64,000 bases of DNA from Marinobacter lipolyticus SM19 (GTDB lineage: Bacteria > Pseudomonadota > Gammaproteobacteria > Pseudomonadales > Oleiphilaceae): assembly GCF_000397065.2 (NCBI RefSeq), contig NZ_KE007306.1, positions 242,311 through 306,310 of the forward strand, given 5' to 3'. The position numbers and the translations under genes were made by a program. Under the pieces are notes generated by a model. That model ran no database searches and had not been told where the DNA came from. It saw only the letters and a list, made by a program, of their open reading frames with translations. Every line of letters begins with the position of its first letter. The stretch's first letter is position 1. This document shows, one piece after another, positions 1 to 64,000 of the stretch.

Positions 1-1011
1 GAACGTTTCCAGTCACAGATTACCGGTCTGAATATGGCCCAGCGAAATGCCAATGACGGCATCTCCCTGGCCCAGACCGCCGAAGGCGCCCTGGACGAGA
101 TTACCGAAAACCTGCAACGGATCCGTGAACTGGCGGTGCAGTCTGCCAACGCTTCAAACAGCACGTCAGACCGGGAAGCCCTGAACGCGGAAGTTCAACA
201 ACGCGTCGCCGAGATCAATCGGATTGCCGGCCAGACCTCGTTCAACGGCCTGAAGGTGCTCGACGGCAGCCTGCTGACTCAAACCTTCCAGGTAGGAGCC
301 AACACCGGTGACACCATCAGCGTGAGTGGATTCGACACCCGCGGCAGCCAATTGGGCTCCGTCATCGGCCAATCAACCGGTATCCTGCAGCTGACGGACG
401 GCACCGACACGCTTGAAGACATCTTCGCGGCAGGCGGCACCGCAGACTTTACCGTCACCCTGACCGATGCCGATGGGGTCGATACCGTCGTCAATGTTAG
501 CGAAGCACGCTCACTGCAGGATGCGCTGGGACAGATCAATGCCCAGACTCCGACTACCGGAATCGAAGTCAACATGAACCGCACCAACGACGAACTGATT
601 TTCTCGTCCCAGTTTGGTGTGGATTACGCCGTTGATTTCGCAGTCGACGGCGGCACCAACCAAGTGATCGATCCCGCACCTGCTACAGATACAGTCACTC
701 TCAACGATACTGACATCTCTACACAGGATGGCGCTGACCTGGCGATGATACTGACCGACTTTGCCATCGACAGCATCAACGGCATTCGTGCCGAACTCGG
801 TGCCGTGCAAAACCGGTTCGAGTCCACCATCGCCAACCTGAGCACCACATCCGAGAACCTGTCCGCCTCCAACAGCCGGATTCGGGATGCTGACTTCGCG
901 GCCGAATCCGCAGAGCTGGCCCGTACCCAGGTGCTGCAACAGGCCGGCCTGTCAGTTCTGGCCCAGGCCAACGCGCGGCCACAGCAGGTACTGCAGTTGC
1001 TGCAGGGGTAA
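1..1011 (+). CDS. fliC: Flagellin, 3' part (gene starts before the window)
   Basis: The reading frame is open from base 1, so the gene begins upstream and about the last 336 residues are present. Flagellin is the exported subunit that polymerises into the flagellar filament. The left end carries the conserved N-terminal helical region (residues like NANDGISLAQTAEGALDEI and the following LQRIRELAVQSAN). The middle (about bases 300-750) is a Thr/Asp-rich variable domain of the surface-exposed type. The right end is the conserved C-terminal D1/D0 helix, with NRFESTIANL and SRIRDADFAAESAELARTQ, ending LLQG. The usual extreme N-terminus lies outside the window. No clear terminator follows; the next gene starts 41 bases later on the same strand. 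fliC or flaA naming is by family only. Confidence 0.95.
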   Translation, partial: ERFQSQITGLNMAQRNANDGISLAQTAEGALDEITENLQRIRELAVQSANASNSTSDREALNAEVQQRVAEINRIAGQTSFNGLKVLDGSLLTQTFQVGANTGDTISVSGFDTRGSQLGSVIGQSTGILQLTDGTDTLEDIFAAGGTADFTVTLTDADGVDTVVNVSEARSLQDALGQINAQTPTTGIEVNMNRTNDELIFSSQFGVDYAVDFAVDGGTNQVIDPAPATDTVTLNDTDISTQDGADLAMILTDFAIDSINGIRAELGAVQNRFESTIANLSTTSENLSASNSRIRDADFAAESAELARTQVLQQAGLSVLAQANARPQQVLQLLQG

Positions 1012-1052
1012 ACGAGTAGGCGGTATTCATAGCAGGTCTTAAGAGGTGTCCC

Positions 1053-3053
1053 ATGCACGCACAGCATAACATTCAGGTTTCGGATTCCCGGCAGGCCCAC
1101 GTGGCGCGGTTGGTATTACAGGCCAACCTTGCCTACGGCGAGTCCAACAGCCCGTCGGGGTCGTTTGTTCAACGGCTGAAGACGCGACAGGAATGCCGGG
1201 CATACCTGGCTGAAGCGCTGGAACTGGAGCCGGAGAATGCGAGCGCGCTGGGCCTGCTGGGGCGGGTCGAGCTGGACGACGGTCAACTGGAAAAAGCCCA
1301 CGCACTGTTCAACGCCAGCCTGAGCCATCAGCCAGACCAGGCGCAACAGTATTGCAATCTGGGCTACTGGGCCATGAAAAGTGAGCGCCCGGCACTGGCG
1401 GAGCAGTATTTCCTGCAGGCCCTCGACCTTGAACGGCAATCCGCCGCCGCTTTCTGTGGTGTGGCCCATGCAAAAAGGCTTCAGGGCCAGTTTGATGTGG
1501 CCTACCTGCACTACCGCAAACTGCTGGAAACCGGTGCCGAGTGGGATTCGGTCTACAGCGGCATGCTCACCTGCGCCGGACAACTGGATGTGCAGAAAGC
1601 CGACACCGCCCTGGCACAGGACGCCATCGCCCTGCTGCACAAGGATGACCTGCCCCATCAGGAAATCGGCCGGTTCGTAGGAGCCATCATCCATCAACAA
1701 TACGATCTGGATAATCCTCAGGCACAGATTTTCCTGGATGCCGCCAGCGAAGACGAACTGCTGATTCTGGCCCTGGAAAAAACCCTGATGCCGAATCCCG
1801 CCGTGGAAGAACTGGTCACCCTGCTTCGCCGCGCGATTACCGCCGAAGTGGCGCAAACCGTTCAACTGCGGGACGGACTTCAGCCACTCACCCTGGCCAT
1901 CGCCCGTTACGTGGATCGCACCGGCTACGTCCTGGCAGCGGAAGAAGACGAGGAAAGACTGATCAGCGCCATCAACGCCAGTATCAGCGCACAGTTGGTG
2001 ATGGGCGAACCTCAGGATGCCATGATGGCGTCACTGATGCTCAGCGCCATGTACGGCGCCCTGTTCCATCAGGATTTCGCCGTGCATCTGGGCCAATGGA
2101 ACCTGGTGGACTGGCCGCTGGCGCTACAGCCGGTGCTGGCTGCCAGCTACTACGACCGCGCCACGGAAGAAGCCATCAAGCAGAACTTTGATGAGAAAAC
2201 CGAAGAGCTTTGCCTGGCCAAGACCGATGTGCCCCAGGCCTGGCCCAGTTGGTCCACCCTGGCCTACCGCACCGAAAGCAGCCTGAAGGCGCTGATGGCG
2301 GAAGACCTGAAACTGCCGGCAGATCACCTGCCCGCCACCTTACGCATCATGGTTTGTGGTGCCCAGTCCGGCCAGCGTGCCATGGAACTGGCCCACTACC
2401 TGGACGATGTAGAAGTCATTGCGGTCGACGAATCCCTGGCCAACATCGCCAAGGCCACCCGTATGGCCGGCGACATGGGCATCAACAACATCGTGTTCTG
2501 GCCCTGGTCGATCGCGCAGCGCTTCGTGGCGGATGGTCACAAGGTTCACTGGGTAGAAGTTGGCCGCCTCCCTTCTTCTGCCATGAGCACAGTGTCACTG
2601 GCCGCCCTTGTTAGCTCCGCGACCGATAACGGTGCGGTGGTCCACATGCACACTGCTGTGGAAGAACACACCAAAGGCGACCACCACATCCGTAACCTGA
2701 TCAGCCAACATCAACTGGCACCCACCCGCACCACCCTGCGACAACTCCGCAGTATGGTGCTGACCAACAAACAGGACACCCTCTGGCAATCCCTGTTGAA
2801 AGAAGACGACTTCTATTCCCTTGGCGGCTGCCGCGACCGCTGGTTCCAACCGCAGGACGTACATCAGCTCAAGGAACTCATGGGCATGGTCAGCAACGAA
2901 GTGGAGTGGAAGCTGGTGAAAGCCCGGGATACCGATGGGCACACTCTTGCGACCGGACCGGTGCAGCAGCAGATTCAGGCCGAGGCGCTGGGGAGTGAGG
3001 TGCAGAGCTTGATGGGGCAGGGTTTGAGTGTTTACTTTGTGAAACGCCGTTGA
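1053..3053 (+). CDS. TPR-repeat protein with methyltransferase-like C-terminal half
   Basis: 666 residues. An N-terminal part (about residues 48-160) contains at least three tetratricopeptide-like helical pairs (LGLLGRVELDDGQLEKA, YCNLGYWAMKSERPALAEQY). From about residue 429 the segment LRIMVCGAQSGQRAMELA followed by VEVIAVDES resembles the SAM-binding glycine loop and acidic strand end of class I methyltransferases. A later block (FYSLGGCRDRWFQPQD) is like the regulatory/C-terminal region of TPR-linked methyltransferases, as far as I recall the family. It follows flagellin by 41 bases on the same strand, so a role in modifying flagellin or its glycan is the natural guess. The substrate is unknown. 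The glycine motif (GAQSGQ) departs from the classical GxGxG, so activity is uncertain. Confidence 0.6.
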   Translation: MHAQHNIQVSDSRQAHVARLVLQANLAYGESNSPSGSFVQRLKTRQECRAYLAEALELEPENASALGLLGRVELDDGQLEKAHALFNASLSHQPDQAQQYCNLGYWAMKSERPALAEQYFLQALDLERQSAAAFCGVAHAKRLQGQFDVAYLHYRKLLETGAEWDSVYSGMLTCAGQLDVQKADTALAQDAIALLHKDDLPHQEIGRFVGAIIHQQYDLDNPQAQIFLDAASEDELLILALEKTLMPNPAVEELVTLLRRAITAEVAQTVQLRDGLQPLTLAIARYVDRTGYVLAAEEDEERLISAINASISAQLVMGEPQDAMMASLMLSAMYGALFHQDFAVHLGQWNLVDWPLALQPVLAASYYDRATEEAIKQNFDEKTEELCLAKTDVPQAWPSWSTLAYRTESSLKALMAEDLKLPADHLPATLRIMVCGAQSGQRAMELAHYLDDVEVIAVDESLANIAKATRMAGDMGINNIVFWPWSIAQRFVADGHKVHWVEVGRLPSSAMSTVSLAALVSSATDNGAVVHMHTAVEEHTKGDHHIRNLISQHQLAPTRTTLRQLRSMVLTNKQDTLWQSLLKEDDFYSLGGCRDRWFQPQDVHQLKELMGMVSNEVEWKLVKARDTDGHTLATGPVQQQIQAEALGSEVQSLMGQGLSVYFVKRR

Positions 3054-3059
3054 CAAGGG

Positions 3060-3106
3060 TGGTGTCGGATTGGCCGCAGGCGTAATCCGACACCTAATCC
3101 GACACC
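3060..3106. repeat. Dispersed palindromic repeat, copy 1 (between convergent genes)
   Basis: GTGTCGGATT at 3062-3071 is mirrored by AATCCGACAC at 3084-3093, giving a strong hairpin. An extra half copy, AATCCGACAC, follows at 3096-3105. It sits between the stop of the TPR gene and the convergent sbcB stop, so it may serve as a two-way transcription barrier. Related dyads occur at 9104, 33916 and 56241. Confidence 0.7.
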
Positions 3107-3115
3107 AAAGCTAAA

Positions 3116-4564
3116 TCAAACGTACGGAATCAACGACTCCCCATACAAATGCAGATCCTCCAGGATCTGCTGCTTCTTCGGCGTCAATTCAGGATCAGCA
3201 GCCAATCGCTGCAACTCATGTCCATAAGCTTCCAATGACCGCCAGCCCTTCTTGGGCTGCATCAACCGTTCGCTGCGAAACAGTTCCCAGCGCTCCATGT
3301 CTTCCCCACTCAGGGCGCTGGGGTAATTCCTGGCACGATAGCGAAACAGCATTTCCTGCAACCGCTCGTCCTCAAAGCGAACATCCAGATCCCCGAGGGA
3401 CTCCACCGGCTGCTCCAACACCCAATTCAACTTCTCGCGATCGGTTTTGCTGATAAAACCGCCGGCATAAAGCTGCTCGTCCGGATCAGTCAGCTCACTG
3501 CCTTCGAATTCCCGGTTGAAGGCCTCGGCAATGCGGGCAGGCAGGTCCGGCGCCTTGCGCAGCAGGGCCAGGTTGGCCCGTAACTGCTCGCCGTCCAGCG
3601 CCAGTTCCTCCAGGCGCTCCGGCGAAAGCGTGGACAGCATGTTGGCGGGGGCCAGCACCGGGCACTTGTTCAGTTGGACGCCCTTCAGCGCAAACCGGCT
3701 GACGCCCTCCCTCAGCTCGGCCTGGGACGTAAACACCCGCTCACGAATCTGGTCGGCCGTGGCGTTGATCAACTCACCGGGATCTTCCCGCAGGTCATAG
3801 ACAATCACCAGATTCTTATTGGTCGGGTGATCCGCCACCGGAGCTACCACGGCGCAGCAGCCCCGTGACGCAGGATACTTGGCGGAGACGTGAAACACCG
3901 GCTTCATGGACGCGGTATCCAGCATCGCCCGGGCGGAGTGTTTGTCCTTGTTGTTCAGCACAAAATCGAACAGTTTGGGCTGCTTTTCCTTGATCAGCTT
4001 CGCCACCGCAATGGTCGCTTCCACGTCGGACATGGCGTCGTGGGCCGCCTCGTGGGCAATGCCGTTAGCAACCGTTAGCTCCTCCAGACGGAAACTCGGG
4101 CTACCATCTTCCTTGCGGGGCCAGTTAATGCCTTCCGGGCGCAGGGCGTAGGTCAGCCGCACCATATCGATGATGTCCCAGCGGGAATTGCCGTTTTGCC
4201 ATTCCCGGGCATAGGGGTCGCGCAGGTTGCGGTACAGCGTGTTGCGGGTCACCTCATCGTCAAACCGCAGACTGTTGTAACCCACAACACAGGTGCCCGG
4301 CTGACTGAAGGCTTCATTAATCTGCGCAATGAACTCCGCCTCCGGGTAGCCCTCTGCCATCGCCTTCTGGGGCGTGATGCCGGTAATCAGGCAGGCTTCA
4401 GGTGAAGGCAGGTAGTCGTCCGTTGGCTTGCAGTAGATCACCAGCGGGTCTTCGATGACATTCAGTTCCGCATCCGTGCGCACACCGGCAAACTGCGAGG
4501 GCCGGTCATGGACCGGGTCCACGCCGAAAGTTTCATAGTCGTGCCAGTAGAAAGAACGGATCAC
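3116..4564 (-). CDS. sbcB: Exodeoxyribonuclease I (DEDDh 3'-5' exonuclease)
   Basis: Degrades single-stranded DNA 3' to 5' and acts in mismatch repair and recombination. Motif I is WHDYETFGVDP near the N-terminus, motif II lies around VGYNSLRFDDE, and motif III is HEAAHDAMSDVEAT, giving the DEDDh catalytic set. The C-terminal SH3-like and helical regions follow, ending at the usual family length. I chose the GTG at 4564 because AGGAG lies about 8 bases upstream and the protein (482 residues) then starts like E. coli ExoI. The frame also runs up to an ATG at 4621, which would add 19 unlikely residues. The gene downstream of 3116 is convergent. This is an ordinary housekeeping gene. Confidence 0.95.
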   Translation of the reverse strand: MIRSFYWHDYETFGVDPVHDRPSQFAGVRTDAELNVIEDPLVIYCKPTDDYLPSPEACLITGITPQKAMAEGYPEAEFIAQINEAFSQPGTCVVGYNSLRFDDEVTRNTLYRNLRDPYAREWQNGNSRWDIIDMVRLTYALRPEGINWPRKEDGSPSFRLEELTVANGIAHEAAHDAMSDVEATIAVAKLIKEKQPKLFDFVLNNKDKHSARAMLDTASMKPVFHVSAKYPASRGCCAVVAPVADHPTNKNLVIVYDLREDPGELINATADQIRERVFTSQAELREGVSRFALKGVQLNKCPVLAPANMLSTLSPERLEELALDGEQLRANLALLRKAPDLPARIAEAFNREFEGSELTDPDEQLYAGGFISKTDREKLNWVLEQPVESLGDLDVRFEDERLQEMLFRYRARNYPSALSGEDMERWELFRSERLMQPKKGWRSLEAYGHELQRLAADPELTPKKQQILEDLHLYGESLIPYV

Positions 4565-4621
4565 CGAGAAGACTCCTGCGTTGTGTTTATAGACCGAACG
4601 CAGTGTAGTGTAATCCGGCAA

Positions 4622-5491
4622 TCAAAACATCCCGTTACCACGATCCACGTAATGCGTACGCTCCCTTGGCACGCCGTTCGCGAACACCTGCTGATTCAGC
4701 GTCATACTGGTCGGCAAATTAAGGAACACCCCCTTGGCTGCCTCGATCACATTGCCGCCCTCAGGGCTCTGCCAATTCACACCCTCGCGCTGGAACGACA
4801 GAAAGAAATCATTGGTGAACTCTGTCGCGTCCCCTTCCCCGGCTTCGCCAATATCCAGGGAACGCAGGTAGCTCAATGGCGCACACTGCACGCCGGTACT
4901 GCAGTCGGTGGTCGCTCCTGCAAGTCCGAAATGGCTTGCCCGATAATTGGTGGCGCTGGTGTTGGAATCAAACAGTGTCGCGGCGGTGGGATTGCCATCG
5001 GCGTCTTCAATCTGGAGACCGATATTGCCGCTTAAGGATGTCATATCCGAAGAAAATGTCCCCCGAGCCTGCTTGAAGCCCATACGAAAACCCGCCAGCT
5101 CGTCCCCCACTTCCGCCAGCTCGATATAGGGCTTCAGTCCCACAAAGGGCACCACCTCATCCACAGCGTATCGGTTGCCGTCAATCTGAATGCGGGCATC
5201 GTCCCGGGAAATATGGCCCAATGCCACATCCGTCGCCTGGAAATCAGCGCCGCTATCAATACTTCCCAGCGTCACATTGTCCGCATTGATCCGGGTTTCA
5301 GCATCCATAGTCAGCGACATACGAGTGAACTGGTGAGCTCCATCATCCAGGTTCTCAATTGTCATAAAGCCCTGCCCCTGCACCTCACTCATTTCCTGAT
5401 CGGAAATGGGCTCAAGTTCGGCCTGGGCAACGGGCGCAATACCCAGGCAAACCAGTGCGAGGACAACGTATCCATACGCATCCTGTCTCAT
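4622..5491 (-). CDS. Exported protein of unknown function with N-terminal 'EMSEVQGQ' motif
   Basis: 289 residues. An N-terminal signal peptide (VVLALVCLGIAPVAQA then E) predicts secretion through Sec with cleavage after AQA. Immediately after comes LEPISDQEMSEVQGQGFM. This is the short D-x-E-(M/L)-S-x-V-x-G-Q segment seen at the mature N-terminus of a group of exported gammaproteobacterial proteins (DUF6160-like, from memory). The rest is rich in Asp, Thr and beta-strand-like alternation and has two Cys (in TTDCSTGVQCAP) that could form a disulfide. No catalytic motif was recognised. It may be surface or outer-membrane associated. It ends just before the longest possible sbcB start, so the two genes may be transcribed together. 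Confidence 0.6.
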   Translation of the reverse strand: MRQDAYGYVVLALVCLGIAPVAQAELEPISDQEMSEVQGQGFMTIENLDDGAHQFTRMSLTMDAETRINADNVTLGSIDSGADFQATDVALGHISRDDARIQIDGNRYAVDEVVPFVGLKPYIELAEVGDELAGFRMGFKQARGTFSSDMTSLSGNIGLQIEDADGNPTAATLFDSNTSATNYRASHFGLAGATTDCSTGVQCAPLSYLRSLDIGEAGEGDATEFTNDFFLSFQREGVNWQSPEGGNVIEAAKGVFLNLPTSMTLNQQVFANGVPRERTHYVDRGNGMF

Positions 5492-5838
5492 TGTTTTGTG
5501 TCTCTGATTAGTGTCTATGAGCCTGCTACTGCATTTCCGACGCCCGGCTCACTGCCCACGGTGTTATTGGAATTTGTACCCGTTTGGACAGGCGGCACTC
5601 TTTATAATGCTTCGAATTTATAATGCTTTTTGTCTGTAATGTTTTGTATCTTATTGGCCGCAAACGCACTATAGCCCAGGCATTAAAGCCAATAGAGTGA
5701 GCGTGTTCACATTGGGGGATGACGGAAGGTTAAAGAGGGTGGGAGTTTGATGTGGGTCACAGATGAATTACCCCCCTCCCCTGGCCCCTCTCCCGCGAGG
5801 AGAGAAGGGGGTGTGGAGAGGCGGTAAAACTAATTCAG
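5492..5838. other. Intergenic region, 347 bases, no gene seen
   Basis: It lies between the start of the exported-protein gene and the end of the mvaT-like gene, both on the minus strand, so it should contain the promoter of the former. Only short shadow frames are present. A C-rich/G-rich imperfect dyad at about 5785-5811 (CCCCTCTCC then GGAGAGAAGGGG) could fold in RNA and might be a dispersed repeat or a transcription barrier for the mvaT transcript. No convincing -35/-10 pair was identified. Confidence 0.5.
5785..5811. repeat. Imperfect C/G-rich dyad downstream of mvaT-like gene
   Basis: CTCTCC at 5788-5793 pairs with GGAGAG at 5799-5804, extended by C-run/G-run pairing across a two-base bulge. 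There is no T-run, so this is not a classical intrinsic terminator. It may be one member of a chromosomal repeat family. Confidence 0.4.
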
Positions 5839-6207
5839 TCAGTCCTGCTGCCAGCTCTGCACAGCTTCCTTACCATGCTTCTCACGCCACTCGTTCAGAG
5901 TCTTGTGATTACCGCCACGAGTCTTGACCACTTCACCGGTGTGCGGGTTCTTGTAAGTCTTCATCGGGCGCTTGGGACGGGAACCGCCAGCGGAATCGGC
6001 CTTGCCACCAGCAACAGACGGATCAATGGCACCCAGAATCTGCAGAACGTCCTTCGGTGACTTGTCATAAGTCTTCATCAGATCACGAACCTTGTTTTCA
6101 AACTCCAGTTCGTGCTTCAGAGCCTGATCCTGCTCCAGCTGAGCCAGTTCGGCAGAGAGCTTTTCCATAAGCTGCTTTTTCTGGTAGTAATCGTTGATCT
6201 TTGCCAT
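5839..6207 (-). CDS. mvaT: MvaT/MvaU-family H-NS-like nucleoid protein
   Basis: 122 residues, the usual length for MvaT proteins. The N-terminal half (about residues 5-50) is a charged coiled-coil for dimerisation and oligomerisation (LMEKLSAELAQLEQDQALK). A basic linker (GGSRPKRPMKTY) follows. The C-terminal DNA-binding part has KNPHTGEVVKTRGGNHKTL then EWREKHG, very close to the Pseudomonas MvaT pattern. In Pseudomonas this family silences AT-rich, horizontally acquired genes. It lies just outside a large AT-rich glycan locus, which could be one of its targets (inference). Its own upstream region is AT-rich. The mvaT name is by family; it could equally be a paralogue such as mvaU. Confidence 0.88.
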   Translation of the reverse strand: MAKINDYYQKKQLMEKLSAELAQLEQDQALKHELEFENKVRDLMKTYDKSPKDVLQILGAIDPSVAGGKADSAGGSRPKRPMKTYKNPHTGEVVKTRGGNHKTLNEWREKHGKEAVQSWQQD

Positions 6208-6368
6208 GGATATAAAACCCTTATTTCATCTGGTGGTTTTAATAAAACTCAGAGTTGTCCTAATTAATGCACATTAAAGAGGACGAAAATGACCAAAAGC
6301 CAATGAAATATTAATGGATTAATTTCCAAAGGGCAAAGTAATTTATTTACATACTTTTAATGTGTCTT

Positions 6369-7631
6369 TTAAAGTCGCAGATCTGCTTCGCCCAAAGGCA
6401 ACACACCTTTCAAATCAAACAAAACACCATTATCTTTCAGATAAGCCCGAAGCCCTGAAGATGAAAGCGATGCATACTCGCGATGGGGAACCGCCAACAA
6501 TACCGCATCATAATCAGCGGATTTCGGATTATCGAGAAGCGAAATTCCATATTCATGCTGTGCTTCATCGTTGTCAGCCCAGCAATCCGTGATGTCCACT
6601 TCACAACCAAACTCACGCAACTCTTTAACCACATCGATAACATGAGTATTGCGAACATCCGGACAGTTTTCCTTGAACGTAAACCCCATAATCAGAATGC
6701 GGGACTTGGCGATCATGTGGCCTGTTTTGATCATCGACTTGACCAACTCGGCGGCAGCATAGCGGCCCATATTGTCATTGACTCGCCGGCCCGCCAGAAT
6801 CACCTCTGGGTGATACCCGATGGCCTGGGCCTTATGGGTCAGATAGTACGGGTCCACCCCAATACAATGGCCGCCGACCAACCCAGGCTGGAATCTCAGG
6901 AAATTCCATTTCGTTCCCGCCGCAGCCAACACTTCATGAGTATCAATCCTCAGTCGGGAGAATATCATCGACAGCTCATTCATCAGCGCAATATTCAAAT
7001 CACGCTGGGTGTTTTCAATCACCTTGGCGGCCTCGGCTACCTTGATGGAACTGGTCTTATGGGTGCCGGCCGTAATAATGCCGGCATAAAGGGCGTCCAC
7101 TTCATCCGCAATCTCGGGCGTAGAACCAGAAGTGACCTTCATAATCGTTGTTACTCGGTGCTCTTTATCACCAGGATTAATCCGCTCCGGGCTATAACCG
7201 GCATAGAAATCCTGGTTGAATTTCAGGCCAGATACTTTTTCCAGAACTGGCACACACACTTCTTCCGTCGCTCCCGGAAAAACCGTGGACTCGTAAATGA
7301 CAATATCGCCAGCTTTGAGCACCTTTCCCACACTTTCGCTGGCTTTAATCAGCGGTGTTAAATCAGGGGACTTGTACTCATCAATGGGCGTTGGAACCGT
7401 AACAATATAAACCTGACAATCACGGATCTCGTCCAGGGAATTGGTAAATGACAAACGGCGGGATGCAGCCAGCTCATCAGAAGACACTTCCCGGGTATAA
7501 TCCACGCCATCTTTCAGTTCGGCGATACGTTTTGCACTGATATCAAAACCAACCACCTCGCGCTTTTCTCCGAAAGCGGCTGCCAATGGCAACCCGACAT
7601 ATCCAAGGCCGACTACAGCGATCTTTTTCAT
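6369..7631 (-). CDS. tviB: UDP-N-acetylhexosamine/UDP-glucose 6-dehydrogenase family (TviB/WbpO type)
   Basis: 420 residues. An NAD-dependent UDP-sugar dehydrogenase that oxidises C6 of a nucleotide sugar to a uronic acid for surface polysaccharide. The N-terminal Rossmann loop is VVGLGYVGLP. The catalytic cysteine is Cys256 in GGHCIGVDPYYL, the TviB/WbpO/WbpA-type active-site context. The C-terminal UDP-binding domain includes ILIMGFTFKENCPDVRN. The likely product is UDP-GalNAcA or UDP-GlcNAcA, since the sequence is closer to the Vi-antigen branch than to Ugd. It lies at the left edge of the glycan region and is followed on the same strand by unrelated genes, with no 4-epimerase partner next to it. 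Start ATG with GGA about 11 bases upstream. Confidence 0.88.
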   Translation of the reverse strand: MKKIAVVGLGYVGLPLAAAFGEKREVVGFDISAKRIAELKDGVDYTREVSSDELAASRRLSFTNSLDEIRDCQVYIVTVPTPIDEYKSPDLTPLIKASESVGKVLKAGDIVIYESTVFPGATEEVCVPVLEKVSGLKFNQDFYAGYSPERINPGDKEHRVTTIMKVTSGSTPEIADEVDALYAGIITAGTHKTSSIKVAEAAKVIENTQRDLNIALMNELSMIFSRLRIDTHEVLAAAGTKWNFLRFQPGLVGGHCIGVDPYYLTHKAQAIGYHPEVILAGRRVNDNMGRYAAAELVKSMIKTGHMIAKSRILIMGFTFKENCPDVRNTHVIDVVKELREFGCEVDITDCWADNDEAQHEYGISLLDNPKSADYDAVLLAVPHREYASLSSSGLRAYLKDNGVLFDLKGVLPLGEADLRL

Positions 7632-7671
7632 AATAGAACCAATCCTGTCAGTACTGAGTCTTCGGGAAGTA

Positions 7672-9060
7672 TCAAGGAATCATTATCCCCATTAGTCCAA
7701 TCCCTTGAAACTTATTTTTCAACGCCAACTTGGCCGCCCTGTCCCCGTGAACAATCCGAATCTCGGACGGCGGTTGCGAAATGCCTTCAACAAATCGAAC
7801 CAGATCCGATTGTCCCGCATGGGCTGAATACCCGCCCACCTGATGAACCCGGGCACGGATAGTGTAACGCTCACCGTCCAGCTCCACCCAGCCACTGCGG
7901 GGGCCATAGGTCAGAATATCCCGCCCTGGCGTGCCCGCAGCCTGGTAGCCGACAAACAGCACATCGTTGCGTTTATCGCCCAGCATCGCCTTGAGGTAAT
8001 TCACCACCCTGCCCCCGGCGCACATACCCGAACCCGCCAGCACCACACAGGGGCGGTGAGTTTTGGCCAGGTATTCCACCGCCTCCAGGTGGTCCTTGTG
8101 ATCGTTGATCACCGTTAACTGGTCGAATGACAGCGGGTGGCGGCCCTGTTGAACCAGGTCCTTGGCCTCCTCATCCCAGAAGGGCTTGAGCTGGTCGTAA
8201 ATGCGAGTGAATTCTGCAGCCAGGGGAGAATCAACGACAATTTCGAGATTGTTCCAGGTTAGCTCACCTTCAATTGACGATTCCCCAAATTCGGTAATCA
8301 GGCTTTCAATTTCATACAATAACTCCTGCGTCCGCCCGATACTGAACGAGGGCACCAACACCGTGCCGCCGTCTTCCAGTGCATGCTCCAGCACCGTTTT
8401 CAGCCGATACCGCCGGGTTTCCCGGTCTTCGTGATCTTTGTCACCGTAAGTGCTTTCAATCACCAACCGGTCGGTTTTTTCAGGAGGCTGGGGTTCCGGT
8501 AACAATGGCGCATGGGGTGCCCCCAAATCACCGCTAAATACAATACGCTCCTGGTTATCACCATCCCGGGCCTCGCACTCCACGTACGCCGAACCCAGAA
8601 TATGGCCGGCCCGCTGCAGCCTCACCCTCAGGGCATGCGAATCCGCATCAAACACCGTATGCCACTGCCCATAAGGTACCGCCACAATCCGAGAACGAAT
8701 CAAACCCAACACCCGCTCGATCAACGCCCGGTCACGGGTGAAACCAATCTTCAGAGCATCTTCCAGGATTTCCGGCAGCATGATGGCCGAAGGTTCCGAA
8801 CAAATAATCGGCCCTTCAAACCCGGCAGCAAGCAAATAGGGAATGCGACCAACGTGGTCGATATGAACGTGGGTGACGATCAACGCACGGATGTGGTCAA
8901 TCGGGAAATCGATGGTGAGATTGGAGGCATTTGCGCCCTTGCTGGCCTCTTCGCCCTGGAACAGGCCGCAATCAATCAGAACGCCGGCAGGGCCAACGTT
9001 GAGTTCGTGGCAGGAGCCTGTGACGCCGGTGGTGGCGCCGTGGTGTTGAATATCGATCAT
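7672..9060 (-). CDS. Metallo-beta-lactamase-fold, beta-CASP RNA-processing type hydrolase
   Basis: 462 residues. The zinc-binding motif is HVHIDH (His64, His66, Asp68, His69). Later metal ligands appear around RAGHILGSAYVE and FSGDLG. The beta-CASP region includes LVIESTYGDKDH, VLVPSFSIGRTQELLYEI and SGMCAGGRVVNYL, and a C-terminal His lies in HQVGGYSAHAGQ. These are the hallmarks of CPSF73/Ysh1-like exoribonuclease-family proteins found widely in bacteria, whose physiological role is often unknown. Start ATG preceded by AAGGATG at 8 bases. A second enzyme of the same family is at 34641-36002. The gene is not obviously part of the glycan pathway. Confidence 0.88.
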   Translation of the reverse strand: MIDIQHHGATTGVTGSCHELNVGPAGVLIDCGLFQGEEASKGANASNLTIDFPIDHIRALIVTHVHIDHVGRIPYLLAAGFEGPIICSEPSAIMLPEILEDALKIGFTRDRALIERVLGLIRSRIVAVPYGQWHTVFDADSHALRVRLQRAGHILGSAYVECEARDGDNQERIVFSGDLGAPHAPLLPEPQPPEKTDRLVIESTYGDKDHEDRETRRYRLKTVLEHALEDGGTVLVPSFSIGRTQELLYEIESLITEFGESSIEGELTWNNLEIVVDSPLAAEFTRIYDQLKPFWDEEAKDLVQQGRHPLSFDQLTVINDHKDHLEAVEYLAKTHRPCVVLAGSGMCAGGRVVNYLKAMLGDKRNDVLFVGYQAAGTPGRDILTYGPRSGWVELDGERYTIRARVHQVGGYSAHAGQSDLVRFVEGISQPPSEIRIVHGDRAAKLALKNKFQGIGLMGIMIP

Positions 9061-9103
9061 CTAAACATCCTTGTTTAAACACTTGGTGGCGGCTTGACGG
9101 TTT

Positions 9104-9133
9104 TGTCGGATTACGGCTTCGCCTAATCCGACA
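9104..9133. repeat. Dispersed palindromic repeat, copy 2
   Basis: TGTCGGATTA at 9104-9113 and TAATCCGACA at 9124-9133 form a perfect 10-base stem with a 10-base loop. It lies between the start of the beta-CASP gene and the end of the hepT-like gene, both on the minus strand. Confidence 0.75.
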
Positions 9134-9150
9134 CTGGGCCAGGAGATCAG

Positions 9151-9414
9151 TCAGACAACTCCCGGTCTACAAAGGAGGCCACCCCCCCCCAAGTTCTCTT
9201 CCACAACACCCCAGACAATAACCGGATCCACAGTCGCATACCCGTGAATCAAAATATTTCTGAACGAAATCATTTTCCGGTAATCAGGTATGCGCTCAGC
9301 GACTTCCGAGTTGGACTTGTGAAGCTTCCCGACAGCCTCTCCATCAGTGAACCGCCGGATTTTGTCCGCAGCGACCTTGATGTCGTACAAGTACTTTTTT
9401 GCTTCACGCTGCAT
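9151..9414 (-). pseudogene. hepT: HepT-like HEPN toxin, internally shortened and probably frameshifted at its end
   Basis: 87 residues against roughly 110-115 for the family. HepT is the HEPN ribonuclease partner of the MntA nucleotidyltransferase. The start KYLYDIKVAADKIRRFTDG and the end ERIPDYRKMISFRNILIHGY match HepT well, including the RNILIHGY (RX4HXY) RNase motif. The usual middle helix (family pattern around LLRSAVERQFEIIG) is absent: FTDG is joined directly to EAVGKLHKS, as if about 24 codons had been lost in frame. The C-terminus ENLGGGGLLCRPGVV comes from a run of nine G (9182-9190 on the plus strand as C). One G fewer would give ENLGGVASFVDRELSD. It overlaps mntA by 11 bases. Probably a decayed toxin, though the RNase motif survives. 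Confidence 0.7.
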
Positions 9415-9712
9415 AAAGCGCCTTTTGTTCAGACATTACGGATTCGCGGAAGTACGGATTAGAAAGAGATTTTGCGGTCACCAGATCGACCGGCCTGCCA
9501 AGGATGCTTTCTAATTGGAATTTAAGCTCAAAGAAGTCTGCTGCGTATTCTCTGGCAGACAAGCCATCCTCAAATTCAACCAGCAGGTCCACGTCACTTT
9601 CTGGGGAAAACCTATCTCCCACTGCTGAGCCAAATACAGCCAGGTATTTTACATGGTGGGCTGAGCACAACGGCTCAATGTGCGGCATTGCCTCAAGTAA
9701 CAGTTTGATCAT
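9404..9712 (-). CDS. mntA: MntA-type minimal nucleotidyltransferase antitoxin
   Basis: 102 residues. The nucleotidyltransferase signature GSAVGDRFSPESDVDLLVEF fits GSx10DxD, with the metal-binding Asp pair in DVDLL. The end FRESVMSEQKALYAA is the typical MntA C-terminus. In studied systems MntA AMPylates HepT at a tyrosine near the RX4HXY motif and so neutralises it. Here the partner hepT overlaps its 3' end by 11 bases but appears damaged, so this antitoxin may be an orphan in practice. The order mntA then hepT on one strand is standard. Confidence 0.88.
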   Translation of the reverse strand: MIKLLLEAMPHIEPLCSAHHVKYLAVFGSAVGDRFSPESDVDLLVEFEDGLSAREYAADFFELKFQLESILGRPVDLVTAKSLSNPYFRESVMSEQKALYAA

Positions 9713-9848
9713 GGTTAACCCCCACCAAGGTTCAATACATAGAGTGGATCATTTCTGGTTGAAGTATAAACCACTCACTCAGGGAATTATTGTCTCAAAA
9801 TCACTTTGAGTGCTAATCGATGCGGATAGGCTCCACCAAACCCTACCC

Positions 9849-11618
9849 TCAAAACGTCCAGACCATCGGAATCAACGTCACCGAAATGCTGCCCACCAAC
9901 AAACTCAAAGGTAAGCCTATACGAATATAGTCCGTAAACTGATACCGACCCGGTCCGTAGACCATTAAATTTGTCTGGTATCCCAGCGGTGTTATAAAGC
10001 TTGCCGATGCTGCAAACATCACAGCCACGGCGAAGGGCAGAAAACTGACACCAAGCTGCTCCGATAGCGCCAACGCAATAGGAAACATCAGTACCGCGGC
10101 GGCGTTATTGGTAATGACCTCAGTGAACACCGCCGTCAGAACGTACACCAGAACCAGCCCCATCCAGGGGGACATCCCCGCACCATTCCCCAGCAACGCA
10201 CCGGCCACCGTTGCAGCCGCCCCAGTCTCAGACATGGCGTTGCCCAACGCAAACGATGCGGCAATTACCACCAGCACCGGCAAATCAACACTGCGCCGTG
10301 CCCTGCTCGCGGTAATGCAGCGGGACACAATCATGCCACCAGCCGCAAGGAAGGCGGCTTCCATAATACTCAGCAGCCCGCCGGCGCTGAGCACCACCAT
10401 GACCAACAGAATACCCAACGCCAACGGCGCCTTGTGAAAATCCGGCGGGGTGGAATCATTCAGGGCACTGACCAACAGAAAGTCGCGGCGGAACCGGTAT
10501 TGCTCCGCAAATTCGTGGCTGGCTTCCAGTAACAGGGTATCGCCCATCTTGAACTCGATATCCCCCAGCTTGCCGGACACCCGGCGGCCCTCACGGGATA
10601 CCGAAAGAATGACGGCATTAAACCGTGTACGGAAGCGACTGTCCCGCACCGTTTTACCCAACGCGGGGAATTCCGGGCCAAGTACCACCTCCACAAGACA
10701 GCGTTGGTGATTGGCGATATCCAGCTTATGGACACCCGCGTCGGCTGGCCGCAGCCCATGAATGCGCCTGAGTTCACTGGCACACTCAGGCGCGCCCACA
10801 AAGTACAGCTTGTCACCCGGCTGCAGGGTACGGTCAGGCTCGACCGCCGTAATCAGCCGCCCCTTCCGGTCGATTTCGGTCAGGTACCCGTAAGTCAACG
10901 CCCGGAGGCCGGCCTCGGCAATCGTCTTGCCAATCAACGGGCCCGGGCTGATCACCTCCACCTCAACGCCGTATTCCCGAACCGCATCCAGCTCCTCAGA
11001 AAGCCCACCGCGATCCGGAAGCAAACGAGAGGCAAACAGCACCAGGAACGTGCCCCCGGCAATCAATAACGGCACACCCACCCACGCCAGCTCGAACAGC
11101 CCGAGATTAATCCCCAAGCGGCTCTGCAACATGCCATCAATGACCAGGTTGGTACTGGTACCAATCAGCGTGCAGGTACCCCCAAGTATGGCGGCATAAC
11201 TCAAAGGGAGAAGCAGTTTGGAAGCGGGAATCTCAAGGCGCCGGGCCCAGTCCTGAATCGCGGGGATGAACATGGCGACCACCGCCGTGTTGTTCATAAA
11301 GGCACTGAGAATGCCGGTTGGCGCCACCATCCTCATCTGGGCACCCTTTATGGACTTGGGGTGCCCCAGCAAGCGACGGGCTATCCACTGGACCGCACCG
11401 GTTTCCTTTAACCCCGCGGCGACCACATACAACGTCGCGATGGTAATCACCCCGGGATTGGCAAAGCCAGCTAACGCCGATACCGGCGACAGCACCCCAA
11501 AGATGACCAGAATGGCCAATGCGGCCATCAGAACCAGATCGGCCGACACCCGGGTAAAAACCAGTGTCCCGAGCACCATTGCAAGAATGACCAGGGTAAA
11601 TACAGCATCCCATGCCAT
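9849..11618 (-). CDS. SLC13-family permease with two RCK_C (TrkA-C) domains; candidate sulfate importer
   Basis: 589 residues, an inner-membrane transporter of the divalent-anion/Na+ symporter superfamily. Two membrane halves flank a soluble insert. The first half has the duplicated motif NNTAVVAMFIP and GTSTNLVIDG; the second half has NNAAAVLMFPIA. The insert (about residues 205-375) contains two TrkA_C-like regulatory domains (EYGVEVEVISPGPLIGKTIAEAG; CLVEVVLGPEFPALGKTV). Proteins of this architecture include sulfate and other anion carriers. It sits 9 bases downstream of cysC on the same strand, so sulfate supply for PAPS synthesis is a reasonable inference. Substrate is not proven by sequence; dicarboxylate or other anions remain possible. 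Confidence 0.85.
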   Translation of the reverse strand: MAWDAVFTLVILAMVLGTLVFTRVSADLVLMAALAILVIFGVLSPVSALAGFANPGVITIATLYVVAAGLKETGAVQWIARRLLGHPKSIKGAQMRMVAPTGILSAFMNNTAVVAMFIPAIQDWARRLEIPASKLLLPLSYAAILGGTCTLIGTSTNLVIDGMLQSRLGINLGLFELAWVGVPLLIAGGTFLVLFASRLLPDRGGLSEELDAVREYGVEVEVISPGPLIGKTIAEAGLRALTYGYLTEIDRKGRLITAVEPDRTLQPGDKLYFVGAPECASELRRIHGLRPADAGVHKLDIANHQRCLVEVVLGPEFPALGKTVRDSRFRTRFNAVILSVSREGRRVSGKLGDIEFKMGDTLLLEASHEFAEQYRFRRDFLLVSALNDSTPPDFHKAPLALGILLVMVVLSAGGLLSIMEAAFLAAGGMIVSRCITASRARRSVDLPVLVVIAASFALGNAMSETGAAATVAGALLGNGAGMSPWMGLVLVYVLTAVFTEVITNNAAAVLMFPIALALSEQLGVSFLPFAVAVMFAASASFITPLGYQTNLMVYGPGRYQFTDYIRIGLPLSLLVGSISVTLIPMVWTF

Positions 11619-11627
11619 AGGGAACCC

Positions 11628-12236
11628 TTACTCTTGTCGTTCCAGGATCAGCTTCCGCTCAAGCAAGTACTCAAGGAGTTGCTCCACACACTGATCGACG
11701 GTTTGCGAAGATGTGTCCAGAACCACTTCCGGGTGCTCAGGCACCTCGTAAGGGGAGTCTATACCCGTAAAATCCTTGATCTGCCCCGCCCTGGCCTTCT
11801 CGTACAACCCCTTGGGATCGCGATCCTCACATGTTTCAATCGGGGTATCCATGAATACCTCAATGAACTCACCGGCCGGCATCAGGTTACGCACCATCCG
11901 GCGGTCACTGGTAAAAGGCGAAATAAACGCGCTAAGGACAATCAAACCGGCATCCGCAAACAGCTTGCTCATTTCCCCGATACGGCGAATGTTCTCCACC
12001 CGGTCCTCATCCGAGAATCCGAGATCCTTGTTCAGACCATGACGGACATTGTCTCCGTCCAGCAGAAAGGTATGATAGCCACGCTGATACAGCGCTACGT
12101 CCAAAGCGTTAGCAATGGTAGACTTACCGGACCCGCTAAGGCCAGTGAACCACAACACGCAGGGGTGCTGGTTCTTGGGGGCAGCGCGCTCGGCGCGAGT
12201 AACTTTGTGGTTGTGCCAGACGATGTTATTGCTCAA
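11628..12236 (-). CDS. cysC: Adenylylsulfate (APS) kinase
   Basis: Phosphorylates APS with ATP to make PAPS, the sulfate donor for sulfotransferases and for reductive assimilation. Walker A is GLSGSGKST; the APS-binding signature is [17 protein letters not shown]; also [17 protein letters not shown] and [11 protein letters not shown] chose the TTG at 12236 because AAGGG lies just upstream and the protein (202 residues, starting at [14 protein letters not shown] read with Met) then matches the family. A longer frame to 12299 adds an unlikely leader. It stands 89 bases from a divergent sulfotransferase gene and just upstream of the SLC13 permease, far from cysDN (31 kb) but in the same sulfation region. 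Confidence 0.93.
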
Positions 12237-12325
12237 AACGAATCCCTTTGTAAGGCATAAGATTAGTTCGGTGCGTAATATACCAGAAAAGATTCCCAAC
12301 GTGCTCGGGGTACTGGAGAGTTTGT

Positions 12326-13066
12326 ATGTTAGTTAATTTCCTCGTGGCGGGCACACAGAAAGGTGGCACGTCTGCCCTTGATGCGTATTTGCGGGAGCAT
12401 CCCCAAATCTGCATGGCGGACAAGAAAGAGGTACATTTTTTTGACAATGAAGCCGCGTTCGCCAATGGCTCACCTGATTACAACCGCTATCACGCCGCCT
12501 TCAATCCAACCAAAGAACATAAGATGATAGGAGAATCCACCCCTATCTACATGTACTGGGATGCTGCTCCCCAGCGTATCTGGGAATACAACCCTGAAAT
12601 GAAAATCATCGTGAGCCTGCGAAACCCGATCGAGAGAGCCTACTCACACTGGAACATGCAAGCATCTCGGAAAAAGGACACTCTTCCTTTTAGAACAGCA
12701 ATCCTCAAAGAAAAGGAGCGCTTTCGAGAGACGCTGCCGAATCAAAATCGACTGTACTCGTACACTGACCGAGGATTCTATTCCTATCAATTAAAACGAC
12801 TGTGGCGCTATTTTTCACAGGAAAACACCCTGATACTTCGACACGACGAGCTTAAAACCAAACCTAATAAAATGTTAAGGAAAGTAACCGACTTCCTTGG
12901 CCTGGATCCACTTCAGCCTATCCACCCGAGAGAGGTGCATCAAATTCCTTATGATCGCGAGATGGATTCAGTCGACAAGAAATTTCTTCTCGAAATTTAC
13001 GATAACGAAATTTCAGAAATCGAGCGCTTATTAAGCTGGGATTGCTCCGACTGGAGAAGCATCTAA
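12326..13066 (+). CDS. PAPS-dependent sulfotransferase (heparan-sulfate/NodH-like)
   Basis: 246 residues. The 5'-phosphosulfate-binding loop is [16 protein letters not shown] at residues 5-20. The 3'-phosphate-binding strand is [22 protein letters not shown] and GESTPIYMY are typical of the bacterial and heparan sulfotransferase family. It should transfer sulfate from PAPS to a sugar hydroxyl or amine in the cytoplasm. It is the only plus-strand gene within the surrounding minus-strand glycan cluster, divergent from cysC (89-base gap), so it has its own promoter. Its stop overlaps the stop of the next, convergent gene by 3-4 bases. The coding sequence is AT-rich compared with cysC, suggesting acquisition. 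Confidence 0.9.
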
Positions 13067-14382
13067 TTATCGCTGTCCATTACGTTCTTTAACTTTTTAT
13101 ACTGGTCCAACTTTCCCAGTATAAAAGCGCCCTCTGGTCTTAAATAGGCTGCGCGCTCCATCATACTCTGCGCACCCTGCAGGTCACCTTGGTTTTCAAG
13201 AAGTATGGCTATCTCTTTGTACAAATCTGTTAGCCGGCTCGAATCTACCTCTCCATAGGCTTTTCTGAACATAACATCAGGAGTAAAGCATTTAATAGCC
13301 TTTTTATAGGTAGATTCTTTTATCGAGCCCCTCGAAAATTCTCTATTGAAAAACTCCTTGAACGTATCCTTTATAAAAAACGAAGATTGTATATAAGCAG
13401 CTTCCAGTTCAGCAAACTTTACATCAGAATCCAGATTATAGTTCAACTTTTTAACACTGCGATCAGAAACATTAGACAATTTCAGATTAAAAGTTTTAGA
13501 TAACCACTCCGATTCCTCTTTAAAGTGCTTCCCCAGGACGGCTCGTTTCTCGTTACCAATATCGAAAGTCTTTCCAGTGAGTCGCAACAAAGGTCGAAAA
13601 TCTTCTTCATACCTTTTAGGATTCAGCTTCCCTTCCAAATACAACGGAACCTGCTCGTTCACGAAGGAAATCATCTCAATGGCTAACTGACTTCCGCTCG
13701 AGTTAGCTTTCAGATAGTCTATCGAACCCAAACCTACTTTTGGGAAGCCAATGTCAGAAAGAAAGTGCCCAACAATACCATAATCACTCTTTACCGCTTC
13801 AGAGAAACTAAATACACGAAGTTCATCAACATCTGAAACCTCTAAGAACTTTCCAAGTCGCTCTCTAAACACACCTTTACCAGAATTCTCCAAATTCGCA
13901 TATATATCATCAAGAATCTCGCCACCTTTCACTCTTTGTTGAATTGAGCTAACACACCAATCAACTGGATCCCTCACATACGCCACTAAAACTACGTTAT
14001 GGCAAGCCTTATCTTTTATATAGCGGACTAAACTCTCAACACCTCTCTTCCTTAAGATTGAAATATCTTCCCCGGAGAGAACTAGATTTTTTAATCCAGA
14101 TCTATTGAAGTCGGCTAACATCTCGTCAATTACTGCATAAGCATTAGACTTTGCCGTCGCGGCGTCCACTCCCCTTTTTATATTAACATGATAAGAACCG
14201 AGATCTTCTCCGAAAGCGTTGAACATCACCACTGAATGGTTTGAAGCAGTGTTAGGAGGATAATAGAAATTATTCGATGCCAAAAGACCTCTGTTAGAGA
14301 ACAACGTCCTCTGAACACTCGATGTTGCAGTCTTGTGAAGACCAATATGTATATAACAAGTTTTATCTTTTGAAGCTACCAT
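13063..14382 (-). CDS. Sulfotransferase-like P-loop protein with TPR-like tail
   Basis: 439 residues. The N-terminal YIHIGLHKTATSSVQRTLF (about residues 10-28) is the K-T-(A/G)-(S/T)-S form of the PAPS-binding loop seen in many bacterial sulfotransferase-like proteins. VAYVRDPVDWCVSSIQQ is a plausible 3'-phosphate site. The middle is not recognised. The last 60 residues (DLYKEIAILLENQGDLQGAQSMMERAAYLRPEG, shown here in parts as EIAILLENQGDLQGA and MMERAAYLRPEG) look like one TPR pair. It is AT-rich and overlaps tail-to-tail with the preceding sulfotransferase gene. Acceptor unknown; likely works on the same glycan. Confidence 0.65.
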   Translation of the reverse strand: MVASKDKTCYIHIGLHKTATSSVQRTLFSNRGLLASNNFYYPPNTASNHSVVMFNAFGEDLGSYHVNIKRGVDAATAKSNAYAVIDEMLADFNRSGLKNLVLSGEDISILRKRGVESLVRYIKDKACHNVVLVAYVRDPVDWCVSSIQQRVKGGEILDDIYANLENSGKGVFRERLGKFLEVSDVDELRVFSFSEAVKSDYGIVGHFLSDIGFPKVGLGSIDYLKANSSGSQLAIEMISFVNEQVPLYLEGKLNPKRYEEDFRPLLRLTGKTFDIGNEKRAVLGKHFKEESEWLSKTFNLKLSNVSDRSVKKLNYNLDSDVKFAELEAAYIQSSFFIKDTFKEFFNREFSRGSIKESTYKKAIKCFTPDVMFRKAYGEVDSSRLTDLYKEIAILLENQGDLQGAQSMMERAAYLRPEGAFILGKLDQYKKLKNVMDSDN

Positions 14383-14416
14383 CTAAACACCAATGTATTA
14401 CGTTGATAAATTCAAT

Positions 14417-16123
14417 TCAATGACACAAATCCTTGGACTCCAGAACGATTGAAGACATCAACCGGATGGCATCGTCAAACCTCTCCATTTCAAAAGACCT
14501 GACAATTGCAAAATATAACGCTGCAACTCTATAGTGGCGAAAGTCAAAATTACCAATTTCTTCACGAATGGATGTCAAACTAGGTAAGCAACACTCAAGT
14601 TCTTCAACGTCATCAACTGGCCAACCCGCACCCACCGGCAGTAACTTCCACTTGCCCCAATGCAAAACACAATGCCCAGAATCTTCATAAAATTCCATAA
14701 GCGCTTGACTGAAAACACCGGGATTCACATACATCGGCAACTTCGAAATCACATCACATATATCCCCGTGGATCTCAAAAAAATCATTTATAACAGATAG
14801 ATCCGAGTCCCTCGACAGCAACTTTATATGGTCTAATTCCCTACGCCCCAGCCTTTCCCAAATCATACCCCGTGAAGCTTTGTACTGCTCTACAAGCAAG
14901 CTATCCGGGCGAAATTTAATGCAAGAAATCAACAACTGCTTTTCCAGAACCTTTGGTCTAACATAAGGTTTTTCGCCGACAACCCCTTCCTCAAATAAGT
15001 GACAGTGGCAACCGTCGACAACCTGTGTTGCAATCAACTTTGGTGCAGGAAGTCCGTCTTTTGTATCTACAGAATACAACAAACTCGCCTCATGAAGCGC
15101 CAGCGATTTCTGCTTCCTGCCAAAAATTTTAAGAGCAAATGACCTCCCTCCTTCGCTGAAAGCCCTGAACAAATAAATATTCAAAACTCCAGATTGTTTC
15201 CATGAAATGCTATTCCGTTGAACTTTTACACCAGCATGTTCATATACAAAGTCGCTAACTAGAGCATAAGGATCATTCTTTGCCAACATACCCCAGACGC
15301 CAATTCTCGATTTCTGCGGGTAGTCTAAAGTACTACTTTTCTCGAAGAACGAAGCCTCCACCTTTCCTCTATTCTCCTCATGAAACAATGTCAAAATTAA
15401 GAAAGAGGAAAGCTGAGCCATTACCTGTCGAGTTAAAATTAAACAGGCAAGGGTCACTAGAAAATTTGGAGAGAGAAAGTACAGGCTATCAATAACAATA
15501 AAAAAGAAAACAAGCACGAAGCCAACTGTCGAGAGAAGAGATATTATGCTGGAATACTCTGTCACAACACCTTCACTGACACCTGGCTTACCTTTCCACC
15601 CGTATCTAAAAATCAAAAAGCATGAAAAAAGGAACCCAATAATCACAAAAAATATATCTGGATAAATTATTAAGAATAGACAAAAAGACAGCAGTACAAA
15701 AAGAGCATTCGACAATGCTTCTACATATTTCTTATAAGCACTTCTAGAAAAGCTGTCTTGATCCTCAAATGATGTCAGCTTATTATTATAATCAACAACC
15801 TTATCCGCACCATAAACAGACGCGTTTACTACTCTTTTGTCAGAGAATATTTTTAACGCATAGAAAACGACAGTTACCAGACTTAAACCCAGAACTAATC
15901 GTTCTTTCCCTAATTCCTGAATGCTCAACGGGAGAAAGCCGGGCAACTCTGGAGAAGACAGTAAGAGAATAATCTTAAGAGGAAGAAGAAACGAAACTAA
16001 CATCAGTGCCTGAGCTGCAAAAGACATTAGAATGCCATAGAGCGTGGCTATCGGCGCAATTCTAAAAAAAATCCTCCCGAGGCGAATATAGAGCACCAGA
16101 CCGTTTCTAATTTTATCTAACAT
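14417..16123 (-). CDS. Six-TM ABC-exporter-like membrane domain fused to a kinase-like domain
   Basis: 568 residues counted from the ATG at 16123, which has AGGTG about 9 bases upstream; a GTG at 16135 would add four residues. The first 260 residues hold about six hydrophobic segments (near 24-56, 76-93, 136-153, 156-174, 190-213 and 214-246). Spacing and the stretch ILTRQVMAQLSSFLIL resemble the membrane domain of ABC exporters. No ATPase domain follows. From about residue 325 there is FALKIFGRKQKSLALHEASLL, which looks like the ATP-anchoring Lys (332) and paired Glu (345) of a protein-kinase-like fold. The expected HGD/HxN catalytic loop is replaced by something like HWGKW (488-492), so it may be a pseudokinase. 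I do not know a characterised protein with this layout. It lies between sulfotransferase genes in AT-rich DNA. Confidence 0.5.
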   Translation of the reverse strand: MLDKIRNGLVLYIRLGRIFFRIAPIATLYGILMSFAAQALMLVSFLLPLKIILLLSSPELPGFLPLSIQELGKERLVLGLSLVTVVFYALKIFSDKRVVNASVYGADKVVDYNNKLTSFEDQDSFSRSAYKKYVEALSNALFVLLSFCLFLIIYPDIFFVIIGFLFSCFLIFRYGWKGKPGVSEGVVTEYSSIISLLSTVGFVLVFFFIVIDSLYFLSPNFLVTLACLILTRQVMAQLSSFLILTLFHEENRGKVEASFFEKSSTLDYPQKSRIGVWGMLAKNDPYALVSDFVYEHAGVKVQRNSISWKQSGVLNIYLFRAFSEGGRSFALKIFGRKQKSLALHEASLLYSVDTKDGLPAPKLIATQVVDGCHCHLFEEGVVGEKPYVRPKVLEKQLLISCIKFRPDSLLVEQYKASRGMIWERLGRRELDHIKLLSRDSDLSVINDFFEIHGDICDVISKLPMYVNPGVFSQALMEFYEDSGHCVLHWGKWKLLPVGAGWPVDDVEELECCLPSLTSIREEIGNFDFRHYRVAALYFAIVRSFEMERFDDAIRLMSSIVLESKDLCH

Positions 16124-16214
16124 GCCATACCACACCTACAGAACATAACATCTCCAAGCTCTGCTTTTTCTTTAGCCTATCACGGCATCTACCTGATCAC
16201 TGTCAAACGATCAC

Positions 16215-17168
16215 CTAGGCAAAGTATTTTGCAATAACACCTTCAATTGATGGATTGGCCATTTCGCTAATTTTTTCAACACGATTACTTACATTTCCGC
16301 GAAGAAAGTACTCTGGATCAACCGAATATATTTTTGCCAACTCTTCATTTAAAGCACTTTGTTTAGTGAACTCTTTTATACAAGAAGGAGGAATAGGAAA
16401 CGCTCTTTTTACCAAGAGTTCCGGCACCTTTTTTCGAACACTATCCACAATCCTTTGATAGTTCTCCCTGCGCAGCTCTGGTTGAATACCAACATTAAGC
16501 AATCGAACAAATTCCATTAAATCAATCGACGGCGTAACGTTCTCCCTATTAACTGGCACAGATACCTTGGGCAGTATATCCTCTTGATCGATCGCCTTAA
16601 AAAACCGGTCAATTAATTCGCCTTTCGCATCATCGTAGTCAATAACTCGAACTTCAGCTCCGGCATCACGCCAACACTGATACCTACGATAGTAATCATA
16701 CCTTTGCTGCCTGAGCGTCAAATTAATAAAAGCCTCAAAGTCTTGAGTCCCCCCCCACTTCAAATGCTCAATATATAGGGACTGGCAATAATCCAGCTGA
16801 TTTCTTAAGCAAATAATAACAATTAATCTTCGACCAGCAAAACATTGACGAAGCCTAGAAGTATTTTCTACACTTACATTAAAATCGAAATGTTCACTAC
16901 TCAGAAGAAGTCGGCTATTTTGATTATTCTCTACTTCTTTTTTCAAGCTCAGCAAAGCTTGCTTTTCAGTCGCCTCACATATATATCCTGACTTATACTT
17001 AAAATCCAGTGCCTTAGCAAGCCAATAGTGATGCCCCGACTCAGTTCCCGACCGAACCCAGTGCATACCAGATTTTTTCAGTAGACGTCTATTTTTCTCG
17101 ATTGCGCTCTGAAGGAACGTTGATCCCGTTTTCTCTATCCCCACATGGATATAAACTTCATTAGACAT
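16215..17168 (-). CDS. Sulfotransferase-like P-loop protein with internal G8 tract
   Basis: 317 residues. YIHVGIEKTGSTFLQSAI (residues 6-23) is the PAPS-binding loop. VIICLRNQLDYCQSLYIE fits the 3'-phosphate-binding strand and helix. FDFNVSVENTSRLRQCF precedes it. Start ATG with GGGAG 7 bases upstream. A run of eight G on the coding strand (plus-strand C run ending near 16756, within KWGGTQDF) could slip during replication and switch the gene off. It is 17 bases downstream of the large multi-domain transferase gene and probably co-transcribed with it. The acceptor is unknown, most likely a sugar in the O-antigen or capsule. Confidence 0.75.
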   Translation of the reverse strand: MSNEVYIHVGIEKTGSTFLQSAIEKNRRLLKKSGMHWVRSGTESGHHYWLAKALDFKYKSGYICEATEKQALLSLKKEVENNQNSRLLLSSEHFDFNVSVENTSRLRQCFAGRRLIVIICLRNQLDYCQSLYIEHLKWGGTQDFEAFINLTLRQQRYDYYRRYQCWRDAGAEVRVIDYDDAKGELIDRFFKAIDQEDILPKVSVPVNRENVTPSIDLMEFVRLLNVGIQPELRRENYQRIVDSVRKKVPELLVKRAFPIPPSCIKEFTKQSALNEELAKIYSVDPEYFLRGNVSNRVEKISEMANPSIEGVIAKYFA

Positions 17169-17185
17169 CGACTACTCCCAAAACT

Positions 17186-20065
17186 TTATTGACCCTGGAT
17201 ACGACGCTTGGCGTCTTCATAAGCAGAGTTCAAATCTTTCATTCGTGAATACAGATCCTCAGGTCGTGCTGGAGTCTTATAGAGAGACGTAGTTTTAGGC
17301 ACATATTCAAAGCCAGCGTTTTGAGTAATCCTGTTCCAAAACACCCAATCCTCCAAGTGATCCATATCCTCGTCGAAACCACCATACTCTTCAAAAAGGG
17401 CTCTCTTAAAAAGAACAGATTGGATAGGGAGGTAATTGTATTCCTCAAGTATTTCCTTATCGAACTCTTGAAAAAAAAGTGGCAACGTATTATGTGAGTG
17501 CTCCGTATAATGTCCCTTATTCTTATCCTTATACACAACGGGGACATCCCAAGCTAAGCTATACGCACCATCTGAAAGGTTACAAGAAATACCTTGGTAC
17601 AAAATTTCTATGTGATCAGGAAAAATTAAATCATCATCATCCAGGAGGACCACGTATTCTCCGCGAGCCGCCTTCATACCCTGATTACCCGCGAAAGATC
17701 GCCCTTTCTTTTCACAGGCAATATGGCGTGCGAAATAGCCATCACCTGCTTCTGCATTGATTTCACTGACAAATTCTGCGGCCGAATCGCCACCGTCCTC
17801 GACAATAATGTGTTCAATCCTTGGGTAGGTCTGATTAATCACAGATGCAACACACTGTTTTAACAGCGCTTTACGTCCTTTAACTGTACGAGTCACAACG
17901 GATATAAGGGGACACTCATCGCCCGCGGAGATCGGCTGACTTCTGTGGAAAGCACCATCCCTTACCAGATCATAATCAAACCCCCGGAAAGGAAAAGCCT
18001 CATTATCTACCGCTCGCTTGCGACTCAACAGGTAAGGAACAGCATCTTTAATCATACCTGGCAGTGCAGACCGGACAGCTTCTTTACTGCCTTCAAAACC
18101 TGCCCCTCGGAATGCCAGAGCGCCTACTTGAGCAAACCCACCGATAATGTCCCCGATACGGCCGTATCTCAATCGGAGCATAAGGTTTGCCCTTACACTT
18201 CCAATGAATTGTACGGGTTTTATCTCACCTGCCTCTGAATACGTGTGATGAGAAACAACGGCCGACGGCACATACCTCAAGATGCCACCGCTCCGACGAA
18301 TCCGGTAAGAGTATTCTACATCCTCGCCATACATGAAAATACGAGAATCATAACCACCAACTCGTCGATACCCCTCAACTGAGAGCAATACGCAAGCATG
18401 AGACGACCAGTTAACTCGCAGTGTTACCGGATCGACAAACTTAGGATGCTCATAAGGGACCTGCCTCAACTCCCACGAATCCACCTTTGGCTCTGCCACA
18501 GCATGGGCCACCACTATCGTGAGTGCGTCTCTGTGAAATTCCAGATCAATATTCGAAACCAGAACATGATCCGTGTCCGCCTTCTGCAAGACCCAATCGT
18601 GACCACATCCAAAACCAAGATTTGGGCGACGATCCACGGTGAAGCTGGCAAAGCGATCACCGTAATGCTGCCTGGCATCACACAACAGTTCGTAAGTGTT
18701 GTCCGTAGAAGAGTTATCGACGAAGTATAACTTCACCTTATCCAGAGGGTAATCTTGGGCCAATAGGCTGGAGAGGAAACGATCCAACCAGATTCCATTA
18801 TTATAAGTAACGACACTAATTGTCAGAAACGGCCACTCGGCAATCTGATTGTGCTTCCCTCTCCTGATGGAATCCAATGGGACTTCACTACGCTCACTCA
18901 CTCGCTTGTTTAAAGCATGAATGTTTTGTCTTGAGTATGCAGGTTTCAGTTCCTTGCTGTTTAGTTTTCTGACAATCCAAGATTTGGACCAGAAAACAAA
19001 CATGCGGAAAATGCCAATGAAGCGCGAGATCAACCTCCTCCCACTGCGGAACGGTGCCGTGATCTTCCATGATTTCGAGCCGTACAAGTTAACGATTTGC
19101 TCCCTACTATCGTCCAACTCTTTCTCATAACTCCGAAGTTGACGTTTGCACTCCGACACTTTGGTTTTCTCAGCCTCGAGATCTTCAGTAGCTTTAACCG
19201 CCTCGCCTTTTAACTGTTGAATATCAGTCTGAAGCTGACTTTCAAATCTCACAAACTCAGCCCGCTCATCCTCAAAATCTTCACGGATACGATCGATAAA
19301 GCTAAACTCGCGAACCAATTCATCATAAACCGGCGTGAATTTTTCCAATTCACGACAAGCTTCACCCCGAATAGCGTTGTAGAGCTCGCGACATAGCATG
19401 GCCAATCGACCACTGCCCTTCTCCCCTGAAATAGATCCTCGAACAGAATGTCTTAAAGTTTTATCCAGCCCATCGGCAGAAAACTGAGGCTGTCCGAGAA
19501 ACAATCCAAGTTTTCCAAGTTCGCTTTCACTATCATCCAACAAATCATCATAATCGATAACATGAAAGTCGATCCCGGAGTCAACGAGCGCCCGCAATGC
19601 CTCATAGTTATATACATACCAAAGCACCAAAGCCTGGGATTGAGCCATTGAATTCCGGCGCTCCAGTGACTTGGCAACCCCAAAGGGCTGGCGTACAACA
19701 AAAACGGCTTTAGGAGAATCCAGCACTTCACCCCAGACATTCAGGAAACGACAAAGTCTAGGGTCCTTGAAAGCAATGCGCTCTCCGTACTCACCTTGAA
19801 ACTTGTCCAACCATTCTCTGAGCTTGGATTGATCGACGACATCGGGCCGGACTGGAGCTATATTCATCCAGCCGTGCTCACTACCAAGGAACTCGTCGTG
19901 CATTGCTACCAGCTCACGGTCTTCCCAAAATCCCTTAGGATTGTCTGGGGCAGCGGCAATCAAGTTGCTACCAAATTCGTAACCACTGTTATGGATAGCG
20001 CTACACACGGCACTGGTACCTGACCGGTGCATGCCAACTACAAGAACAATGTTTGGTTCTTTCAC
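17186..20065 (-). CDS. Three-module enzyme: sulfotransferase, GT2 and GT2 glycosyltransferase
   Basis: 959 residues. Module 1 (about 1-240) is a sulfotransferase: VVGMHRSGTSAVCSAI is the PAPS loop and VFVVRQPFGVAKSLERR the 3'-phosphate site. Residues 250-335 form a charged coiled coil. Module 2 (about 407-640) is a GT2 glycosyltransferase of the rhamnosyltransferase type: LTISVVTYNNGIWLDRF, VDNSSTDNT and GYDSRIFMYGEDVEYSYR. Module 3 (about 718-955) is a second GT2: PLISVVTRTVKGRK, IVEDGGDS and VVLLDDDDLIFPDH, with the metal-binding Asp cluster. Starts at a GTG with AGGA about 11 bases upstream. A single chain could add two sugars and a sulfate to one glycan unit. Neighbours on both sides are glycan genes. 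Confidence 0.8.
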   Translation of the reverse strand: MKEPNIVLVVGMHRSGTSAVCSAIHNSGYEFGSNLIAAAPDNPKGFWEDRELVAMHDEFLGSEHGWMNIAPVRPDVVDQSKLREWLDKFQGEYGERIAFKDPRLCRFLNVWGEVLDSPKAVFVVRQPFGVAKSLERRNSMAQSQALVLWYVYNYEALRALVDSGIDFHVIDYDDLLDDSESELGKLGLFLGQPQFSADGLDKTLRHSVRGSISGEKGSGRLAMLCRELYNAIRGEACRELEKFTPVYDELVREFSFIDRIREDFEDERAEFVRFESQLQTDIQQLKGEAVKATEDLEAEKTKVSECKRQLRSYEKELDDSREQIVNLYGSKSWKITAPFRSGRRLISRFIGIFRMFVFWSKSWIVRKLNSKELKPAYSRQNIHALNKRVSERSEVPLDSIRRGKHNQIAEWPFLTISVVTYNNGIWLDRFLSSLLAQDYPLDKVKLYFVDNSSTDNTYELLCDARQHYGDRFASFTVDRRPNLGFGCGHDWVLQKADTDHVLVSNIDLEFHRDALTIVVAHAVAEPKVDSWELRQVPYEHPKFVDPVTLRVNWSSHACVLLSVEGYRRVGGYDSRIFMYGEDVEYSYRIRRSGGILRYVPSAVVSHHTYSEAGEIKPVQFIGSVRANLMLRLRYGRIGDIIGGFAQVGALAFRGAGFEGSKEAVRSALPGMIKDAVPYLLSRKRAVDNEAFPFRGFDYDLVRDGAFHRSQPISAGDECPLISVVTRTVKGRKALLKQCVASVINQTYPRIEHIIVEDGGDSAAEFVSEINAEAGDGYFARHIACEKKGRSFAGNQGMKAARGEYVVLLDDDDLIFPDHIEILYQGISCNLSDGAYSLAWDVPVVYKDKNKGHYTEHSHNTLPLFFQEFDKEILEEYNYLPIQSVLFKRALFEEYGGFDEDMDHLEDWVFWNRITQNAGFEYVPKTTSLYKTPARPEDLYSRMKDLNSAYEDAKRRIQGQ

Positions 20066-20121
20066 GTTGTTGATTCCTGAAAATCCTGTTAGGACCTATC
20101 GTCACCGCGACGTACACTAAC

Positions 20122-21102
20122 TCAGAGCTTGTTAAACAAGGCCGCAATATACAGTGAGACAGTACCCAATCTAGTTTGTCGATACAGACCGGCTCTCCGG
20201 ATAAAGGCTAAACGCCCAACCCATCCCTTTTGACCCAAAGCTGCCATTTCATCACAAAGGCGACAGTTTTCCTCTGTCAACAAAGCTCTGGTCTGGCTCA
20301 AAGCTTTAAGATTGACTCGATTCCATTGTCGATGCCTGTCAGCCATTAACATTAGGCCCCGCTTAACCCGGTCAACCCAGCCACCGCCAGAACCGATAAG
20401 ATTCCGACCGTGTTGACGGTACCCGATCTTAGAATTCGAATCATAGATGACCGTACCTCCCGCTCCCGTAATCAGGAGATAAATCCACCAGTCATGACAC
20501 ACAACCTCAGATTGGTTCGCAGCAATCAGCATATCCCGTGCACTGCGATTGAGAACCATAGTATTGCCACCAGCAATACTCTGAATCAAAGCATTCCTGA
20601 AAGAAGGTTGCTTTGAAAACAGGGGCGAGTATCCGATATCGTTACCTGACTCGTCGATCAGGCGCGTTCGCGAGCAATATACCGCAGGTTTTTCATCAGG
20701 AACGCTGCTCAGGGCGTCAATGGCGACGGCCACTTTGTCTTTCTCCCAGACATCGTCTTGGTCAGACAAGGCAAAATACTCCGCATCAATGGCGGGATTC
20801 ATCAACTGACTCATAAAATTAGCCACAAATCCCTTACCGGGCCCCCTTAGAACCCTCATATTCCTGGGGCGGAAATACACCTGGAAGTCACGGAGAATTT
20901 CTTGTGTGCCCGAATCCCCCCCGTCATCCGAAACCCATAGCTCAATATTCGGATACGATTGCCGATCAATAGAATCAAGCTGGGCGGGAAGAAATGAGTC
21001 TCCGTAATAGGTGCACATAAGTACTGCCACCCGAGGAAGACCAGTTTCAGAATTCTGACGATCAGGCCCCGTCTCCAATCGCCTTGGAGCCGGACTACTC
21101 AA
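20122..21102 (-). CDS. GT2 glycosyltransferase, rhamnosyltransferase-like
   Basis: 326 residues. VAVLMCTYYGDSFLPAQLDSI opens the GT-A fold; (VSDDGGDS) binds the nucleotide and ALSDQDDVWEKDKV carries the DQDD metal/acceptor signature common in rhamnosyltransferases. CHDWWIYLLITG is also typical of this group. It would transfer a sugar, likely rhamnose from dTDP-L-rhamnose, in the cytoplasm on the lipid carrier. Its start overlaps the rfbC stop by 8 bases, so it is translated with the dTDP-rhamnose genes upstream in the operon, supporting a rhamnose donor. Acceptor and linkage cannot be read from sequence. Confidence 0.85.
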   Translation of the reverse strand: MSSPAPRRLETGPDRQNSETGLPRVAVLMCTYYGDSFLPAQLDSIDRQSYPNIELWVSDDGGDSGTQEILRDFQVYFRPRNMRVLRGPGKGFVANFMSQLMNPAIDAEYFALSDQDDVWEKDKVAVAIDALSSVPDEKPAVYCSRTRLIDESGNDIGYSPLFSKQPSFRNALIQSIAGGNTMVLNRSARDMLIAANQSEVVCHDWWIYLLITGAGGTVIYDSNSKIGYRQHGRNLIGSGGGWVDRVKRGLMLMADRHRQWNRVNLKALSQTRALLTEENCRLCDEMAALGQKGWVGRLAFIRRAGLYRQTRLGTVSLYIAALFNKL

Positions 21103-21655
21103 AGAGATCCCCCGCAGCCTTCAGTTCTGCCAGGGTGGGTGCGGCCTGATCTTTGCCAGACAACTGAAAGTCACCAGCCTCGGGCCACTCTATCCCTACC
21201 TCCGGGTCATCCCAACGCAGACCCCGCTCATGGTCAGGTGACCAATAGGCATCCACCTTGTACTGCACCTCAGCCACATCGCTCGTGACCAGGAAGGCAT
21301 GCCCGAACCCGGCAGGCACCCATAGCTGCCGTTTGTTCTCAGCACTCAGCACCACACCGGTCCACCGACCAAACGTTGGAGAACTCTCGCGCAGGTCCAC
21401 CGCTACATCAAACACTTCCCCTACACTCGCCCGCACCAACTTGCCCTGGGCTGCCTCTCCGGTCTGGAAATGGATACCACGCAGTACCCCCTTCGCCGAG
21501 CGAGAATGGTTATCCTGTACGAAAGTCACCTCACGGCCTACAGCATCAGCAAACTTGCGGTGATTAAAGCTTTCCGAAAACCAGCCCCGATCATCACCAA
21601 AGACCGGGGGTTCAATCACTAGTACGCCTTCAAGGGGAGTTGTCACTACGTTCAT
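21095..21655 (-). CDS. rfbC: dTDP-4-dehydrorhamnose 3,5-epimerase
   Basis: Third step of dTDP-L-rhamnose synthesis: epimerises dTDP-4-keto-6-deoxyglucose at C3 and C5. Cupin-fold signatures are VFGDDRGWFSESFN, VLRGIHFQTGEAAQGKLV (with the catalytic His of RGIH) and PAGFGHAFLVTS. I chose the ATG at 21655 (MNVVTTPLEGVLVIEP), with AAAGG upstream, giving 186 residues, the usual length; a longer frame to 21685 would overlap rfbD. It is 10 bases downstream of rfbD and overlaps the next glycosyltransferase by 8 bases. All four dTDP-rhamnose genes are in this window, split into rfbDC and rfbBA pairs. Confidence 0.95.
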   Translation of the reverse strand: MNVVTTPLEGVLVIEPPVFGDDRGWFSESFNHRKFADAVGREVTFVQDNHSRSAKGVLRGIHFQTGEAAQGKLVRASVGEVFDVAVDLRESSPTFGRWTGVVLSAENKRQLWVPAGFGHAFLVTSDVAEVQYKVDAYWSPDHERGLRWDDPEVGIEWPEAGDFQLSGKDQAAPTLAELKAAGDLFE

Positions 21656-21665
21656 TGCGAAGCCT

Positions 21666-22559
21666 TTAGTTATTTCTGAATTCAACCCAGTCCCGCAGTG
21701 TCAACTGCAGGGCATAACGCCAATCAGGCAATTCCAGCCCCAGCGCCTGCTCAACGCGGGTCACGCTCAGGCGTGAATTCAATGGTCGGGGTGCGGGTGC
21801 CGGGTATTCCGCCGTGGGAATCGGGCTGACCTGGTCTGCGGACATATTCAATGGTACGCCGAGGTCTCCAGCGCCACTGATAATCGCCCGGGAAAAATCA
21901 CACCAGGTGGTTTCACCACGACATGTCAGGTGGTACACGCCCGCAAGGGCTTTGGCGTTCCCCAGCTTTTCCCGCAGGGCAATGGCAGTGACTTCCGCGA
22001 TCATCCAGGCCGGAGTGGGCGTGCCCCACTGATCGGACACCACGCTTAACTGGTCCCGCTCACTGGCCAGCTTGAGCATGGTCAGCATAAAGTTGCGGCC
22101 CCGGGCACCGTACACCCACGATGTCCTGAAGATGATGGCACCTATACCCGCAGCCAATACCGCCTCATCACCCGCCAGCTTGGTTTTGCCATAAACCGAC
22201 AGGGGGCCGGTGGGCGCGTCTTCCTGCCAGGGCTGGTCACCGCTGCCGTCATACACATAGTCTGTCGAGTAGTGAACCAGCAGGGCACCATTTTCTTTTG
22301 CCCAGGTAGCCAACTGGGCCGGCAGCTGTGCGTTCAGGGCCTGGGCCGTATCCGGATGCGACTCGGCCTGATCCACCGCAGTATACGCAGCAGCGTTGAC
22401 AATACAGCGAGGCTGGTACTTATCCAGCAACGCTGCGACCTCCTCTGCATTGGCCAGGTCACCATCCGCTCTGGTCAGACCTTTGACGGCCCCCAGGGGC
22501 GCCAATGTTTTGAGCAACGCATAACCCACTTGCCCATCACTACCGGTAACCAGAATCAT
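21666..22559 (-). CDS. rfbD: dTDP-4-dehydrorhamnose reductase
   Basis: 297 residues. Final step of dTDP-L-rhamnose synthesis, NAD(P)H-dependent reduction at C4. ILVTGSDGQVGYAL is the Rossmann loop; HYSTDYVYDGSGDQPW and the catalytic SDR-type YGKTKLAGDE follow; FRTSWVYGARGRNFM is the RmlD signature. Preceded by AAGGAGG. It is upstream of rfbC in the same transcript. A 144-base stretch with no gene (22560-22703) separates it from the preceding glycosyltransferase gene, so a promoter could lie there. Confidence 0.96.
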   Translation of the reverse strand: MILVTGSDGQVGYALLKTLAPLGAVKGLTRADGDLANAEEVAALLDKYQPRCIVNAAAYTAVDQAESHPDTAQALNAQLPAQLATWAKENGALLVHYSTDYVYDGSGDQPWQEDAPTGPLSVYGKTKLAGDEAVLAAGIGAIIFRTSWVYGARGRNFMLTMLKLASERDQLSVVSDQWGTPTPAWMIAEVTAIALREKLGNAKALAGVYHLTCRGETTWCDFSRAIISGAGDLGVPLNMSADQVSPIPTAEYPAPAPRPLNSRLSVTRVEQALGLELPDWRYALQLTLRDWVEFRNN

Positions 22560-22703
22560 GGAGCGGATGCCTCCTTACCAAAAGCTGAATTTGCTGACTG
22601 TTTAACTGAATGAAGAGATAGCAGTATTTGAGTGGCGGGATTATCCCAGATCACCGGCCCAATGTCACAAGCCGGCCTGACAGCAACACCCTGTTTCTGG
22701 TGC

Positions 22704-23558
22704 CTATACCCGCCAAATTCGCCAGCCGTGGCGGGAAAAGAATGTCCAGGCAGAGCGAACAAACCAGCGACGATGCTGCCAGCTCTTTTGACCGGTGCCT
22801 CCTCCGGCATGAAGAATGCGAACGGAAGGATCGTAGACGTGGGTCCAACCCTGCTTAACGCCTCTCAGCGCTACATCAAAGTCCTCGAAGTACATGAAGT
22901 AGCCCTCATCAAAGCCATTGAGGGTTTGCCAGTAGTCATAGCGCGCTAACAGAAAACAGCCACTACAAATCTCAACACCTTTGACGATTCTACCAAGGGA
23001 CGTATCACGGTACTCATAACGTTCATTAAGGTGTCGGAAAGCAGCCAGTCGCATCAACGGCGTTAATAAACGCGCTGTAAGGACCGCAAGGGAGGGATAA
23101 CGTTTATGGCCAGGCGTATCTTTCTGGCCGGCGGGATCAAGAATGCGTGAGCAGACCAGCCCCGATCGAGGATTACTCCGAATGTGCGCCAGAGCGATCG
23201 CAATCGCTTCTGGCTCAGGCCACACATCCGGATTGAGAACCAGAATGGCGGTATCCGCCGGAACCAGGTTCTTATCCGCAAAAACGTGGTTTCTCAGAAC
23301 AAGATTATTGGTGCCACCGTACCCGAGGTTTGGCTGTTGTGGCAGAAGTCTGTATGGCCAGGAAAATGCGCCTTGAATCAGGGGCTTGCATTCACCTTCG
23401 TTCAGGTCAACGGGGCCATTATGGGATAGCCATAACTCAGCGGAAGCCAGCTCACCCCGGGCATCCGCAACGTCCAGACTGGAAGACAACGCTCGCAGGC
23501 ACGAAAGCAGTACGTCCGGCTCCCAATCATAGACAACAACGGAAATGATCAGTTTCAT
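22704..23558 (-). CDS. GT2 glycosyltransferase
   Basis: 284 residues from the ATG at 23558 (MKLIISVVVYDWEPDVLL). GT2 features are SHNGPVDLNEGE, PNLGYGGTNNLVLRN, ILVLNPDVWPEPEA (the DxD-like site) and GFDEGYFMYFEDFDVALR, a pattern typical of rhamnosyl- and related transferases. FQ-type tail HAGGGTGQKSWQHRRWF also fits. The frame extends upstream to 23624 but that would overlap the dehydratase gene by 59 bases; the chosen start is 7 bases after its stop. Likely adds one sugar of the repeat unit. Donor unknown. Confidence 0.82.
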   Translation of the reverse strand: MKLIISVVVYDWEPDVLLSCLRALSSSLDVADARGELASAELWLSHNGPVDLNEGECKPLIQGAFSWPYRLLPQQPNLGYGGTNNLVLRNHVFADKNLVPADTAILVLNPDVWPEPEAIAIALAHIRSNPRSGLVCSRILDPAGQKDTPGHKRYPSLAVLTARLLTPLMRLAAFRHLNERYEYRDTSLGRIVKGVEICSGCFLLARYDYWQTLNGFDEGYFMYFEDFDVALRGVKQGWTHVYDPSVRILHAGGGTGQKSWQHRRWFVRSAWTFFSRHGWRIWRV

Positions 23559-23565
23559 CACAGCA

Positions 23566-25548
23566 TCAGGAGGTGAGCCTGTGGATGACAGCCCCACCCT
23601 TCTGCCCAGAGAGATCGCGGCCATTCTCGTGAGTAACTTCGGAGGTTCTCCGGCACCAGATCAGGTCTTCCAATTCATGGTTTGGCTGGTAGCCCGTCGG
23701 CGCTTCCAGCATGAGCTCTACCAGGCGCCCACAATCAAACTGGTCTGCGGCACGCCTCATCTGCTCCAACATCAGTTCCAGTCTGGGCCATTCAAGGGAG
23801 GATTCACGCGCCATCATAATACGCGGGTGAGCCGTTCCCTGGGGGTCATTACCGATCAGCAACTCTTCATAGAGCTTCTCACCCGGCCTCAGGCCGGTGT
23901 ATCGGATGCTGATATCGCCTGAACCATCCTCTTCTTTAAACTCTGTCTGGCCCATCAGGTGGATCATCTTTCTGGCAAGATCCGCAATTTTCACCGGCTC
24001 ACCCATGTCCAATACGAATACTTCGCCGCCCTGCCCCATTGCTCCGGCTTGCAGCACCAGCTGGCCGGCCTCGGGAATGGTCATGAAATAGCGAATGATA
24101 TCCGGATGGGTCACGGTCACCGGGCCACCATCGCGGATCTGGTCTCGAAACAGCGGTACCACTGAGCCGGAAGAGCCCAGCACATTGCCAAAGCGAACCA
24201 TGCTGAAGCAGGTTGCGGACTGGTCAGCGCTCAACCCTTGCAGAACCAGCTCAGCCAGCCGCTTACTGGCGCCCATGACATTCGTCGGGCGTACGGCCTT
24301 GTCTGTCGACACCAAAACGTAACGTTCAACACCAGCAGCAATGGCTGCCTGGGCACTGTGCAGCGTGCCAAACACGTTATTGTGAATACCCTCAATCAGA
24401 TTGTGCTCGACCAATGGCACGTGCTTGTAGGCTGCGGCATGGTAAACAATCTGGACGCCCAGGGTTTTCATAATGGCTTCACAACGTCGGCGATCCGTTA
24501 CCGACCCCAGCAGCGCGTGGATATCAACCCCCAGATCGTCGATCGCATTGACAGAGCTCAGCTCACGCTCAATGGAGTACAGCCCGTATTCAGACATATC
24601 CAGAAGCACCAACGCTTTGGGACGATGGCTCAGAATCTGGCGGCACAACTCGGAGCCAATGGAACCACCAGCACCGGTCACCATAACCACCTTACCGGAC
24701 AGACACTCCTCTACCAGCTTGCGGCGTGGCGGAACAGGTGCCCGCCCAAGCAGATCCTCAATATCCAGGTCACGGATATCGTTGATACGCGCCTTACCGG
24801 TGACAAGCTCGGAAACGGAGGGCACGGTCTGAACGGCCACGGATAACTTTTCCAGTCGTTCAATAAGATTCTTGCGCCGCGGGGCACTGGAATCCTCAAG
24901 TGCCAACAACACGCGGCTGGCACCGTGATTCTTTACGGCCTTTTCAACGTGCTTCAGGCTGTATACCGGCAACCCGTTAATCAGGGACCGATGCTTGGCG
25001 TCGTCCGTGGAAATGAAAGCGACCGGACGGCACTCTATGCCCTGCCCCAGCGCAGAGGCCAATTGCATGCCACGGGGCCCCGCCCCGACGATAATCACGA
25101 ACTCTTTGAGCTTCTTGCCCGGGTGTTGAATCAGCGCACGGACACCAAAGCGGGTACCTGCCACAAGGATGAACGCCAGGGCGCCATAGATCACTGGTAC
25201 TGAGCGGGGAACCATCGCCTGGAAGAGAAACCCGAAGATCATGAGTGCCACGGCGGAAACCGCCACACCACTGATAATCATGAACAGGGCGCGTTCGCTG
25301 ATATAACGGATAACGGCCCGGTATAACCCTATCCGCACAAACACGGCAAGCGTTATCAGAATGGTGCCGCCAAAAACCCAGAGCTGGCGTGAATCCGGTG
25401 CCCACTGCAGATTTTCAAACCGGAGTGCAAAGGAAACCCAAAGGGCAAGCCCGAGAAACACTGTATCGGCTGCCACGGAAATAACCCGCTTGTAAAAGCG
25501 GGGCAAATCCAGAAAGGTTTGCAGCGTGCGATTTCGTGTAACGTCCAT
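23566..25548 (-). CDS. wbpM: Membrane-bound NDP-sugar 4,6-dehydratase (WbpM/FlaA1/PglF family)
   Basis: 660 residues, the full-length two-part form. About four N-terminal membrane helices (residues 15-125) are followed by a CoA-binding-like Rossmann domain (VIIVGAGPRGMQLASAL) and the catalytic SDR domain from about residue 285 (VMVTGAGGSIGSELCRQI). STDKAVRPTNVMGASKR holds the modified Met-Lys active site of WbpM-type dehydratases, and MVRFGNVLGSSGSVVPLF is the family signature. It converts UDP-GlcNAc to a 4-keto-6-deoxy sugar, a precursor of QuiNAc, FucNAc or bacillosamine. With the WecA-type transferase and epimerase upstream it matches the Pseudomonas wbpV-wbpL-wbpM order. Confidence 0.92.
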   Translation of the reverse strand: MDVTRNRTLQTFLDLPRFYKRVISVAADTVFLGLALWVSFALRFENLQWAPDSRQLWVFGGTILITLAVFVRIGLYRAVIRYISERALFMIISGVAVSAVALMIFGFLFQAMVPRSVPVIYGALAFILVAGTRFGVRALIQHPGKKLKEFVIIVGAGPRGMQLASALGQGIECRPVAFISTDDAKHRSLINGLPVYSLKHVEKAVKNHGASRVLLALEDSSAPRRKNLIERLEKLSVAVQTVPSVSELVTGKARINDIRDLDIEDLLGRAPVPPRRKLVEECLSGKVVMVTGAGGSIGSELCRQILSHRPKALVLLDMSEYGLYSIERELSSVNAIDDLGVDIHALLGSVTDRRRCEAIMKTLGVQIVYHAAAYKHVPLVEHNLIEGIHNNVFGTLHSAQAAIAAGVERYVLVSTDKAVRPTNVMGASKRLAELVLQGLSADQSATCFSMVRFGNVLGSSGSVVPLFRDQIRDGGPVTVTHPDIIRYFMTIPEAGQLVLQAGAMGQGGEVFVLDMGEPVKIADLARKMIHLMGQTEFKEEDGSGDISIRYTGLRPGEKLYEELLIGNDPQGTAHPRIMMARESSLEWPRLELMLEQMRRAADQFDCGRLVELMLEAPTGYQPNHELEDLIWCRRTSEVTHENGRDLSGQKGGAVIHRLTS

Positions 25549-25671
25549 TTAATTGGTCACAATGTGAGTGTGAAAAGTGGTGCCCGTCCCATGACATAGC
25601 CCATACTCCTGAGACCGGGCACGATCATCCAAAACGGCTTAAACTTAGCAAAAAATGGCATGAAACGCCCA

Positions 25672-26715
25672 TTAAATCCCGCTTAGGTCCTGAAAGCGGA
25701 CATCGCCTGACCGGAACAGCCATGCCAGACAAGCAAGCGGAACATACGCAATAACAAGGCCAATCAAACCAGGCAACCAGTCCAACGACACCAAAACGGC
25801 CAAAGGCAGCAACCACATCACGTTAATCACGCCGACCGCCAGGGTGACCACCCGGTGACTCCGAAACCGGCGTGATGCGTACTGATAGCCGTGGCTTCGA
25901 TGAGCCTGGTGAGGAGGATAACCGGCCAGCATTCGCCTCAACAAGGTCACTGTGGCATCCACAATAAACACACCCAACAGAATCAACCACGCCCAAAACA
26001 AGTGCGGCGCCTGAACCATTGCGCACAATGACAACCCACCCAGGACCAGGCCGGCAAATCCACTGCCAACATCGCCCATAAATATCCTGGCCGGGGGCAA
26101 GTTCCAGACCAGAAAGCCCGCCATGGCCACGCCAAACAGTAACGGCAGCAGCGCTCCGCCGGCCATACCCGCCAACCAGCTGATCAGCGCACCGCCCAGG
26201 CACACGGTCACCGCTTCTACTCCTGCAATGCCGTCAATTCCGTCCATGAAATTGTATAAATTCAGCATCCATACCAGGTAAAGCCAGAAAAACACCCAGG
26301 CAATTATACCCGACAGGACGATGGTGTCACCGAACCCGACCGGCGGCAGAGTCCCGAGCGAAAACAGCAACCAGCCACTGGCCAGGAAATGTCCGGCTAA
26401 CCGCCACTTCGCCGGTATGTGGCCATGGTCGTCCAGAAAACCGAGTAATGCGACGAGGGCGCCAGCACCACCCAGCCCCCACACGAAATCGCCATCAACA
26501 AAATCCATACCCCAGCCGGCAAGCAAAGCTGCCTCGAAAGCGATAACGACCGCGAGTCCGCCTCCTCTCGGGGTAGGCACAACATGGGAGCTGCGCGCAT
26601 TGGGCACATCCATCAGCTCACGGGCCAGCGCGTATCGCCGTAGCCATGCAGTACCAACAAAGGCAAGCACGAATACTGTCAGCAAGAACACCCAGACCAT
26701 CAACTGCTCACCCAT
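25672..26715 (-). CDS. wbpL: Undecaprenyl-phosphate sugar-1-phosphate transferase (WbpL/WecA family)
   Basis: 347 residues with about ten membrane segments. Initiates O-antigen assembly by moving a HexNAc-type sugar phosphate to undecaprenyl phosphate at the inner membrane. Motifs: NARSSHVVPTPRGGGLAVV, FLDDHGHIPAKWRL (Asp pair), NLYNFMDGIDGIAGVEA, FMGDVGSGFAGL and the C-terminal HRSHGYQYASRR loop. The start overlaps the stop of the epimerase gene by 8 bases. In Pseudomonas WbpL, the substrate is a FucNAc- or QuiNAc-type sugar, made by the WbpM/epimerase pair on either side. The 123 bases after the stop-side gene (25549-25671) hold no gene. Confidence 0.92.
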   Translation of the reverse strand: MGEQLMVWVFLLTVFVLAFVGTAWLRRYALARELMDVPNARSSHVVPTPRGGGLAVVIAFEAALLAGWGMDFVDGDFVWGLGGAGALVALLGFLDDHGHIPAKWRLAGHFLASGWLLFSLGTLPPVGFGDTIVLSGIIAWVFFWLYLVWMLNLYNFMDGIDGIAGVEAVTVCLGGALISWLAGMAGGALLPLLFGVAMAGFLVWNLPPARIFMGDVGSGFAGLVLGGLSLCAMVQAPHLFWAWLILLGVFIVDATVTLLRRMLAGYPPHQAHRSHGYQYASRRFRSHRVVTLAVGVINVMWLLPLAVLVSLDWLPGLIGLVIAYVPLACLAWLFRSGDVRFQDLSGI

Positions 26716-27682
26716 TTAACCGATTTTCCGCCAGGAACCCCGCAGCGGTTTCCCTTAATGCGCTGTCGACTGCCACCGGCGGCCTCCAACCCAAGTGTTT
26801 ACAGGTATCCGATATGTCCACCTGAAGGGAGCCACACAGTCTGTCAGTCATATCTTTGTGTCCTACAAGCCCCATACCCCATCGCAGTAGTGTCTCCGGT
26901 ATCGGAAGCAAGCGGGCGGGGGAACCCAGTGCCCGGCCAAGGCGACGCAACAACTCCGGCGTTGACAGATCCTCGCCATCACTGACCATAAACACCCGAT
27001 TAGCGGCAGCGGGGTGAACCAGACACACACGGACCAGATCCACGAGGTTAGCGACAGCCACCAGACTTCGGCGATTGTTGATTCTACCCAGGGGTAAAGG
27101 AATGCCCCGCTCAAGCCACACCATTAACCGGCGGAAGTTTGCCCCTACCCCGGGGCCATAAACCAACACCGGTCGGATGATCGTCACGTCCATGCCGGTA
27201 TCCCGGGCCAGTTGCAGCAGCCCGTCTTCGGCCTCCTGCTTGGAGATGCCGTAGGGATCGGTAGGGGCTGGCGTATCGGATGCGGTGAACGGTTGCCCGG
27301 CCGGCGTGGACTCGCCGTTCACCTTCACCGAACTGAGAAAAATAAAACGTCGGACACCCATTTCGGCGGCCTGCCGCGCGAGCGCCAACGTTCCCTCGGT
27401 GTTCACACGGCGGAACTCGGCCAGGGGATCGACCGCGGAATCCTTCATCACGTGGACCCGCGCCGCCGCATGGACCACCACATCAACGCCCGATAATCCA
27501 CCACGCCAATCGGCACCCGGGGACAGGTCCGGTGACTCGAACACCTCATCAGCGTCAGGGCCAGTGCGCCTCTTCCGGAACGCGGCCCGCACCTTTATGC
27601 CGCCGGCGGCCACCAGCTCACTCACCAGTGCCCGCCCGACAAAACCGGAACTTCCGGTGACCAGAACCCGTCGCTCAGACAC
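26708..27682 (-). CDS. NAD-dependent sugar epimerase/reductase (WbpV/WbpK-like SDR)
   Basis: 324 residues. Extended SDR fold: VLVTGSSGFVGRALVSEL for NAD(P) binding, VVHAAARVHVM, FLSSVKVNGE and the catalytic Tyr-Lys of DPYGISKQEAEDG. IIRPVLVYGPGVGANFRRLM is typical of the WbpV/WbpK/Gne group that reduces or epimerises the 4-keto product of WbpM. Starts with GTG preceded by AGGG at 7 bases. It is 31 bases downstream of rfbA and overlaps the WecA-type gene. Likely makes UDP-FucNAc or UDP-QuiNAc. Confidence 0.85.
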   Translation of the reverse strand: MSERRVLVTGSSGFVGRALVSELVAAGGIKVRAAFRKRRTGPDADEVFESPDLSPGADWRGGLSGVDVVVHAAARVHVMKDSAVDPLAEFRRVNTEGTLALARQAAEMGVRRFIFLSSVKVNGESTPAGQPFTASDTPAPTDPYGISKQEAEDGLLQLARDTGMDVTIIRPVLVYGPGVGANFRRLMVWLERGIPLPLGRINNRRSLVAVANLVDLVRVCLVHPAAANRVFMVSDGEDLSTPELLRRLGRALGSPARLLPIPETLLRWGMGLVGHKDMTDRLCGSLQVDISDTCKHLGWRPPVAVDSALRETAAGFLAENRLNG

Positions 27683-27713
27683 TCAGTTCCCTCTCAGATT
27701 CACAGCCTAAGAC

Positions 27714-28586
27714 TCACAGTCCCCGATCGGCCAGTTGCCGGAGGTATTCCCCATAACTGTTCTTTTTCAGCAACTCTGCCTGTTGCAACAAAGCCTCCCG
27801 ACCGATGTACCCCATCCGGTAGGCCACTTCTTCCAGGCAGGCCACCTTCAGGCCCTGGCGTTTTTCGAGAGTTTCGATGAAGCCTGCGGCTTCATGCAGG
27901 GAGTCATAGGTGCCCGTATCCAGCCAGGCGTAGCCGCGCCCCAACAGTTCGACATTCAGGTCGCCACGCTCCAGGTAGGCCTGGTTGACCGAGGTAATCT
28001 CAAGCTCACCTCGGGCCGAAGGCTTCACGGACTTGGCAATATCCACTACATCATTGTCGTAGAAGTACAGGCCCGTCACTGCATAATTCGATTTGGGCTT
28101 TTCCGGCTTCTCTTCAATGGAGATCGCCCGCTTCTCGTCGTCAAACTCGACGACACCAAACCGCTCGGGGTCCGTCACCCGATAACCGAACACCGTGGCC
28201 CCGGTCTCGCGGGCAGCAGCCGACTGCAACAACTGACTGAAGCCCTGGCCATAATAAATGTTATCGCCAAGGACGAGGCACACATTGTCCTGGCCAATGA
28301 ATTCCTCACCAATAATGAACGCCTGGGCCAGACCATCCGGGCTGGGTTGGACCGCGTAACTCAGGTTGATACCGAACTGACGGCCATCCTCAAGCAGGCG
28401 CTGGAATCCTTCCTGGTCTTCCGGCGTGGTAATGATCAGCACATCGCGGATACCCGCCAGCATCAGCACAGACAGCGGATAATAGATCATCGGCTTGTCA
28501 TACACCGGCAGCAACTGCTTGGAGATACCCCGGGTAATCGGGTACAGACGGGTGCCGGAACCGCCGGCAAGAATAATCCCTTTCAT
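27714..28586 (-). CDS. rfbA: Glucose-1-phosphate thymidylyltransferase
   Basis: 290 residues. First step of the dTDP-rhamnose path: joins dTTP and glucose-1-phosphate. Signature [20 protein letters not shown], then [49 protein letters not shown] and [20 protein letters not shown] are standard. Preceded by GGGAG at 8 bases. The start directly follows the rfbB stop, and the pair is transcribed together with the sulfate-activation genes cysD and cysN just upstream. dTTP product inhibition by dTDP-rhamnose is known for the family, not shown here. Confidence 0.97.
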
Positions 28587-29636
28587 TTACGCTACTCCCA
28601 GTCGCTCACGTTGGTAGCTGCCATCCTGCACACGACGACACCAGTCCAGATTGTCCAGATACCACTGCACGGTCTTGCGGATACCGGACTCAAACGTCTC
28701 ATCCGGCGCCCAGCCCAACTCCCGCTGGATCTTGCTGGCATCGATGGCGTACCGGAGATCATGCCCCGGGCGATCCGCCACATGGGTAATCAACTCCCGG
28801 TAGTTCCGGTCCGCTGGGGCCAGTTCTGTCAGCAGGTCACAGATGGTATGCACCACCTCGATGTTCTGCTTCTCATTATGGCCACCAATATTGTACGTCT
28901 CACCGATGACACCTTCGGTGACTACTTTGTAGAGCGCACGGGCGTGGTCATCCACATACAGCCAGTCCCGCACCTGGTCCCCCTTGCCATAGACCGGCAG
29001 CGATTTGCCATCCAGGGCGTTCAGGATCATCAACGGAATCAATTTTTCCGGGAAGTGATAGGGCCCGTAATTGTTGGAACAGTTCGTTACCAGCACCGGC
29101 AGCCCGTAGGTGCGGTACCAGGCCCGCACCAGATGATCTGAGCTGGCCTTGCTGGCAGAGTATGGCGAGCTGGGCGCATATGAGGTCTGCTCAGTAAACA
29201 GATCTTCCGGTCCTTCCAGATCCCCATACACTTCATCGGTGGAGATGTGGTGAAAACGGAAGGCTTCCTTACGCTCACCAGCCAACCCATTCCAATACTG
29301 CCGGGCCACTTCCAGCAGGGTGTAAGTACCAACAATGTTGGTTTCGATAAACGCGGCAGGGCCATCGATGGATCGGTCCACATGGCTTTCCGCAGCCAGG
29401 TGCATCACCGCATCCGGCTGATGCTCTTCAAACACCCGCTCCAGTTCTGCGCGGTTGCAGATATCCACCTGTTCAAAGGCATAGCGATCGCTGCCACTTT
29501 CCTTTGCCAGACTTTCGAGGTTGCCTGCGTAAGTCAGCTTGTCCAGGTTAACCACACTGTCACCGGTGTTGCCGATGATGTGGCGCACAACGGCTGAGCC
29601 GATGAAGCCGGCGCCACCGGTTACGAGTAATTTCAT
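28587..29636 (-). CDS. rfbB: dTDP-glucose 4,6-dehydratase
   Basis: 349 residues. Makes dTDP-4-keto-6-deoxyglucose, the branch point for rhamnose (RfbC, RfbD) and for 4-amino sugars (DegT aminotransferase at 44297). Signatures: [46 protein letters not shown] (catalytic Thr-Asp-Glu); [18 protein letters not shown] (Tyr-Lys); [16 protein letters not shown]. The stop codon of cysN is only 1-2 bases upstream of its ATG, so the two genes are translated from one message. Confidence 0.97.
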
Positions 29637-29637
29637 A

Positions 29638-31050
29638 TCAAACCGCCTTACAGTCCCATTCCGGATAATTCTCGCGGATAAACTTGTTCAGGTTGCGCTC
29701 GGCTTCGGTGTAATCGCGGGCCACTGCGCCGCCGGCATCGTTCAGCTGGCGCTCTACCATACCCGCTGCAACCGTCACGTTGGTCATCCGGTCAATCAGG
29801 ATAAAACTCCCGGTGCCCGGATGGCGCTGGTAGTCCTCTACCACGACCTGCTCGGACAGCTCCACGTCACAAAGACCGATGGCGTTGAGTTCCAGGCCGC
29901 CGGTTACTTCCGTATTGCGGGCCAACGTGTTGACATCCACCTCTTCCATCACCCGGTTCACAAAGCAACTGGTGACCTTGGTGCCGATCTTGATGCCGTA
30001 CTCACGCCCCGGCTGCAGGGCCTTTTCGTTCATCCACACCATGTGTGCGGCAAAGCGGTTCCCCATCTTCGGACGACTGTTGGCGTGCACCAGCAGGTCC
30101 CCACGGGAGATATCCACCTCGTCTTCCAGGGTCAGGGTGACAGCGTCCCCGGGCCAGGCCCGATCGATCTCACCGTCGTAGGTATGAATGCCCTTCACAC
30201 GGGACGACTTGCCGGATGGCAGTACCGCTACTTCATCACCCTTATGCACCACTCCACTGGCGAGCGTGCCGCAGTAGCCGCGGAAGTCCAGGTTCGGGCG
30301 ATTCACATACTGTACCGGGAAGCGCAGATCGGTCACGTTCTGGTCTTCCAGAACTTCCACCTGCTCCAGGATGTTCATTAGGGTTTCACCGTGGTACCAG
30401 GGCGTCTGTTCGCTGCGGTTCACCACGTTATCGCCGTTTAATGCGGAGATGGGCACGTAATACACATCTTTCAGGCCCAGCTGGCTGGCCAGCTTTTCAT
30501 ACTCTTCGCGGATGTTGTTGAACACATCCTCAGAGAAATCCACCAGGTCCATCTTGTTGATGGCCACCACCACGTGCTTCAACCCCAGCAGGCTGACAAT
30601 AAAGCTGTGCCGGCGGGACTGGGTCAGCACACCTTTACGGGCATCGATCATCACCACGGCCAGGTCACAGGTGGAGGCACCGGTGGCCATGTTGCGGGTG
30701 TACTGCTCGTGGCCCGGGCAGTCGGCAATGATGAACTTGCGCTTGTCCGTGGAGAAATAGCGGTAAGCCACATCAATGGTGATGCCCTGCTCCCGCTCGG
30801 AAGCCAGGCCATCCACCAGCAAGGCCAGATCCAGCGCTTCGCCGGCATTGCCCTGGCGTTCGCTGTCTTTGTGCAGGGCCGCCAGGTGATCTTCGAAGAT
30901 CAGCTTGGAATCAAACAGCAAGCGGCCAATCAGCGTGGATTTGCCGTCATCGACACTGCCGCAGGTCAGGAAGCGCAGCAGGTCCTTGTTTTCGTGTTGA
31001 TCCAGGTACGCCAGGATATCGGATTCAATTAATTCTGAGGCGTGTGACAT
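29638..31050 (-). CDS. cysN: Sulfate adenylyltransferase subunit 1, regulatory GTPase
   Basis: 470 residues. Partner of CysD in ATP sulfurylase; GTP hydrolysis drives APS formation. EF-Tu-like GTPase motifs: [15 protein letters not shown] (G1), [17 protein letters not shown] (G3), NKMDLVD (G4). The C-terminal two beta-barrel domains are present. There is no fused CysC domain; APS kinase is a separate gene at 11628. Overlaps cysD by one base (TAATG) and is followed within 2 bases by rfbB, an unusual coupling of sulfate activation with dTDP-sugar genes. Confidence 0.96.
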
Positions 31051-31964
31051 TAGAAATACCCTTCGCGTTTTTTCTGTTCCATGGAAGCTGCTGAATCGTG
31101 GTCGATAACCCGGCCCTGGCGCTCGGAGGTGGTGGTAAGCAGCATCTCCTGAATGATTTCAGGCAGGGTCGCCGCTTCGGATTCAACGGCACCGGTCAGT
31201 GGATAACAGCCAAGGGTACGGAAACGTACGCTCTTCATCATCGGCTTTTCACCCGGCTCCAGCGGCATGCGGTCGTCATCCACCATAATCAGGGTGCCGT
31301 CCCGCTCTACCACCGGGCGTTCAGCGGCGTAGTACAGCGGTACAATGTCGATATTTTCCAGATAGATGTACTGCCAGATATCCAGCTCGGTCCAGTTGGA
31401 CAGCGGGAAAACGCGGATGCTTTCGCCCTTGTTCACCTTGCCGTTGTACAGATTCCACAACTCAGGGCGCTGGTTCTTCGGATCCCAGCGGTGGAACTTG
31501 TCCCGGAACGAATATACCCGCTCCTTGGCACGGGACTTTTCCTCATCCCGGCGGGCACCGCCAAAGGCAGCGTCAAAACCGTACTTGTCCAGGGCCTGCT
31601 TCAGTGCCTGGGTTTTCATCACATCGGTGTGCTTGGCGCTACCATGGGTGAACGGTCCAACGCCCTGCTCCACCCCTTCCTGATTGGTGTGCACAATCAG
31701 CTTCAGGCCAAGCTTTTCCGCCATCTTGTCACGGAACTCGATCATTTCCCGGAACTTCCAGGTAGTGTCCACATGCATCAATGGAAACGGCGGCGTGCCC
31801 GGCGCAAAAGCCTTCATGGCCAGATGCAACATGACGGCGGAATCCTTGCCGATGGAATAGAGCATGACCGGGTTATCAAACTCGGCCGCTACTTCGCGGA
31901 TGATTTGGATAGACTCCGCCTCAAGTTGTTTGAGGTGGGTTTTCTTTGGAGGGGTTAATGTCAT
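31050..31964 (-). CDS. cysD: Sulfate adenylyltransferase subunit 2
   Basis: 304 residues, normal length. PP-loop ATPase that adenylates sulfate to APS. Motifs: [20 protein letters not shown] (SxGKDS PP-loop), [36 protein letters not shown], and [20 protein letters not shown]. Overlaps cysN by one base. The DHH phosphoesterase gene is 9 bases upstream on the same strand, so it probably heads the transcript DHH-cysD-cysN-rfbB-rfbA. Its product supports cysteine synthesis as well as sulfation in principle, but no reductive genes (cysH, cysI) are in the window. Confidence 0.97.
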
Positions 31965-31973
31965 GGTATTCCG

Positions 31974-32936
31974 TTAGCTCCAGAACTTGGCAATTACATT
32001 TAGGAATTCTTCCAGCTGTTCCGCCGGCAGCGCGTTAATGCCAGCTGCCGCCTTACGGCCACCACCAGTCGGGAACTGCCGGGCCAGCTCATCCGCACCG
32101 GTGCGATTATTCAATGGCGCCCGAATGCTCACCAAATATGTGCCATCGGCTTTTGCCGTGACAATGGCACAGGCATTATCCGGATTGCGGTTGGCCAATT
32201 CATTGCCCAACACGCCGCTGACACGACGAGCCCAGGGCTCATCCGGGAGCTGTACAACCAGAGATGACGCATTCTGCGCCAGCACCGGCGCCGCCAGACC
32301 ACTGGCCATATCCGCCTCATAGCCGTCCCGGAGCTTCTGCCACGCCAGCGGCTGGGAAGCGATCAACTCCAGCGGGTCCTCAAACTTCACGAACTCACGG
32401 TACAGATCCGCCGGGTGGAAGTGCAGGTCCTCAACCGTAGCGCCATAACCGTTGTAGTTAATGCAGACACCCAGGGCTTTCAGGGAATCCGCCTGATCTG
32501 CGGACAACCCCGCCTTACCGGCAAGATCTTCAGCCACGGCGTTCAGGTTATCCCCGAAGGCAGCGGCGATGGCCCAGTTATGAAACTGGCCACCGAGATG
32601 CTGATCGACCAGCAAACTGGTGCAGGTGGTCGGCTGGGTATCAATCAGTGCCGTAAAACGATCATGCTCCGGCAACGAGTCCCCGGGGAAGTGATGATCC
32701 ACATAGAACACACTGCTGCCGGCTGACAACAACGCGTCCACGGCATCCCGGTTTTTGTCCAGGCTGACATCCAGAATATTCACCTGAGCCGGCTCAGTAA
32801 CAGGCACCTGCTTCGCCAGCTCGATATCCCGCTTTACGCCGGTAATCAGGGTGCTATCAACGGGATTGGCCAGGCGCAGTTGAATCAGCGCGCAAACGCC
32901 ATCTGCATCGCCGTTGAAGACGTCATACTTACGCAT
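31974..32936 (-). CDS. DHH/DHHA1-family phosphoesterase next to cysDN
   Basis: 320 residues. Metal-binding motifs of DHH enzymes: FNGDADGVCAL (residues 7-17), ILDVSLD (54-60), VDHH (79-82), and the C-terminal DHHA1 motif FPTGGGRKAAAGI in place of the more usual GGGH. Family members hydrolyse small phosphorylated molecules: NrnA-type enzymes cleave nanoRNA and dephosphorylate PAP, while others act on cyclic dinucleotides. The site next to cysDN and near cysQ suggests a role in PAP removal or related nucleotide housekeeping, but this is inference. Start ATG at 32936. It reads in the same direction as cysD, 9 bases before it. Confidence 0.75.
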   Translation of the reverse strand: MRKYDVFNGDADGVCALIQLRLANPVDSTLITGVKRDIELAKQVPVTEPAQVNILDVSLDKNRDAVDALLSAGSSVFYVDHHFPGDSLPEHDRFTALIDTQPTTCTSLLVDQHLGGQFHNWAIAAAFGDNLNAVAEDLAGKAGLSADQADSLKALGVCINYNGYGATVEDLHFHPADLYREFVKFEDPLELIASQPLAWQKLRDGYEADMASGLAAPVLAQNASSLVVQLPDEPWARRVSGVLGNELANRNPDNACAIVTAKADGTYLVSIRAPLNNRTGADELARQFPTGGGRKAAAGINALPAEQLEEFLNVIAKFWS

Positions 32937-33015
32937 AAATCATTCCATGGTCTCTACAAATGCGCGCAGTATACACGTCATGAGCGCTAAGACCGACCCT
33001 CGGGATATATCTACC

Positions 33016-33774
33016 CTACTTGCCGGAGGCAATAAAGAAGGGGTTCAGCAGATCTTCCTTACCGTATCGTAACGGCTCACCCTCTAACATTTCCACCGTA
33101 CCACCGGCAGCCGCCAGGACCGCATGCGCCGCGGCGGTATCCCACTCGCAGGTTGGCCCCAGGCGCGGGTACAGGTCTGCGCGCCCTTCGGCTATCCGAC
33201 AGAACTTGAGGGAACTGCCAGCCTGTACCAGTTTGTGGTCACCTATCTTTTCAATGAAAGCTCTGGTTTCCGCATTCAGGTGATTTTTACTGGCAACGAC
33301 TCGTTTTTTGGCCTTTGCCTCGGCCACGCGTATCGGCAACACTTTGCCAGTCCGGTCCCGCCGATGGGCTCCCTCTCCTTTCGCTCCCCAGAACGCCTCT
33401 TTCAATGCTGGCGCGGTTACCACGCCCAACACCGGTTCACCATCCTCAATGAGGGCGATGTTGACGGTGAATTCCCCGGTTCTCTGGGTAAAGTCCCGGG
33501 TGCCATCAATCGGGTCAATCAACCAGAATCGGTGCCAGTGTTTACGCTCTTCCCAGGGGATGCTGGCACCCTCTTCCGACAGGATGGGCGTGTCCGGAGT
33601 GAGACTGCGCAACCCCTGCACGATCACCTCATGGCTGGCCAGGTCCGCTGCGGTTATGGGGGATTGATCGGCTTTGTAGTCCACCTTGAAGTCAGACTGG
33701 TAAATGTGGAGCACCCGCTCACTGGCTTGATCGGCAATTTTTACAACATCCGGGAGGATGGAGCTGTAGTGCAT
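33016..33774 (-). CDS. cysQ: 3'(2'),5'-bisphosphate nucleotidase
   Basis: 252 residues from the ATG at 33774 (MHYSSILPDVVKIADQAS), chosen for the AGGA about 7 bases upstream; the frame extends to 33873 without merit. Mg-dependent, Li-sensitive phosphatase of the inositol monophosphatase fold that turns PAP into AMP, relieving inhibition of sulfotransferases and RNases. Motifs: LSEEGASIPWEER and FWLIDPIDGTRDFTQ (metal-binding DPIDGT), plus CEWDTAAAHAVLAAAGG at the C-terminal metal site. It is 79 bases downstream of nothing in its own operon, but the DHH gene start is only 80 bases further along the same strand, so it could head the sulfation transcript. Confidence 0.95.
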   Translation of the reverse strand: MHYSSILPDVVKIADQASERVLHIYQSDFKVDYKADQSPITAADLASHEVIVQGLRSLTPDTPILSEEGASIPWEERKHWHRFWLIDPIDGTRDFTQRTGEFTVNIALIEDGEPVLGVVTAPALKEAFWGAKGEGAHRRDRTGKVLPIRVAEAKAKKRVVASKNHLNAETRAFIEKIGDHKLVQAGSSLKFCRIAEGRADLYPRLGPTCEWDTAAAHAVLAAAGGTVEMLEGEPLRYGKEDLLNPFFIASGK

Positions 33775-33915
33775 GGCGGCGTCCTGCTGGTGGATTTGGT
33801 GACAGTTTAACGGAGAGTGGGGGTTGGTGTTAGAGGGGACGTAAAATACCCGCCAAAGGGGATAAAGCTGCACTTATCCCCTACAGGGCATAATGCAGGA
33901 GCTTTAAGCCGCTTT

Positions 33916-33943
33916 TGTCGGATTAGCGCAGCGAAATCCGACA
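33916..33943. repeat. Dispersed palindromic repeat, copy 3
   Basis: TGTCGGAT at 33916-33923 pairs with ATCCGACA at 33936-33943 across a GC-rich loop. It lies downstream of the parE stop, between that gene and the cysQ start, and shares its arms with copies at 3062 and 9104. Confidence 0.7.
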
Positions 33944-33963
33944 CCCAAACCCGGAATCAGAAA

Positions 33964-34251
33964 TCAGGAGTCAAGCCAATCTTCCCGACTATGCCTGACA
34001 CGTATAATGAAAATCCTTTCTGGCAGCTCTACTCGATAAATGACCAAATGAACACCTACCGGATGGATCCGAACCGCCGGCGAAAACTCCTTACGCTCCG
34101 CTGCTGCCATCGGGTTTTCTGCGAGAAACTCGAAGCACGCATTCAGCTTTGAGTGATATTCTTCAGCCTGTATAACACCAAAATTCTGAATCCCTTCCAA
34201 AAAGATGCCAACAACATCCTCTTCAGCCTTACGGCTGAGCACATAATCCAT
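33964..34251 (-). CDS. parE: ParE/RelE-family toxin
   Basis: 95 residues, normal for ParE. Begins MDYVLSRKAEEDVVGIF, with the alpha-helical hairpin and then ECFEFLAENPMAAAERKEF-like core (residues written as CFEFLAENPM) and a C-terminal strand set IFIIRVRHSREDW. Studied ParE toxins inhibit DNA gyrase; RelE relatives cut mRNA. It lies 8 bases downstream of parD on the same strand, the classical antitoxin-first order. All expected secondary structure is present, so it looks intact. Confidence 0.88.
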   Translation of the reverse strand: MDYVLSRKAEEDVVGIFLEGIQNFGVIQAEEYHSKLNACFEFLAENPMAAAERKEFSPAVRIHPVGVHLVIYRVELPERIFIIRVRHSREDWLDS

Positions 34252-34259
34252 TGCGCTAG

Positions 34260-34499
34260 TTATCCTTTTGCCAACCTTACAGCCTTGTCTCGTAGCTCAC
34301 TCATTGACGAACTCCCTTCGCCACTTTCAATGCCTTCACTGATTAGCTTCTGCATTTTTGCGATCTTATCTGCGCGATCCTGGTCTTTTCGAATCAGATC
34401 ACGAACGTAATCACTGGTGTTAGAGTATCTGCCAGACTTGGCCTGACTCTCCACCCACTCTTTCATCGGTTCTGGCAACGAAACATTCATTGTAGCCAT
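34260..34499 (-). CDS. parD: ParD-family antitoxin
   Basis: 79 residues from the ATG at 34499 (MATMNVSLPEPMKEWVES), chosen for GAGG 6-7 bases upstream. Ribbon-helix-helix N-terminus binds operator DNA; GRYSNTSDYVRDLIRKDQ is the diagnostic ParD helix pair; the flexible C-terminal tail (EGSSSMSELRDKAVRLAKG) wraps the toxin. It should neutralise ParE and repress its own operon together with it. Perfect dyads just upstream (34524-34538) look like the operator. Confidence 0.92.
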   Translation of the reverse strand: MATMNVSLPEPMKEWVESQAKSGRYSNTSDYVRDLIRKDQDRADKIAKMQKLISEGIESGEGSSSMSELRDKAVRLAKG

Positions 34500-34523
34500 A
34501 AGCACCTCACGCCATTCTTGATA

Positions 34524-34549
34524 TGGCAATTATTGCCAATTTTTGCCAA
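34524..34549 (-). promoter_or_regulatory. Candidate ParD(E) operator and promoter
   Basis: TGGCAAT-T-ATTGCCA at 34524-34538 is a perfect dyad, and a third half-site TTGCCAA lies at 34543-34549. Read on the minus strand, TTGGCA (34549-34544) is a good -35 box; a weak -10 such as CCATAT (34526-34521) is 17 bases further. The dyad overlaps the putative promoter, as expected for autorepression by the ribbon-helix-helix antitoxin. Confidence 0.6.
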
Positions 34550-34640
34550 CAATGAAAGTCAGGAAACCGACACAAATCAACTCCGCACCACCAACTCTGC
34601 GCTAAGCTGACAGTCAGCATTCACTGAAAGGAGTCACTCC

Positions 34641-36002
34641 ATGAAACTTCGCTTCCTCGGCGGTGCGGGTACCGTCACTGGCTCCCGCTACCTGCTGTCG
34701 GATGACAAGCACCGCCTGCTGGTTGATTGCGGCATGTACCAGGGTGTGAAAACACTGCGCAAACGGAACTGGGCCCCCTTCCCTGTCGATCCTTCCACCA
34801 TTGAGGCCGTGGTTCTGACCCACGCGCACATCGATCACAGCGGATACCTGCCTGCGTTGGTGAAAAACGGTTTCAAGGGCAAGGTCTACTGCACCAAAGC
34901 CACTCACGCATTGTGCAAGGTTCTGCTGCCTGATGCTGGTTTCCTGCAGGAGGAAGATGCCAAATACGCCTTTCGTAAAAAGTTCTCCAAACACGCGAAG
35001 CCGGAACCGCTGTTCACCGAAAAGGACGCCTGGGAATCCCTGAAGCATTTTGAATCCCTGCACTACCACGAATCCTTCGAGCCGGTCCGAGGCATGGAGG
35101 TCACCTTCACACCCGCCGGCCACATCCTTGGATCATCCTGTGTGCACGTGCATCATAAGAGCAGTCAGCGCACGGTGGTCTTCAGCGGGGATGTGGGCCG
35201 CCAGGAAGATGTGATCATGCGCCCACCGGAGCCCCTTCAGAAAGCCGATGTTCTGGTGTGTGAATCCACCTATGGGGATCGCCTACACGCGGACACCGAT
35301 CCGGAGGAGGAACTTGCCCAGATCATCACTAAAACCGCCGGCCGGGGCGGCATTGTACTGATGCCGGCGTTTGCCGTGGGCCGGGCCCAGATGCTGCTGT
35401 ATGTGATTCACAAGATCATGGGGCAGAAACGCATTCCCAAACTGCCTGTGTATTTGAACAGCCCCATGGCGATAAAAGCCACGGAGATTTTCTGCAAGCA
35501 CAATAAGGAACACCGGCTCAGCGCGGCTCAATGCGAAATGATCGATGACCAGACAGAATTCGTGCGCACTGTTGAAGAGTCCATCGAACTGGATTCCGCA
35601 CGCTACCCCTGCGTGATCATCTCCGCCAGCGGCATGGCCAGCGGTGGGCGTGTGCTGCACCATTTGAAGACCCTGTTACCCAACCCGCGCAACAGCGTGG
35701 TGTTTGCTGGATTCCAAGCGCCCGGTACTCGGGGGGATGCGCTGGTGAATGGTGCGGAATCGGTCAAAATCCACGGCGAGTACTGGCCGGTGAAAGCCGA
35801 GATTCATAATATGGATTCACTCTCCGCCCACGGTGACTACCAGGAAATCTTGAGCTGGCTGGAACAGGGGCAACTGAAGCCGGAGAAGGTGTATGTCACC
35901 CACGGGGAAACGGTGGCCAGCGATGTAATGCGTAAGCGCATTTGCGAGAAGTTCGGGTGGGATGCCGAGGTGCCGGAGTTGTTTGATGAGGTGGAGATTT
36001 AA
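34641..36002 (+). CDS. Second beta-CASP metallo-beta-lactamase-fold hydrolase
   Basis: 453 residues. Zinc motif HAHIDH (His61, His63, Asp65, His66); later TPAGHILGSSCVH, VVFSGDVGRQED, VCESTYGDRLH, VLMPAFAVGRAQMLLYVI, and ISASGMASGGRVLHHLK. The C-terminal His lies in MDSLSAHGDYQE. This is the CPSF73/Ysh1-like RNA-processing exonuclease family. It differs clearly from the paralogue at 7672 (shorter linker, different termini), so the two are not a recent duplication. GGAG precedes the ATG. Transcribed away from the ParDE module. Substrate unknown. Confidence 0.88.
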   Translation: MKLRFLGGAGTVTGSRYLLSDDKHRLLVDCGMYQGVKTLRKRNWAPFPVDPSTIEAVVLTHAHIDHSGYLPALVKNGFKGKVYCTKATHALCKVLLPDAGFLQEEDAKYAFRKKFSKHAKPEPLFTEKDAWESLKHFESLHYHESFEPVRGMEVTFTPAGHILGSSCVHVHHKSSQRTVVFSGDVGRQEDVIMRPPEPLQKADVLVCESTYGDRLHADTDPEEELAQIITKTAGRGGIVLMPAFAVGRAQMLLYVIHKIMGQKRIPKLPVYLNSPMAIKATEIFCKHNKEHRLSAAQCEMIDDQTEFVRTVEESIELDSARYPCVIISASGMASGGRVLHHLKTLLPNPRNSVVFAGFQAPGTRGDALVNGAESVKIHGEYWPVKAEIHNMDSLSAHGDYQEILSWLEQGQLKPEKVYVTHGETVASDVMRKRICEKFGWDAEVPELFDEVEI

Positions 36003-36012
36003 TTCTCCACCT
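35989..36012. terminator. Hairpin shared by two convergent stop codons
   Basis: AGGTGGAGA (35989-35997) and TCTCCACCT (36004-36012) form a perfect 9-base stem around a TTTAAT loop that includes the stop codon of the beta-CASP gene. The other end overlaps the stop of the ABC1 gene. No T-run follows, so it may act as a transcript-end stabiliser rather than a strong intrinsic terminator. Confidence 0.5.
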
Positions 36013-37979
36013 TAGACCACTCCCGGCAACAACCCACCCTGCAGACGAGTCACCCGGTTGCTGAGCCGAGCCATCCCCAGGTTGAGCGGAAACAACACCA
36101 GGCTTTTCACCGTGTCCCGCACCACCAGGCTGCGGGGCAGGCCTTCGTAGATGTTGATATAGGCCCCCGCCATGGCCACCAGGGAACGGGACAGGTGCAG
36201 GTAATCGCTGTGGATTACAATGCCCAGCTGATAGGTATTGGACAGCAACTGCAATGCGGTCTGCATACGGCGATGCAGGCCCGCAGCACCCTCCCGCCAC
36301 AAGGTACGTAAAGTATCCTCGGTTAACGGCGAGACGTCCCGGCGTTCGAGGGTGTCACTCAGGCGCTCGATGATTTCGTCCCGGCGAAGGCGGTTCTTGT
36401 CCGGGTGCGTACTCATTTCAATCAGCATATCGCCCAGGCGCTCGGTATCTGCAAGCAGTACACTGATGATGTAATCCCGCACAAAACTCCACTTGCCGGC
36501 CATATGGACCGCGTTGCCCCAGTCGATCAGGTACGGCTCCGCATCCGGTGAGACCATGATATTGCCCGGGTGCAGGTCGCCGTGGAGCTCGTTGTACACA
36601 AAGATGTGTTCGAACAGGGTGAACAGGAAGTTCTCCCCCAGGGTGCGCTGGAAACGCTTGCGCTCCGATCCCTGCAGGCTGCCGATGGCTTTTTTGATGG
36701 ACACGGCATCATCTACATATTCCATTTCCAGGATGCGGTTGGTGGCTACAAACACGTCCGGCACATGCCAGGATCTGGTCACCCGTGCCCGTGCCGCGAA
36801 ACGACGCTGAATGGCCGCTTCATCCTCAAAATTCAGCTCCTGCTCAAAGCCCCGGGTGAACTCTTTGACCTGATCGGACAGCGCATGGAGGAACGGCAAC
36901 AGCTTGGAATGAGGCGCCCAGAACTGGCTGCTCACCAACATCAGCTCAATGGCCAGGTTACCCATCTGGAACTCCCGCTCCAGATTATGGCGAGCCACCT
37001 TGACGATTACCGGCTGGAGGCGCTCCAGCCCACCGTCATCCTGGATCACTTTCTTGGTGAGGTACACCGAGCCGATCGAGCCGGATTTCAGCGGCTTATT
37101 CACATCGAACTGAACGTACATCTCCCCCGGCAGCTTGCCGAAGCAGTCCATGAACGCATCGTTGACTTCGTCCGGCGTCATCGGGTCGACGTCTTCCTGG
37201 AACACCGCCAGTTCTGTGGCAATTTCCTCGGGCAGGAAGTCGGCGTTGGCCGCAGCCACCTGGGCCATCTTGATAAACAGCGGACCGAATTCCCGGACCA
37301 TGCGGGCGACAATCTGAGCCTGGGTGGCGAAATCCTTCGGGTCGGTCTGCAGGAACGGCTTGATGTGGCGAATGGCCTTAATCTGACGACGCAGAATCAC
37401 CAGATCCCGACGCAGGACACTGACCTTACGGCCCACATCCGCCAGCCCTTCCTGGTTGGCCTTGCGAATATCCTTGAGGCGGTTTACCAGTTCAACAATC
37501 AGCGGCTCGTAGGAACGAAGCACCAGGCGGACGATGTCGAGATTGAGCTCAATCAGCCCCTTCAGCTCTGGCGCGTCCAGCAACTCGTGGAAGAAACTCC
37601 AGAACTCATCAACGATGCTCTCGGGCACCTCGATTGGACTGCGGGTAACCACCTGCCCCACCACAAAGCGGATCAATCCCTCGGTGGTTTCCTCATTGGG
37701 AATCAGTCGATACTTGCGCAACACCTTGGTGAGCGAGCGGGACTGCACATTCAGCGGGTGCTCATACAGCGTGTTAAACAACTCGTCTAGCGCCGAACTG
37801 AGCTGCGCCTGGTCAATCGGCTCAAGGTTACCCACCAAACGGGCCACCGGCCAGAATGCCCTGGGCACCTTCAGCGTCATCGACGTGAAATTACCCACAC
37901 CCCGGATCGCCGAACCGGTGCGTTCTCTCAGGACAGGAATGTTGATCTGAATGATTTTCTGCTGGTCTTGCTCGCCCAT
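36012..37979 (-). CDS. ABC1/UbiB-family kinase-like protein (AarF-type), divergent motifs
   Basis: 655 residues, longer than UbiB (about 545). The kinase-like fold is clear: ELHGDLHPGNIMVSPDA is the catalytic HGD-x-HPGN loop and PYLIDWGNAVHM the DFG-equivalent. VIVKVARHNLEREF gives the ATP-binding Lys. Two hallmarks differ from standard UbiB/ADCK members: the KxGQ motif reads IKMAQVAAANADFLP, and the Ala-rich loop is replaced by KSGSIGSVYLTKK, closer to a normal glycine-rich kinase loop. An N-terminal extension (about 200 residues) is present. Likely membrane-associated, perhaps in isoprenoid or lipid handling; a role in ubiquinone synthesis should not be assumed. Its gene is convergent with the second beta-CASP gene. 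Confidence 0.8.
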   Translation of the reverse strand: MGEQDQQKIIQINIPVLRERTGSAIRGVGNFTSMTLKVPRAFWPVARLVGNLEPIDQAQLSSALDELFNTLYEHPLNVQSRSLTKVLRKYRLIPNEETTEGLIRFVVGQVVTRSPIEVPESIVDEFWSFFHELLDAPELKGLIELNLDIVRLVLRSYEPLIVELVNRLKDIRKANQEGLADVGRKVSVLRRDLVILRRQIKAIRHIKPFLQTDPKDFATQAQIVARMVREFGPLFIKMAQVAAANADFLPEEIATELAVFQEDVDPMTPDEVNDAFMDCFGKLPGEMYVQFDVNKPLKSGSIGSVYLTKKVIQDDGGLERLQPVIVKVARHNLEREFQMGNLAIELMLVSSQFWAPHSKLLPFLHALSDQVKEFTRGFEQELNFEDEAAIQRRFAARARVTRSWHVPDVFVATNRILEMEYVDDAVSIKKAIGSLQGSERKRFQRTLGENFLFTLFEHIFVYNELHGDLHPGNIMVSPDAEPYLIDWGNAVHMAGKWSFVRDYIISVLLADTERLGDMLIEMSTHPDKNRLRRDEIIERLSDTLERRDVSPLTEDTLRTLWREGAAGLHRRMQTALQLLSNTYQLGIVIHSDYLHLSRSLVAMAGAYINIYEGLPRSLVVRDTVKSLVLFPLNLGMARLSNRVTRLQGGLLPGVV

Positions 37980-38133
37980 GTAACCTCGTAACCCGGCACA
38001 GTGCTGGATGGGGTGGTACTATGCCAGATTATTGCGGGGAGGTTTGGGTGTTTTTGGGCCGAATTTTTGTGGGAGAAGAGACTTTCAGGGATTAGACCAA
38101 GTAATGTCGTGCCTAACCAACCTTATCCGATTA

Positions 38134-39105
38134 CTAGCCCACCAGATCCCGAATCACGGATTTAAAGCCGTTAGTATTTCTGTAGCCACCTTTTACGAAC
38201 AGACGCATTGCGGCGAAGAAACGCGGTATAAACCACTTCTCTCGAATCTCGATGCGCTGTTTTAGTGTTGCGATTCTGGATTCAGTCATACTAAGAAGTT
38301 GGCCCATCTTCTCTTGATACTGTTCCGGCGCAACTTTTATGGCATCTCGAATACCTTGGGCAAATAGGGTTATTTGTTCAACCTGTATCTGTGCTCTTCG
38401 ATGACCATTTTTCTCGAACAGTTTCTTAACGGAATGAAGGAATGCCGCAGCCCGGGAAACCCTTACTGTACGATTAGCTATAAACTGTGATTCATTCAAT
38501 TCGTGACGACGATAATATTGCAGAACCCTACTCTCAATCACTTTGGCATCAAGCCCATCGGCAAACCATACAAGCCAACCATCGTGCGAATTGAAACCTG
38601 ACGGAATAGGCATGCAAAGATCCAGAAGCTCCCGGCGGATTCCGCAACAACACCCCATCATAAAGTGCTCCAATGTATAGCCCGCCGACCGGATCTGTCC
38701 TACCTTGGTCAACCCCACTTCATTTAGGTCACCATCGGTCAAAGCAGCATCATTCATTACTATCAATGCTTCCGGGTGGCTCTCAGCAACATCCATCATG
38801 TGCTCGATTTTCTCCGGGAACCAGACATCGTCTTGGTCGCTCAGGAAGACAAGATCACCGGTGGTTTTCATCAGGGCTGCGTTGAAGTTGCCACAGTAGC
38901 CGAGATTGCGTTCATTGCGGGAGAACACCACTTTAAAAGGGGCAGTTGCAGCAAACTTACGGATGATAGCTTCAGTCTGGTCGGCTGAGCAGTCGTCTGT
39001 GATGACTAGCTCATCTGGCTGGCGGGTTTGATCCACGAAACTTTGGAGCTGGGCTGGGAGGTATTGGGCACCGTTGAAAGTGGCCATGGCGATGGAGATT
39101 TTCAT
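38134..39105 (-). CDS. GT2 glycosyltransferase, rhamnosyltransferase-like
   Basis: 323 residues. Opens ISIAMATFNGAQYLPAQLQSF; TDDCSADQTEAI and VFLSDQDDVWFPEK give the GT-A nucleotide and DQDD acceptor/metal sites. SHDGWLVWFADG matches the rhamnosyltransferase subset, similar to the gene at 20122. Start overlaps the stop of the upstream glycosyltransferase gene by 4 bases. The 154 bases between its stop and the ABC1 gene hold no gene. It opens the right-hand block of the glycan locus (38-52 kb). Donor is likely dTDP-rhamnose. Confidence 0.85.
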   Translation of the reverse strand: MKISIAMATFNGAQYLPAQLQSFVDQTRQPDELVITDDCSADQTEAIIRKFAATAPFKVVFSRNERNLGYCGNFNAALMKTTGDLVFLSDQDDVWFPEKIEHMMDVAESHPEALIVMNDAALTDGDLNEVGLTKVGQIRSAGYTLEHFMMGCCCGIRRELLDLCMPIPSGFNSHDGWLVWFADGLDAKVIESRVLQYYRRHELNESQFIANRTVRVSRAAAFLHSVKKLFEKNGHRRAQIQVEQITLFAQGIRDAIKVAPEQYQEKMGQLLSMTESRIATLKQRIEIREKWFIPRFFAAMRLFVKGGYRNTNGFKSVIRDLVG

Positions 39106-40076
39106 TGGTTAAGCAGAAATCTCTTCAGCTTTCTTAATAATTCCGATATAGGCACAAGAAACTTGATCAATTTCTGGCTGATACCATCTGAGCTATATAC
39201 CTTATTCTTCAGTTTTCCAACAAAATACTGGTATAGCTCATCCTCACCAAGTCGTTTATAGTAGGCCGCCATTGCTGTGTATGTCTGAAAATACATCATG
39301 TTCTTTTCCACAGCGGAAGAGCTAGAATGAACGCCTCCGGAATGCACACGGTAGAGTGACGGCTGAATCTCCGCCAAAAATTTACCTTTGCCATACTTGC
39401 CGAGCCTCGACCACATAAATTTATCACCATACCTCACCAAAGCAAGCTCTGGCGGGTTATCGAGTACATTCCGGAAGCATACTGTAAGTGTATAAATTGC
39501 AGGCCCCTTTTGGAGCTCGGTAGCAGACAGATCACGCCGTGCACCGCCAAAATCCATGTCGACAACAGCCCCATCTGCAAAGGGGGTTGAATCAGTATAG
39601 CAAATAACGGTATCTAAATTATCCTCAAGGAATGCAGTCTGTTTTTGAACTTTGTAGCGGTCAATCCAGTAATCATCCCCTTCACAAAAAGCAATATACT
39701 TTCCATTCGCGGCGGGGAAACTATACATAGTCGGCCGATGGCCAATTCTGAAGATGTTCGCTTCCTGGAAAATTGGTTTGATGATGCTCGGATATCGCTC
39801 CTGATATTGCTTTATAATCTCTTGTGTACCATCAATAGACGCATCATCGTGTATTATGATTTCAAAAGGAAAGGTCGTTTCCTGCATCAAAAAGCCATTA
39901 AGGGCGTTCTCTACAAATTCTTTATGGTTATAGGTATGGCACACGATCGAAACTAATGGCATTTCCAGGTCGCCTTCCCACTCTCTCATGATATCGTCCT
40001 CAGAGCGTGGTTTCGGGGGTGTGGGAACGCGGTCGCCAGGTTGCAGGCTAAATTTTATTGATTCACTATCACTCAT
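39102..40076 (-). CDS. GT2 glycosyltransferase
   Basis: 324 residues. After a 37-residue charged leader (SLQPGDRVPTPPKPRSEDD) comes LVSIVCHTYNHKEFVENAL, IIIHDDASIDGTQEI and IAFCEGDDYWIDRYKVQKQ, the GT-A GDDYW signature of a GT2 subgroup common in capsule and O-antigen loci. Overlaps the next glycosyltransferase by 4 bases and lies 22 bases downstream of the flippase gene. Likely acts in the same repeat-unit assembly. Sugar donor not identifiable. Confidence 0.85.
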   Translation of the reverse strand: MSDSESIKFSLQPGDRVPTPPKPRSEDDIMREWEGDLEMPLVSIVCHTYNHKEFVENALNGFLMQETTFPFEIIIHDDASIDGTQEIIKQYQERYPSIIKPIFQEANIFRIGHRPTMYSFPAANGKYIAFCEGDDYWIDRYKVQKQTAFLEDNLDTVICYTDSTPFADGAVVDMDFGGARRDLSATELQKGPAIYTLTVCFRNVLDNPPELALVRYGDKFMWSRLGKYGKGKFLAEIQPSLYRVHSGGVHSSSSAVEKNMMYFQTYTAMAAYYKRLGEDELYQYFVGKLKNKVYSSDGISQKLIKFLVPISELLRKLKRFLLNQ

Positions 40077-40097
40077 AACTTAACACTAGTCCCAAGT

Positions 40098-41570
40098 TCA
40101 TTGGCCATCATACACCTTCCTTTTGAATTTCTTAGCTACAACCCCCTTGGCCTTGAACCAAATCATCCGAGCACCTTCCGCCTGCAGCAGAGTACTAGCT
40201 ACGAGATAAACGACTAGCCCGACAAGCCCGGCGAAGAAAAATGACAAGATCAACTGCGGGAACCCACATTGGACGGCCAACCATGCAGCCAATCCAGCAA
40301 TCGCTGCCGATGCCACAGGTTTTATCACGTCAGTCATTTGTTCTTTGAAGCTGTAATTGATGAGCTTGGCGGTGTAGTAACTGTTAGGCATAAGAGCGAG
40401 GGCAGAACCGATAACCTGTCCAATTATGATTCCCAAAACACCAAAAGGCACCGAAGCAACAAGAAGGGTGATCTGGATACCTTTCTTTATAAGGTTCAGT
40501 TTCAGGTTCAGGTCAGACCTGCCTTTAACCATGAGTATGTTGATATTTAATGAGTGGACTGGAAATAAAAGGCCAACCACACACATTAGCTGAGTATAGA
40601 GTACAGCGTCATTCCAGCGCTCGTCGAAAAGCAACTTAAATACGGGGTCGGCAAGAGCCATCAGCATGAGCATTGCAGGTGCCACCACGAACATACTCAG
40701 CTGGATAATTTGCCTGTATTTGTGCCGGAGTTGTTCGTTGTCCTCCTGCAAGGTCGCCAACGCGGGAAAGGAAGATTTTTGTAGTGCGCTGGTGAGTTGC
40801 TGTGATGCCAAGTTGGTAAGTTTCGTTGCAAAGTAATAAAGCCCGGTGAGTTCGGGGCTGAATAGTTTGGCAATAACCAAAGCATAGGAGTTTTGGAACG
40901 CCACATTCAGGACATTGGCAATCACCAGATACTTACCAAAACCGAAAAGCCGCCTGAACGCTGTTCCATCGAAAATGCGTTTTGGTAACCACCGGGTAGA
41001 GAACCAGAGAATCACCGTCGCAACGATTTGTGACGTTAACATCTGGGCGACGAGGCTCCAGACGCCATACCCGCGGTACGCCAAAGCAATGGCAACTATC
41101 CCAGAGAGGATTGTGCCAGCTGTCGTCGCTACCATCTGCGATCTGAAGTCCATCCTTCGGCTAAGAATGGCCGTTTGTACAATGCGGAACGCATTAACAA
41201 GAATCCCTATGCCCAGAACCAAAACCAAGAGCTCCAGAACAGGCTCACCAAAGAATATGGCAATTGGACCAGCGAGAAGGAAAACGACTAAGTAGACGGA
41301 GACGGCTATTCCAAGATTCCCCCAGAATGCAGTGCTCAACTCTCTGTCAGTTATTTCCTTTGAGCGAATTAACGCCTGAGTAAGCCCTGCATTCACCAAG
41401 ACATGCGATAACTCGAACACCACCGCAACGATGGCAATCAAACCAAAATCTTTCGGGGCGAGTAAGGTCGCAAGAAAAATGGTGAAGATGGTCGCGGCAC
41501 TTTTCGAGATAAACAGCTCCAGAAAATTCCAAAGAGTGCCAATACCAATTTTTCGATTGAGGCTTACCAA
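40098..41570 (-). CDS. wzx: Wzx-type O-antigen/polysaccharide flippase (MOP superfamily)
   Basis: 490 residues with about twelve to fourteen membrane segments spread evenly. It resembles WzxC/lipopolysaccharide biosynthesis translocases: FISKSAATIFTIFLATLLAPKDFG near the start (written here in parts as KSAATIFTIFLATLL and PKDFGLIAIVAVV). It should move the undecaprenyl-linked repeat unit across the inner membrane. Starts at a TTG (41570); no better start was seen. No Wzz-like length regulator or classical Wzy polymerase is recognisable next to it; the best candidate polymerase is the gene at 50465. Confidence 0.88.
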   Translation of the reverse strand: MVSLNRKIGIGTLWNFLELFISKSAATIFTIFLATLLAPKDFGLIAIVAVVFELSHVLVNAGLTQALIRSKEITDRELSTAFWGNLGIAVSVYLVVFLLAGPIAIFFGEPVLELLVLVLGIGILVNAFRIVQTAILSRRMDFRSQMVATTAGTILSGIVAIALAYRGYGVWSLVAQMLTSQIVATVILWFSTRWLPKRIFDGTAFRRLFGFGKYLVIANVLNVAFQNSYALVIAKLFSPELTGLYYFATKLTNLASQQLTSALQKSSFPALATLQEDNEQLRHKYRQIIQLSMFVVAPAMLMLMALADPVFKLLFDERWNDAVLYTQLMCVVGLLFPVHSLNINILMVKGRSDLNLKLNLIKKGIQITLLVASVPFGVLGIIIGQVIGSALALMPNSYYTAKLINYSFKEQMTDVIKPVASAAIAGLAAWLAVQCGFPQLILSFFFAGLVGLVVYLVASTLLQAEGARMIWFKAKGVVAKKFKRKVYDGQ

Positions 41571-41595
41571 GTTTTATTGTCCCATCGGGCAGTGT

Positions 41596-42513
41596 TTACC
41601 AATCTGGCTGAAAACCGAGGTATTCGAACAACTCCTTGTTGGGTTGTTCGAAGAACTTCTGCAAGGTCTCCAGATCACCGGAGTTGATCTTTGACGGGTA
41701 AGCCCGTTTGTTCATAATTCCCTTTCCGCGCACTGTTTTAGGCTCTTGGTAGGGAACGCCTAAAAATTCATGGCATTTTCGGATCACAGACTCGCTATCG
41801 TTCTTGAGCTCGTTAAAGCCAAGAACTTGCACGTTATCCCAGCCAAACAGACCAACATAGCGTGCAATTTGTTGTTTATACAGCCCCCTGCGAAGAAGAC
41901 TCGGTTCTTCCTCACCATCACTCTTTTCTATTAAGCCCATTTCAATCTGTACGTACTCCGTAAAGGAGGGGCAACCGTTCTTGAAAAACGTTCGGAATAT
42001 AGGGCTTTCGTCCCTTCCATGCTGGTCGTTTGCAATGGCCCAAGGTAAAACGCCTTCAACACTCCACTGGCGGTACATGTTCCAGGCTGAATAGGCTCTG
42101 GAGATTGGCTCGCGGAGTATGATTATAATTTTCAGCTTGGGGTTGTATGCTTTTAGTCGTGGGGCAACTTTAGCTCGACTCAGGTACTCCGGAGAGGCCT
42201 CAAAAATCAAACCTTTTTGACCCGGCCGTTTAATGAAGTGTGAATGATACCAATCATCCCCTTTTGCAAAATTATCCTCTCGGTCAAAAAAGTGTACTTC
42301 CTTAGGTTTTGAACCTATGAATCCATTGCGCTCTTCAAGATAGCTAAATAAGGAAGTAGTACCACTTTTCTGGGCACCGACAATCAGAAAGTCGGGTTTA
42401 TGTCCGCTAAATAATGCGGCATCCACCTTTCTTTTGGCCTTTGAAATAACTCGTTGAACTAGCATTTTATGCTCTGCATTACGTTTAATTAGAGACCAAA
42501 TACGTTCAGACAA
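41596..42513 (-). CDS. PAPS-dependent sulfotransferase (heparan-sulfate type)
   Basis: 305 residues. PAPS loop FLIVGAQKSGTTSLFSYL; KEVHFFDREDNFAKGDDWYH; GLIFEASPEYLSRAKV; 3'-phosphate site IIILREPISRAYSAWNMYRQW. The C-terminal VPYQEPKTVRGKGIMNKRAY resembles the substrate-loop region of bacterial sulfotransferases. Starts at TTG (42513) with AGG upstream. Close cousin of the enzyme at 12326 in layout, on the other side of the locus. It lies between the flippase and another sulfotransferase, 15 bases downstream of the latter. Confidence 0.9.
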   Translation of the reverse strand: MSERIWSLIKRNAEHKMLVQRVISKAKRKVDAALFSGHKPDFLIVGAQKSGTTSLFSYLEERNGFIGSKPKEVHFFDREDNFAKGDDWYHSHFIKRPGQKGLIFEASPEYLSRAKVAPRLKAYNPKLKIIIILREPISRAYSAWNMYRQWSVEGVLPWAIANDQHGRDESPIFRTFFKNGCPSFTEYVQIEMGLIEKSDGEEEPSLLRRGLYKQQIARYVGLFGWDNVQVLGFNELKNDSESVIRKCHEFLGVPYQEPKTVRGKGIMNKRAYPSKINSGDLETLQKFFEQPNKELFEYLGFQPDW

Positions 42514-42528
42514 TGCTTTGGACCTAGA

Positions 42529-43572
42529 TTAAAACATCTTCGCAATATCCTGCTTTTCGAAAATTTCATAAACCCGTTCCGCATCTCTCTTCGAATATCC
42601 CTCCAACCTCCAACGATTGGCATTAGAGAAACTCGTCTCCCCGGAGTATACCGGAACCTTGTCCGCACTTACCCCACCCTGCTCAATCAGCCGGCGGGTG
42701 ATTTCGTTGTAGTAATATCCAGGTCGCCGGCAGAAGTCTTCGTACTGAACCTCCAGCTTCCTATGGCTCGGCAACGCAGCAATACCCTGCTCTACCGAAC
42801 AGTTGATGGCAGCGATCTGTCCAGCTACGGATTCCAGCGGGTCCAGGTCTTTAAGGTGCGGGTATTCTTTTATCTTGAACGAATACCAAGTGCTGGCATC
42901 GCCGTACTGGCGCTTTCGGGCTTCCAGCGCGGACTGGATGTTAAAAATAGGGTCACGGCGAACCCAGATGAACAGCGCCTTATCGAACTGATCGGCCAAC
43001 TCGGTGATATTCTGGTTCATGATCATAGCCTTCATGGCGAACGGTTGTTCGAAAATGTTCGCCAAGGCATTGAGCTCATCCCGGAAGCCGGCGAGGTTGG
43101 CTTTTTCCCGGAGTTCCTCTGGCCGCATGTAGTCCAGCTCATCGAAAGGGAGGAAGCGGCGCCAGAAGTACCAGAATTCATTGGGGGCCAACGCACCGCT
43201 GGTTTTGCCGTTATCCGATCTGAAGTTGATAGCGGAGTTAAAGTCCAGAATCTCGTTGCGGAAATTGTAGCGCGGGTCAGTCAGTAGCTGTTGGATTTTC
43301 GCACCAACCAGTGGTGCGCCGAAGAAGCGGGACAAGAGGTTGGTTGGGTATGCTGACAGGCCGCTGTTTGCCAACCACTGAGTAAAAAGCGTGGTACCAG
43401 AGCGAAGCGGTCCCATTACGAATATTTTTGAGTATTTTTCCGAAGCATCTCCGAGATATTTCTCGTTTGCACACGCCAGGTTGGTGTTTAGTTCTTTCAG
43501 TAATACTTCCAGATCAGACACCCGACTGAACTGTTCGACTCGTATTTCTTCGTCAGCCATAAAAATGTCCAT
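42529..43572 (-). CDS. Sulfotransferase-family protein
   Basis: 347 residues. FVMGPLRSGTTLFTQWLANS (about residue 51) is the PAPS-binding loop; LFIWVRRDPIFNIQSALEAR is the 3'-phosphate region; WYSFKIKEYPHLKDLDP and EVQYEDFCRRPGYYYNEITRR are typical of the Stf0/TylLA-like subgroup. The ATG at 43572 has no clear ribosome site; a second ATG four codons in (43560) has GGA at a better distance and may be the true start. Fifteen bases upstream of the 41596 gene. Acceptor unknown. Confidence 0.82.
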   Translation of the reverse strand: MDIFMADEEIRVEQFSRVSDLEVLLKELNTNLACANEKYLGDASEKYSKIFVMGPLRSGTTLFTQWLANSGLSAYPTNLLSRFFGAPLVGAKIQQLLTDPRYNFRNEILDFNSAINFRSDNGKTSGALAPNEFWYFWRRFLPFDELDYMRPEELREKANLAGFRDELNALANIFEQPFAMKAMIMNQNITELADQFDKALFIWVRRDPIFNIQSALEARKRQYGDASTWYSFKIKEYPHLKDLDPLESVAGQIAAINCSVEQGIAALPSHRKLEVQYEDFCRRPGYYYNEITRRLIEQGGVSADKVPVYSGETSFSNANRWRLEGYSKRDAERVYEIFEKQDIAKMF

Positions 43573-43610
43573 TATAAGAAAATAAATGAAAACACACCTA
43601 GCGGTACTTC

Positions 43611-44300
43611 TTAATTCAGCTCATATTGCCTAAATAACGAGACCACTTGGTCTGGCGAGCAATTCATCAGAGCATCGATAATCGAGAGATTGGGAACGAA
43701 CTCGGATGCGCCCTGATTGTACTGAACAGGTTGCGACTCAATAAACTTGAGTACAACGCCTTTCTCTGCAAACTCGATATCTGAGTAAAGCGCCCGCCCT
43801 CCCGGGGCATTGATGTAGCAATCGGCTTCGAATTGATGACACAATGCAAGCAATCGCTCTCTGGCACTTGCACTCCTTTCATACTCCAAGTCACTTGTTT
43901 TCATAAAGTGTCTTGTTACACCTAAGTATGAAAAAATGGCTCCGTAGCTTTCGATGCAAATGGAAGCAATCGAACGATCCTCTTTGGTCAGGATCCGCTC
44001 AATCAGAGGGAATATTTTTTCGAAAAATGGCGCCTTTGAGTAGCTCTGGACAATTGTCCTAAGAACTCTGGTAACGTCTTTCGAGAACTCAAGATCCGAG
44101 ATCAACTTATTCGATGAAGCTCCCGGAACAGGCACCGTAAACCGACAGACGCCATTGGGTGACAGAATACTGTTCCTGTTAATGTAACCCTGTTTTATGT
44201 AAGAAACATCGTCGTACACGAGGAATAGATCAGATGCGTATATGAGCTGAAAATAGCCGATGTATGGAAAAAGGTACGGCTGCATGACGGCCAGATTCAT
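43611..44300 (-). CDS. wbqC: WbqC-family protein
   Basis: 229 residues, typical length. Opens MNLAVMQPYLFPYIGYFQLI, the family signature, followed by FLVYDDVSYIKQGYINRNSI. WbqC-like proteins are linked to amino-sugar acylation or glycylation in O-antigen loci; the chemistry is not settled. Overlaps the stop of the DegT aminotransferase by 4 bases (ATGA), so the two are translationally coupled, supporting action on the same amino sugar. Confidence 0.9.
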   Translation of the reverse strand: MNLAVMQPYLFPYIGYFQLIYASDLFLVYDDVSYIKQGYINRNSILSPNGVCRFTVPVPGASSNKLISDLEFSKDVTRVLRTIVQSYSKAPFFEKIFPLIERILTKEDRSIASICIESYGAIFSYLGVTRHFMKTSDLEYERSASARERLLALCHQFEADCYINAPGGRALYSDIEFAEKGVVLKFIESQPVQYNQGASEFVPNLSIIDALMNCSPDQVVSLFRQYELN

Positions 44301-45397
44301 GCTGCAAGCTCCGCCTTAATCACATTAATAACAAGTTCTTGGGCTCTTTCACTGAGATCACTGTATATTGGCAGGCACAGAATCCGGCTGGCAATGTCAC
44401 TCGACACTTCATGACTGTGAGAGTCTCCCAGACAAACAACAGACTCCAGAGACGGGTAGAAATATCTTCTGGTCAGTATGCCCTGATCCTTGAGTGAGGC
44501 TGCTATTCGAATGGTCTGTTCTTCGCTGTCAAATACGACCGGAACATAGGCGAAGTTATAACCGAGACCGGGGGATTGAATCTGGCGCTTAACTGTGTGC
44601 CCAAGTGCCTGCTCATAACGTTGCCAAACTACTGCCCGCGCGTTAAGGTTCATTTCAATCTCATCCAGTACACACAGCCCCATCGCAGCTTGCAACTCGC
44701 TCATCTTGGCATTAATACCTAGCTCCTCAATACATTCTGGCCCAGTGATACCAAAATTGATCATCTTTCTGGCCCGCGCCAAGTCTTCCTTATGCTTAAA
44801 AACTATAGCGCCGCCTTCACCGGTGTGGAACAGTTTGGTTGCGTGAAAGCTAAGAGTGGCTGCGTCGCCATATTTGAGTATGCTTTCGCCTTTGTACTGC
44901 ACGCCAAAGGCGTGGGACGCATCGTAAATGACTTTCAGGTTATTCTTCCGTGCAATAGACCCAATTTCTTCGACGTTGCAAGCATTACCGAATACGTGTA
45001 CTGGCACAACAGCACGGGTGTTTGGGGTTATAGCCGCTTCGATCTTTGCCGGGTCCAGGCACCAGGTATCCGGGTCTATATCAGCGAATACCGGCTCGAC
45101 CCCATCCCACTTCAAGGAGCTCGCTGTAGCAATAAAGGTGAACGGCGTGGTGATGGCCTCCGGGTTCTCGTCTGGCTGGGTATCACTAACTCCCAACGCA
45201 CGATAGGCAATTTGCAGAGCCAAAGTACCATTCGCCACCAGCAACAAGTTTTCTACGCCCAGATATTCTTCCAGACGGCGGGTAAGCTCACGTACCAGCT
45301 GCCCGTTGTTAGTAAACCAGTGGCGTTCGTAGATACCATCAATGTATTTATCGAGTTTTTCTCGACTGGGAAGGTAAGGTTTGGTTACAGGTATCAT
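44297..45397 (-). CDS. DegT/DnrJ/EryC1 sugar aminotransferase
   Basis: 366 residues. PLP-dependent transamination of a 4-keto-6-deoxy nucleotide sugar. The PLP-lysine is in SFHATKLFHTGEGGAIV; VPVHVFGNACNVEEI and YDASHAFGVQYKGE are the family's Asp and His regions. The first residues MIPVTKPYLPSREKLD suit the VioA/QdtB/RffA-like group. The probable substrate is dTDP-4-keto-6-deoxyglucose from RfbB (28587), giving dTDP-Qui4N or similar; a UDP-sugar from WbpM is the alternative. Translationally coupled to WbqC. Confidence 0.9.
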   Translation of the reverse strand: MIPVTKPYLPSREKLDKYIDGIYERHWFTNNGQLVRELTRRLEEYLGVENLLLVANGTLALQIAYRALGVSDTQPDENPEAITTPFTFIATASSLKWDGVEPVFADIDPDTWCLDPAKIEAAITPNTRAVVPVHVFGNACNVEEIGSIARKNNLKVIYDASHAFGVQYKGESILKYGDAATLSFHATKLFHTGEGGAIVFKHKEDLARARKMINFGITGPECIEELGINAKMSELQAAMGLCVLDEIEMNLNARAVVWQRYEQALGHTVKRQIQSPGLGYNFAYVPVVFDSEEQTIRIAASLKDQGILTRRYFYPSLESVVCLGDSHSHEVSSDIASRILCLPIYSDLSERAQELVINVIKAELAA

Positions 45398-45566
45398 TTA
45401 ATAGTACTCTTTAAGTTTACGCCCGGCCCCCTGTAAGGCTCTATTCGACAGAGTCTTTTCTGACAACTAACTAAGGAGGACGTCGATAGCCGCACTTTTC
45501 TTTGCGTGTCTACCCAATACTCTGCCGATTACATTTGTCACATGCCACATAAAAAATAGCAAATGC

Positions 45567-47531
45567 TTAAAAGAGATCTACCATCCCAGCATCAATTATT
45601 AACCGCTTTACTTGGGGAGCAATCGATTCAGCAAAGGAAGCGGTAAGGTGGCTGGAATCCCGGAAAACCACCTTCTCTCCTCGTTTAGCACTGCAAACAC
45701 GGTCTGGGCAAATCAGCTCATTAAAATTGAGAACCGTTACTTTTTCGACTTTTTTCTGGTAGAAATCGAGTGCCTGACTTAGCGGTGGCAACGAATCGTT
45801 TAGCTGAATACTGCACTTTCGGCTTGCAAAGCCTGGAGCCCATCGGTTTCTTGATAGACATTGAGGCCCAGAGAATCCCAGCTTTGGCGTAGGGGTGATT
45901 ACCATAACATGCTTCTCAGCAATACCAGCCAGAGAGCGAATCAACGAAACTCCAGACTCCTCCCATTGCTCCTTGGTATACGGATATCCGGAGCTTGAGC
46001 CGGTAAAAATGACCGTTGGCTCATACCTACCCAAGGTATTAATAATTTTCTCTTTCCATTCTTCACATTCTGTAAAAACTCGATTTATACGATCATAAAA
46101 GAATGGCAAATCTATCATTGGACACGATGATTTTGTTGCAATAATTAAACGCCATCCATTTATGGAAAACAGTTGATATATCGCCGGAAACCACTGTGCA
46201 GCAATGCTATCCCCAAGCAGAACTGCAGTTTTCTCAGCATCATCCGGACCAAAGACACAATATTCAACTTCAGAAGAGTGAAACCACTGGTCACACCCCA
46301 TTTCATATATTACAGGAAGGTTGATTGATTCCCAATTTACAGGCTCCTGATCAGACGATGCCATTAAATCGATCGTCCGCTCTTTCCATACTCCTCCCAG
46401 GACTATCACGAATGCGAATATAGACATGGAAAGCAGGAGCACTCGACCAGGACTCTCACCCCTTAAGTTTGAAATTCGGACGGGTAATTCTATATACCTA
46501 AAACTTAACCAAGCCATCAAAAAGCTTAATGCAACAAGAACAACAGTAACACCCGGAGAGTCATCGACCAACAACCAACCCAAAAGCAACACTGGCCAGT
46601 GCCACAAATACCATGAATAGGATAAACCACCCACAACCACGCCCCCCCTACTTCTCAGAATAAGGTTTAGTGGTGTGTCAATATCAGCGTTAAGCGAGAA
46701 TAGGACCAGCGCACATCCGACGGATGGTAGTAACGCGAAAAACCCGGGATACGACAACCCCTCCCGCAGAGCAAAAAAAGAAATACAGAGAAAGATGGTC
46801 CCCAGAAACTGAATAAAGAGCATAAAGTTTCGTTGAGGCGCCTTCTGAGAAGGCACGCGACCAGCCAGGACGATTAATGCCCCCAAAGCAAACTGCCAAA
46901 CCCGTGAGATTGGCAGAAAAAATCCCCAGACCGGCTTAACTAGAGTGAGAAATAATGAAAAGAAAAATCCTAAAGTAGTGGTTAGCAAAAGGATATAAAA
47001 TAGTCTTACGTTACTTTTACACTGGCTTTTATTAAGAAATACACCAGTAGCAAAGAGCAGAAAAAATGGCCAGAAAAAGTAGAATTGCTCCTCTACCCCT
47101 AGCGACCAAGTGTGCAAAAAAAGATTATATTCATGACCCGGATCAAAATATCCTCTATCGACAAAACTGAGATAAAGGTTATGAACCCAGGCTAAAGAGG
47201 CAATAGCGGAATTTTGTTGTAATTGCTGCTCCATGGGAGAAAGAAACACGAATGCCAAGGAACATACCACAACAACCATAAACAGAAGAGCAGGAAATAA
47301 GCGCTTCACTCTACCTGCGTAAAACGAAAAAACGTCAAGTGAACCTGTTTCTTCTAGTTCTGACAACAACTTTCTTGTTATCACGTATCCGGAAATTACA
47401 AAGAATACGTCCACACCAGTATAACCACCGGAGAGACTGCTCAGTCCTGCGTGGTAAAGAACAACCGCTAACACAGCGATTGCACGGAGGCCTTCGATTT
47501 CAGGAATTTTCGTTGAACAACTATGCTTCAA
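45567..47531 (-). CDS. OafA-type membrane acyltransferase with C-terminal SGNH domain
   Basis: 654 residues. An N-terminal acyltransferase-3 domain (about 10 membrane segments, residues 10-370) begins EIEGLRAIAVLAVVLYHAG and YTGVDVFFVISGYVITRKL, the family's H and R motifs; FLHTWSLGVEEQFYFFWPF is the second signature. The C-terminal periplasmic SGNH part has VLLGDSIAAQWFPAI and a terminal DSSHLTASFA (Asp-x-x-His). It O-acetylates or otherwise acylates surface sugars. Starts at a TTG (47531) with AAAGGG at 8 bases. A short G7 run lies in RSRGGVVVGG. It has 169 empty bases before the DegT gene start. Confidence 0.92.
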   Translation of the reverse strand: MKHSCSTKIPEIEGLRAIAVLAVVLYHAGLSSLSGGYTGVDVFFVISGYVITRKLLSELEETGSLDVFSFYAGRVKRLFPALLFMVVVVCSLAFVFLSPMEQQLQQNSAIASLAWVHNLYLSFVDRGYFDPGHEYNLFLHTWSLGVEEQFYFFWPFFLLFATGVFLNKSQCKSNVRLFYILLLTTTLGFFFSLFLTLVKPVWGFFLPISRVWQFALGALIVLAGRVPSQKAPQRNFMLFIQFLGTIFLCISFFALREGLSYPGFFALLPSVGCALVLFSLNADIDTPLNLILRSRGGVVVGGLSYSWYLWHWPVLLLGWLLVDDSPGVTVVLVALSFLMAWLSFRYIELPVRISNLRGESPGRVLLLSMSIFAFVIVLGGVWKERTIDLMASSDQEPVNWESINLPVIYEMGCDQWFHSSEVEYCVFGPDDAEKTAVLLGDSIAAQWFPAIYQLFSINGWRLIIATKSSCPMIDLPFFYDRINRVFTECEEWKEKIINTLGRYEPTVIFTGSSSGYPYTKEQWEESGVSLIRSLAGIAEKHVMVITPTPKLGFSGPQCLSRNRWAPGFASRKCSIQLNDSLPPLSQALDFYQKKVEKVTVLNFNELICPDRVCSAKRGEKVVFRDSSHLTASFAESIAPQVKRLIIDAGMVDLF

Positions 47532-47576
47532 GACTTCGCGCCCTTTGCCACAAGGAATCCCCTGTCTCTATCAGAT

Positions 47577-48488
47577 TCAAGATCGCCGACTCTCTCTACC
47601 TAATTTCAGCCGGGCTTTCTCAACGTACTTCACGATTATCAGAAGTAAACCGATACCTATGACACAGGCTTTTCTTTTTATGCCAGAAATCTCTCTATTT
47701 CGTAGAACAAACCCAACCTGCTGAATAAGTCTCACCAGTAGAGGTTCCACATGCGCGCCTTCAACCGGCTGAAACTCTGGCGCGCTAATATCGTGCTGCC
47801 CCCCTGCAATACGGCGGGTTTTGGCAACCAATTCTGACAAATTCCTACGCGCGGGATGAGTTACCCTACAAGAAGGCTGATAAACAATCGAGAACCCATG
47901 GGAAGCAGCCCTCGTGCACCACTCATAATCTCCCTTGGACTTAAGATTTTCGTCAAATGTGCCAACAGCCTCAAACACTTCCCTCTTGGCAAATAAGTTA
48001 GCCGTAACCGTGAATCCTTTCCGCTCAATATTAGTTCTTTGTTGAAACCCATAGGTCAAGTCGAATAATTCCGCAGGGGTTGGCCTTTTCTGATCAAATG
48101 GCCGTAGCTCGACCTCTCCACCAATTATCGATGCCCTGTCGCGATAAATCGAATTAACACCATTTTCTATCCAACATGCTTCCGGGATGCAGTCCGCATC
48201 AGTGAATGCAAATATCTGGCCTCGAGCCTGAGAGATTCCTTTATTTCTTGCAGCATAAGAGCCAATCTTTTCATTTTCCTCTGAAAGATGGTAGATCACA
48301 TCGTTTCCGGAGGTTAAAAATGACTTTATTACATCCATAGAATCGTCATTTGAGCCATTATTCACCAGGATCACTTCGAATCTGTCATGTGGATAGGACT
48401 GTCGTGACAATGCCTGCAACAAATGCCGAATTTGTCTTCCGGCATTGTAGTAAGGAACAATAACACTTAGGAAAGGAAATGCTGTCAA
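47577..48488 (-). CDS. GT2 glycosyltransferase
   Basis: 303 residues. FLSVIVPYYNAGRQIRHLLQ opens the GT-A fold; ILVNNGSNDDSMDVI and FAFTDADCIPEACWIENG supply the NDP and DxD sites; RNLSELVAKTRRIAGGQHD resembles membrane-linked transferases of the exopolysaccharide type. Starts at TTG (48488) with AGGTG 7 bases upstream. It is 43 bases downstream of the DUF354 gene and 45 bases upstream of the acyltransferase gene. One hydrophobic stretch near the end (IGIGLLLIIVKYV) could anchor it to the membrane. Confidence 0.86.
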   Translation of the reverse strand: MTAFPFLSVIVPYYNAGRQIRHLLQALSRQSYPHDRFEVILVNNGSNDDSMDVIKSFLTSGNDVIYHLSEENEKIGSYAARNKGISQARGQIFAFTDADCIPEACWIENGVNSIYRDRASIIGGEVELRPFDQKRPTPAELFDLTYGFQQRTNIERKGFTVTANLFAKREVFEAVGTFDENLKSKGDYEWCTRAASHGFSIVYQPSCRVTHPARRNLSELVAKTRRIAGGQHDISAPEFQPVEGAHVEPLLVRLIQQVGFVLRNREISGIKRKACVIGIGLLLIIVKYVEKARLKLGRESRRS

Positions 48489-48531
48489 CGTTTCACACCT
48501 AAAATTATTATGCAGCTCATTAAATAGAACT

Positions 48532-49566
48532 TCACTTTACCGCCATTCTTTCGATTAAATTGGCCGAATACTCAACAACATTAATCGTATCGTCCATTAG
48601 AGCCTTGTGACGCGACAAAATTTCTTCAGGCGAAACCAACAACCAGGCCATAATACTATCTATCAATGCCTTTTCTGATAAGTCTTTGACATTCTGGAGC
48701 AGTCCATAAAGGGACTCCTGTTCATTACAGTAGCCCCGCCCAGTATGTGCCGCATAAATCGCTGGTACACCCAATACCACCGACTCCGAAGCCATTGTTG
48801 CGCTTTCTCCAACGTATAGTCGACAGAAGGCCATAACGTGATGCAGTGAGGACGGACTGCCCTTGTAACTGTATGGGAGTAAATCATCAGGCAAAGGAGC
48901 TTCAGACGATACGATAACTTTTCCCTTCATACCAAGAAAACTCACTACACTTCGCAACAACTCTATAGACCAACCTTTTTCATTCAGATCATGGTTCGCG
49001 TTCCAGGAAACAACACGAACGAGAAAAGTTTCTTCTGACTGAGATAAACCGTTTACCACTGCCTCGGCATACTTTGGCTTGAAGTAGTCGGGGTGCAGGT
49101 ACGACAACTCATGATAACCGTTATATCTTTCACTCCTTTTTGGCAGCCAACCTTCATAAGATCTAGGCACGCTGACGATTGAAGCGAAGGGGTAAGTTAA
49201 AGCATTTTGTAGGGTAGCATTTTCGGTATCATAAAAAACCACAGAAGAAGTATTAGTAATACGCCCCACTTGGGCCACAAAAATTCCACCTATAGCAGAC
49301 ATAACGTCGGGCTTAAACCTACGATTAACTTTATATAGCGCGAAATTTCGGGTTATCAGCTCTTTAAGCATCCCAACTACCCCCCCTTTGCTTGCGGTGG
49401 ATAGTACATAATGCGGGACATCCATATCTTCCAGTAGTTTTACCGTAACTTCTTTCTCCCGACTGGTAACGAGAATCTCATGCCCCCGCTCTTTCAAAAC
49501 AGAGATGGTATTCTTGAAAAAATGAACATGAGCAGGGTGACATATATCGATCAGTATTCTACTCAT
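48532..49566 (-). CDS. DUF354-family GT-B-like protein
   Basis: 344 residues. Begins ILIDICHPAHVHFFKNTI, the DUF354 hallmark, followed by GGIFVAQVGRITNTSSVVFY and FYDTENATLQNAL. The later SSLHHVMAFCRLYVGESATM and VLGVPAIYAAHTGRGYCNEQ look like the sugar-nucleotide site of GT-B folds (UDP-GlcNAc 2-epimerase/MurG-like). Function is unproven; members lie in polysaccharide loci of bacteria and archaea. Overlaps the GT2 gene upstream by 4 bases (ATGA-type), hence translationally coupled. A G7 run is in the coding sequence at the SKGGVVG stretch. Confidence 0.82.
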   Translation of the reverse strand: MSRILIDICHPAHVHFFKNTISVLKERGHEILVTSREKEVTVKLLEDMDVPHYVLSTASKGGVVGMLKELITRNFALYKVNRRFKPDVMSAIGGIFVAQVGRITNTSSVVFYDTENATLQNALTYPFASIVSVPRSYEGWLPKRSERYNGYHELSYLHPDYFKPKYAEAVVNGLSQSEETFLVRVVSWNANHDLNEKGWSIELLRSVVSFLGMKGKVIVSSEAPLPDDLLPYSYKGSPSSLHHVMAFCRLYVGESATMASESVVLGVPAIYAAHTGRGYCNEQESLYGLLQNVKDLSEKALIDSIMAWLLVSPEEILSRHKALMDDTINVVEYSANLIERMAVK

Positions 49567-50468
49567 TTGCTCGACTGGTCTCCCTGAGCTTCCTCAACTC
49601 TATCATCCCCTGAATCGGACTCTTGATACATCAGCTGAGTGATTTGTTCTGATACGAGGCCCATCAAAAAGATCAATATTGCTGTAGTAAAGAGCAGTGC
49701 ACTCATATTTGTAAATCTGCCCACACTTATATATGTAAAAATATAATAACCAATGCCCATGAGCAGAGGGAGAAGACTTAGCGGGAAGAAAAGTTTTAGT
49801 GGGGAATACAAGGTTCCAATTTTGAAAATGATTAACAGAAAACGAATACCATCTTTCAAAGGACGAATATGGCTCTTACCGTCACGCCGGCCAGCGTGGA
49901 TCGCCTCATAAGCCACGGAGTAGCCTGCCCTGAAAAAAGCCATAGTACTCGTTGTCGGGTAGGAAAACCCATTAGGCAGAAGCGACAGGAATTCGCGGAA
50001 CTTCTTTGCTCTCGCCACCCTGAATCCCGAGGTCAAGTCCGCGACTTTATGCCCAGTCATATAGCTGGCCAGCCAGTTATACACTTTATTCGCGACACCT
50101 CTCCCGACATTGGCTTGGGAACCCTTCTGGCGAGAACCGACAACCAGGTCAAACCCTTCATTTAATTTCGCCAACAAACGGGGAATATCCTGCGGATCAT
50201 GCTGGCCGTCAGCATCCATGAACAGTAGTATGTCACCTTTCGCCGCTCTTACCCCTGCCTTAATCGCCGCGCCATTCCCCTTGGAGTAGGGGTGACTGAT
50301 CACCTTGACTCCATCACGGGCAGCTACTTTGGCTGTCTCATCAGTTGACCCGTCATCAACAACGATTATCTCAAGTGGAGAACAAGAAGAACTAATTCCG
50401 TCTAGTACATCAGGCAGTGATAATTGTTCATTCTTTGCTGGAATTATAATACTGAGGGAATCTGTCAT
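49563..50468 (-). CDS. DPM1/ArnC-like GT2 glycosyltransferase with C-terminal membrane helices
   Basis: 301 residues. SLSIIIPAKNEQLSLPDVL, IIVVDDGSTDETAKVA and DILLFMDADGQHDPQDIPRL are the GT2 nucleotide and DADGQ sites of polyprenyl-phosphate sugar synthases. VADLTSGFRVARAKKF and YPTTSTMAFFRAGYS follow. Two membrane helices near the C-terminus (LFFPLSLLPLLMGIGYYIF; LLFTTAILIFLMGLV) anchor it. It may make undecaprenyl-phosphate-linked sugar for a GT-C enzyme such as the next gene, with which it overlaps by 4 bases. It could also modify O-antigen. Confidence 0.87.
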   Translation of the reverse strand: MTDSLSIIIPAKNEQLSLPDVLDGISSSCSPLEIIVVDDGSTDETAKVAARDGVKVISHPYSKGNGAAIKAGVRAAKGDILLFMDADGQHDPQDIPRLLAKLNEGFDLVVGSRQKGSQANVGRGVANKVYNWLASYMTGHKVADLTSGFRVARAKKFREFLSLLPNGFSYPTTSTMAFFRAGYSVAYEAIHAGRRDGKSHIRPLKDGIRFLLIIFKIGTLYSPLKLFFPLSLLPLLMGIGYYIFTYISVGRFTNMSALLFTTAILIFLMGLVSEQITQLMYQESDSGDDRVEEAQGDQSSK

Positions 50469-52381
50469 CCGTCGGTCGCTCGCGCCAGGTTTAATTGTTG
50501 CCTCAACTGTTCTATTTCTTCATTCAATTCAAAACACTGGGTATCCAGAGAATTGCGACACCGAGACTCCATAATGTTATATAGCTCTACCGCATATGAC
50601 CGGTCATCCTGAGCGAGGGCCACCTGAACTGCTGCAAAGAGAACATCCAGTCTTTTCGTTCCTGTGAGCGCATCAGCCAGATATAGACTGGCCCTATCGA
50701 ACTCGCCAGCATAGTAATATATCTTGGCAACAGCAACGTTGAGATCGACCGAAGCCTTCGCGAAGTTTTTGTTTCCCAGAAGAATGAGTGACGCACGTAA
50801 CACCTTCTTTGCAGTGCCTTCAACGCAGCTCCCACTCTCCAACTTTTCCATTATTGACGACAGGGTGTTAATGGCATTTTTGTCATACGCTGCTGCTTGA
50901 GCGCTCTGATAAAGCAGGATTTCGGGGACTGAGCTTTCCACGTCACGTCCAAGGCAGCTTATTTCCAGCCACATCAAAGGTTTCGTTACACTATCGGGGA
51001 ACTCATCAATCGTCTGCGCGTAAAAATCATTAGCCTTGCCATAAAGCCCGTAGGAAACCAACATGGACGCCATATGGCTTTGTGTTCTTGTTGAAGCGGG
51101 GTTTGATTCATACCAACGAACAGCCTGCTTTAGAGGATTACCCCAGATTCTGGCTTCCTGATAGGAAATGAGTGAAAACATCAACGAGAAAAGTATTACC
51201 CCAACCGTGGCCACTGACAGAACCTTCCGGGGGAGCCCGACAACAACGCCAGCCAAAACAATGAACAACCCGACAGACGGGAGATAGTTACGATGCTCAA
51301 AGTACAACTCAAGAGCAAGAACTGAAGACTCAAGCGAGTGACCTATCAAGAATACCAATATTCCGATTGTTATCAGCGGATATTTCTTTCTGACCACAAA
51401 CGAAAGCACTAACATCGCAATTAGCAGCGCAAGCCCAAAGACTGTGCTGATCGGAGCCAACAGACCTCGTGAGACAGGGAAATTATCCCAGAGCACCACA
51501 AAATCCTGCCCCACCGGGTACAAAGTTTTTGCTGCGTACATCGGAATTATTCGAAACTGGCTATACACCCGCTCGAAAAACGAAAAATCCCGATACGTAT
51601 ATGCATCAATGAAGTATTTCTGAAAATCGAAAATGAAAACAGTCAATAATAGGTAGATCGGGCTCAAAACGGCGTTGATTCCAACAAATCGTAACGGCTT
51701 ACTGACTTGCAGCTCGGGAGGCTTCGCCCAAAACACGACCATGCATAGCAGAGGGAGCAGAATTCCATTCTCTTTCGACAACACTGCCATCACCGTGCAC
51801 AGCAACACTGCCACGATTGCAAGCAAAAACCGACAATCAGCGCTCCTGAACCTGGAAAAATAGAGTAGATAGACCCATAGATTGATACCTACCAACATCC
51901 AAAATGCGGCCAGCATTGCCATCCGCTGGATCACATATTGCACCGTTGTTTGATGGATTGGCGATGCAGCCCAGGCAAATGCAATCACTAAAGCAAAAAA
52001 CAGAACCAATCCTAGATTCGTGCCAGCCTTTGGGGACGCGATCGCGCGCATGAGATTGCATAACAGAACAAAAACAAGCAGGAAGTTGGCAGCGTGAATC
52101 AGGTAATTCACAACTTTGAAATAGTATGGCTCTGGCCAACTGTTATGCTGGAAGGCAAAGGTTACTAAAGACGCCGGGCGACCCAAGCTACCAACGCCCC
52201 CTGCGAGGAATGCGTAGTATCTCTCCAAAGAGCCTTCCGATAGGCTTGCCAATCCGGAGAGGTTGCCTGTGTCGTCCAGAATCCAGGCCCCACTTGCTCC
52301 CGGCAAGTTCAGAAATAGCAACGCCCCGGCCAGAATTATCGAGGTAGCATAAACGATGATCCGAGCTTTTAAACTTTCCAT
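50465..52381 (-). CDS. Multi-membrane GT-C/Wzy-like protein with TPR tail, next to pilA
   Basis: 638 residues. About ten to twelve membrane segments occupy residues 8-420. The first loop contains GAWILDDTGN, an Asp-Asp pair as used by many GT-C glycosyltransferases, and VQYVIQRMAMLAAFWMLVG follows. The soluble C-terminal part (about 430-638) has TPR-like helices (STRTQSHMASMLVSYGLYG, LAQDDRSYAVELYNIME). TMTC-like and TfpW-like pilin glycosyltransferases share this style. It lies 54 bases downstream of pilA, beyond a terminator, and overlaps the DPM1-like gene by 4 bases, so pilin glycosylation with a lipid-linked sugar is a good hypothesis. O-antigen polymerase is the alternative. Confidence 0.65.
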   Translation of the reverse strand: MESLKARIIVYATSIILAGALLFLNLPGASGAWILDDTGNLSGLASLSEGSLERYYAFLAGGVGSLGRPASLVTFAFQHNSWPEPYYFKVVNYLIHAANFLLVFVLLCNLMRAIASPKAGTNLGLVLFFALVIAFAWAASPIHQTTVQYVIQRMAMLAAFWMLVGINLWVYLLYFSRFRSADCRFLLAIVAVLLCTVMAVLSKENGILLPLLCMVVFWAKPPELQVSKPLRFVGINAVLSPIYLLLTVFIFDFQKYFIDAYTYRDFSFFERVYSQFRIIPMYAAKTLYPVGQDFVVLWDNFPVSRGLLAPISTVFGLALLIAMLVLSFVVRKKYPLITIGILVFLIGHSLESSVLALELYFEHRNYLPSVGLFIVLAGVVVGLPRKVLSVATVGVILFSLMFSLISYQEARIWGNPLKQAVRWYESNPASTRTQSHMASMLVSYGLYGKANDFYAQTIDEFPDSVTKPLMWLEISCLGRDVESSVPEILLYQSAQAAAYDKNAINTLSSIMEKLESGSCVEGTAKKVLRASLILLGNKNFAKASVDLNVAVAKIYYYAGEFDRASLYLADALTGTKRLDVLFAAVQVALAQDDRSYAVELYNIMESRCRNSLDTQCFELNEEIEQLRQQLNLARATDG

Positions 52382-52383
52382 AT

Positions 52384-52417
52384 AAAAAAGCCCATCGCGA
52401 TTTTAACCGCGATGGGC
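52384..52417 (-). terminator. Intrinsic terminator downstream of pilA
   Basis: On the minus strand GCCCATCGCG and CGCGATGGGC (52408-52417 and 52390-52399 on the plus strand) form a perfect 10-base stem with an 8-base loop, followed directly by six T. This is a textbook rho-independent terminator. The GT-C gene begins 3 bases beyond, so it would be expressed by read-through or from its own promoter. Confidence 0.9.
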
Positions 52418-52435
52418 CCTGACTCCATTCAGAAA

Positions 52436-52894
52436 TTACTTACAAGCAGTCGGCAGGTAGTTATCGGCAATGGTATTGGTTGCTGCCGCAGCACCAAGAT
52501 TACCGCACTCCCAAGTGGAGCCACCGTCAGCAGTGGCAATTGCGAATGTCTCGCCAGCGATGTTGTTATTAACATCAGCTGCCTTCATGGTAGCTGAAAT
52601 CGTCCACGCATTAGTGCCATCGTCAGTGATAGCCATGCTCGCAACATACTTACCAGCAGTAGTAGCTCCGAGATCAGCCAAAGTCGGAACAGTCGCCTTG
52701 TTCTGGAAATATTCAGCAGAAGGAGACTTCAGACCGCCAGTCAGGTTAACAGCCTCAGTCACCTGAGAGCGTGCAATGTAGTCTTGATAGGCAGGAATAG
52801 CGACAGCTGCCAGAATACCGATGATCGCCACAACGATCATCAGTTCGATCAGTGTGAAACCCTTTTGCGCTTGGTTCATCTGAATGTTTTTCAT
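52436..52894 (-). CDS. pilA: Type IV major pilin, prepilin form
   Basis: 152 residues. The prepilin signature is [20 protein letters not shown], with cleavage after Gly12 by PilD and N-methylation of the new Phe; Glu at mature position 5 is present. The rest of the long N-terminal helix follows. Cys130 and Cys151 should form the C-terminal disulfide loop (D-region). The AGAGG-type site 8 bases before ATG 52894 supports that start; an ATG five codons later is less likely. It should assemble into retractile pili for twitching and DNA uptake. Divergent from pilB over 395 bases. A sigma-54 promoter is at 52990-53006 and a terminator follows the stop. Confidence 0.96.
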
Positions 52895-53289
52895 TATTAA
52901 ACCTCTGTGTTAGTCGGTTTTTGATTTCGAGATGGCTCCGGGGCCGGTGGAGCTTTGCCCCGCAACCGGTTTGAGCCTAAATGAATCCAAGCAGGGGACG
53001 TGCCAACCTTATAGACCATCAATTAAATGGCATTATATCAGTAACATGCACACTCTACGTGAACCGCGTCACACACAACTAAAATGTAAAACAATGTCAA
53101 CCAGCGTCAGTGTGTGACAAATTTCGTCACCCACCGGGCGCCACTACCCAAACACACACCCGGCCTATCCTTGAGTTGGATCATGCTTTACAGTTCGTGA
53201 CTTTCCAAAGCATGTCCAGCCATCTAAACTCTTGTACATTCGCTCTTGGCAGAGTTTCAGCAACTTAGGCAGCACTCTTTATACCCTTT
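52895..53289. promoter_or_regulatory. Divergent pilA-pilB control region, 395 bases
   Basis: No gene. The pilA-proximal part holds the sigma-54 promoter and an approximately 85-base leader in which GCTCC and GGAGC (near 52935-52953) could pair as a small hairpin. The AT-rich middle (53020-53110) could contain binding sites for the PilR activator upstream of the promoter. No convincing sigma-70 promoter for pilB was found, and pilB has no good ribosome-binding site before its ATG. Confidence 0.6.
52990..53006 (-). promoter_or_regulatory. Sigma-54 (RpoN) promoter of pilA
   Basis: Minus strand reads TTGGCACG then TCCC then CTGCT. The GG at -24 and GC at -12 are 12 bases apart, exactly as required (consensus TGGCACGN4TTGC). 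The start of transcription should be near 52979, leaving a leader of about 85 bases. In Pseudomonas, pilA is controlled by RpoN with PilS/PilR; those regulators are not in the window. Confidence 0.85.
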
Positions 53290-55005
53290 ATGGCTACTAA
53301 CAAATCCAACGTAACGCTTACCGGCCTTGCACGTCGTTTTGTGGAGGATGGGTTGCTTGATGAGGCAACCGCGAAGGATGCCTTTATTCAGGCTTCCCAG
53401 AACCGCATTCCTCTGATCACCTATCTTGTTCAGAACAAACTGGCAGATAGCAGCGGGCTGGCCTTTTCTGCCGCCATGGAGTTTGGCGTGTCCGTTCTGG
53501 ACCTCAGCGCCTTCCTTCCTGAAATGCTCCCGGAGAAGGTCGTTGATGAGAAGCTGATCCGGAAACACAACGCGCTGCCTCTATACAAGCGCGGCAATCG
53601 CCTTTTTATTGCGGTTTCTGACCCCACCAACATCCAGGCTCTGGATGAGATCAAATTCAACACCGGGCTCAGCACAGACGCCGTACTGGTAGATGACGCC
53701 AAGCTACATGAGGCCATCGAAAAGTACCTTGAATCCCAGGACTCCACTATGGGGGATCTTGAGGATGCCGATCTTGAAGATGTCGAGACTGAGGGTGGAG
53801 AGCAAGACAACGATAGCGCAGTCAGTGCCAGCGAAGTTGATGACGCGCCAATCGTAAAGTATGTAAATAAGATGCTCCTTGATGCGATTCGCGGGGGGGC
53901 ATCGGACGTCCATTTTGAGCCATATGAAAAAGTCTACCGCGTCCGCTATCGGACAGATGGCATTCTGAAAGAAATGTCCCGCCCTTCGATCAAACTTGCC
54001 CCCAAGATCTCGGCCCGGGTAAAAATCATGGCACAACTGGATATTTCAGAGCGTCGGGTTCCCCAGGATGGCCGGATCAAGATGAAGCTGTCCAAGACCA
54101 AAGCCATCGACTTCCGGGTGAACACACTGCCGACCCTCTGGGGCGAGAAAATCGTTCTGCGAATCCTGGACCCCAGCCAGGCCAAACTGGGCATTGACGT
54201 ATTGGGGTATGAAGAAGAGCAGAAAAAGCTGTATATGGATGCCCTCCAGCAACCGCAGGGCATGATTCTGGTGACCGGTCCCACCGGCTCAGGTAAAACT
54301 GTTTCTCTCTACACTGGACTGAACATTCTGAATACGCCGGAACTGAACATTTCAACTGCGGAGGACCCGGCAGAGATCAACCTGGAAGGCATCAACCAGG
54401 TTAACGTGAACACCAAAGTCGGCCTGGGCTTTGCTGAAGCCCTTCGGGCGTTTCTGCGGCAGGACCCCGACGTGATCATGGTGGGCGAGATCCGGGATCT
54501 GGAAACCGCAAACATTGCTATCAAGGCCGCCCAAACCGGTCACCTTGTGCTATCGACCCTGCACACCAACAGTGCGGCGGAAACGCTGACGCGGATGATG
54601 AACATGGGGGTACCCGCGTTCAACATCGCCACCTCGGTAAGCCTGATCATTGCCCAGCGATTGGGCCGAAGATTGTGCAGTAGTTGTAGACAACCCGCTA
54701 ACGTTCCCCACGATGTGCTTATAGCCGAAGGGTTCACACAGGAACAAATTGATACAGGCTTCACGTTGTACCGCCCCAAGGGCTGTGATAAATGCAATGG
54801 AGGATATAAAGGCCGCGTCGGTATTTACGAGGTGGTCAAGATTACCGATGAGCTGGCAAACATGATTATGGAAGAAGCCAGCTCCATTAAAATTGCAAAG
54901 CAGGCTCAGGCCGAAGGCTTCCCCAATCTTCGCCAGTCCGCCCTGAAGAAAGTGATTCAGGGTGTGACCAGCCTTGAGGAAGCCAACCGCGTGACGAAGG
55001 ATTAA
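53290..55005 (+). CDS. pilB: Type IV pilus extension ATPase
   Basis: 571 residues, the usual length. Cytoplasmic hexameric motor that powers pilus assembly. The N-terminal MshEN/GSPII_E_N region (residues 5-150) is followed by the ATPase: Walker A GPTGSGKTVSLYTGL, Asp box around ISTAEDPAEI, Walker B PDVIMVGEIRDLETA, His box TGHLVLSTLHTNSA. A zinc-binding set is visible as CSSCRQP and CDKCNGGYKGR. The ATG lacks a strong ribosome site. It is followed two bases later by pilC. Orientation opposite to pilA. Confidence 0.97.
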   Translation: MATNKSNVTLTGLARRFVEDGLLDEATAKDAFIQASQNRIPLITYLVQNKLADSSGLAFSAAMEFGVSVLDLSAFLPEMLPEKVVDEKLIRKHNALPLYKRGNRLFIAVSDPTNIQALDEIKFNTGLSTDAVLVDDAKLHEAIEKYLESQDSTMGDLEDADLEDVETEGGEQDNDSAVSASEVDDAPIVKYVNKMLLDAIRGGASDVHFEPYEKVYRVRYRTDGILKEMSRPSIKLAPKISARVKIMAQLDISERRVPQDGRIKMKLSKTKAIDFRVNTLPTLWGEKIVLRILDPSQAKLGIDVLGYEEEQKKLYMDALQQPQGMILVTGPTGSGKTVSLYTGLNILNTPELNISTAEDPAEINLEGINQVNVNTKVGLGFAEALRAFLRQDPDVIMVGEIRDLETANIAIKAAQTGHLVLSTLHTNSAAETLTRMMNMGVPAFNIATSVSLIIAQRLGRRLCSSCRQPANVPHDVLIAEGFTQEQIDTGFTLYRPKGCDKCNGGYKGRVGIYEVVKITDELANMIMEEASSIKIAKQAQAEGFPNLRQSALKKVIQGVTSLEEANRVTKD

Positions 55006-55007
55006 CC

Positions 55008-56228
55008 ATGGCAGAAAAAGCACAAAAGCTTCAGGCATTTGTCTGGGAAGGCAAAGACCGTAAAGGCAATAAAACCAAGGGCGAGGTCTCCGGCACCAAT
55101 CTGGCGCTGGTGAAAGCCCAGTTGCGGAAACAAGGTATAAACCCGGACAAGGTCAAGAAGAAGCCCAAGCCTCTTTTTGGTGGCAGTAAGAAAATTACGC
55201 CGTTCGATATCGCCATGTTTACCCGCCAGATGGCAACCATGATGAAAGCCGGTGTTCCGCTCGTTCAAAGCTTTGATATTGTAACGGATGGACTGGAAAA
55301 CCAGGGGCTAAAGGAACTCATTGGAGCTATCAGAAACGAAGTTGCCTCGGGCACAAGCTTTGCTGGCGCCCTCCGCAGGCACCCAAAGCATTTTGACGAC
55401 CTTTACTGCAACCTTGTGGACTCGGGCGAGAAAGCCGGTGCTCTTGAACAGATGCTTGACCGCATCGCTACCTACCTTGAAAAAACCGAAACATTAAAGA
55501 AGAAAGTCAAAAAGGCGATGACGTACCCGATTGCGGTAATTGTTGTCGCCATCGTTGTCACTGCGATTCTGCTAGTTAAAGTGGTACCTCAATTTGAAAG
55601 CCTCTTTCAGGGTTTTGGTGCGGACCTCCCGGTGTTTACGCAGTTCATCGTCAATCTCTCTGAGTGGATGCAGCAATGGTGGTTTATTGTACTTCTGGGA
55701 ATTATTGGCTCGATCTTCCTGTTCAAAGAGGCGAAGCGACGATCGCAGAAATTTTCAGACTTGGTTGATAAATATTTGCTGAAGCTGCCCGTGGTTGGGG
55801 AGATTCTCGATAAATCTGCAGTGGCCAAGTTCGGCCGGGTTCTATCAACCACCTTCGCTGCGGGTGTACCGCTCGTTGATGCGCTGGAATCGGTATCCGG
55901 GGCCACCGGTAACGCCGTGTATCGGGATGCCGTCAGCAAAATCAAGGATGAGGTTTCCAGCGGCACACAACTTCAGGCGGCCATGAGGCAAACTGACGTT
56001 TTCCCGGTTATGGCTGTACAGCTGACCGCCATCGGTGAGGAATCCGGCAATCTTGATGAAATGCTGGAGAAAGTCGCAGACCATTACGAGAATGTTGTTG
56101 ACGACATGGTTGATAACCTGACAGCACTAATGGAGCCAATGATCATGTCGGTGCTGGGCGTTCTGGTTGGCGGTCTTATCGTCGGCATGTACTTGCCGAT
56201 TTTCCAGATGGGTCAGGTTGTTGGTTAA
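55008..56228 (+). CDS. pilC: Type IV pilus inner-membrane platform protein
   Basis: 406 residues. Inner-membrane partner of PilB, with two T2SSF domains. FDIAMFTRQMATMMKAGVPL (residues 67-86) opens the first domain; AKFGRVLSTTFAAGVPLVDA the second. Three membrane helices are visible (YPIAVIVVAIVVTAILLV; WFIVLLGIIGSIFLF; and the C-terminal MIMSVLGVLVGGLIVGMYL, PIFQMG). Two bases after pilB, so co-translated. Followed by a palindromic repeat and then pilD. Confidence 0.97.
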   Translation: MAEKAQKLQAFVWEGKDRKGNKTKGEVSGTNLALVKAQLRKQGINPDKVKKKPKPLFGGSKKITPFDIAMFTRQMATMMKAGVPLVQSFDIVTDGLENQGLKELIGAIRNEVASGTSFAGALRRHPKHFDDLYCNLVDSGEKAGALEQMLDRIATYLEKTETLKKKVKKAMTYPIAVIVVAIVVTAILLVKVVPQFESLFQGFGADLPVFTQFIVNLSEWMQQWWFIVLLGIIGSIFLFKEAKRRSQKFSDLVDKYLLKLPVVGEILDKSAVAKFGRVLSTTFAAGVPLVDALESVSGATGNAVYRDAVSKIKDEVSSGTQLQAAMRQTDVFPVMAVQLTAIGEESGNLDEMLEKVADHYENVVDDMVDNLTALMEPMIMSVLGVLVGGLIVGMYLPIFQMGQVVG

Positions 56229-56239
56229 AGTCCCCGTTG

Positions 56240-56267
56240 TGTCGGGTTACGCTTTGCTAACCCGACC
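56240..56267. repeat. Dispersed palindromic repeat, copy 4
   Basis: GTCGGGTTA at 56241-56249 and TAACCCGAC at 56258-56266 form a 9-base stem. This is the G/C-shifted relative of the GTCGGATTA repeats at 3062, 9104 and 33916, and stands between pilC and pilD where it could stabilise or end the pilBC message. Confidence 0.75.
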
Positions 56268-56326
56268 TACACTTACCATGCTCGCCCGGTTTCCGGTTTT
56301 TACTGATCCAGCTGTTCGGATATTCC

Positions 56327-57202
56327 ATGCAAATTCTTGATTCCCTGCTGGCCACGCCGTGGCTTTTGTACTTGTCGGTCGTTCTTTTCTCCCTGTGTAT
56401 TGGCAGCTTTCTGAACGTGGTGATTCTTCGCTTACCGAAGATGATGCACCAGGACTGGCGCTGTCAGTGCGAGGAGTTTCTGGAGTTACCGGAGGGACAA
56501 CGCAAGCCTGAAGCGGCGATTACCCTGTCATCCCCAGCCTCTACCTGCCCTTCCTGCGATCACAGGATCCGGGCCTGGGAGAACATTCCGGTGATCAGCT
56601 ATCTGGTGCTGGGCGGTAAATGTTCGTCCTGCAAGACGCGGATCTCGCCCCGTTACCCGATCATTGAGGCATTGACGGCAATTTTCTCGGTTGTGACCAT
56701 CGCCATTCTTGGTCCGTCGGTGTCATCGCTTCTGGCTCTGCTCCTGGTGTGGTCGCTGGTGGCGATGACAATGATCGATTTTGATACCCAGTTGTTGCCA
56801 GACAGCATGACCCTGCCGCTGATGTGGTTGGGACTGGTGCTGAATTACTTTGGTGTGCTGACGGACTTTCACAGTGCTTTCTGGGGCGCAGTGGCAGGCT
56901 ATCTGTCCCTGTGGTCGGTGTACTGGCTGTTCAAACTGGTTACCGGCAAGGAAGGTATGGGGCATGGGGATTTCAAGCTGTTGGCGGCCCTGGGGGCCTG
57001 GCTGGGCTGGCAGTTGTTGCCGGCGGTGATTCTGTTGTCGTCGGTGGTTGGGGCCATTGTGGGGATATCCCTGATGGTGTTCCGCAAGCACGGGCGTGAG
57101 GTGCCGATTCCGTTTGGGCCCTATCTGGCGGCAGCCGGGTTGTTATGCTTGTGGTTCGGTGCCGAGATTCAGGCTTGGTGGTTTGGATTCCTGGGGGCGT
57201 AA
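56327..57202 (+). CDS. pilD: Prepilin peptidase and N-methyltransferase
   Basis: 291 residues with about eight membrane segments. Cleaves prepilin leaders (PilA and pseudopilins) and methylates the new N-terminal Phe. The cytoplasmic domain carries the two CxxC pairs CPSCDHRIRAWENIPV and GGKCSSCKTRISP. The aspartyl protease sites are IDFDTQLLPDSMTLPLM (first Asp) and GMGHGDFKLLAALGAWLGW (GxGD-like second Asp). The stop overlaps the coaE start by one base (TAATG). The conserved pilB-pilC-pilD-coaE-yacG order of Pseudomonadales is kept apart from an insertion between coaE and yacG. Confidence 0.97.
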   Translation: MQILDSLLATPWLLYLSVVLFSLCIGSFLNVVILRLPKMMHQDWRCQCEEFLELPEGQRKPEAAITLSSPASTCPSCDHRIRAWENIPVISYLVLGGKCSSCKTRISPRYPIIEALTAIFSVVTIAILGPSVSSLLALLLVWSLVAMTMIDFDTQLLPDSMTLPLMWLGLVLNYFGVLTDFHSAFWGAVAGYLSLWSVYWLFKLVTGKEGMGHGDFKLLAALGAWLGWQLLPAVILLSSVVGAIVGISLMVFRKHGREVPIPFGPYLAAAGLLCLWFGAEIQAWWFGFLGA

Positions 57203-57801
57203 TGGCGGTTATCGGGTTAACCGGGGGGATTGGCTCCGGCAAGTCTACCGTGGCGCGGATGTTTGGGGCGCTGGGTGTGCACTGGGTGGATGCGGACGAT
57301 GTGGCCCGGCAGGTGGTTGAACCGGGCACGCCAGCTCTGACCCGGATTGCGGAGCATTTCGGGGCAGACATCCTGCAGGCGGACGGCTCTCTTGACCGAG
57401 CCCGGTTGCGAACCATTGTATTTGAGCAGCCGGAGGAGCGGGCCTGGCTCGAGGGACTGCTGCATCCGGTGATCCGGGAGGAGTTGATTCGTCAGCTTCA
57501 TCCAGCCGACTATTCCCTGCCCTATGTGCTGCTGGTGTCACCGCTGTTGCTGGAAACCGACCAGCACCAGTTGGTGGAAAAAGTCGTGGTGGTGGATGTG
57601 CCGGTGGAGGTTCAGCTGTCACGCACCATGGCCCGCGATGATAACGATAAAGCACAGGTGGAGCGTATCATCGCCGCCCAGATGCCCCGCGAAAAGCGTC
57701 TGCAAAAAGCAGATGAGGTGGTGGATAATAATGAGGTGTTGAGCAACGTGGAACGGCAGGTTGGTGAGCTGCACAAGAAGTTTATGGTGGCCTTTGGGTA
57801 A
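57202..57801 (+). CDS. coaE: Dephospho-CoA kinase
   Basis: 199 residues from the ATG at 57202, which shares one base with the pilD stop. Phosphorylates dephospho-CoA, the last step of coenzyme A synthesis. Walker A: VIGLTGGIGSGKSTVARMF. Later DADDVARQVVEPGTPAL, LHPVIREEL and ARDDNDKAQVERIIAAQM (the LID and adenine region) are standard. The frame could extend to 57145 but the extra residues are not family-like. The next gene overlaps its stop codon. Confidence 0.96.
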   Translation: MAVIGLTGGIGSGKSTVARMFGALGVHWVDADDVARQVVEPGTPALTRIAEHFGADILQADGSLDRARLRTIVFEQPEERAWLEGLLHPVIREELIRQLHPADYSLPYVLLVSPLLLETDQHQLVEKVVVVDVPVEVQLSRTMARDDNDKAQVERIIAAQMPREKRLQKADEVVDNNEVLSNVERQVGELHKKFMVAFG

Positions 57802-58873
57802 GAACACTCTGGCAGTCCTGGGAGTCTTGCTTGCGGTATCAGGAACGGTTATTCCGGCCCACGCCGCCGACCCCGTCTTCATCATCAAAGACCCAGCCGT
57901 GCGCGATATTCTCTCACCAGAATCGTTGCCGCCCGATTTTTACGATTTCTCTCCCGAGGACTACTGGCTGGAACCCCGGGACACCTACTGGATAATCGCA
58001 AGTAACTGGGTGCTGCGCCAGGAACGCACCCAGGGCTCCCGTATTCAGGCTCTTGGTGAATGGGCCGACCGCACGTTTTCCGGTGCCGATGCCGGGCTTC
58101 CCAACAATGAAAGTTACTTACGACTAGGCTTCGCTACCGAATCCGAGTACGGCGATCCGGCGCAACTGGATCCTGAGGCGCGGTTTCGTCTGGATATCCC
58201 CACCGTTGAAGAAAAGCTGCGACTGGTCATCGAGAGTGAGAGCGATGAACTGATTCCCCTGGCCGAACGACGCCGGAACCGCCAGTTAACCGAGGAAGAA
58301 CGCTCGGAAACCGAGGCCACCGGTGCGTTGCGTTACCTGTCAGAGGTCGGGGATGCGATCAATCTCAGTAACGATGTCGGTGTCCGGCTACGCTTTCCTA
58401 CAGACGCCTTCTGGCGGGTAACGGCGGACAAGCGCTGGCAACTGGACGACAGCTGGAACCTGAAAGCAGAACAGCGGCTTTTCTACTTTCACCAGGACGG
58501 CTGGGGTACGAGGACGTGGCTGGGAGTTGGCCGGGATCTTGGCAATGGCTGGAAATTCCTGTCAGCCAGTGAGATGGAGTGGGTTCACGAAAAGCGCAAG
58601 TTCGAGATGGCGCAAACCCTTAATTTCCATAAACGCCTGAACAACCGCGCCACCCTGAGCCCACGCGTGGGTATGCTGGGCGAGAGTCAGCCGACCTGGC
58701 GGCAAACCTCTGTTTTTGCGGACGTGACTTATCGGTACCGGTTACACAGTGACTGGCTGTTTGGCGAGATCATTCCGGCACTGGAGTTCCCCAGGGACGA
58801 AAGTTTCAAGGACCGGGGCTCGCTGATTTTGCGGATTGAGCTGTATTTCTCGGGTACCATTGACCGATCATGA
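57794..58873 (+). CDS. Exported, probably outer-membrane protein of unknown function
   Basis: 359 residues from the TTG at 57794, which overlaps the coaE stop. That start gives a clean signal peptide (NTLAVLGVLLAVSGTVIPAHA then A). The first half is acidic and helical (LPLAERRRNRQLTEEER region written as AERRRNRQLTEEER). The second half (about residues 200-359) alternates hydrophobic and polar residues like beta-strands (LSNDVGVRLRFPTDAFWRV, AEQRLFYFHQDGWGTRTW, GSLILRIELYF), suggesting an outer-membrane beta-barrel or a strand-rich domain. No known family was recognised. Its stop overlaps the trmO start by 4 bases, so three genes coaE, this and trmO are coupled. Confidence 0.65.
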   Translation: MGKNTLAVLGVLLAVSGTVIPAHAADPVFIIKDPAVRDILSPESLPPDFYDFSPEDYWLEPRDTYWIIASNWVLRQERTQGSRIQALGEWADRTFSGADAGLPNNESYLRLGFATESEYGDPAQLDPEARFRLDIPTVEEKLRLVIESESDELIPLAERRRNRQLTEEERSETEATGALRYLSEVGDAINLSNDVGVRLRFPTDAFWRVTADKRWQLDDSWNLKAEQRLFYFHQDGWGTRTWLGVGRDLGNGWKFLSASEMEWVHEKRKFEMAQTLNFHKRLNNRATLSPRVGMLGESQPTWRQTSVFADVTYRYRLHSDWLFGEIIPALEFPRDESFKDRGSLILRIELYFSGTIDRS

Positions 58874-59601
58874 CCTACACACCTCAAGACGCACTGACGT
58901 TAACGCCCATTGCCCATGCCCGCTCCTGCTTCAGGGACAAGTTCGGGGTTCCCCGCCAGCCGGGACTGACCCGCCATGCCCGCGCCGACCTGGTGATCGC
59001 CTCGCCGTTTGACCGGGAGGATGCCTTCCGGGGTCTGGAGACCGCCAGCCACCTGTGGCTGACCTTCCAGTTCCATGAGGCCGTCCGCGAGGAGTGGCGG
59101 CCAGTGGTTCGCCCTCCACGTCTTGGAGGCAATCGCAAGATGGGCGTGTTTGCCAGCCGATCGCCATTCCGCCCCAACAGTCTGGGATTATCGGTGGTAC
59201 GTAATGAAGGCTTGCGACGGGAAAAAGGCCGGTTGATCCTGCAGATCAGCGATCACGACCTGATTGAAGGCACGCCCATCCTCGACATCAAACCCTACCT
59301 GCCGTTTGCGGACTCAATACCCGATGCCAGCCTGGGCTGGGCAGATTCGCCGCCAACTGAGCGCCTGCCGGTGGTGTTTCTGGACGAGGCGGAGACCCAA
59401 CTGGCCGCCCTGCCCGCGGAAACTTACCCCGAGCTGCGGTTGCTGATTGAAGATGTGGTGAGCTATGACCCACGACCGTCCTTCCGCAGAGGACGGGAAG
59501 AGGAGCGGATTTACGGCGCACACTTGTACGACTTGAACGTGCGCTTCCGTTTTATTCATGATCCCGGCGGGGAACGTGTCGAAGTGCTGACGGTCTGTTA
59601 A
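58870..59601 (+). CDS. trmO: tRNA (N6-threonylcarbamoyladenosine37-N6)-methyltransferase
   Basis: 243 residues (TsaA/YaeB family). Uses SAM to methylate t6A37 of tRNA-Thr. IAHARSCFRDKFGVPRQPG, ETASHLWLTFQFHE, NRKMGVFASRSPFRPNSLGL and DIKPYLPFADS are signatures. It also has the usual C-terminal extension seen in gammaproteobacterial members (SYDPRPSFRRGREEERIYGA). ATG overlaps the preceding stop by 4 bases (ATGA). Confidence 0.95.
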   Translation: MTYTPQDALTLTPIAHARSCFRDKFGVPRQPGLTRHARADLVIASPFDREDAFRGLETASHLWLTFQFHEAVREEWRPVVRPPRLGGNRKMGVFASRSPFRPNSLGLSVVRNEGLRREKGRLILQISDHDLIEGTPILDIKPYLPFADSIPDASLGWADSPPTERLPVVFLDEAETQLAALPAETYPELRLLIEDVVSYDPRPSFRRGREEERIYGAHLYDLNVRFRFIHDPGGERVEVLTVC

Positions 59602-59668
59602 ACTCGACAGAGTTTATGGCGGTTGATCTATTTATAAAAAGGAATCGTCAGTTCACCAGTCACAGGGA

Positions 59669-62029
59669 ATGCGTGCCTTGCCTTTGATCCGGTTATTCAA
59701 GCGAATGGGTGTACGGCCACTGGCTGCGAGGCTACTGGTGTACGTGCTGCTATTCGCCATTGTGCTGTCACTGGCAGCCACCGGCCTGCAGATGATCGGC
59801 GAATACGAACGTCGTACCGAAGAGCTCCGCAACACCCAGACGAAGGCGGCCGAGCTGATTTCCGGCAGCATGAGCAACAACATCTGGCTGATGAATTTCA
59901 GCGAGGTCGCCAATAGCCTGGACGACATGCGGGCGATACCGGTCATCCAGCATGCCCAGGTAACGATCACCGACGGCGAAACATTCAGCACCGGCACTTA
60001 CCCCGAGGGCCGGGTCATTTCCCAATCGTTTCCACTGGTCTTCAATCGCTCTTCTATCAACACCCCCCAGAACCTCGGCACCCTCACCATTACGTCCTCG
60101 GTGGAACAGGTTCACAAGGAACTGATGGATCGGGCCCTGATGACCCTGGGCTTTCAGTCACTGATCCTGCTGCTGGGTTCCCTGGGGCTGTTGCTGATCG
60201 TCAGGATGACCATCTCACGGCACCTGGAGACCATGGCGGACTATGCCGCGCGCCTGAATCTGGATGCTCTGATCGAACCGCTGCACCTTCGACGTAAATC
60301 GCCGAAACACAATGATGAACTCAGCGAGCTCGAACAGGCACTGAACAAGATGCGGCTTCAGTTGCTGGAAGACACCCGCTCCCTGCGCCAGACCACTATT
60401 CAGTCACAGGGTGAACGCGACGAGGCGGTCCGGGCCAATCATGCCAAGAATCAGTTCCTGGCCAATGTCAGCCACGAACTTCGTATTCCGCTGCAGTCTG
60501 TACTTGGCTATGCCAACCTGCTGACGGACACGCCCCTGGACCAGGAGCAGCGGGAGTTTGTGCAGACCCTGCTGAGTGCCTCCGAGAGCCTGTCGGCAAT
60601 CATTAATGACCTGCTGGACATCTCCAGCATGGAAGCCGGCAAGCTGGTACTGGAAGATCTCCCGTTCGATCTGCGGGAAACCCTCAACGACCTGGTGCAT
60701 ATGCTCGGCACCCGCGCCCGTGAGAAGGGGCTGGCACTGGAACTGCGGGTAGACGAAAACCTCCCGTGGGCGCTTCGTGGCGACCCGGTTCGGGTGCGGC
60801 AGATTCTGCTGAACCTGACCTCCAATGCCATCAAGTTCACCGATTCCGGGCATGTGCTGATCAGCGTTGAAGTGCTTGGCCGCAAGGATAACCTGGTACG
60901 CGTGCGTCTGGCGGTCGAAGATACCGGGGTAGGTATCAGCCCGGAGGATCTCCCGCTGGTGTACGAGCCCTACGTCCAGCTTGGCCAGAGTTTCCAGCGG
61001 CAGCTTCCTGGCGCCGGGCTGGGTCTGACCATCTGCCGCCAACTGATCAGTCTGATGGATGGCTCTCTGGATGTGGAAAGTCGCCCTGGCGAAGGCACCA
61101 CATTCTGGGCGGAACTGTCGATGCCGGTGGCACCGGAAAGTTCAACCCGTATCCGACCGGATACCCGCATGGTCCAGGGGCGGCGCATTCTGGTCGTGGA
61201 CTCCTACGAATTGTCCCGCAAGATCACTCTGGAGATGCTGTCACGCCACGACCTGCATATTGAGGCGGTCAAATCCGCGGGCGAAGCCCTGACCTCCATA
61301 CGTCTGGCGTCGGACAACCAGCATCCGTTCGATGCCATCGTACTGGACGGTTTCGTACCGGATATGGACAGTGACCTGCTGTGCCGGCAGATCCGCAGCA
61401 ATCCCCAGTGGACCGATACCCGCCTGTTGTTGCTGTCATCCAACCCCCAGCGAGGCGACGCTGAGCATTTCCGCCAGGCCGGAGCAGACGCGTTTCTGAG
61501 TAAGTCGCTGCGGGAGTCCTGCCTAATTCCGATTCTCCATCAGCTGTTCGCTGACAGGGCTTCCGATGAGCGCCGGTTCCTTACCCGTTTCTCGCTTCAG
61601 TCCGTGAGCGAACCATCGCGACGCAAGGAACTGCCCTGTGGCCGAATGAAAGTATTGCTGGTAGAGGACAACCCGGTGAATCGCACGCTGACCCGGCGCT
61701 TGCTGGAAAAGCTGGGTTGCGATGTGATGACCGCTAACGACGGAGAAATTGCCGCCAGTCTCTGGCAACTGCATCCTTTCGACCTGGTGTTCATGGATTG
61801 CGTTATGCCTCGGGTGGACGGGTTTGAGGCGACCCGACGCCTGCGTCAGTGGGAAATTGACCATGGCCGCGAACGGGTACCGGTCGTCGCGCTGACCGCC
61901 AGTGCCATGGAGAAGGATGAGGAACGGTGTCGTGAGGCAGGGATGGATTCTTTTGTTGCCAAGCCTGTCAATATTGAAATGTTGCGGGCAGTACTGGAAC
62001 AATACTGTCAGGCATCCGCGCCCTCCTGA
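59669..62029 (+). CDS. Hybrid sensor histidine kinase with two receiver domains
   Basis: 786 residues. Two membrane segments ([20 protein letters not shown] at about 23-42; [19 protein letters not shown] at about 162-182) bracket a periplasmic sensor of about 120 residues. A HAMP-like segment is followed by HisKA ([19 protein letters not shown], phospho-acceptor His near residue 269), HATPase_c ([34 protein letters not shown]) and two receivers. REC1 has IVLDGF (phospho-Asp), LLLLSS and FLSKSL but VVDSYE instead of the usual acidic pair. REC2 is canonical ([33 protein letters not shown]). No HPt domain is fused or next door. The signal is unknown. Confidence 0.93.
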
Positions 62030-62067
62030 TCCACTGGCTGAAGACACCGAAGGTTTCCCTGGAAATA

Positions 62068-62259
62068 ATGATGAAAGTAGAGTGCCCCAACTGCAAAAAA
62101 TCCGTCGAATGGAGCGAAAGCAACCCTTTCCGCCCCTTCTGCTGCGAGCGCTGCAAGCTGATTGACCTTGGCGCCTGGGCCAACGAAGAGTACCGGGTTC
62201 CTGCCCAGAATGTGTCGCCGGACGATCTCGACCAGCTGGACGACGACACCCGGCACTAA
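62068..62259 (+). CDS. yacG: DNA gyrase inhibitor / small zinc protein
   Basis: 63 residues. Four cysteines bind zinc: [10 protein letters not shown] and [19 protein letters not shown], the YacG signature. YacG inhibits gyrase by binding GyrB. The gene is usually next to coaE; here it is separated by three inserted genes. Starts with two consecutive ATG codons; GGAA lies just upstream. Confidence 0.94.
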
Positions 62260-62400
62260 TGCTGTATTAACAGGCCCTTACCCCGTTTTAAGTTGAGCCG
62301 CCCGCAACGGCCCGTTACCATGCGTGCATTCGAACAATCGCTGGCACCGGCCTGTTCCGGTGCCGGACTTCGTTCATTGACCCATAAAGGTAGTAAAAGA

Positions 62401-62961
62401 ATGAAAGCAACCCGTATCTCTGTGCTTGCTCTGTCACTGGCCGCTGCACCTGTCATGGCAGCCGACTTGGATCTGAGCCTGACCAACGATTCCGCCAAGG
62501 GCCAGGTGAACTTCTTCGGCAATAACTCCGAACTGCAACTGGGCACCGGTTACACCTACCACGAAGGCGGTCGCCATATTGGTAACGTGGACTTCCATGC
62601 CCAAGGCCGCACCGCCCTTGGTAACCTGCCCACTACCGCCGGCATTGGTCTGCGCGCCATCGGCTGGGATGACGATGACCTGGACGGCGGCGCTGTTGGC
62701 CTGGGTGGCTTTGCGACCGTCAACATTCCCGATGTGCCGGGCCTGTCCGTGACCGGCGGCCTGCATTACGCTCCGAGCATTCTGTCTTTCGGTGATTCCG
62801 AGGATATGACCAGCTTTGAGCTGCGTGGCAGCTACCGTGTAATCCGCAACGCCGAAGTGTTCGCAGGTTACCGGTACCTGAATACCGATCTGGACTCGCC
62901 CCTGCGTGGCGACGTAAATCTGGACGAAGGCGTTATGGCGGGCATGAAGATTTTCTTCTGA
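62401..62961 (+). CDS. yfaZ: YfaZ-like outer-membrane beta-barrel protein
   Basis: 186 residues from the ATG at 62401 (RBS AAAGG); the frame is open from 62293. A signal peptide (ISVLALSLAAAPVMA then A) is followed by repeated amphipathic strands: SELQLGTGYTYHEGG, AGIGLRAIGWDDDDLDGG, LSVTGGLHYAPSILSF and AEVFAGYRYLNTDLDS, ending in MAGMKIFF with a terminal Phe as in outer-membrane proteins. YfaZ-family proteins are small porin-like barrels of uncertain function. An intrinsic terminator follows at 62988. Confidence 0.85.
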   Translation: MKATRISVLALSLAAAPVMAADLDLSLTNDSAKGQVNFFGNNSELQLGTGYTYHEGGRHIGNVDFHAQGRTALGNLPTTAGIGLRAIGWDDDDLDGGAVGLGGFATVNIPDVPGLSVTGGLHYAPSILSFGDSEDMTSFELRGSYRVIRNAEVFAGYRYLNTDLDSPLRGDVNLDEGVMAGMKIFF

Positions 62962-62987
62962 CCCTGCCCCCTTCCGGGAAGATCCAG

Positions 62988-63015
62988 ACGGGCGCCATTC
63001 GGGGCGCCCGTTTTT
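62988..63015 (+). terminator. Intrinsic terminator after yfaZ
   Basis: ACGGGCGCC (62988-62996) and GGCGCCCGT (63003-63011) form a 9-base stem with a 6-base loop, followed by a T-run at 63011-63015. Confidence 0.92.
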
Positions 63016-63097
63016 GTTTCGTGTTCTGCCTCACTCTTTGACATCACCACTCTTGCTAGACTGCCGGCTCATGTTCCGATAATGGATTGTCCCTGGC

Positions 63098-64000
63098 ATG
63101 GCATTCGAATCACATTCAACTGATCGCTGTTCGCTATCCCCCCTTATCTCCGCTGTCCGGGCCAGACTCCCCTGGCTGGTTCTGGCATCGGTGGTTGCGG
63201 TGTCTGGCTGCGGCGGTGGTGACAGCGCGGTCGACGAAGCCGGTTCCCGTGGCAACAGCTTCCCCCCCAACAAAAATGCCCAGGACGACTTCAATTCCGG
63301 CAGCACCGGTGACTCCAATAACACCAGCGGCCTGGCAGCCAACGAAGTCCGTGTCACCGTGGAAGTGCCCACCGCGTTGGCCCCCAACAGTGAACTGACC
63401 CGTCGGAATCTGAGAATCGTGACCCCGGACCGGGTCGAGGTCTACCGGACCGACCAAAGCCTTCGCAATCTCGGCTCCGTGGACGTTACTTACCGTACCG
63501 AAGATGGTGGCCGGCAAGTCATCGCCTTCAGTGATGGCCTGCCTCTGGGACCGGACGTGGTGATCGAGGCAGTCTATGACAACGCACGAATGCGGGCCCT
63601 GGCGGCGGATTCGGATCGCGACGTCAAAGTGAATCCCTTCTCCGAATACCTGGTGAGCAATACCATCAACGGCTATTCCCCCGATCAGTTCAGCCAGATT
63701 ATGGACTGCGTTAACGATGCCTCTGGCGAGTTGTGCCTGAACAAATACGTCTGGTCGACTCTGGCCGACCAGGTTCACGATTTCGAGATCGATATTCCAG
63801 GCAGCGCGGACATGGGCGCCGCTCTGGATCACCTGGACAACCGCGGCGATTTTGCCCGTTATGTAAGCAATATGGCGGATTACGCCGTTCTGGATGAGCA
63901 GTCCTCCGGCAAGATCAGCGCCAGTTCCGCGGACTACAACTCGGTGTTTCTCGGCGTTGAACTGGGCCAGACTTTCCGCGAACCAAGCCTCGCCGGCTCC
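63098..64000 (+). CDS. Lipoprotein, 5' part (gene runs past the window)
   Basis: The frame from ATG 63098 is open to the last base (301 codons so far); an in-frame stop just upstream supports this start. A hydrophobic segment (WLVLASVVAVSG) ends in the lipobox AVSGC at Cys38, with GGGDS after it, so it is a lipid-anchored protein; Gly at +2 is consistent with outer-membrane sorting. A Ser/Asn/Gly linker (to about residue 85) precedes a strand-rich region (EVRVTVEVPTALAPNSEL). No family was recognised. Cys pairs (MDCVND, GELCLN) might form a disulfide. The C-terminal function is outside the window. Confidence 0.8.
   Translation, partial: MAFESHSTDRCSLSPLISAVRARLPWLVLASVVAVSGCGGGDSAVDEAGSRGNSFPPNKNAQDDFNSGSTGDSNNTSGLAANEVRVTVEVPTALAPNSELTRRNLRIVTPDRVEVYRTDQSLRNLGSVDVTYRTEDGGRQVIAFSDGLPLGPDVVIEAVYDNARMRALAADSDRDVKVNPFSEYLVSNTINGYSPDQFSQIMDCVNDASGELCLNKYVWSTLADQVHDFEIDIPGSADMGAALDHLDNRGDFARYVSNMADYAVLDEQSSGKISASSADYNSVFLGVELGQTFREPSLAGS

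Follow-up and report, generated by a model that had tools for sequence, protein, structure and literature searches.

A dedicated cassette for O-glycosylation of the major type IV pilin is, with a probability of about three in four, what the window contains (the window being the whole 64,000-nucleotide stretch of Marinobacter lipolyticus SM19 DNA that was analyzed). The first-pass annotation had proposed pilin glycosylation here, and the proposal is well supported by the gene order, by the GT-C fold of a membrane protein encoded next to pilA, by the absence of Wzy_C proteins from the same slot and by co-segregation with the type of pilin, all computed in this work, as were the conserved residues of the enzyme and its partnership with a GT2 glycosyltransferase.

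Organization of the locus

The cassette lies entirely on the minus strand. It begins with pilA (52436..52894), which encodes a pilin of 152 residues including the leader, ending in ...NYLPTACK (Pfam Pilin 2.4e-19, N_methyl 1.4e-10). An intrinsic-terminator-like hairpin found by the terminator scan (52387..52420; 15 pairs, eight of them G-C, with a T-run) lies between pilA and the gene for a 638-residue GT-C glycosyltransferase (50465..52381), 5 nt from the start codon of the latter. The GT-C gene overlaps by 4 nt the gene for a 301-residue DPM1/ArnC-like GT2 (49563..50468; Glycos_transf_2 7e-34), which overlaps, again by 4 nt, the gene for a DUF354 protein (48532..49566; Pfam DUF354 1e-13). 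All of these elements, and their overlapping order, had been listed in the first-pass annotation and are confirmed, although its coordinates (49563-52894) leave the DUF354 gene outside.

Two further genes on the same strand, identified with Pfam, encode a GT2 glycosyltransferase (47577..48488) and an acyltransferase_3 and SGNH protein predicted to O-acylate sugars (45567..47531). For the remainder of the interval, up to ABC1/beta-CASP (38134..45397, minus strand), membership in the pilin system is putative; it contains a DegT aminotransferase (44297-45397), WbqC (43611-44300), two sulfotransferases (42529-43572 and 41596-42513), a Wzx-type flippase (40098-41570) and two GT2s (39102-40076 and 38134-39105). 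A separate sugar block, with a Glycos_transf_4 enzyme predicted to be the initiating one, is found at about 12-27 kb, apart from the cassette. A plasmid search gave no match.

The membrane protein

The AlphaFold model of the 638-residue protein (pLDDT 93.7) has 11 transmembrane helices at residues 2-413, picked from the model as hydrophobic helices, and a TPR-like C-terminal domain at about residues 416-638. When VIA-align is run on Foldseek's candidates from the PDB, the Z scores are 18.8 for STT3, 17.1 for Pmt4, 15.6 for ArnT and 14.7 for PglB, to be read against the value of about 14 that mostly helical models reach without a clear match; in rows 1-18 the aligned length is 302-351 residues, at 4.3-5.3 A. 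Foldseek's own ranking of the same candidates consists mainly of TPR and other helical-repeat proteins. The protein shows the features that define the GT-C superfamily, namely the fold itself, a number of transmembrane helices within the range 8-13 and, in the first outer loop, an acidic DD. The predicted periplasmic loops carry D36 D37, R68, R153, K203 E204, D299 and E362/H363/R364, and from the alignment and the model they hold most of the invariant residues. Of 81 aligned sequences, some of them starting late, 76 keep both D36 and D37.

Pfam has no significant match, beyond weak single ones, in the membrane region of the window protein and 23 aligned relatives, and NCBIfam at its cut-offs has none for the four family members tried. 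A sequence search of the PDB with the single protein returns chance matches; with the family profile, the 60 matches listed are TPR or similar repeats, so that the TPR region of the family is found in this way as well. By titles and abstract starts among the matches listed, from a literature search with most subscription journals outside its scope, there is no description of this GT-C family.

The protein had been called ‘GT-C/Wzy-like’ with a TPR tail. The fold bears out the GT-C half of the name; the Wzy half is dropped, given that fold and given that Pfam finds no Wzy_C in the window protein, nor any among the matches listed for 24 aligned family members. The TPR tail is clear in relatives and in the model, but in the window protein the TPR_14 score itself is below the Pfam cut-off (E 0.07). 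A fold outside the GT-C and Wzy families had been named as a result that would speak against the proposal, and the fold search instead places the membrane protein among GT-Cs.

Distribution and the slot after pilA

A homologue of the GT-C is present in 29 of 124 Marinobacter genomes (its own included), and pilA is directly upstream on the same strand in 28 of the 29. The only copy elsewhere in these genomes (E<=1e-10) is in G089, where one short contig carries both it and the first. Among 80 named loci, 61 have a pilin within 700 bp upstream of the GT-C (59 of 78 when two Marinobacter loci, L092 and L108, are set aside). The linkage to pilA is seen in 21 of 30 order-level loci (four of them, including the window itself, are from the same genus as the window) and in 17 of 26 without the genus. 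The association of the two genes is beyond chance.

The 19 named loci without a pilin within 700 bp include four near a contig edge, two with a pilin 1.0-1.9 kb upstream and 13 with neither, and these 13 may serve another substrate. They are also an argument that the GT-C and GT2 act on lipopolysaccharide or some other surface glycan, in the manner of GtrB/GtrC or ArnC/ArnT, and merely share the pilA promoter. The resemblance to ArnC/ArnT points the same way, and GT2 and GT-C pairs do act so elsewhere, as in the genetic data on CsbB/YfhO and lipoteichoic acid in PMC5836110. We consider this improbable, however, in view of the pilA linkage across many genera, the exclusivity toward Wzy_C proteins resembling pilin oligosaccharyltransferases (OTases) in the slot, and the co-segregation with pilin type and C-terminus.

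The slot could be compared in 112 pilB-anchored Marinobacter regions, taken from 114 genomes with pilB (G099 and G011 lie too near a contig end, and the window itself stands for its own genome). Class labels come from single-linkage clustering, in which each region is represented by its first plus-strand ORF of 350 residues or more within about 3.2 kb, with a Pfam check on eight representatives. The slot holds the GT-C in 27 regions, a Wzy_C protein in 38 (one of which gave no match to Wzy profiles) and a Wzy_C_2-type protein in 14; a further 23 are classed as ‘other’, two have no pilin on the expected strand, some are short because of contig ends, and in L116, L152 and L165 the classifying ORF sits behind a second pilin. 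No Wzy-type protein accompanies the GT-C in any of the 27 regions, and TfpO/PglL-like Wzy-type proteins (38 + 14) account for 52 of the other 85.

GT-C pilin glycosylation is known from TfpW. In the order sample, the family occurs in 65 of 390 genomes and 35 of 142 genera; if the present reading is true, such glycosylation is widely used as an alternative to TfpO/PglL-type systems.

The GT2 partner and the pilin

The GT2 at 49563-50468 resembles ArnC (8.8e-23) and DPM synthase (1.4e-16). With its GT2 domain, DxD motif (DAD at residues 85-87) and homology to solved members, it is predicted from sequence to be a polyprenyl-phosphate sugar synthase that partners the GT-C. It is present in 26 of the 27 GT-C regions, the 27th being cut by a contig end, versus none of the 85 others, but it lies within 1.5 kb downstream of the GT-C in only 42 of the 80 named loci, where several contigs end early.

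The pilins differ between classes. A C-terminal Ser/Thr is found in 33 of 38 beside Wzy_C, five of 14 beside the Wzy_C_2 type and none of 27 beside the GT-C (Fisher p 1.4e-13 for 33/38 versus 0/27). Where a region has two pilins, the count uses the neighbor of the GT-C for the GT-C class and the first pilin for the other classes. The last residue of the window's pilin is Lys. Overall Ser+Thr content does not separate the classes (0.235 for GT-C, 0.211 for Wzy_C and 0.240 for Wzy_C_2). On a quick tree of these short proteins, in which near-copies inflate clustering, the GT-C label needs five changes versus a shuffled mean of 22.7, and none of 500 shuffles is as low. The pilin and its enzyme set appear to be swapped as a unit among close relatives. 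Selection by pilus-specific phages or grazers for a changed surface would be expected to produce such a pattern.

These results also bear on whether the membrane protein passes an O-antigen unit from a Wzx/Wzy pathway to the pilin, as PilO/TfpO does. The gene adjoins pilA, and sugar-biosynthesis genes are present in the same window, but the enzyme has a GT-C fold, no Wzy_C and a GT2 partner of its own. The pilin ends in Lys, unlike the acceptors described in PMC12645811, where that of TfpO is a C-terminal Ser and that of TfpM a C-terminal Ser/Thr. On domain, fold and pilin C-terminus a PilO/Wzy-type enzyme was rejected; it is very unlikely, and the earlier suggestion that the pilin shares the O-antigen unit is not supported. 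Because of the GT2 partner, the Wzy_C exclusivity and the pilin C-termini, the enzyme is likelier to be TfpW-like, with a dedicated polyprenyl-phosphate sugar. If this reading is right, pilA, GT-C and GT2 form a small set in this marine genus, and the acceptor site is predicted to be internal.

The terminator after pilA

An element comparable to the hairpin is found 3' of pilA in 23 of 26 GT-C regions versus 30 of 408 random stretches (L217 in G096, where the GT-C is about 11 kb from pilB, is excluded from this count). The scan as a whole is no richer than shuffles (five sites versus a mean of 5.3), and the hairpin at 52420..52387 is the longest in it by far. It is likely to be an attenuator, which would hold the enzyme far below pilin levels.

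Proposed pathway and extent of the glycan

In the pathway that we infer, the GT2 at 49563-50468 would transfer a sugar from a nucleotide donor to undecaprenyl phosphate on the cytoplasmic side. The DUF354 protein, which we take to be GT-B-like, and the next GT2 may extend the lipid-linked sugar, which may also be decorated by the acyltransferase. The product would then be flipped across the membrane; this step has no assigned protein, since the organism's own genome has no match to a GtrA-type flippase. The GT-C (50465-52381) would use its periplasmic DD/KE/R site to transfer the sugar, ahead of pilus assembly, to internal Ser/Thr residues of PilA stored in the membrane, with the TPR-like domain probably holding the pilin.

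The two relatives with the most similar GT-C also have in their cassettes a GT2 of the 47577..48488 type (G042 67%, G002 66%). In the compact G042 cassette, the partner GT2 is followed only by DUF354, this GT2 and the acyltransferase (62%), and the region between the cassette and the boundary gene has no match to the sulfotransferases or the Wzx-type flippase. The G002 cassette has DUF354 and the GT2; a sulfotransferase-like ORF, 29% identical, is also present there on the opposite strand. In other cassettes the DUF354 position is taken by a GT4 or a UDP-GlcNAc 2-epimerase-like protein.

The first-pass annotation had suggested that the sugar could come from the same locus and even carry sulfate, and the genes as far as 38.1 kb, within the same pilA-to-beta-CASP interval, may build the glycan. 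In one form of the proposed pilin O-glycosylation, the GT2 would start the glycan lipid and the entire 38.1-49.6 kb block would build on it an oligosaccharide with amino sugar, acyl and possibly sulfate groups; the Wzx-type protein would flip the product, and the GT-C would move the whole glycan to the pilin. Haloferax AglJ/AglB is a model for such en bloc transfer. AglJ is also the best NCBIfam match of the GT2, below the cut-off, and the best fold match of the GT-C is the oligosaccharyltransferase STT3. The block contains the flippase, GT2s and two sulfotransferases, its GC content is 46.5% versus 56.7 and 56.8% in the measured flanks, and in other species (e.g. L114) the interval contains nothing besides pilA, an OTase and a second pilin. 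An ABC transporter is next in three Acinetobacter cassettes (Pfam was run on one). On the other hand, most of the block is missing from G042 and G002, and the PMT/ArnT resemblance together with the GT2 suits transfer of a single sugar equally well. We give transfer of the whole glycan somewhat less than an even chance.

Comparison with known systems

TfpW, reportedly described by Kus et al. in 2008, is a GT-C enzyme that arabinosylates the group IV pilins of P. aeruginosa; PMC11841053 also treats it in this way. The D-arabinofuranose route relies on enzymes other than a DPM1/ArnC-like GT2. The likeness to TfpW is in gene order and fold class: the GT-C gene comes immediately after pilA, with a terminator between the two, and TfpW modifies its own pilin, as the window enzyme probably does. 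Unlike the TfpW locus, the window cassette has no TfpX, and its partner is the GT2. A TfpX/TfpZ-like gene does come right after the GT-C in seven loci of the family, recalling the order pilA-tfpW-tfpX; six were assigned by clustering (three tested with NCBIfam, one above and two below the cut-off), and the seventh, L260, is above the cut-off. Among loci with TfpX/TfpZ, one candidate for a TfpW reference, a large gene between pilA and TfpX/Z, was rejected because it encodes a spermidine-synthase-like membrane protein.

Wzy_C proteins of the TfpO/PilO, TfpM and PglL kind fill the same post-pilA slot in other Marinobacter, presumably in the same role. Unlike the window's enzyme and pilin, TfpO and TfpM combine the Wzy_C family with a C-terminal Ser/Thr acceptor and donors of the O-unit type.

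With the eukaryotic TMTC1-4/PMT and DPM1 systems, the cassette shares 11 transmembrane helices, a C-terminal TPR on the outer face and a Dol-P-Man-synthase-like partner. Compared with the motif set in PMC7801869, the protein has the DD (M1) and R-P in loop 1, the R in loop 2 and the K-E (M4) in loop 3. Differences from that set are that RxD (M3) is partial (R153 is present, but the Asp two residues on is absent), that there is no PxxP (M6) in TM9, at 335-347, and that ERxxY (M7) is merely similar (E362-H-R364-N-Y366). TMTC membership is not claimed, as these three motifs differ and PF08409 (DUF1736) is absent from the window protein and its relatives; a class-wide search for PF08409 gave 0 of 185 genomes, with controls likewise silent, and so carries no weight either way. 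A broader view, which we hold only tentatively, is that the family is a bacterial counterpart of DPM1-TMTC, widespread but not modelled until now and dedicated to type IV pilins, in which a GT2 charges polyprenyl phosphate and a TPR-bearing GT-C modifies internal residues of the pilin. It would be an alternative to Wzy_C-type transferases that is exchanged between close relatives as a pilin-enzyme cassette and is extended here by a possible sulfated-glycan block.

ArnC/ArnT, GtrB/GtrC and CsbB/YfhO likewise combine a cytoplasmic GT2 that charges undecaprenyl phosphate with a GT-C (or similar protein) acting outside. Those systems modify lipid A, O-antigen or teichoic acid, whereas the acceptor here would be the pilin.

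Cassette layout and linkage to pilin

The first-pass annotation had proposed the order pilA, terminator, membrane protein, glycosyltransferase and DUF354 protein in overlapping frames, and this order is present on the minus strand: pilA (52894..52436), a terminator-like hairpin (52420..52387), the 638-aa membrane protein GT-C (52381..50465), the DPM1/ArnC-like GT2 (50468..49563) and the DUF354 protein (49566..48532), with 4-nt overlaps joining the last three consecutive frames. The pilB gene lies at 53290 and diverges from this cassette. The GT-C gene is single copy in its own genome. The best reading, from sequence and a structural model, is a predicted pilin glycosylation pathway in which GT2 would make a polyprenyl-phosphate sugar donor and GT-C would use it.

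In 28 of the 29 Marinobacter genomes with GT-C, this one included, the gene immediately before it is a pilA of the same orientation. A search of 124 Marinobacter genomes (E<=1e-10) found no GT-C elsewhere, beyond the pilA-linked copies and those of the exception, G089, whose 5-kb contig holds GT-C and a further GT-C fragment. G089 alone among the 29 genomes shows no pilA upstream of GT-C; it has an opposite-strand pilin ORF between its GT-C and DPM1 genes (L007:613-1062).

A sample of 80 named loci was kept from at least 555 confirmed relatives; it includes Hahella, Acinetobacter, Methylomonas, Thioploca, Rhodanobacter, Dechloromonas and Pseudomonas viridiflava, with Marinobacter represented by L092 and L108. 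A pilin ORF ends within 700 bp upstream in 61/80 (59/78 without Marinobacter). Among the remaining 19, four start near a contig edge and in two the pilin lies 1.0-1.9 kb upstream; neither applies to the other 13. In the order, the family occurs in 65 of 390 sampled genomes (35/142 genera), and pilA is upstream in 21 of the 30 loci fetched (17/26 without Marinobacter). Several loci carry two or three neighbouring GT-C genes; at L036, L048, L085, L107, L110 and L226 these follow one pilA, perhaps serving different sites or sugars.

Fold of the membrane protein and its partner

Pfam and NCBIfam gave no match to the membrane part of the window protein, and 24 aligned members matched TPR models and otherwise only weak single Pfam entries. 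An AlphaFold2 model was built from an alignment of 81 sequences (mean pLDDT 93.7). Foldseek ranking by itself returned chiefly TPR and repeat proteins. After VIA realignment, the titles in rows 1-28 are GT-C enzymes or complexes containing one, with two exceptions (GPI-transamidase chain 7wld_U and secretory-translocon entry 9n9j_I). Z scores are 18.8 for STT3, 17.1 for Pmt4, 16.6 for ALG12, 15.6 for ArnT, 15.1 for AftB and 14.7 for PglB, all of them established GT-C enzymes, on a scale where largely helical models that match nothing clearly still score about 14. The modelled fold thus places the membrane protein, called GT-C/Wzy-like in the first-pass annotation, among the GT-C enzymes.

Eleven hydrophobic helices were picked, and most invariant residues (D36 D37, R68, Q152 R153, K203 E204, R271, Y282, D299, H348, E351 and the run E362 H363 R364 N365 Y366) fall in predicted outer loops. 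This layout resembles that of human TMTCs (PMC7801869). However, the protein lacks the Pfam domain of the TMTCs and three of their motifs and is therefore not assigned to them.

Solved proteins resembling GT2, which has DAD at 85-87, are ArnC (8.8e-23), dolichyl-P-mannose synthase (1.4e-16) and the GtrB protein sll0501 (~1e-12). Enzymes of these types load a sugar onto polyprenyl phosphate. GT2 is found in 26 of the 27 GT-C regions of the genus (a contig end cuts the 27th) and in 0/85 others. In the predicted pathway, GT2 would charge polyprenyl phosphate with a sugar that may then be extended and decorated, and GT-C would transfer it to internal residues of pilin. The scheme would work like ArnC/ArnT or CsbB/YfhO pairs (PMC5836110); the action on pilin would be like that of TfpW. 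No GtrA-type flippase matched in the own genome.

Alternatives in the slot after pilA

Anchoring on pilB gave 111 regions, 112 with the window. The slot holds GT-C in 27, a Wzy_C (TfpO-like) protein in 38, a PglL-like Wzy_C/Wzy_C_2 protein in 14, a sulfatase-superfamily membrane protein in five and a beta-lactamase-family protein in three; 23 were not classed and two lack a pilin on the expected strand. No GT-C region (0/27) contains a Wzy-type protein. The acceptor of TfpO is the C-terminal Ser of pilin and that of TfpM a C-terminal Ser/Thr (PMC12645811). Pilins end in Ser/Thr in 33/38 regions with Wzy_C and 5/14 with the Wzy_C_2 type, versus 0/27 with GT-C (p 1.4e-13 for Wzy_C against GT-C), from which the residues modified by GT-C are predicted to be internal. 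Mapped on a quickly built tree of 79 pilins, the GT-C label requires 5 changes, compared with 22.7 for shuffled labels.

Downstream of pilA, a terminator-like element is present in 23/26 GT-C, 34/38 Wzy_C and 14/14 Wzy_C_2 regions, compared with 30/408 random stretches. This is the same attenuator arrangement after pilA as reported for pilin-accessory cassettes (PMC11841053).

The five sulfatase/alkaline-phosphatase-superfamily slot proteins (L148, L180, L212, L192, L195) form two clusters, assigned from Pfam runs on L148 and L192, and are possibly phospho-type pilin modifiers. Elsewhere in the order, at L282:2978-6070 (-), pilA is followed by a 1030-aa ORF and a TfpX/TfpZ-family gene; the product of the ORF is a membrane protein that carries a spermidine-synthase-like domain, a further candidate pilin accessory. 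Five Marinobacter cassettes (L113, L122, L168, L169, L203) have shorter GT-Cs (open frames of 575-586 aa) that lack most of the TPR-like part; the 240-aa gene that follows clusters with a TfpX/TfpZ-family protein, and its NCBIfam match was below cut-off in both tested. At L260 (G424) the pilA-region GT-C, whose matched sequence contains one in-frame TGA, is followed by a TfpX/TfpZ gene that scores above cut-off and then by the DPM1-like GT2.

Probable cassette exchange and the adjoining gene block

In G092, G113 and G077, pilB is 97-98% identical to that of the window, as is, within the fetched regions, a DegT gene in G092 and an ABC1 gene in G113 and G077, but GT-C is only 28-29% and pilin 45-47% identical. 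The interval is AT-rich, with 46.5% GC at 38134-52894, compared with 56.7% at 53290-64000 and 56.8% at 24000-37979. On the far side it is bounded by ABC1 (36012-37979), a beta-CASP protein (34641-36002) and CysQ (33016-33873). Some other species, e.g. at L114, have only pilA, an OTase and a second pilin in the stretch from pilB to beta-CASP; judged from such contents, the block at 38.1-49.6 kb belongs by position to the putative pilin-modification interval.

This block encodes a Wzx-type flippase, GT2s, two sulfotransferases, an aminotransferase and an acyltransferase. It contains no Wzy_C protein (the genome's two matches are on other contigs) and no Glycos_transf_4 enzyme, which sits in a separate block at 25672-26715. 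In G042, whose GT-C is the most similar among the relatives, the cassette is compact and ends at beta-CASP: pilA, GT-C (67%), GT2 (83%), DUF354 (79%), GT2 (67%) and acyltransferase (62%). In G002, DUF354 and GT2 are followed by a sulfotransferase-like ORF (29%) on the opposite strand. Across loci, the third cassette position holds DUF354, GT4 or a UDP-GlcNAc 2-epimerase-like protein, which suggests that the glycan varies.

Within the other sugar block, a stretch of low GC encodes three adjacent proteins of 439, 572 and 317 aa (13063-17168, minus strand) without a Pfam match at 1e-5, one of which may be the polymerase of that block.
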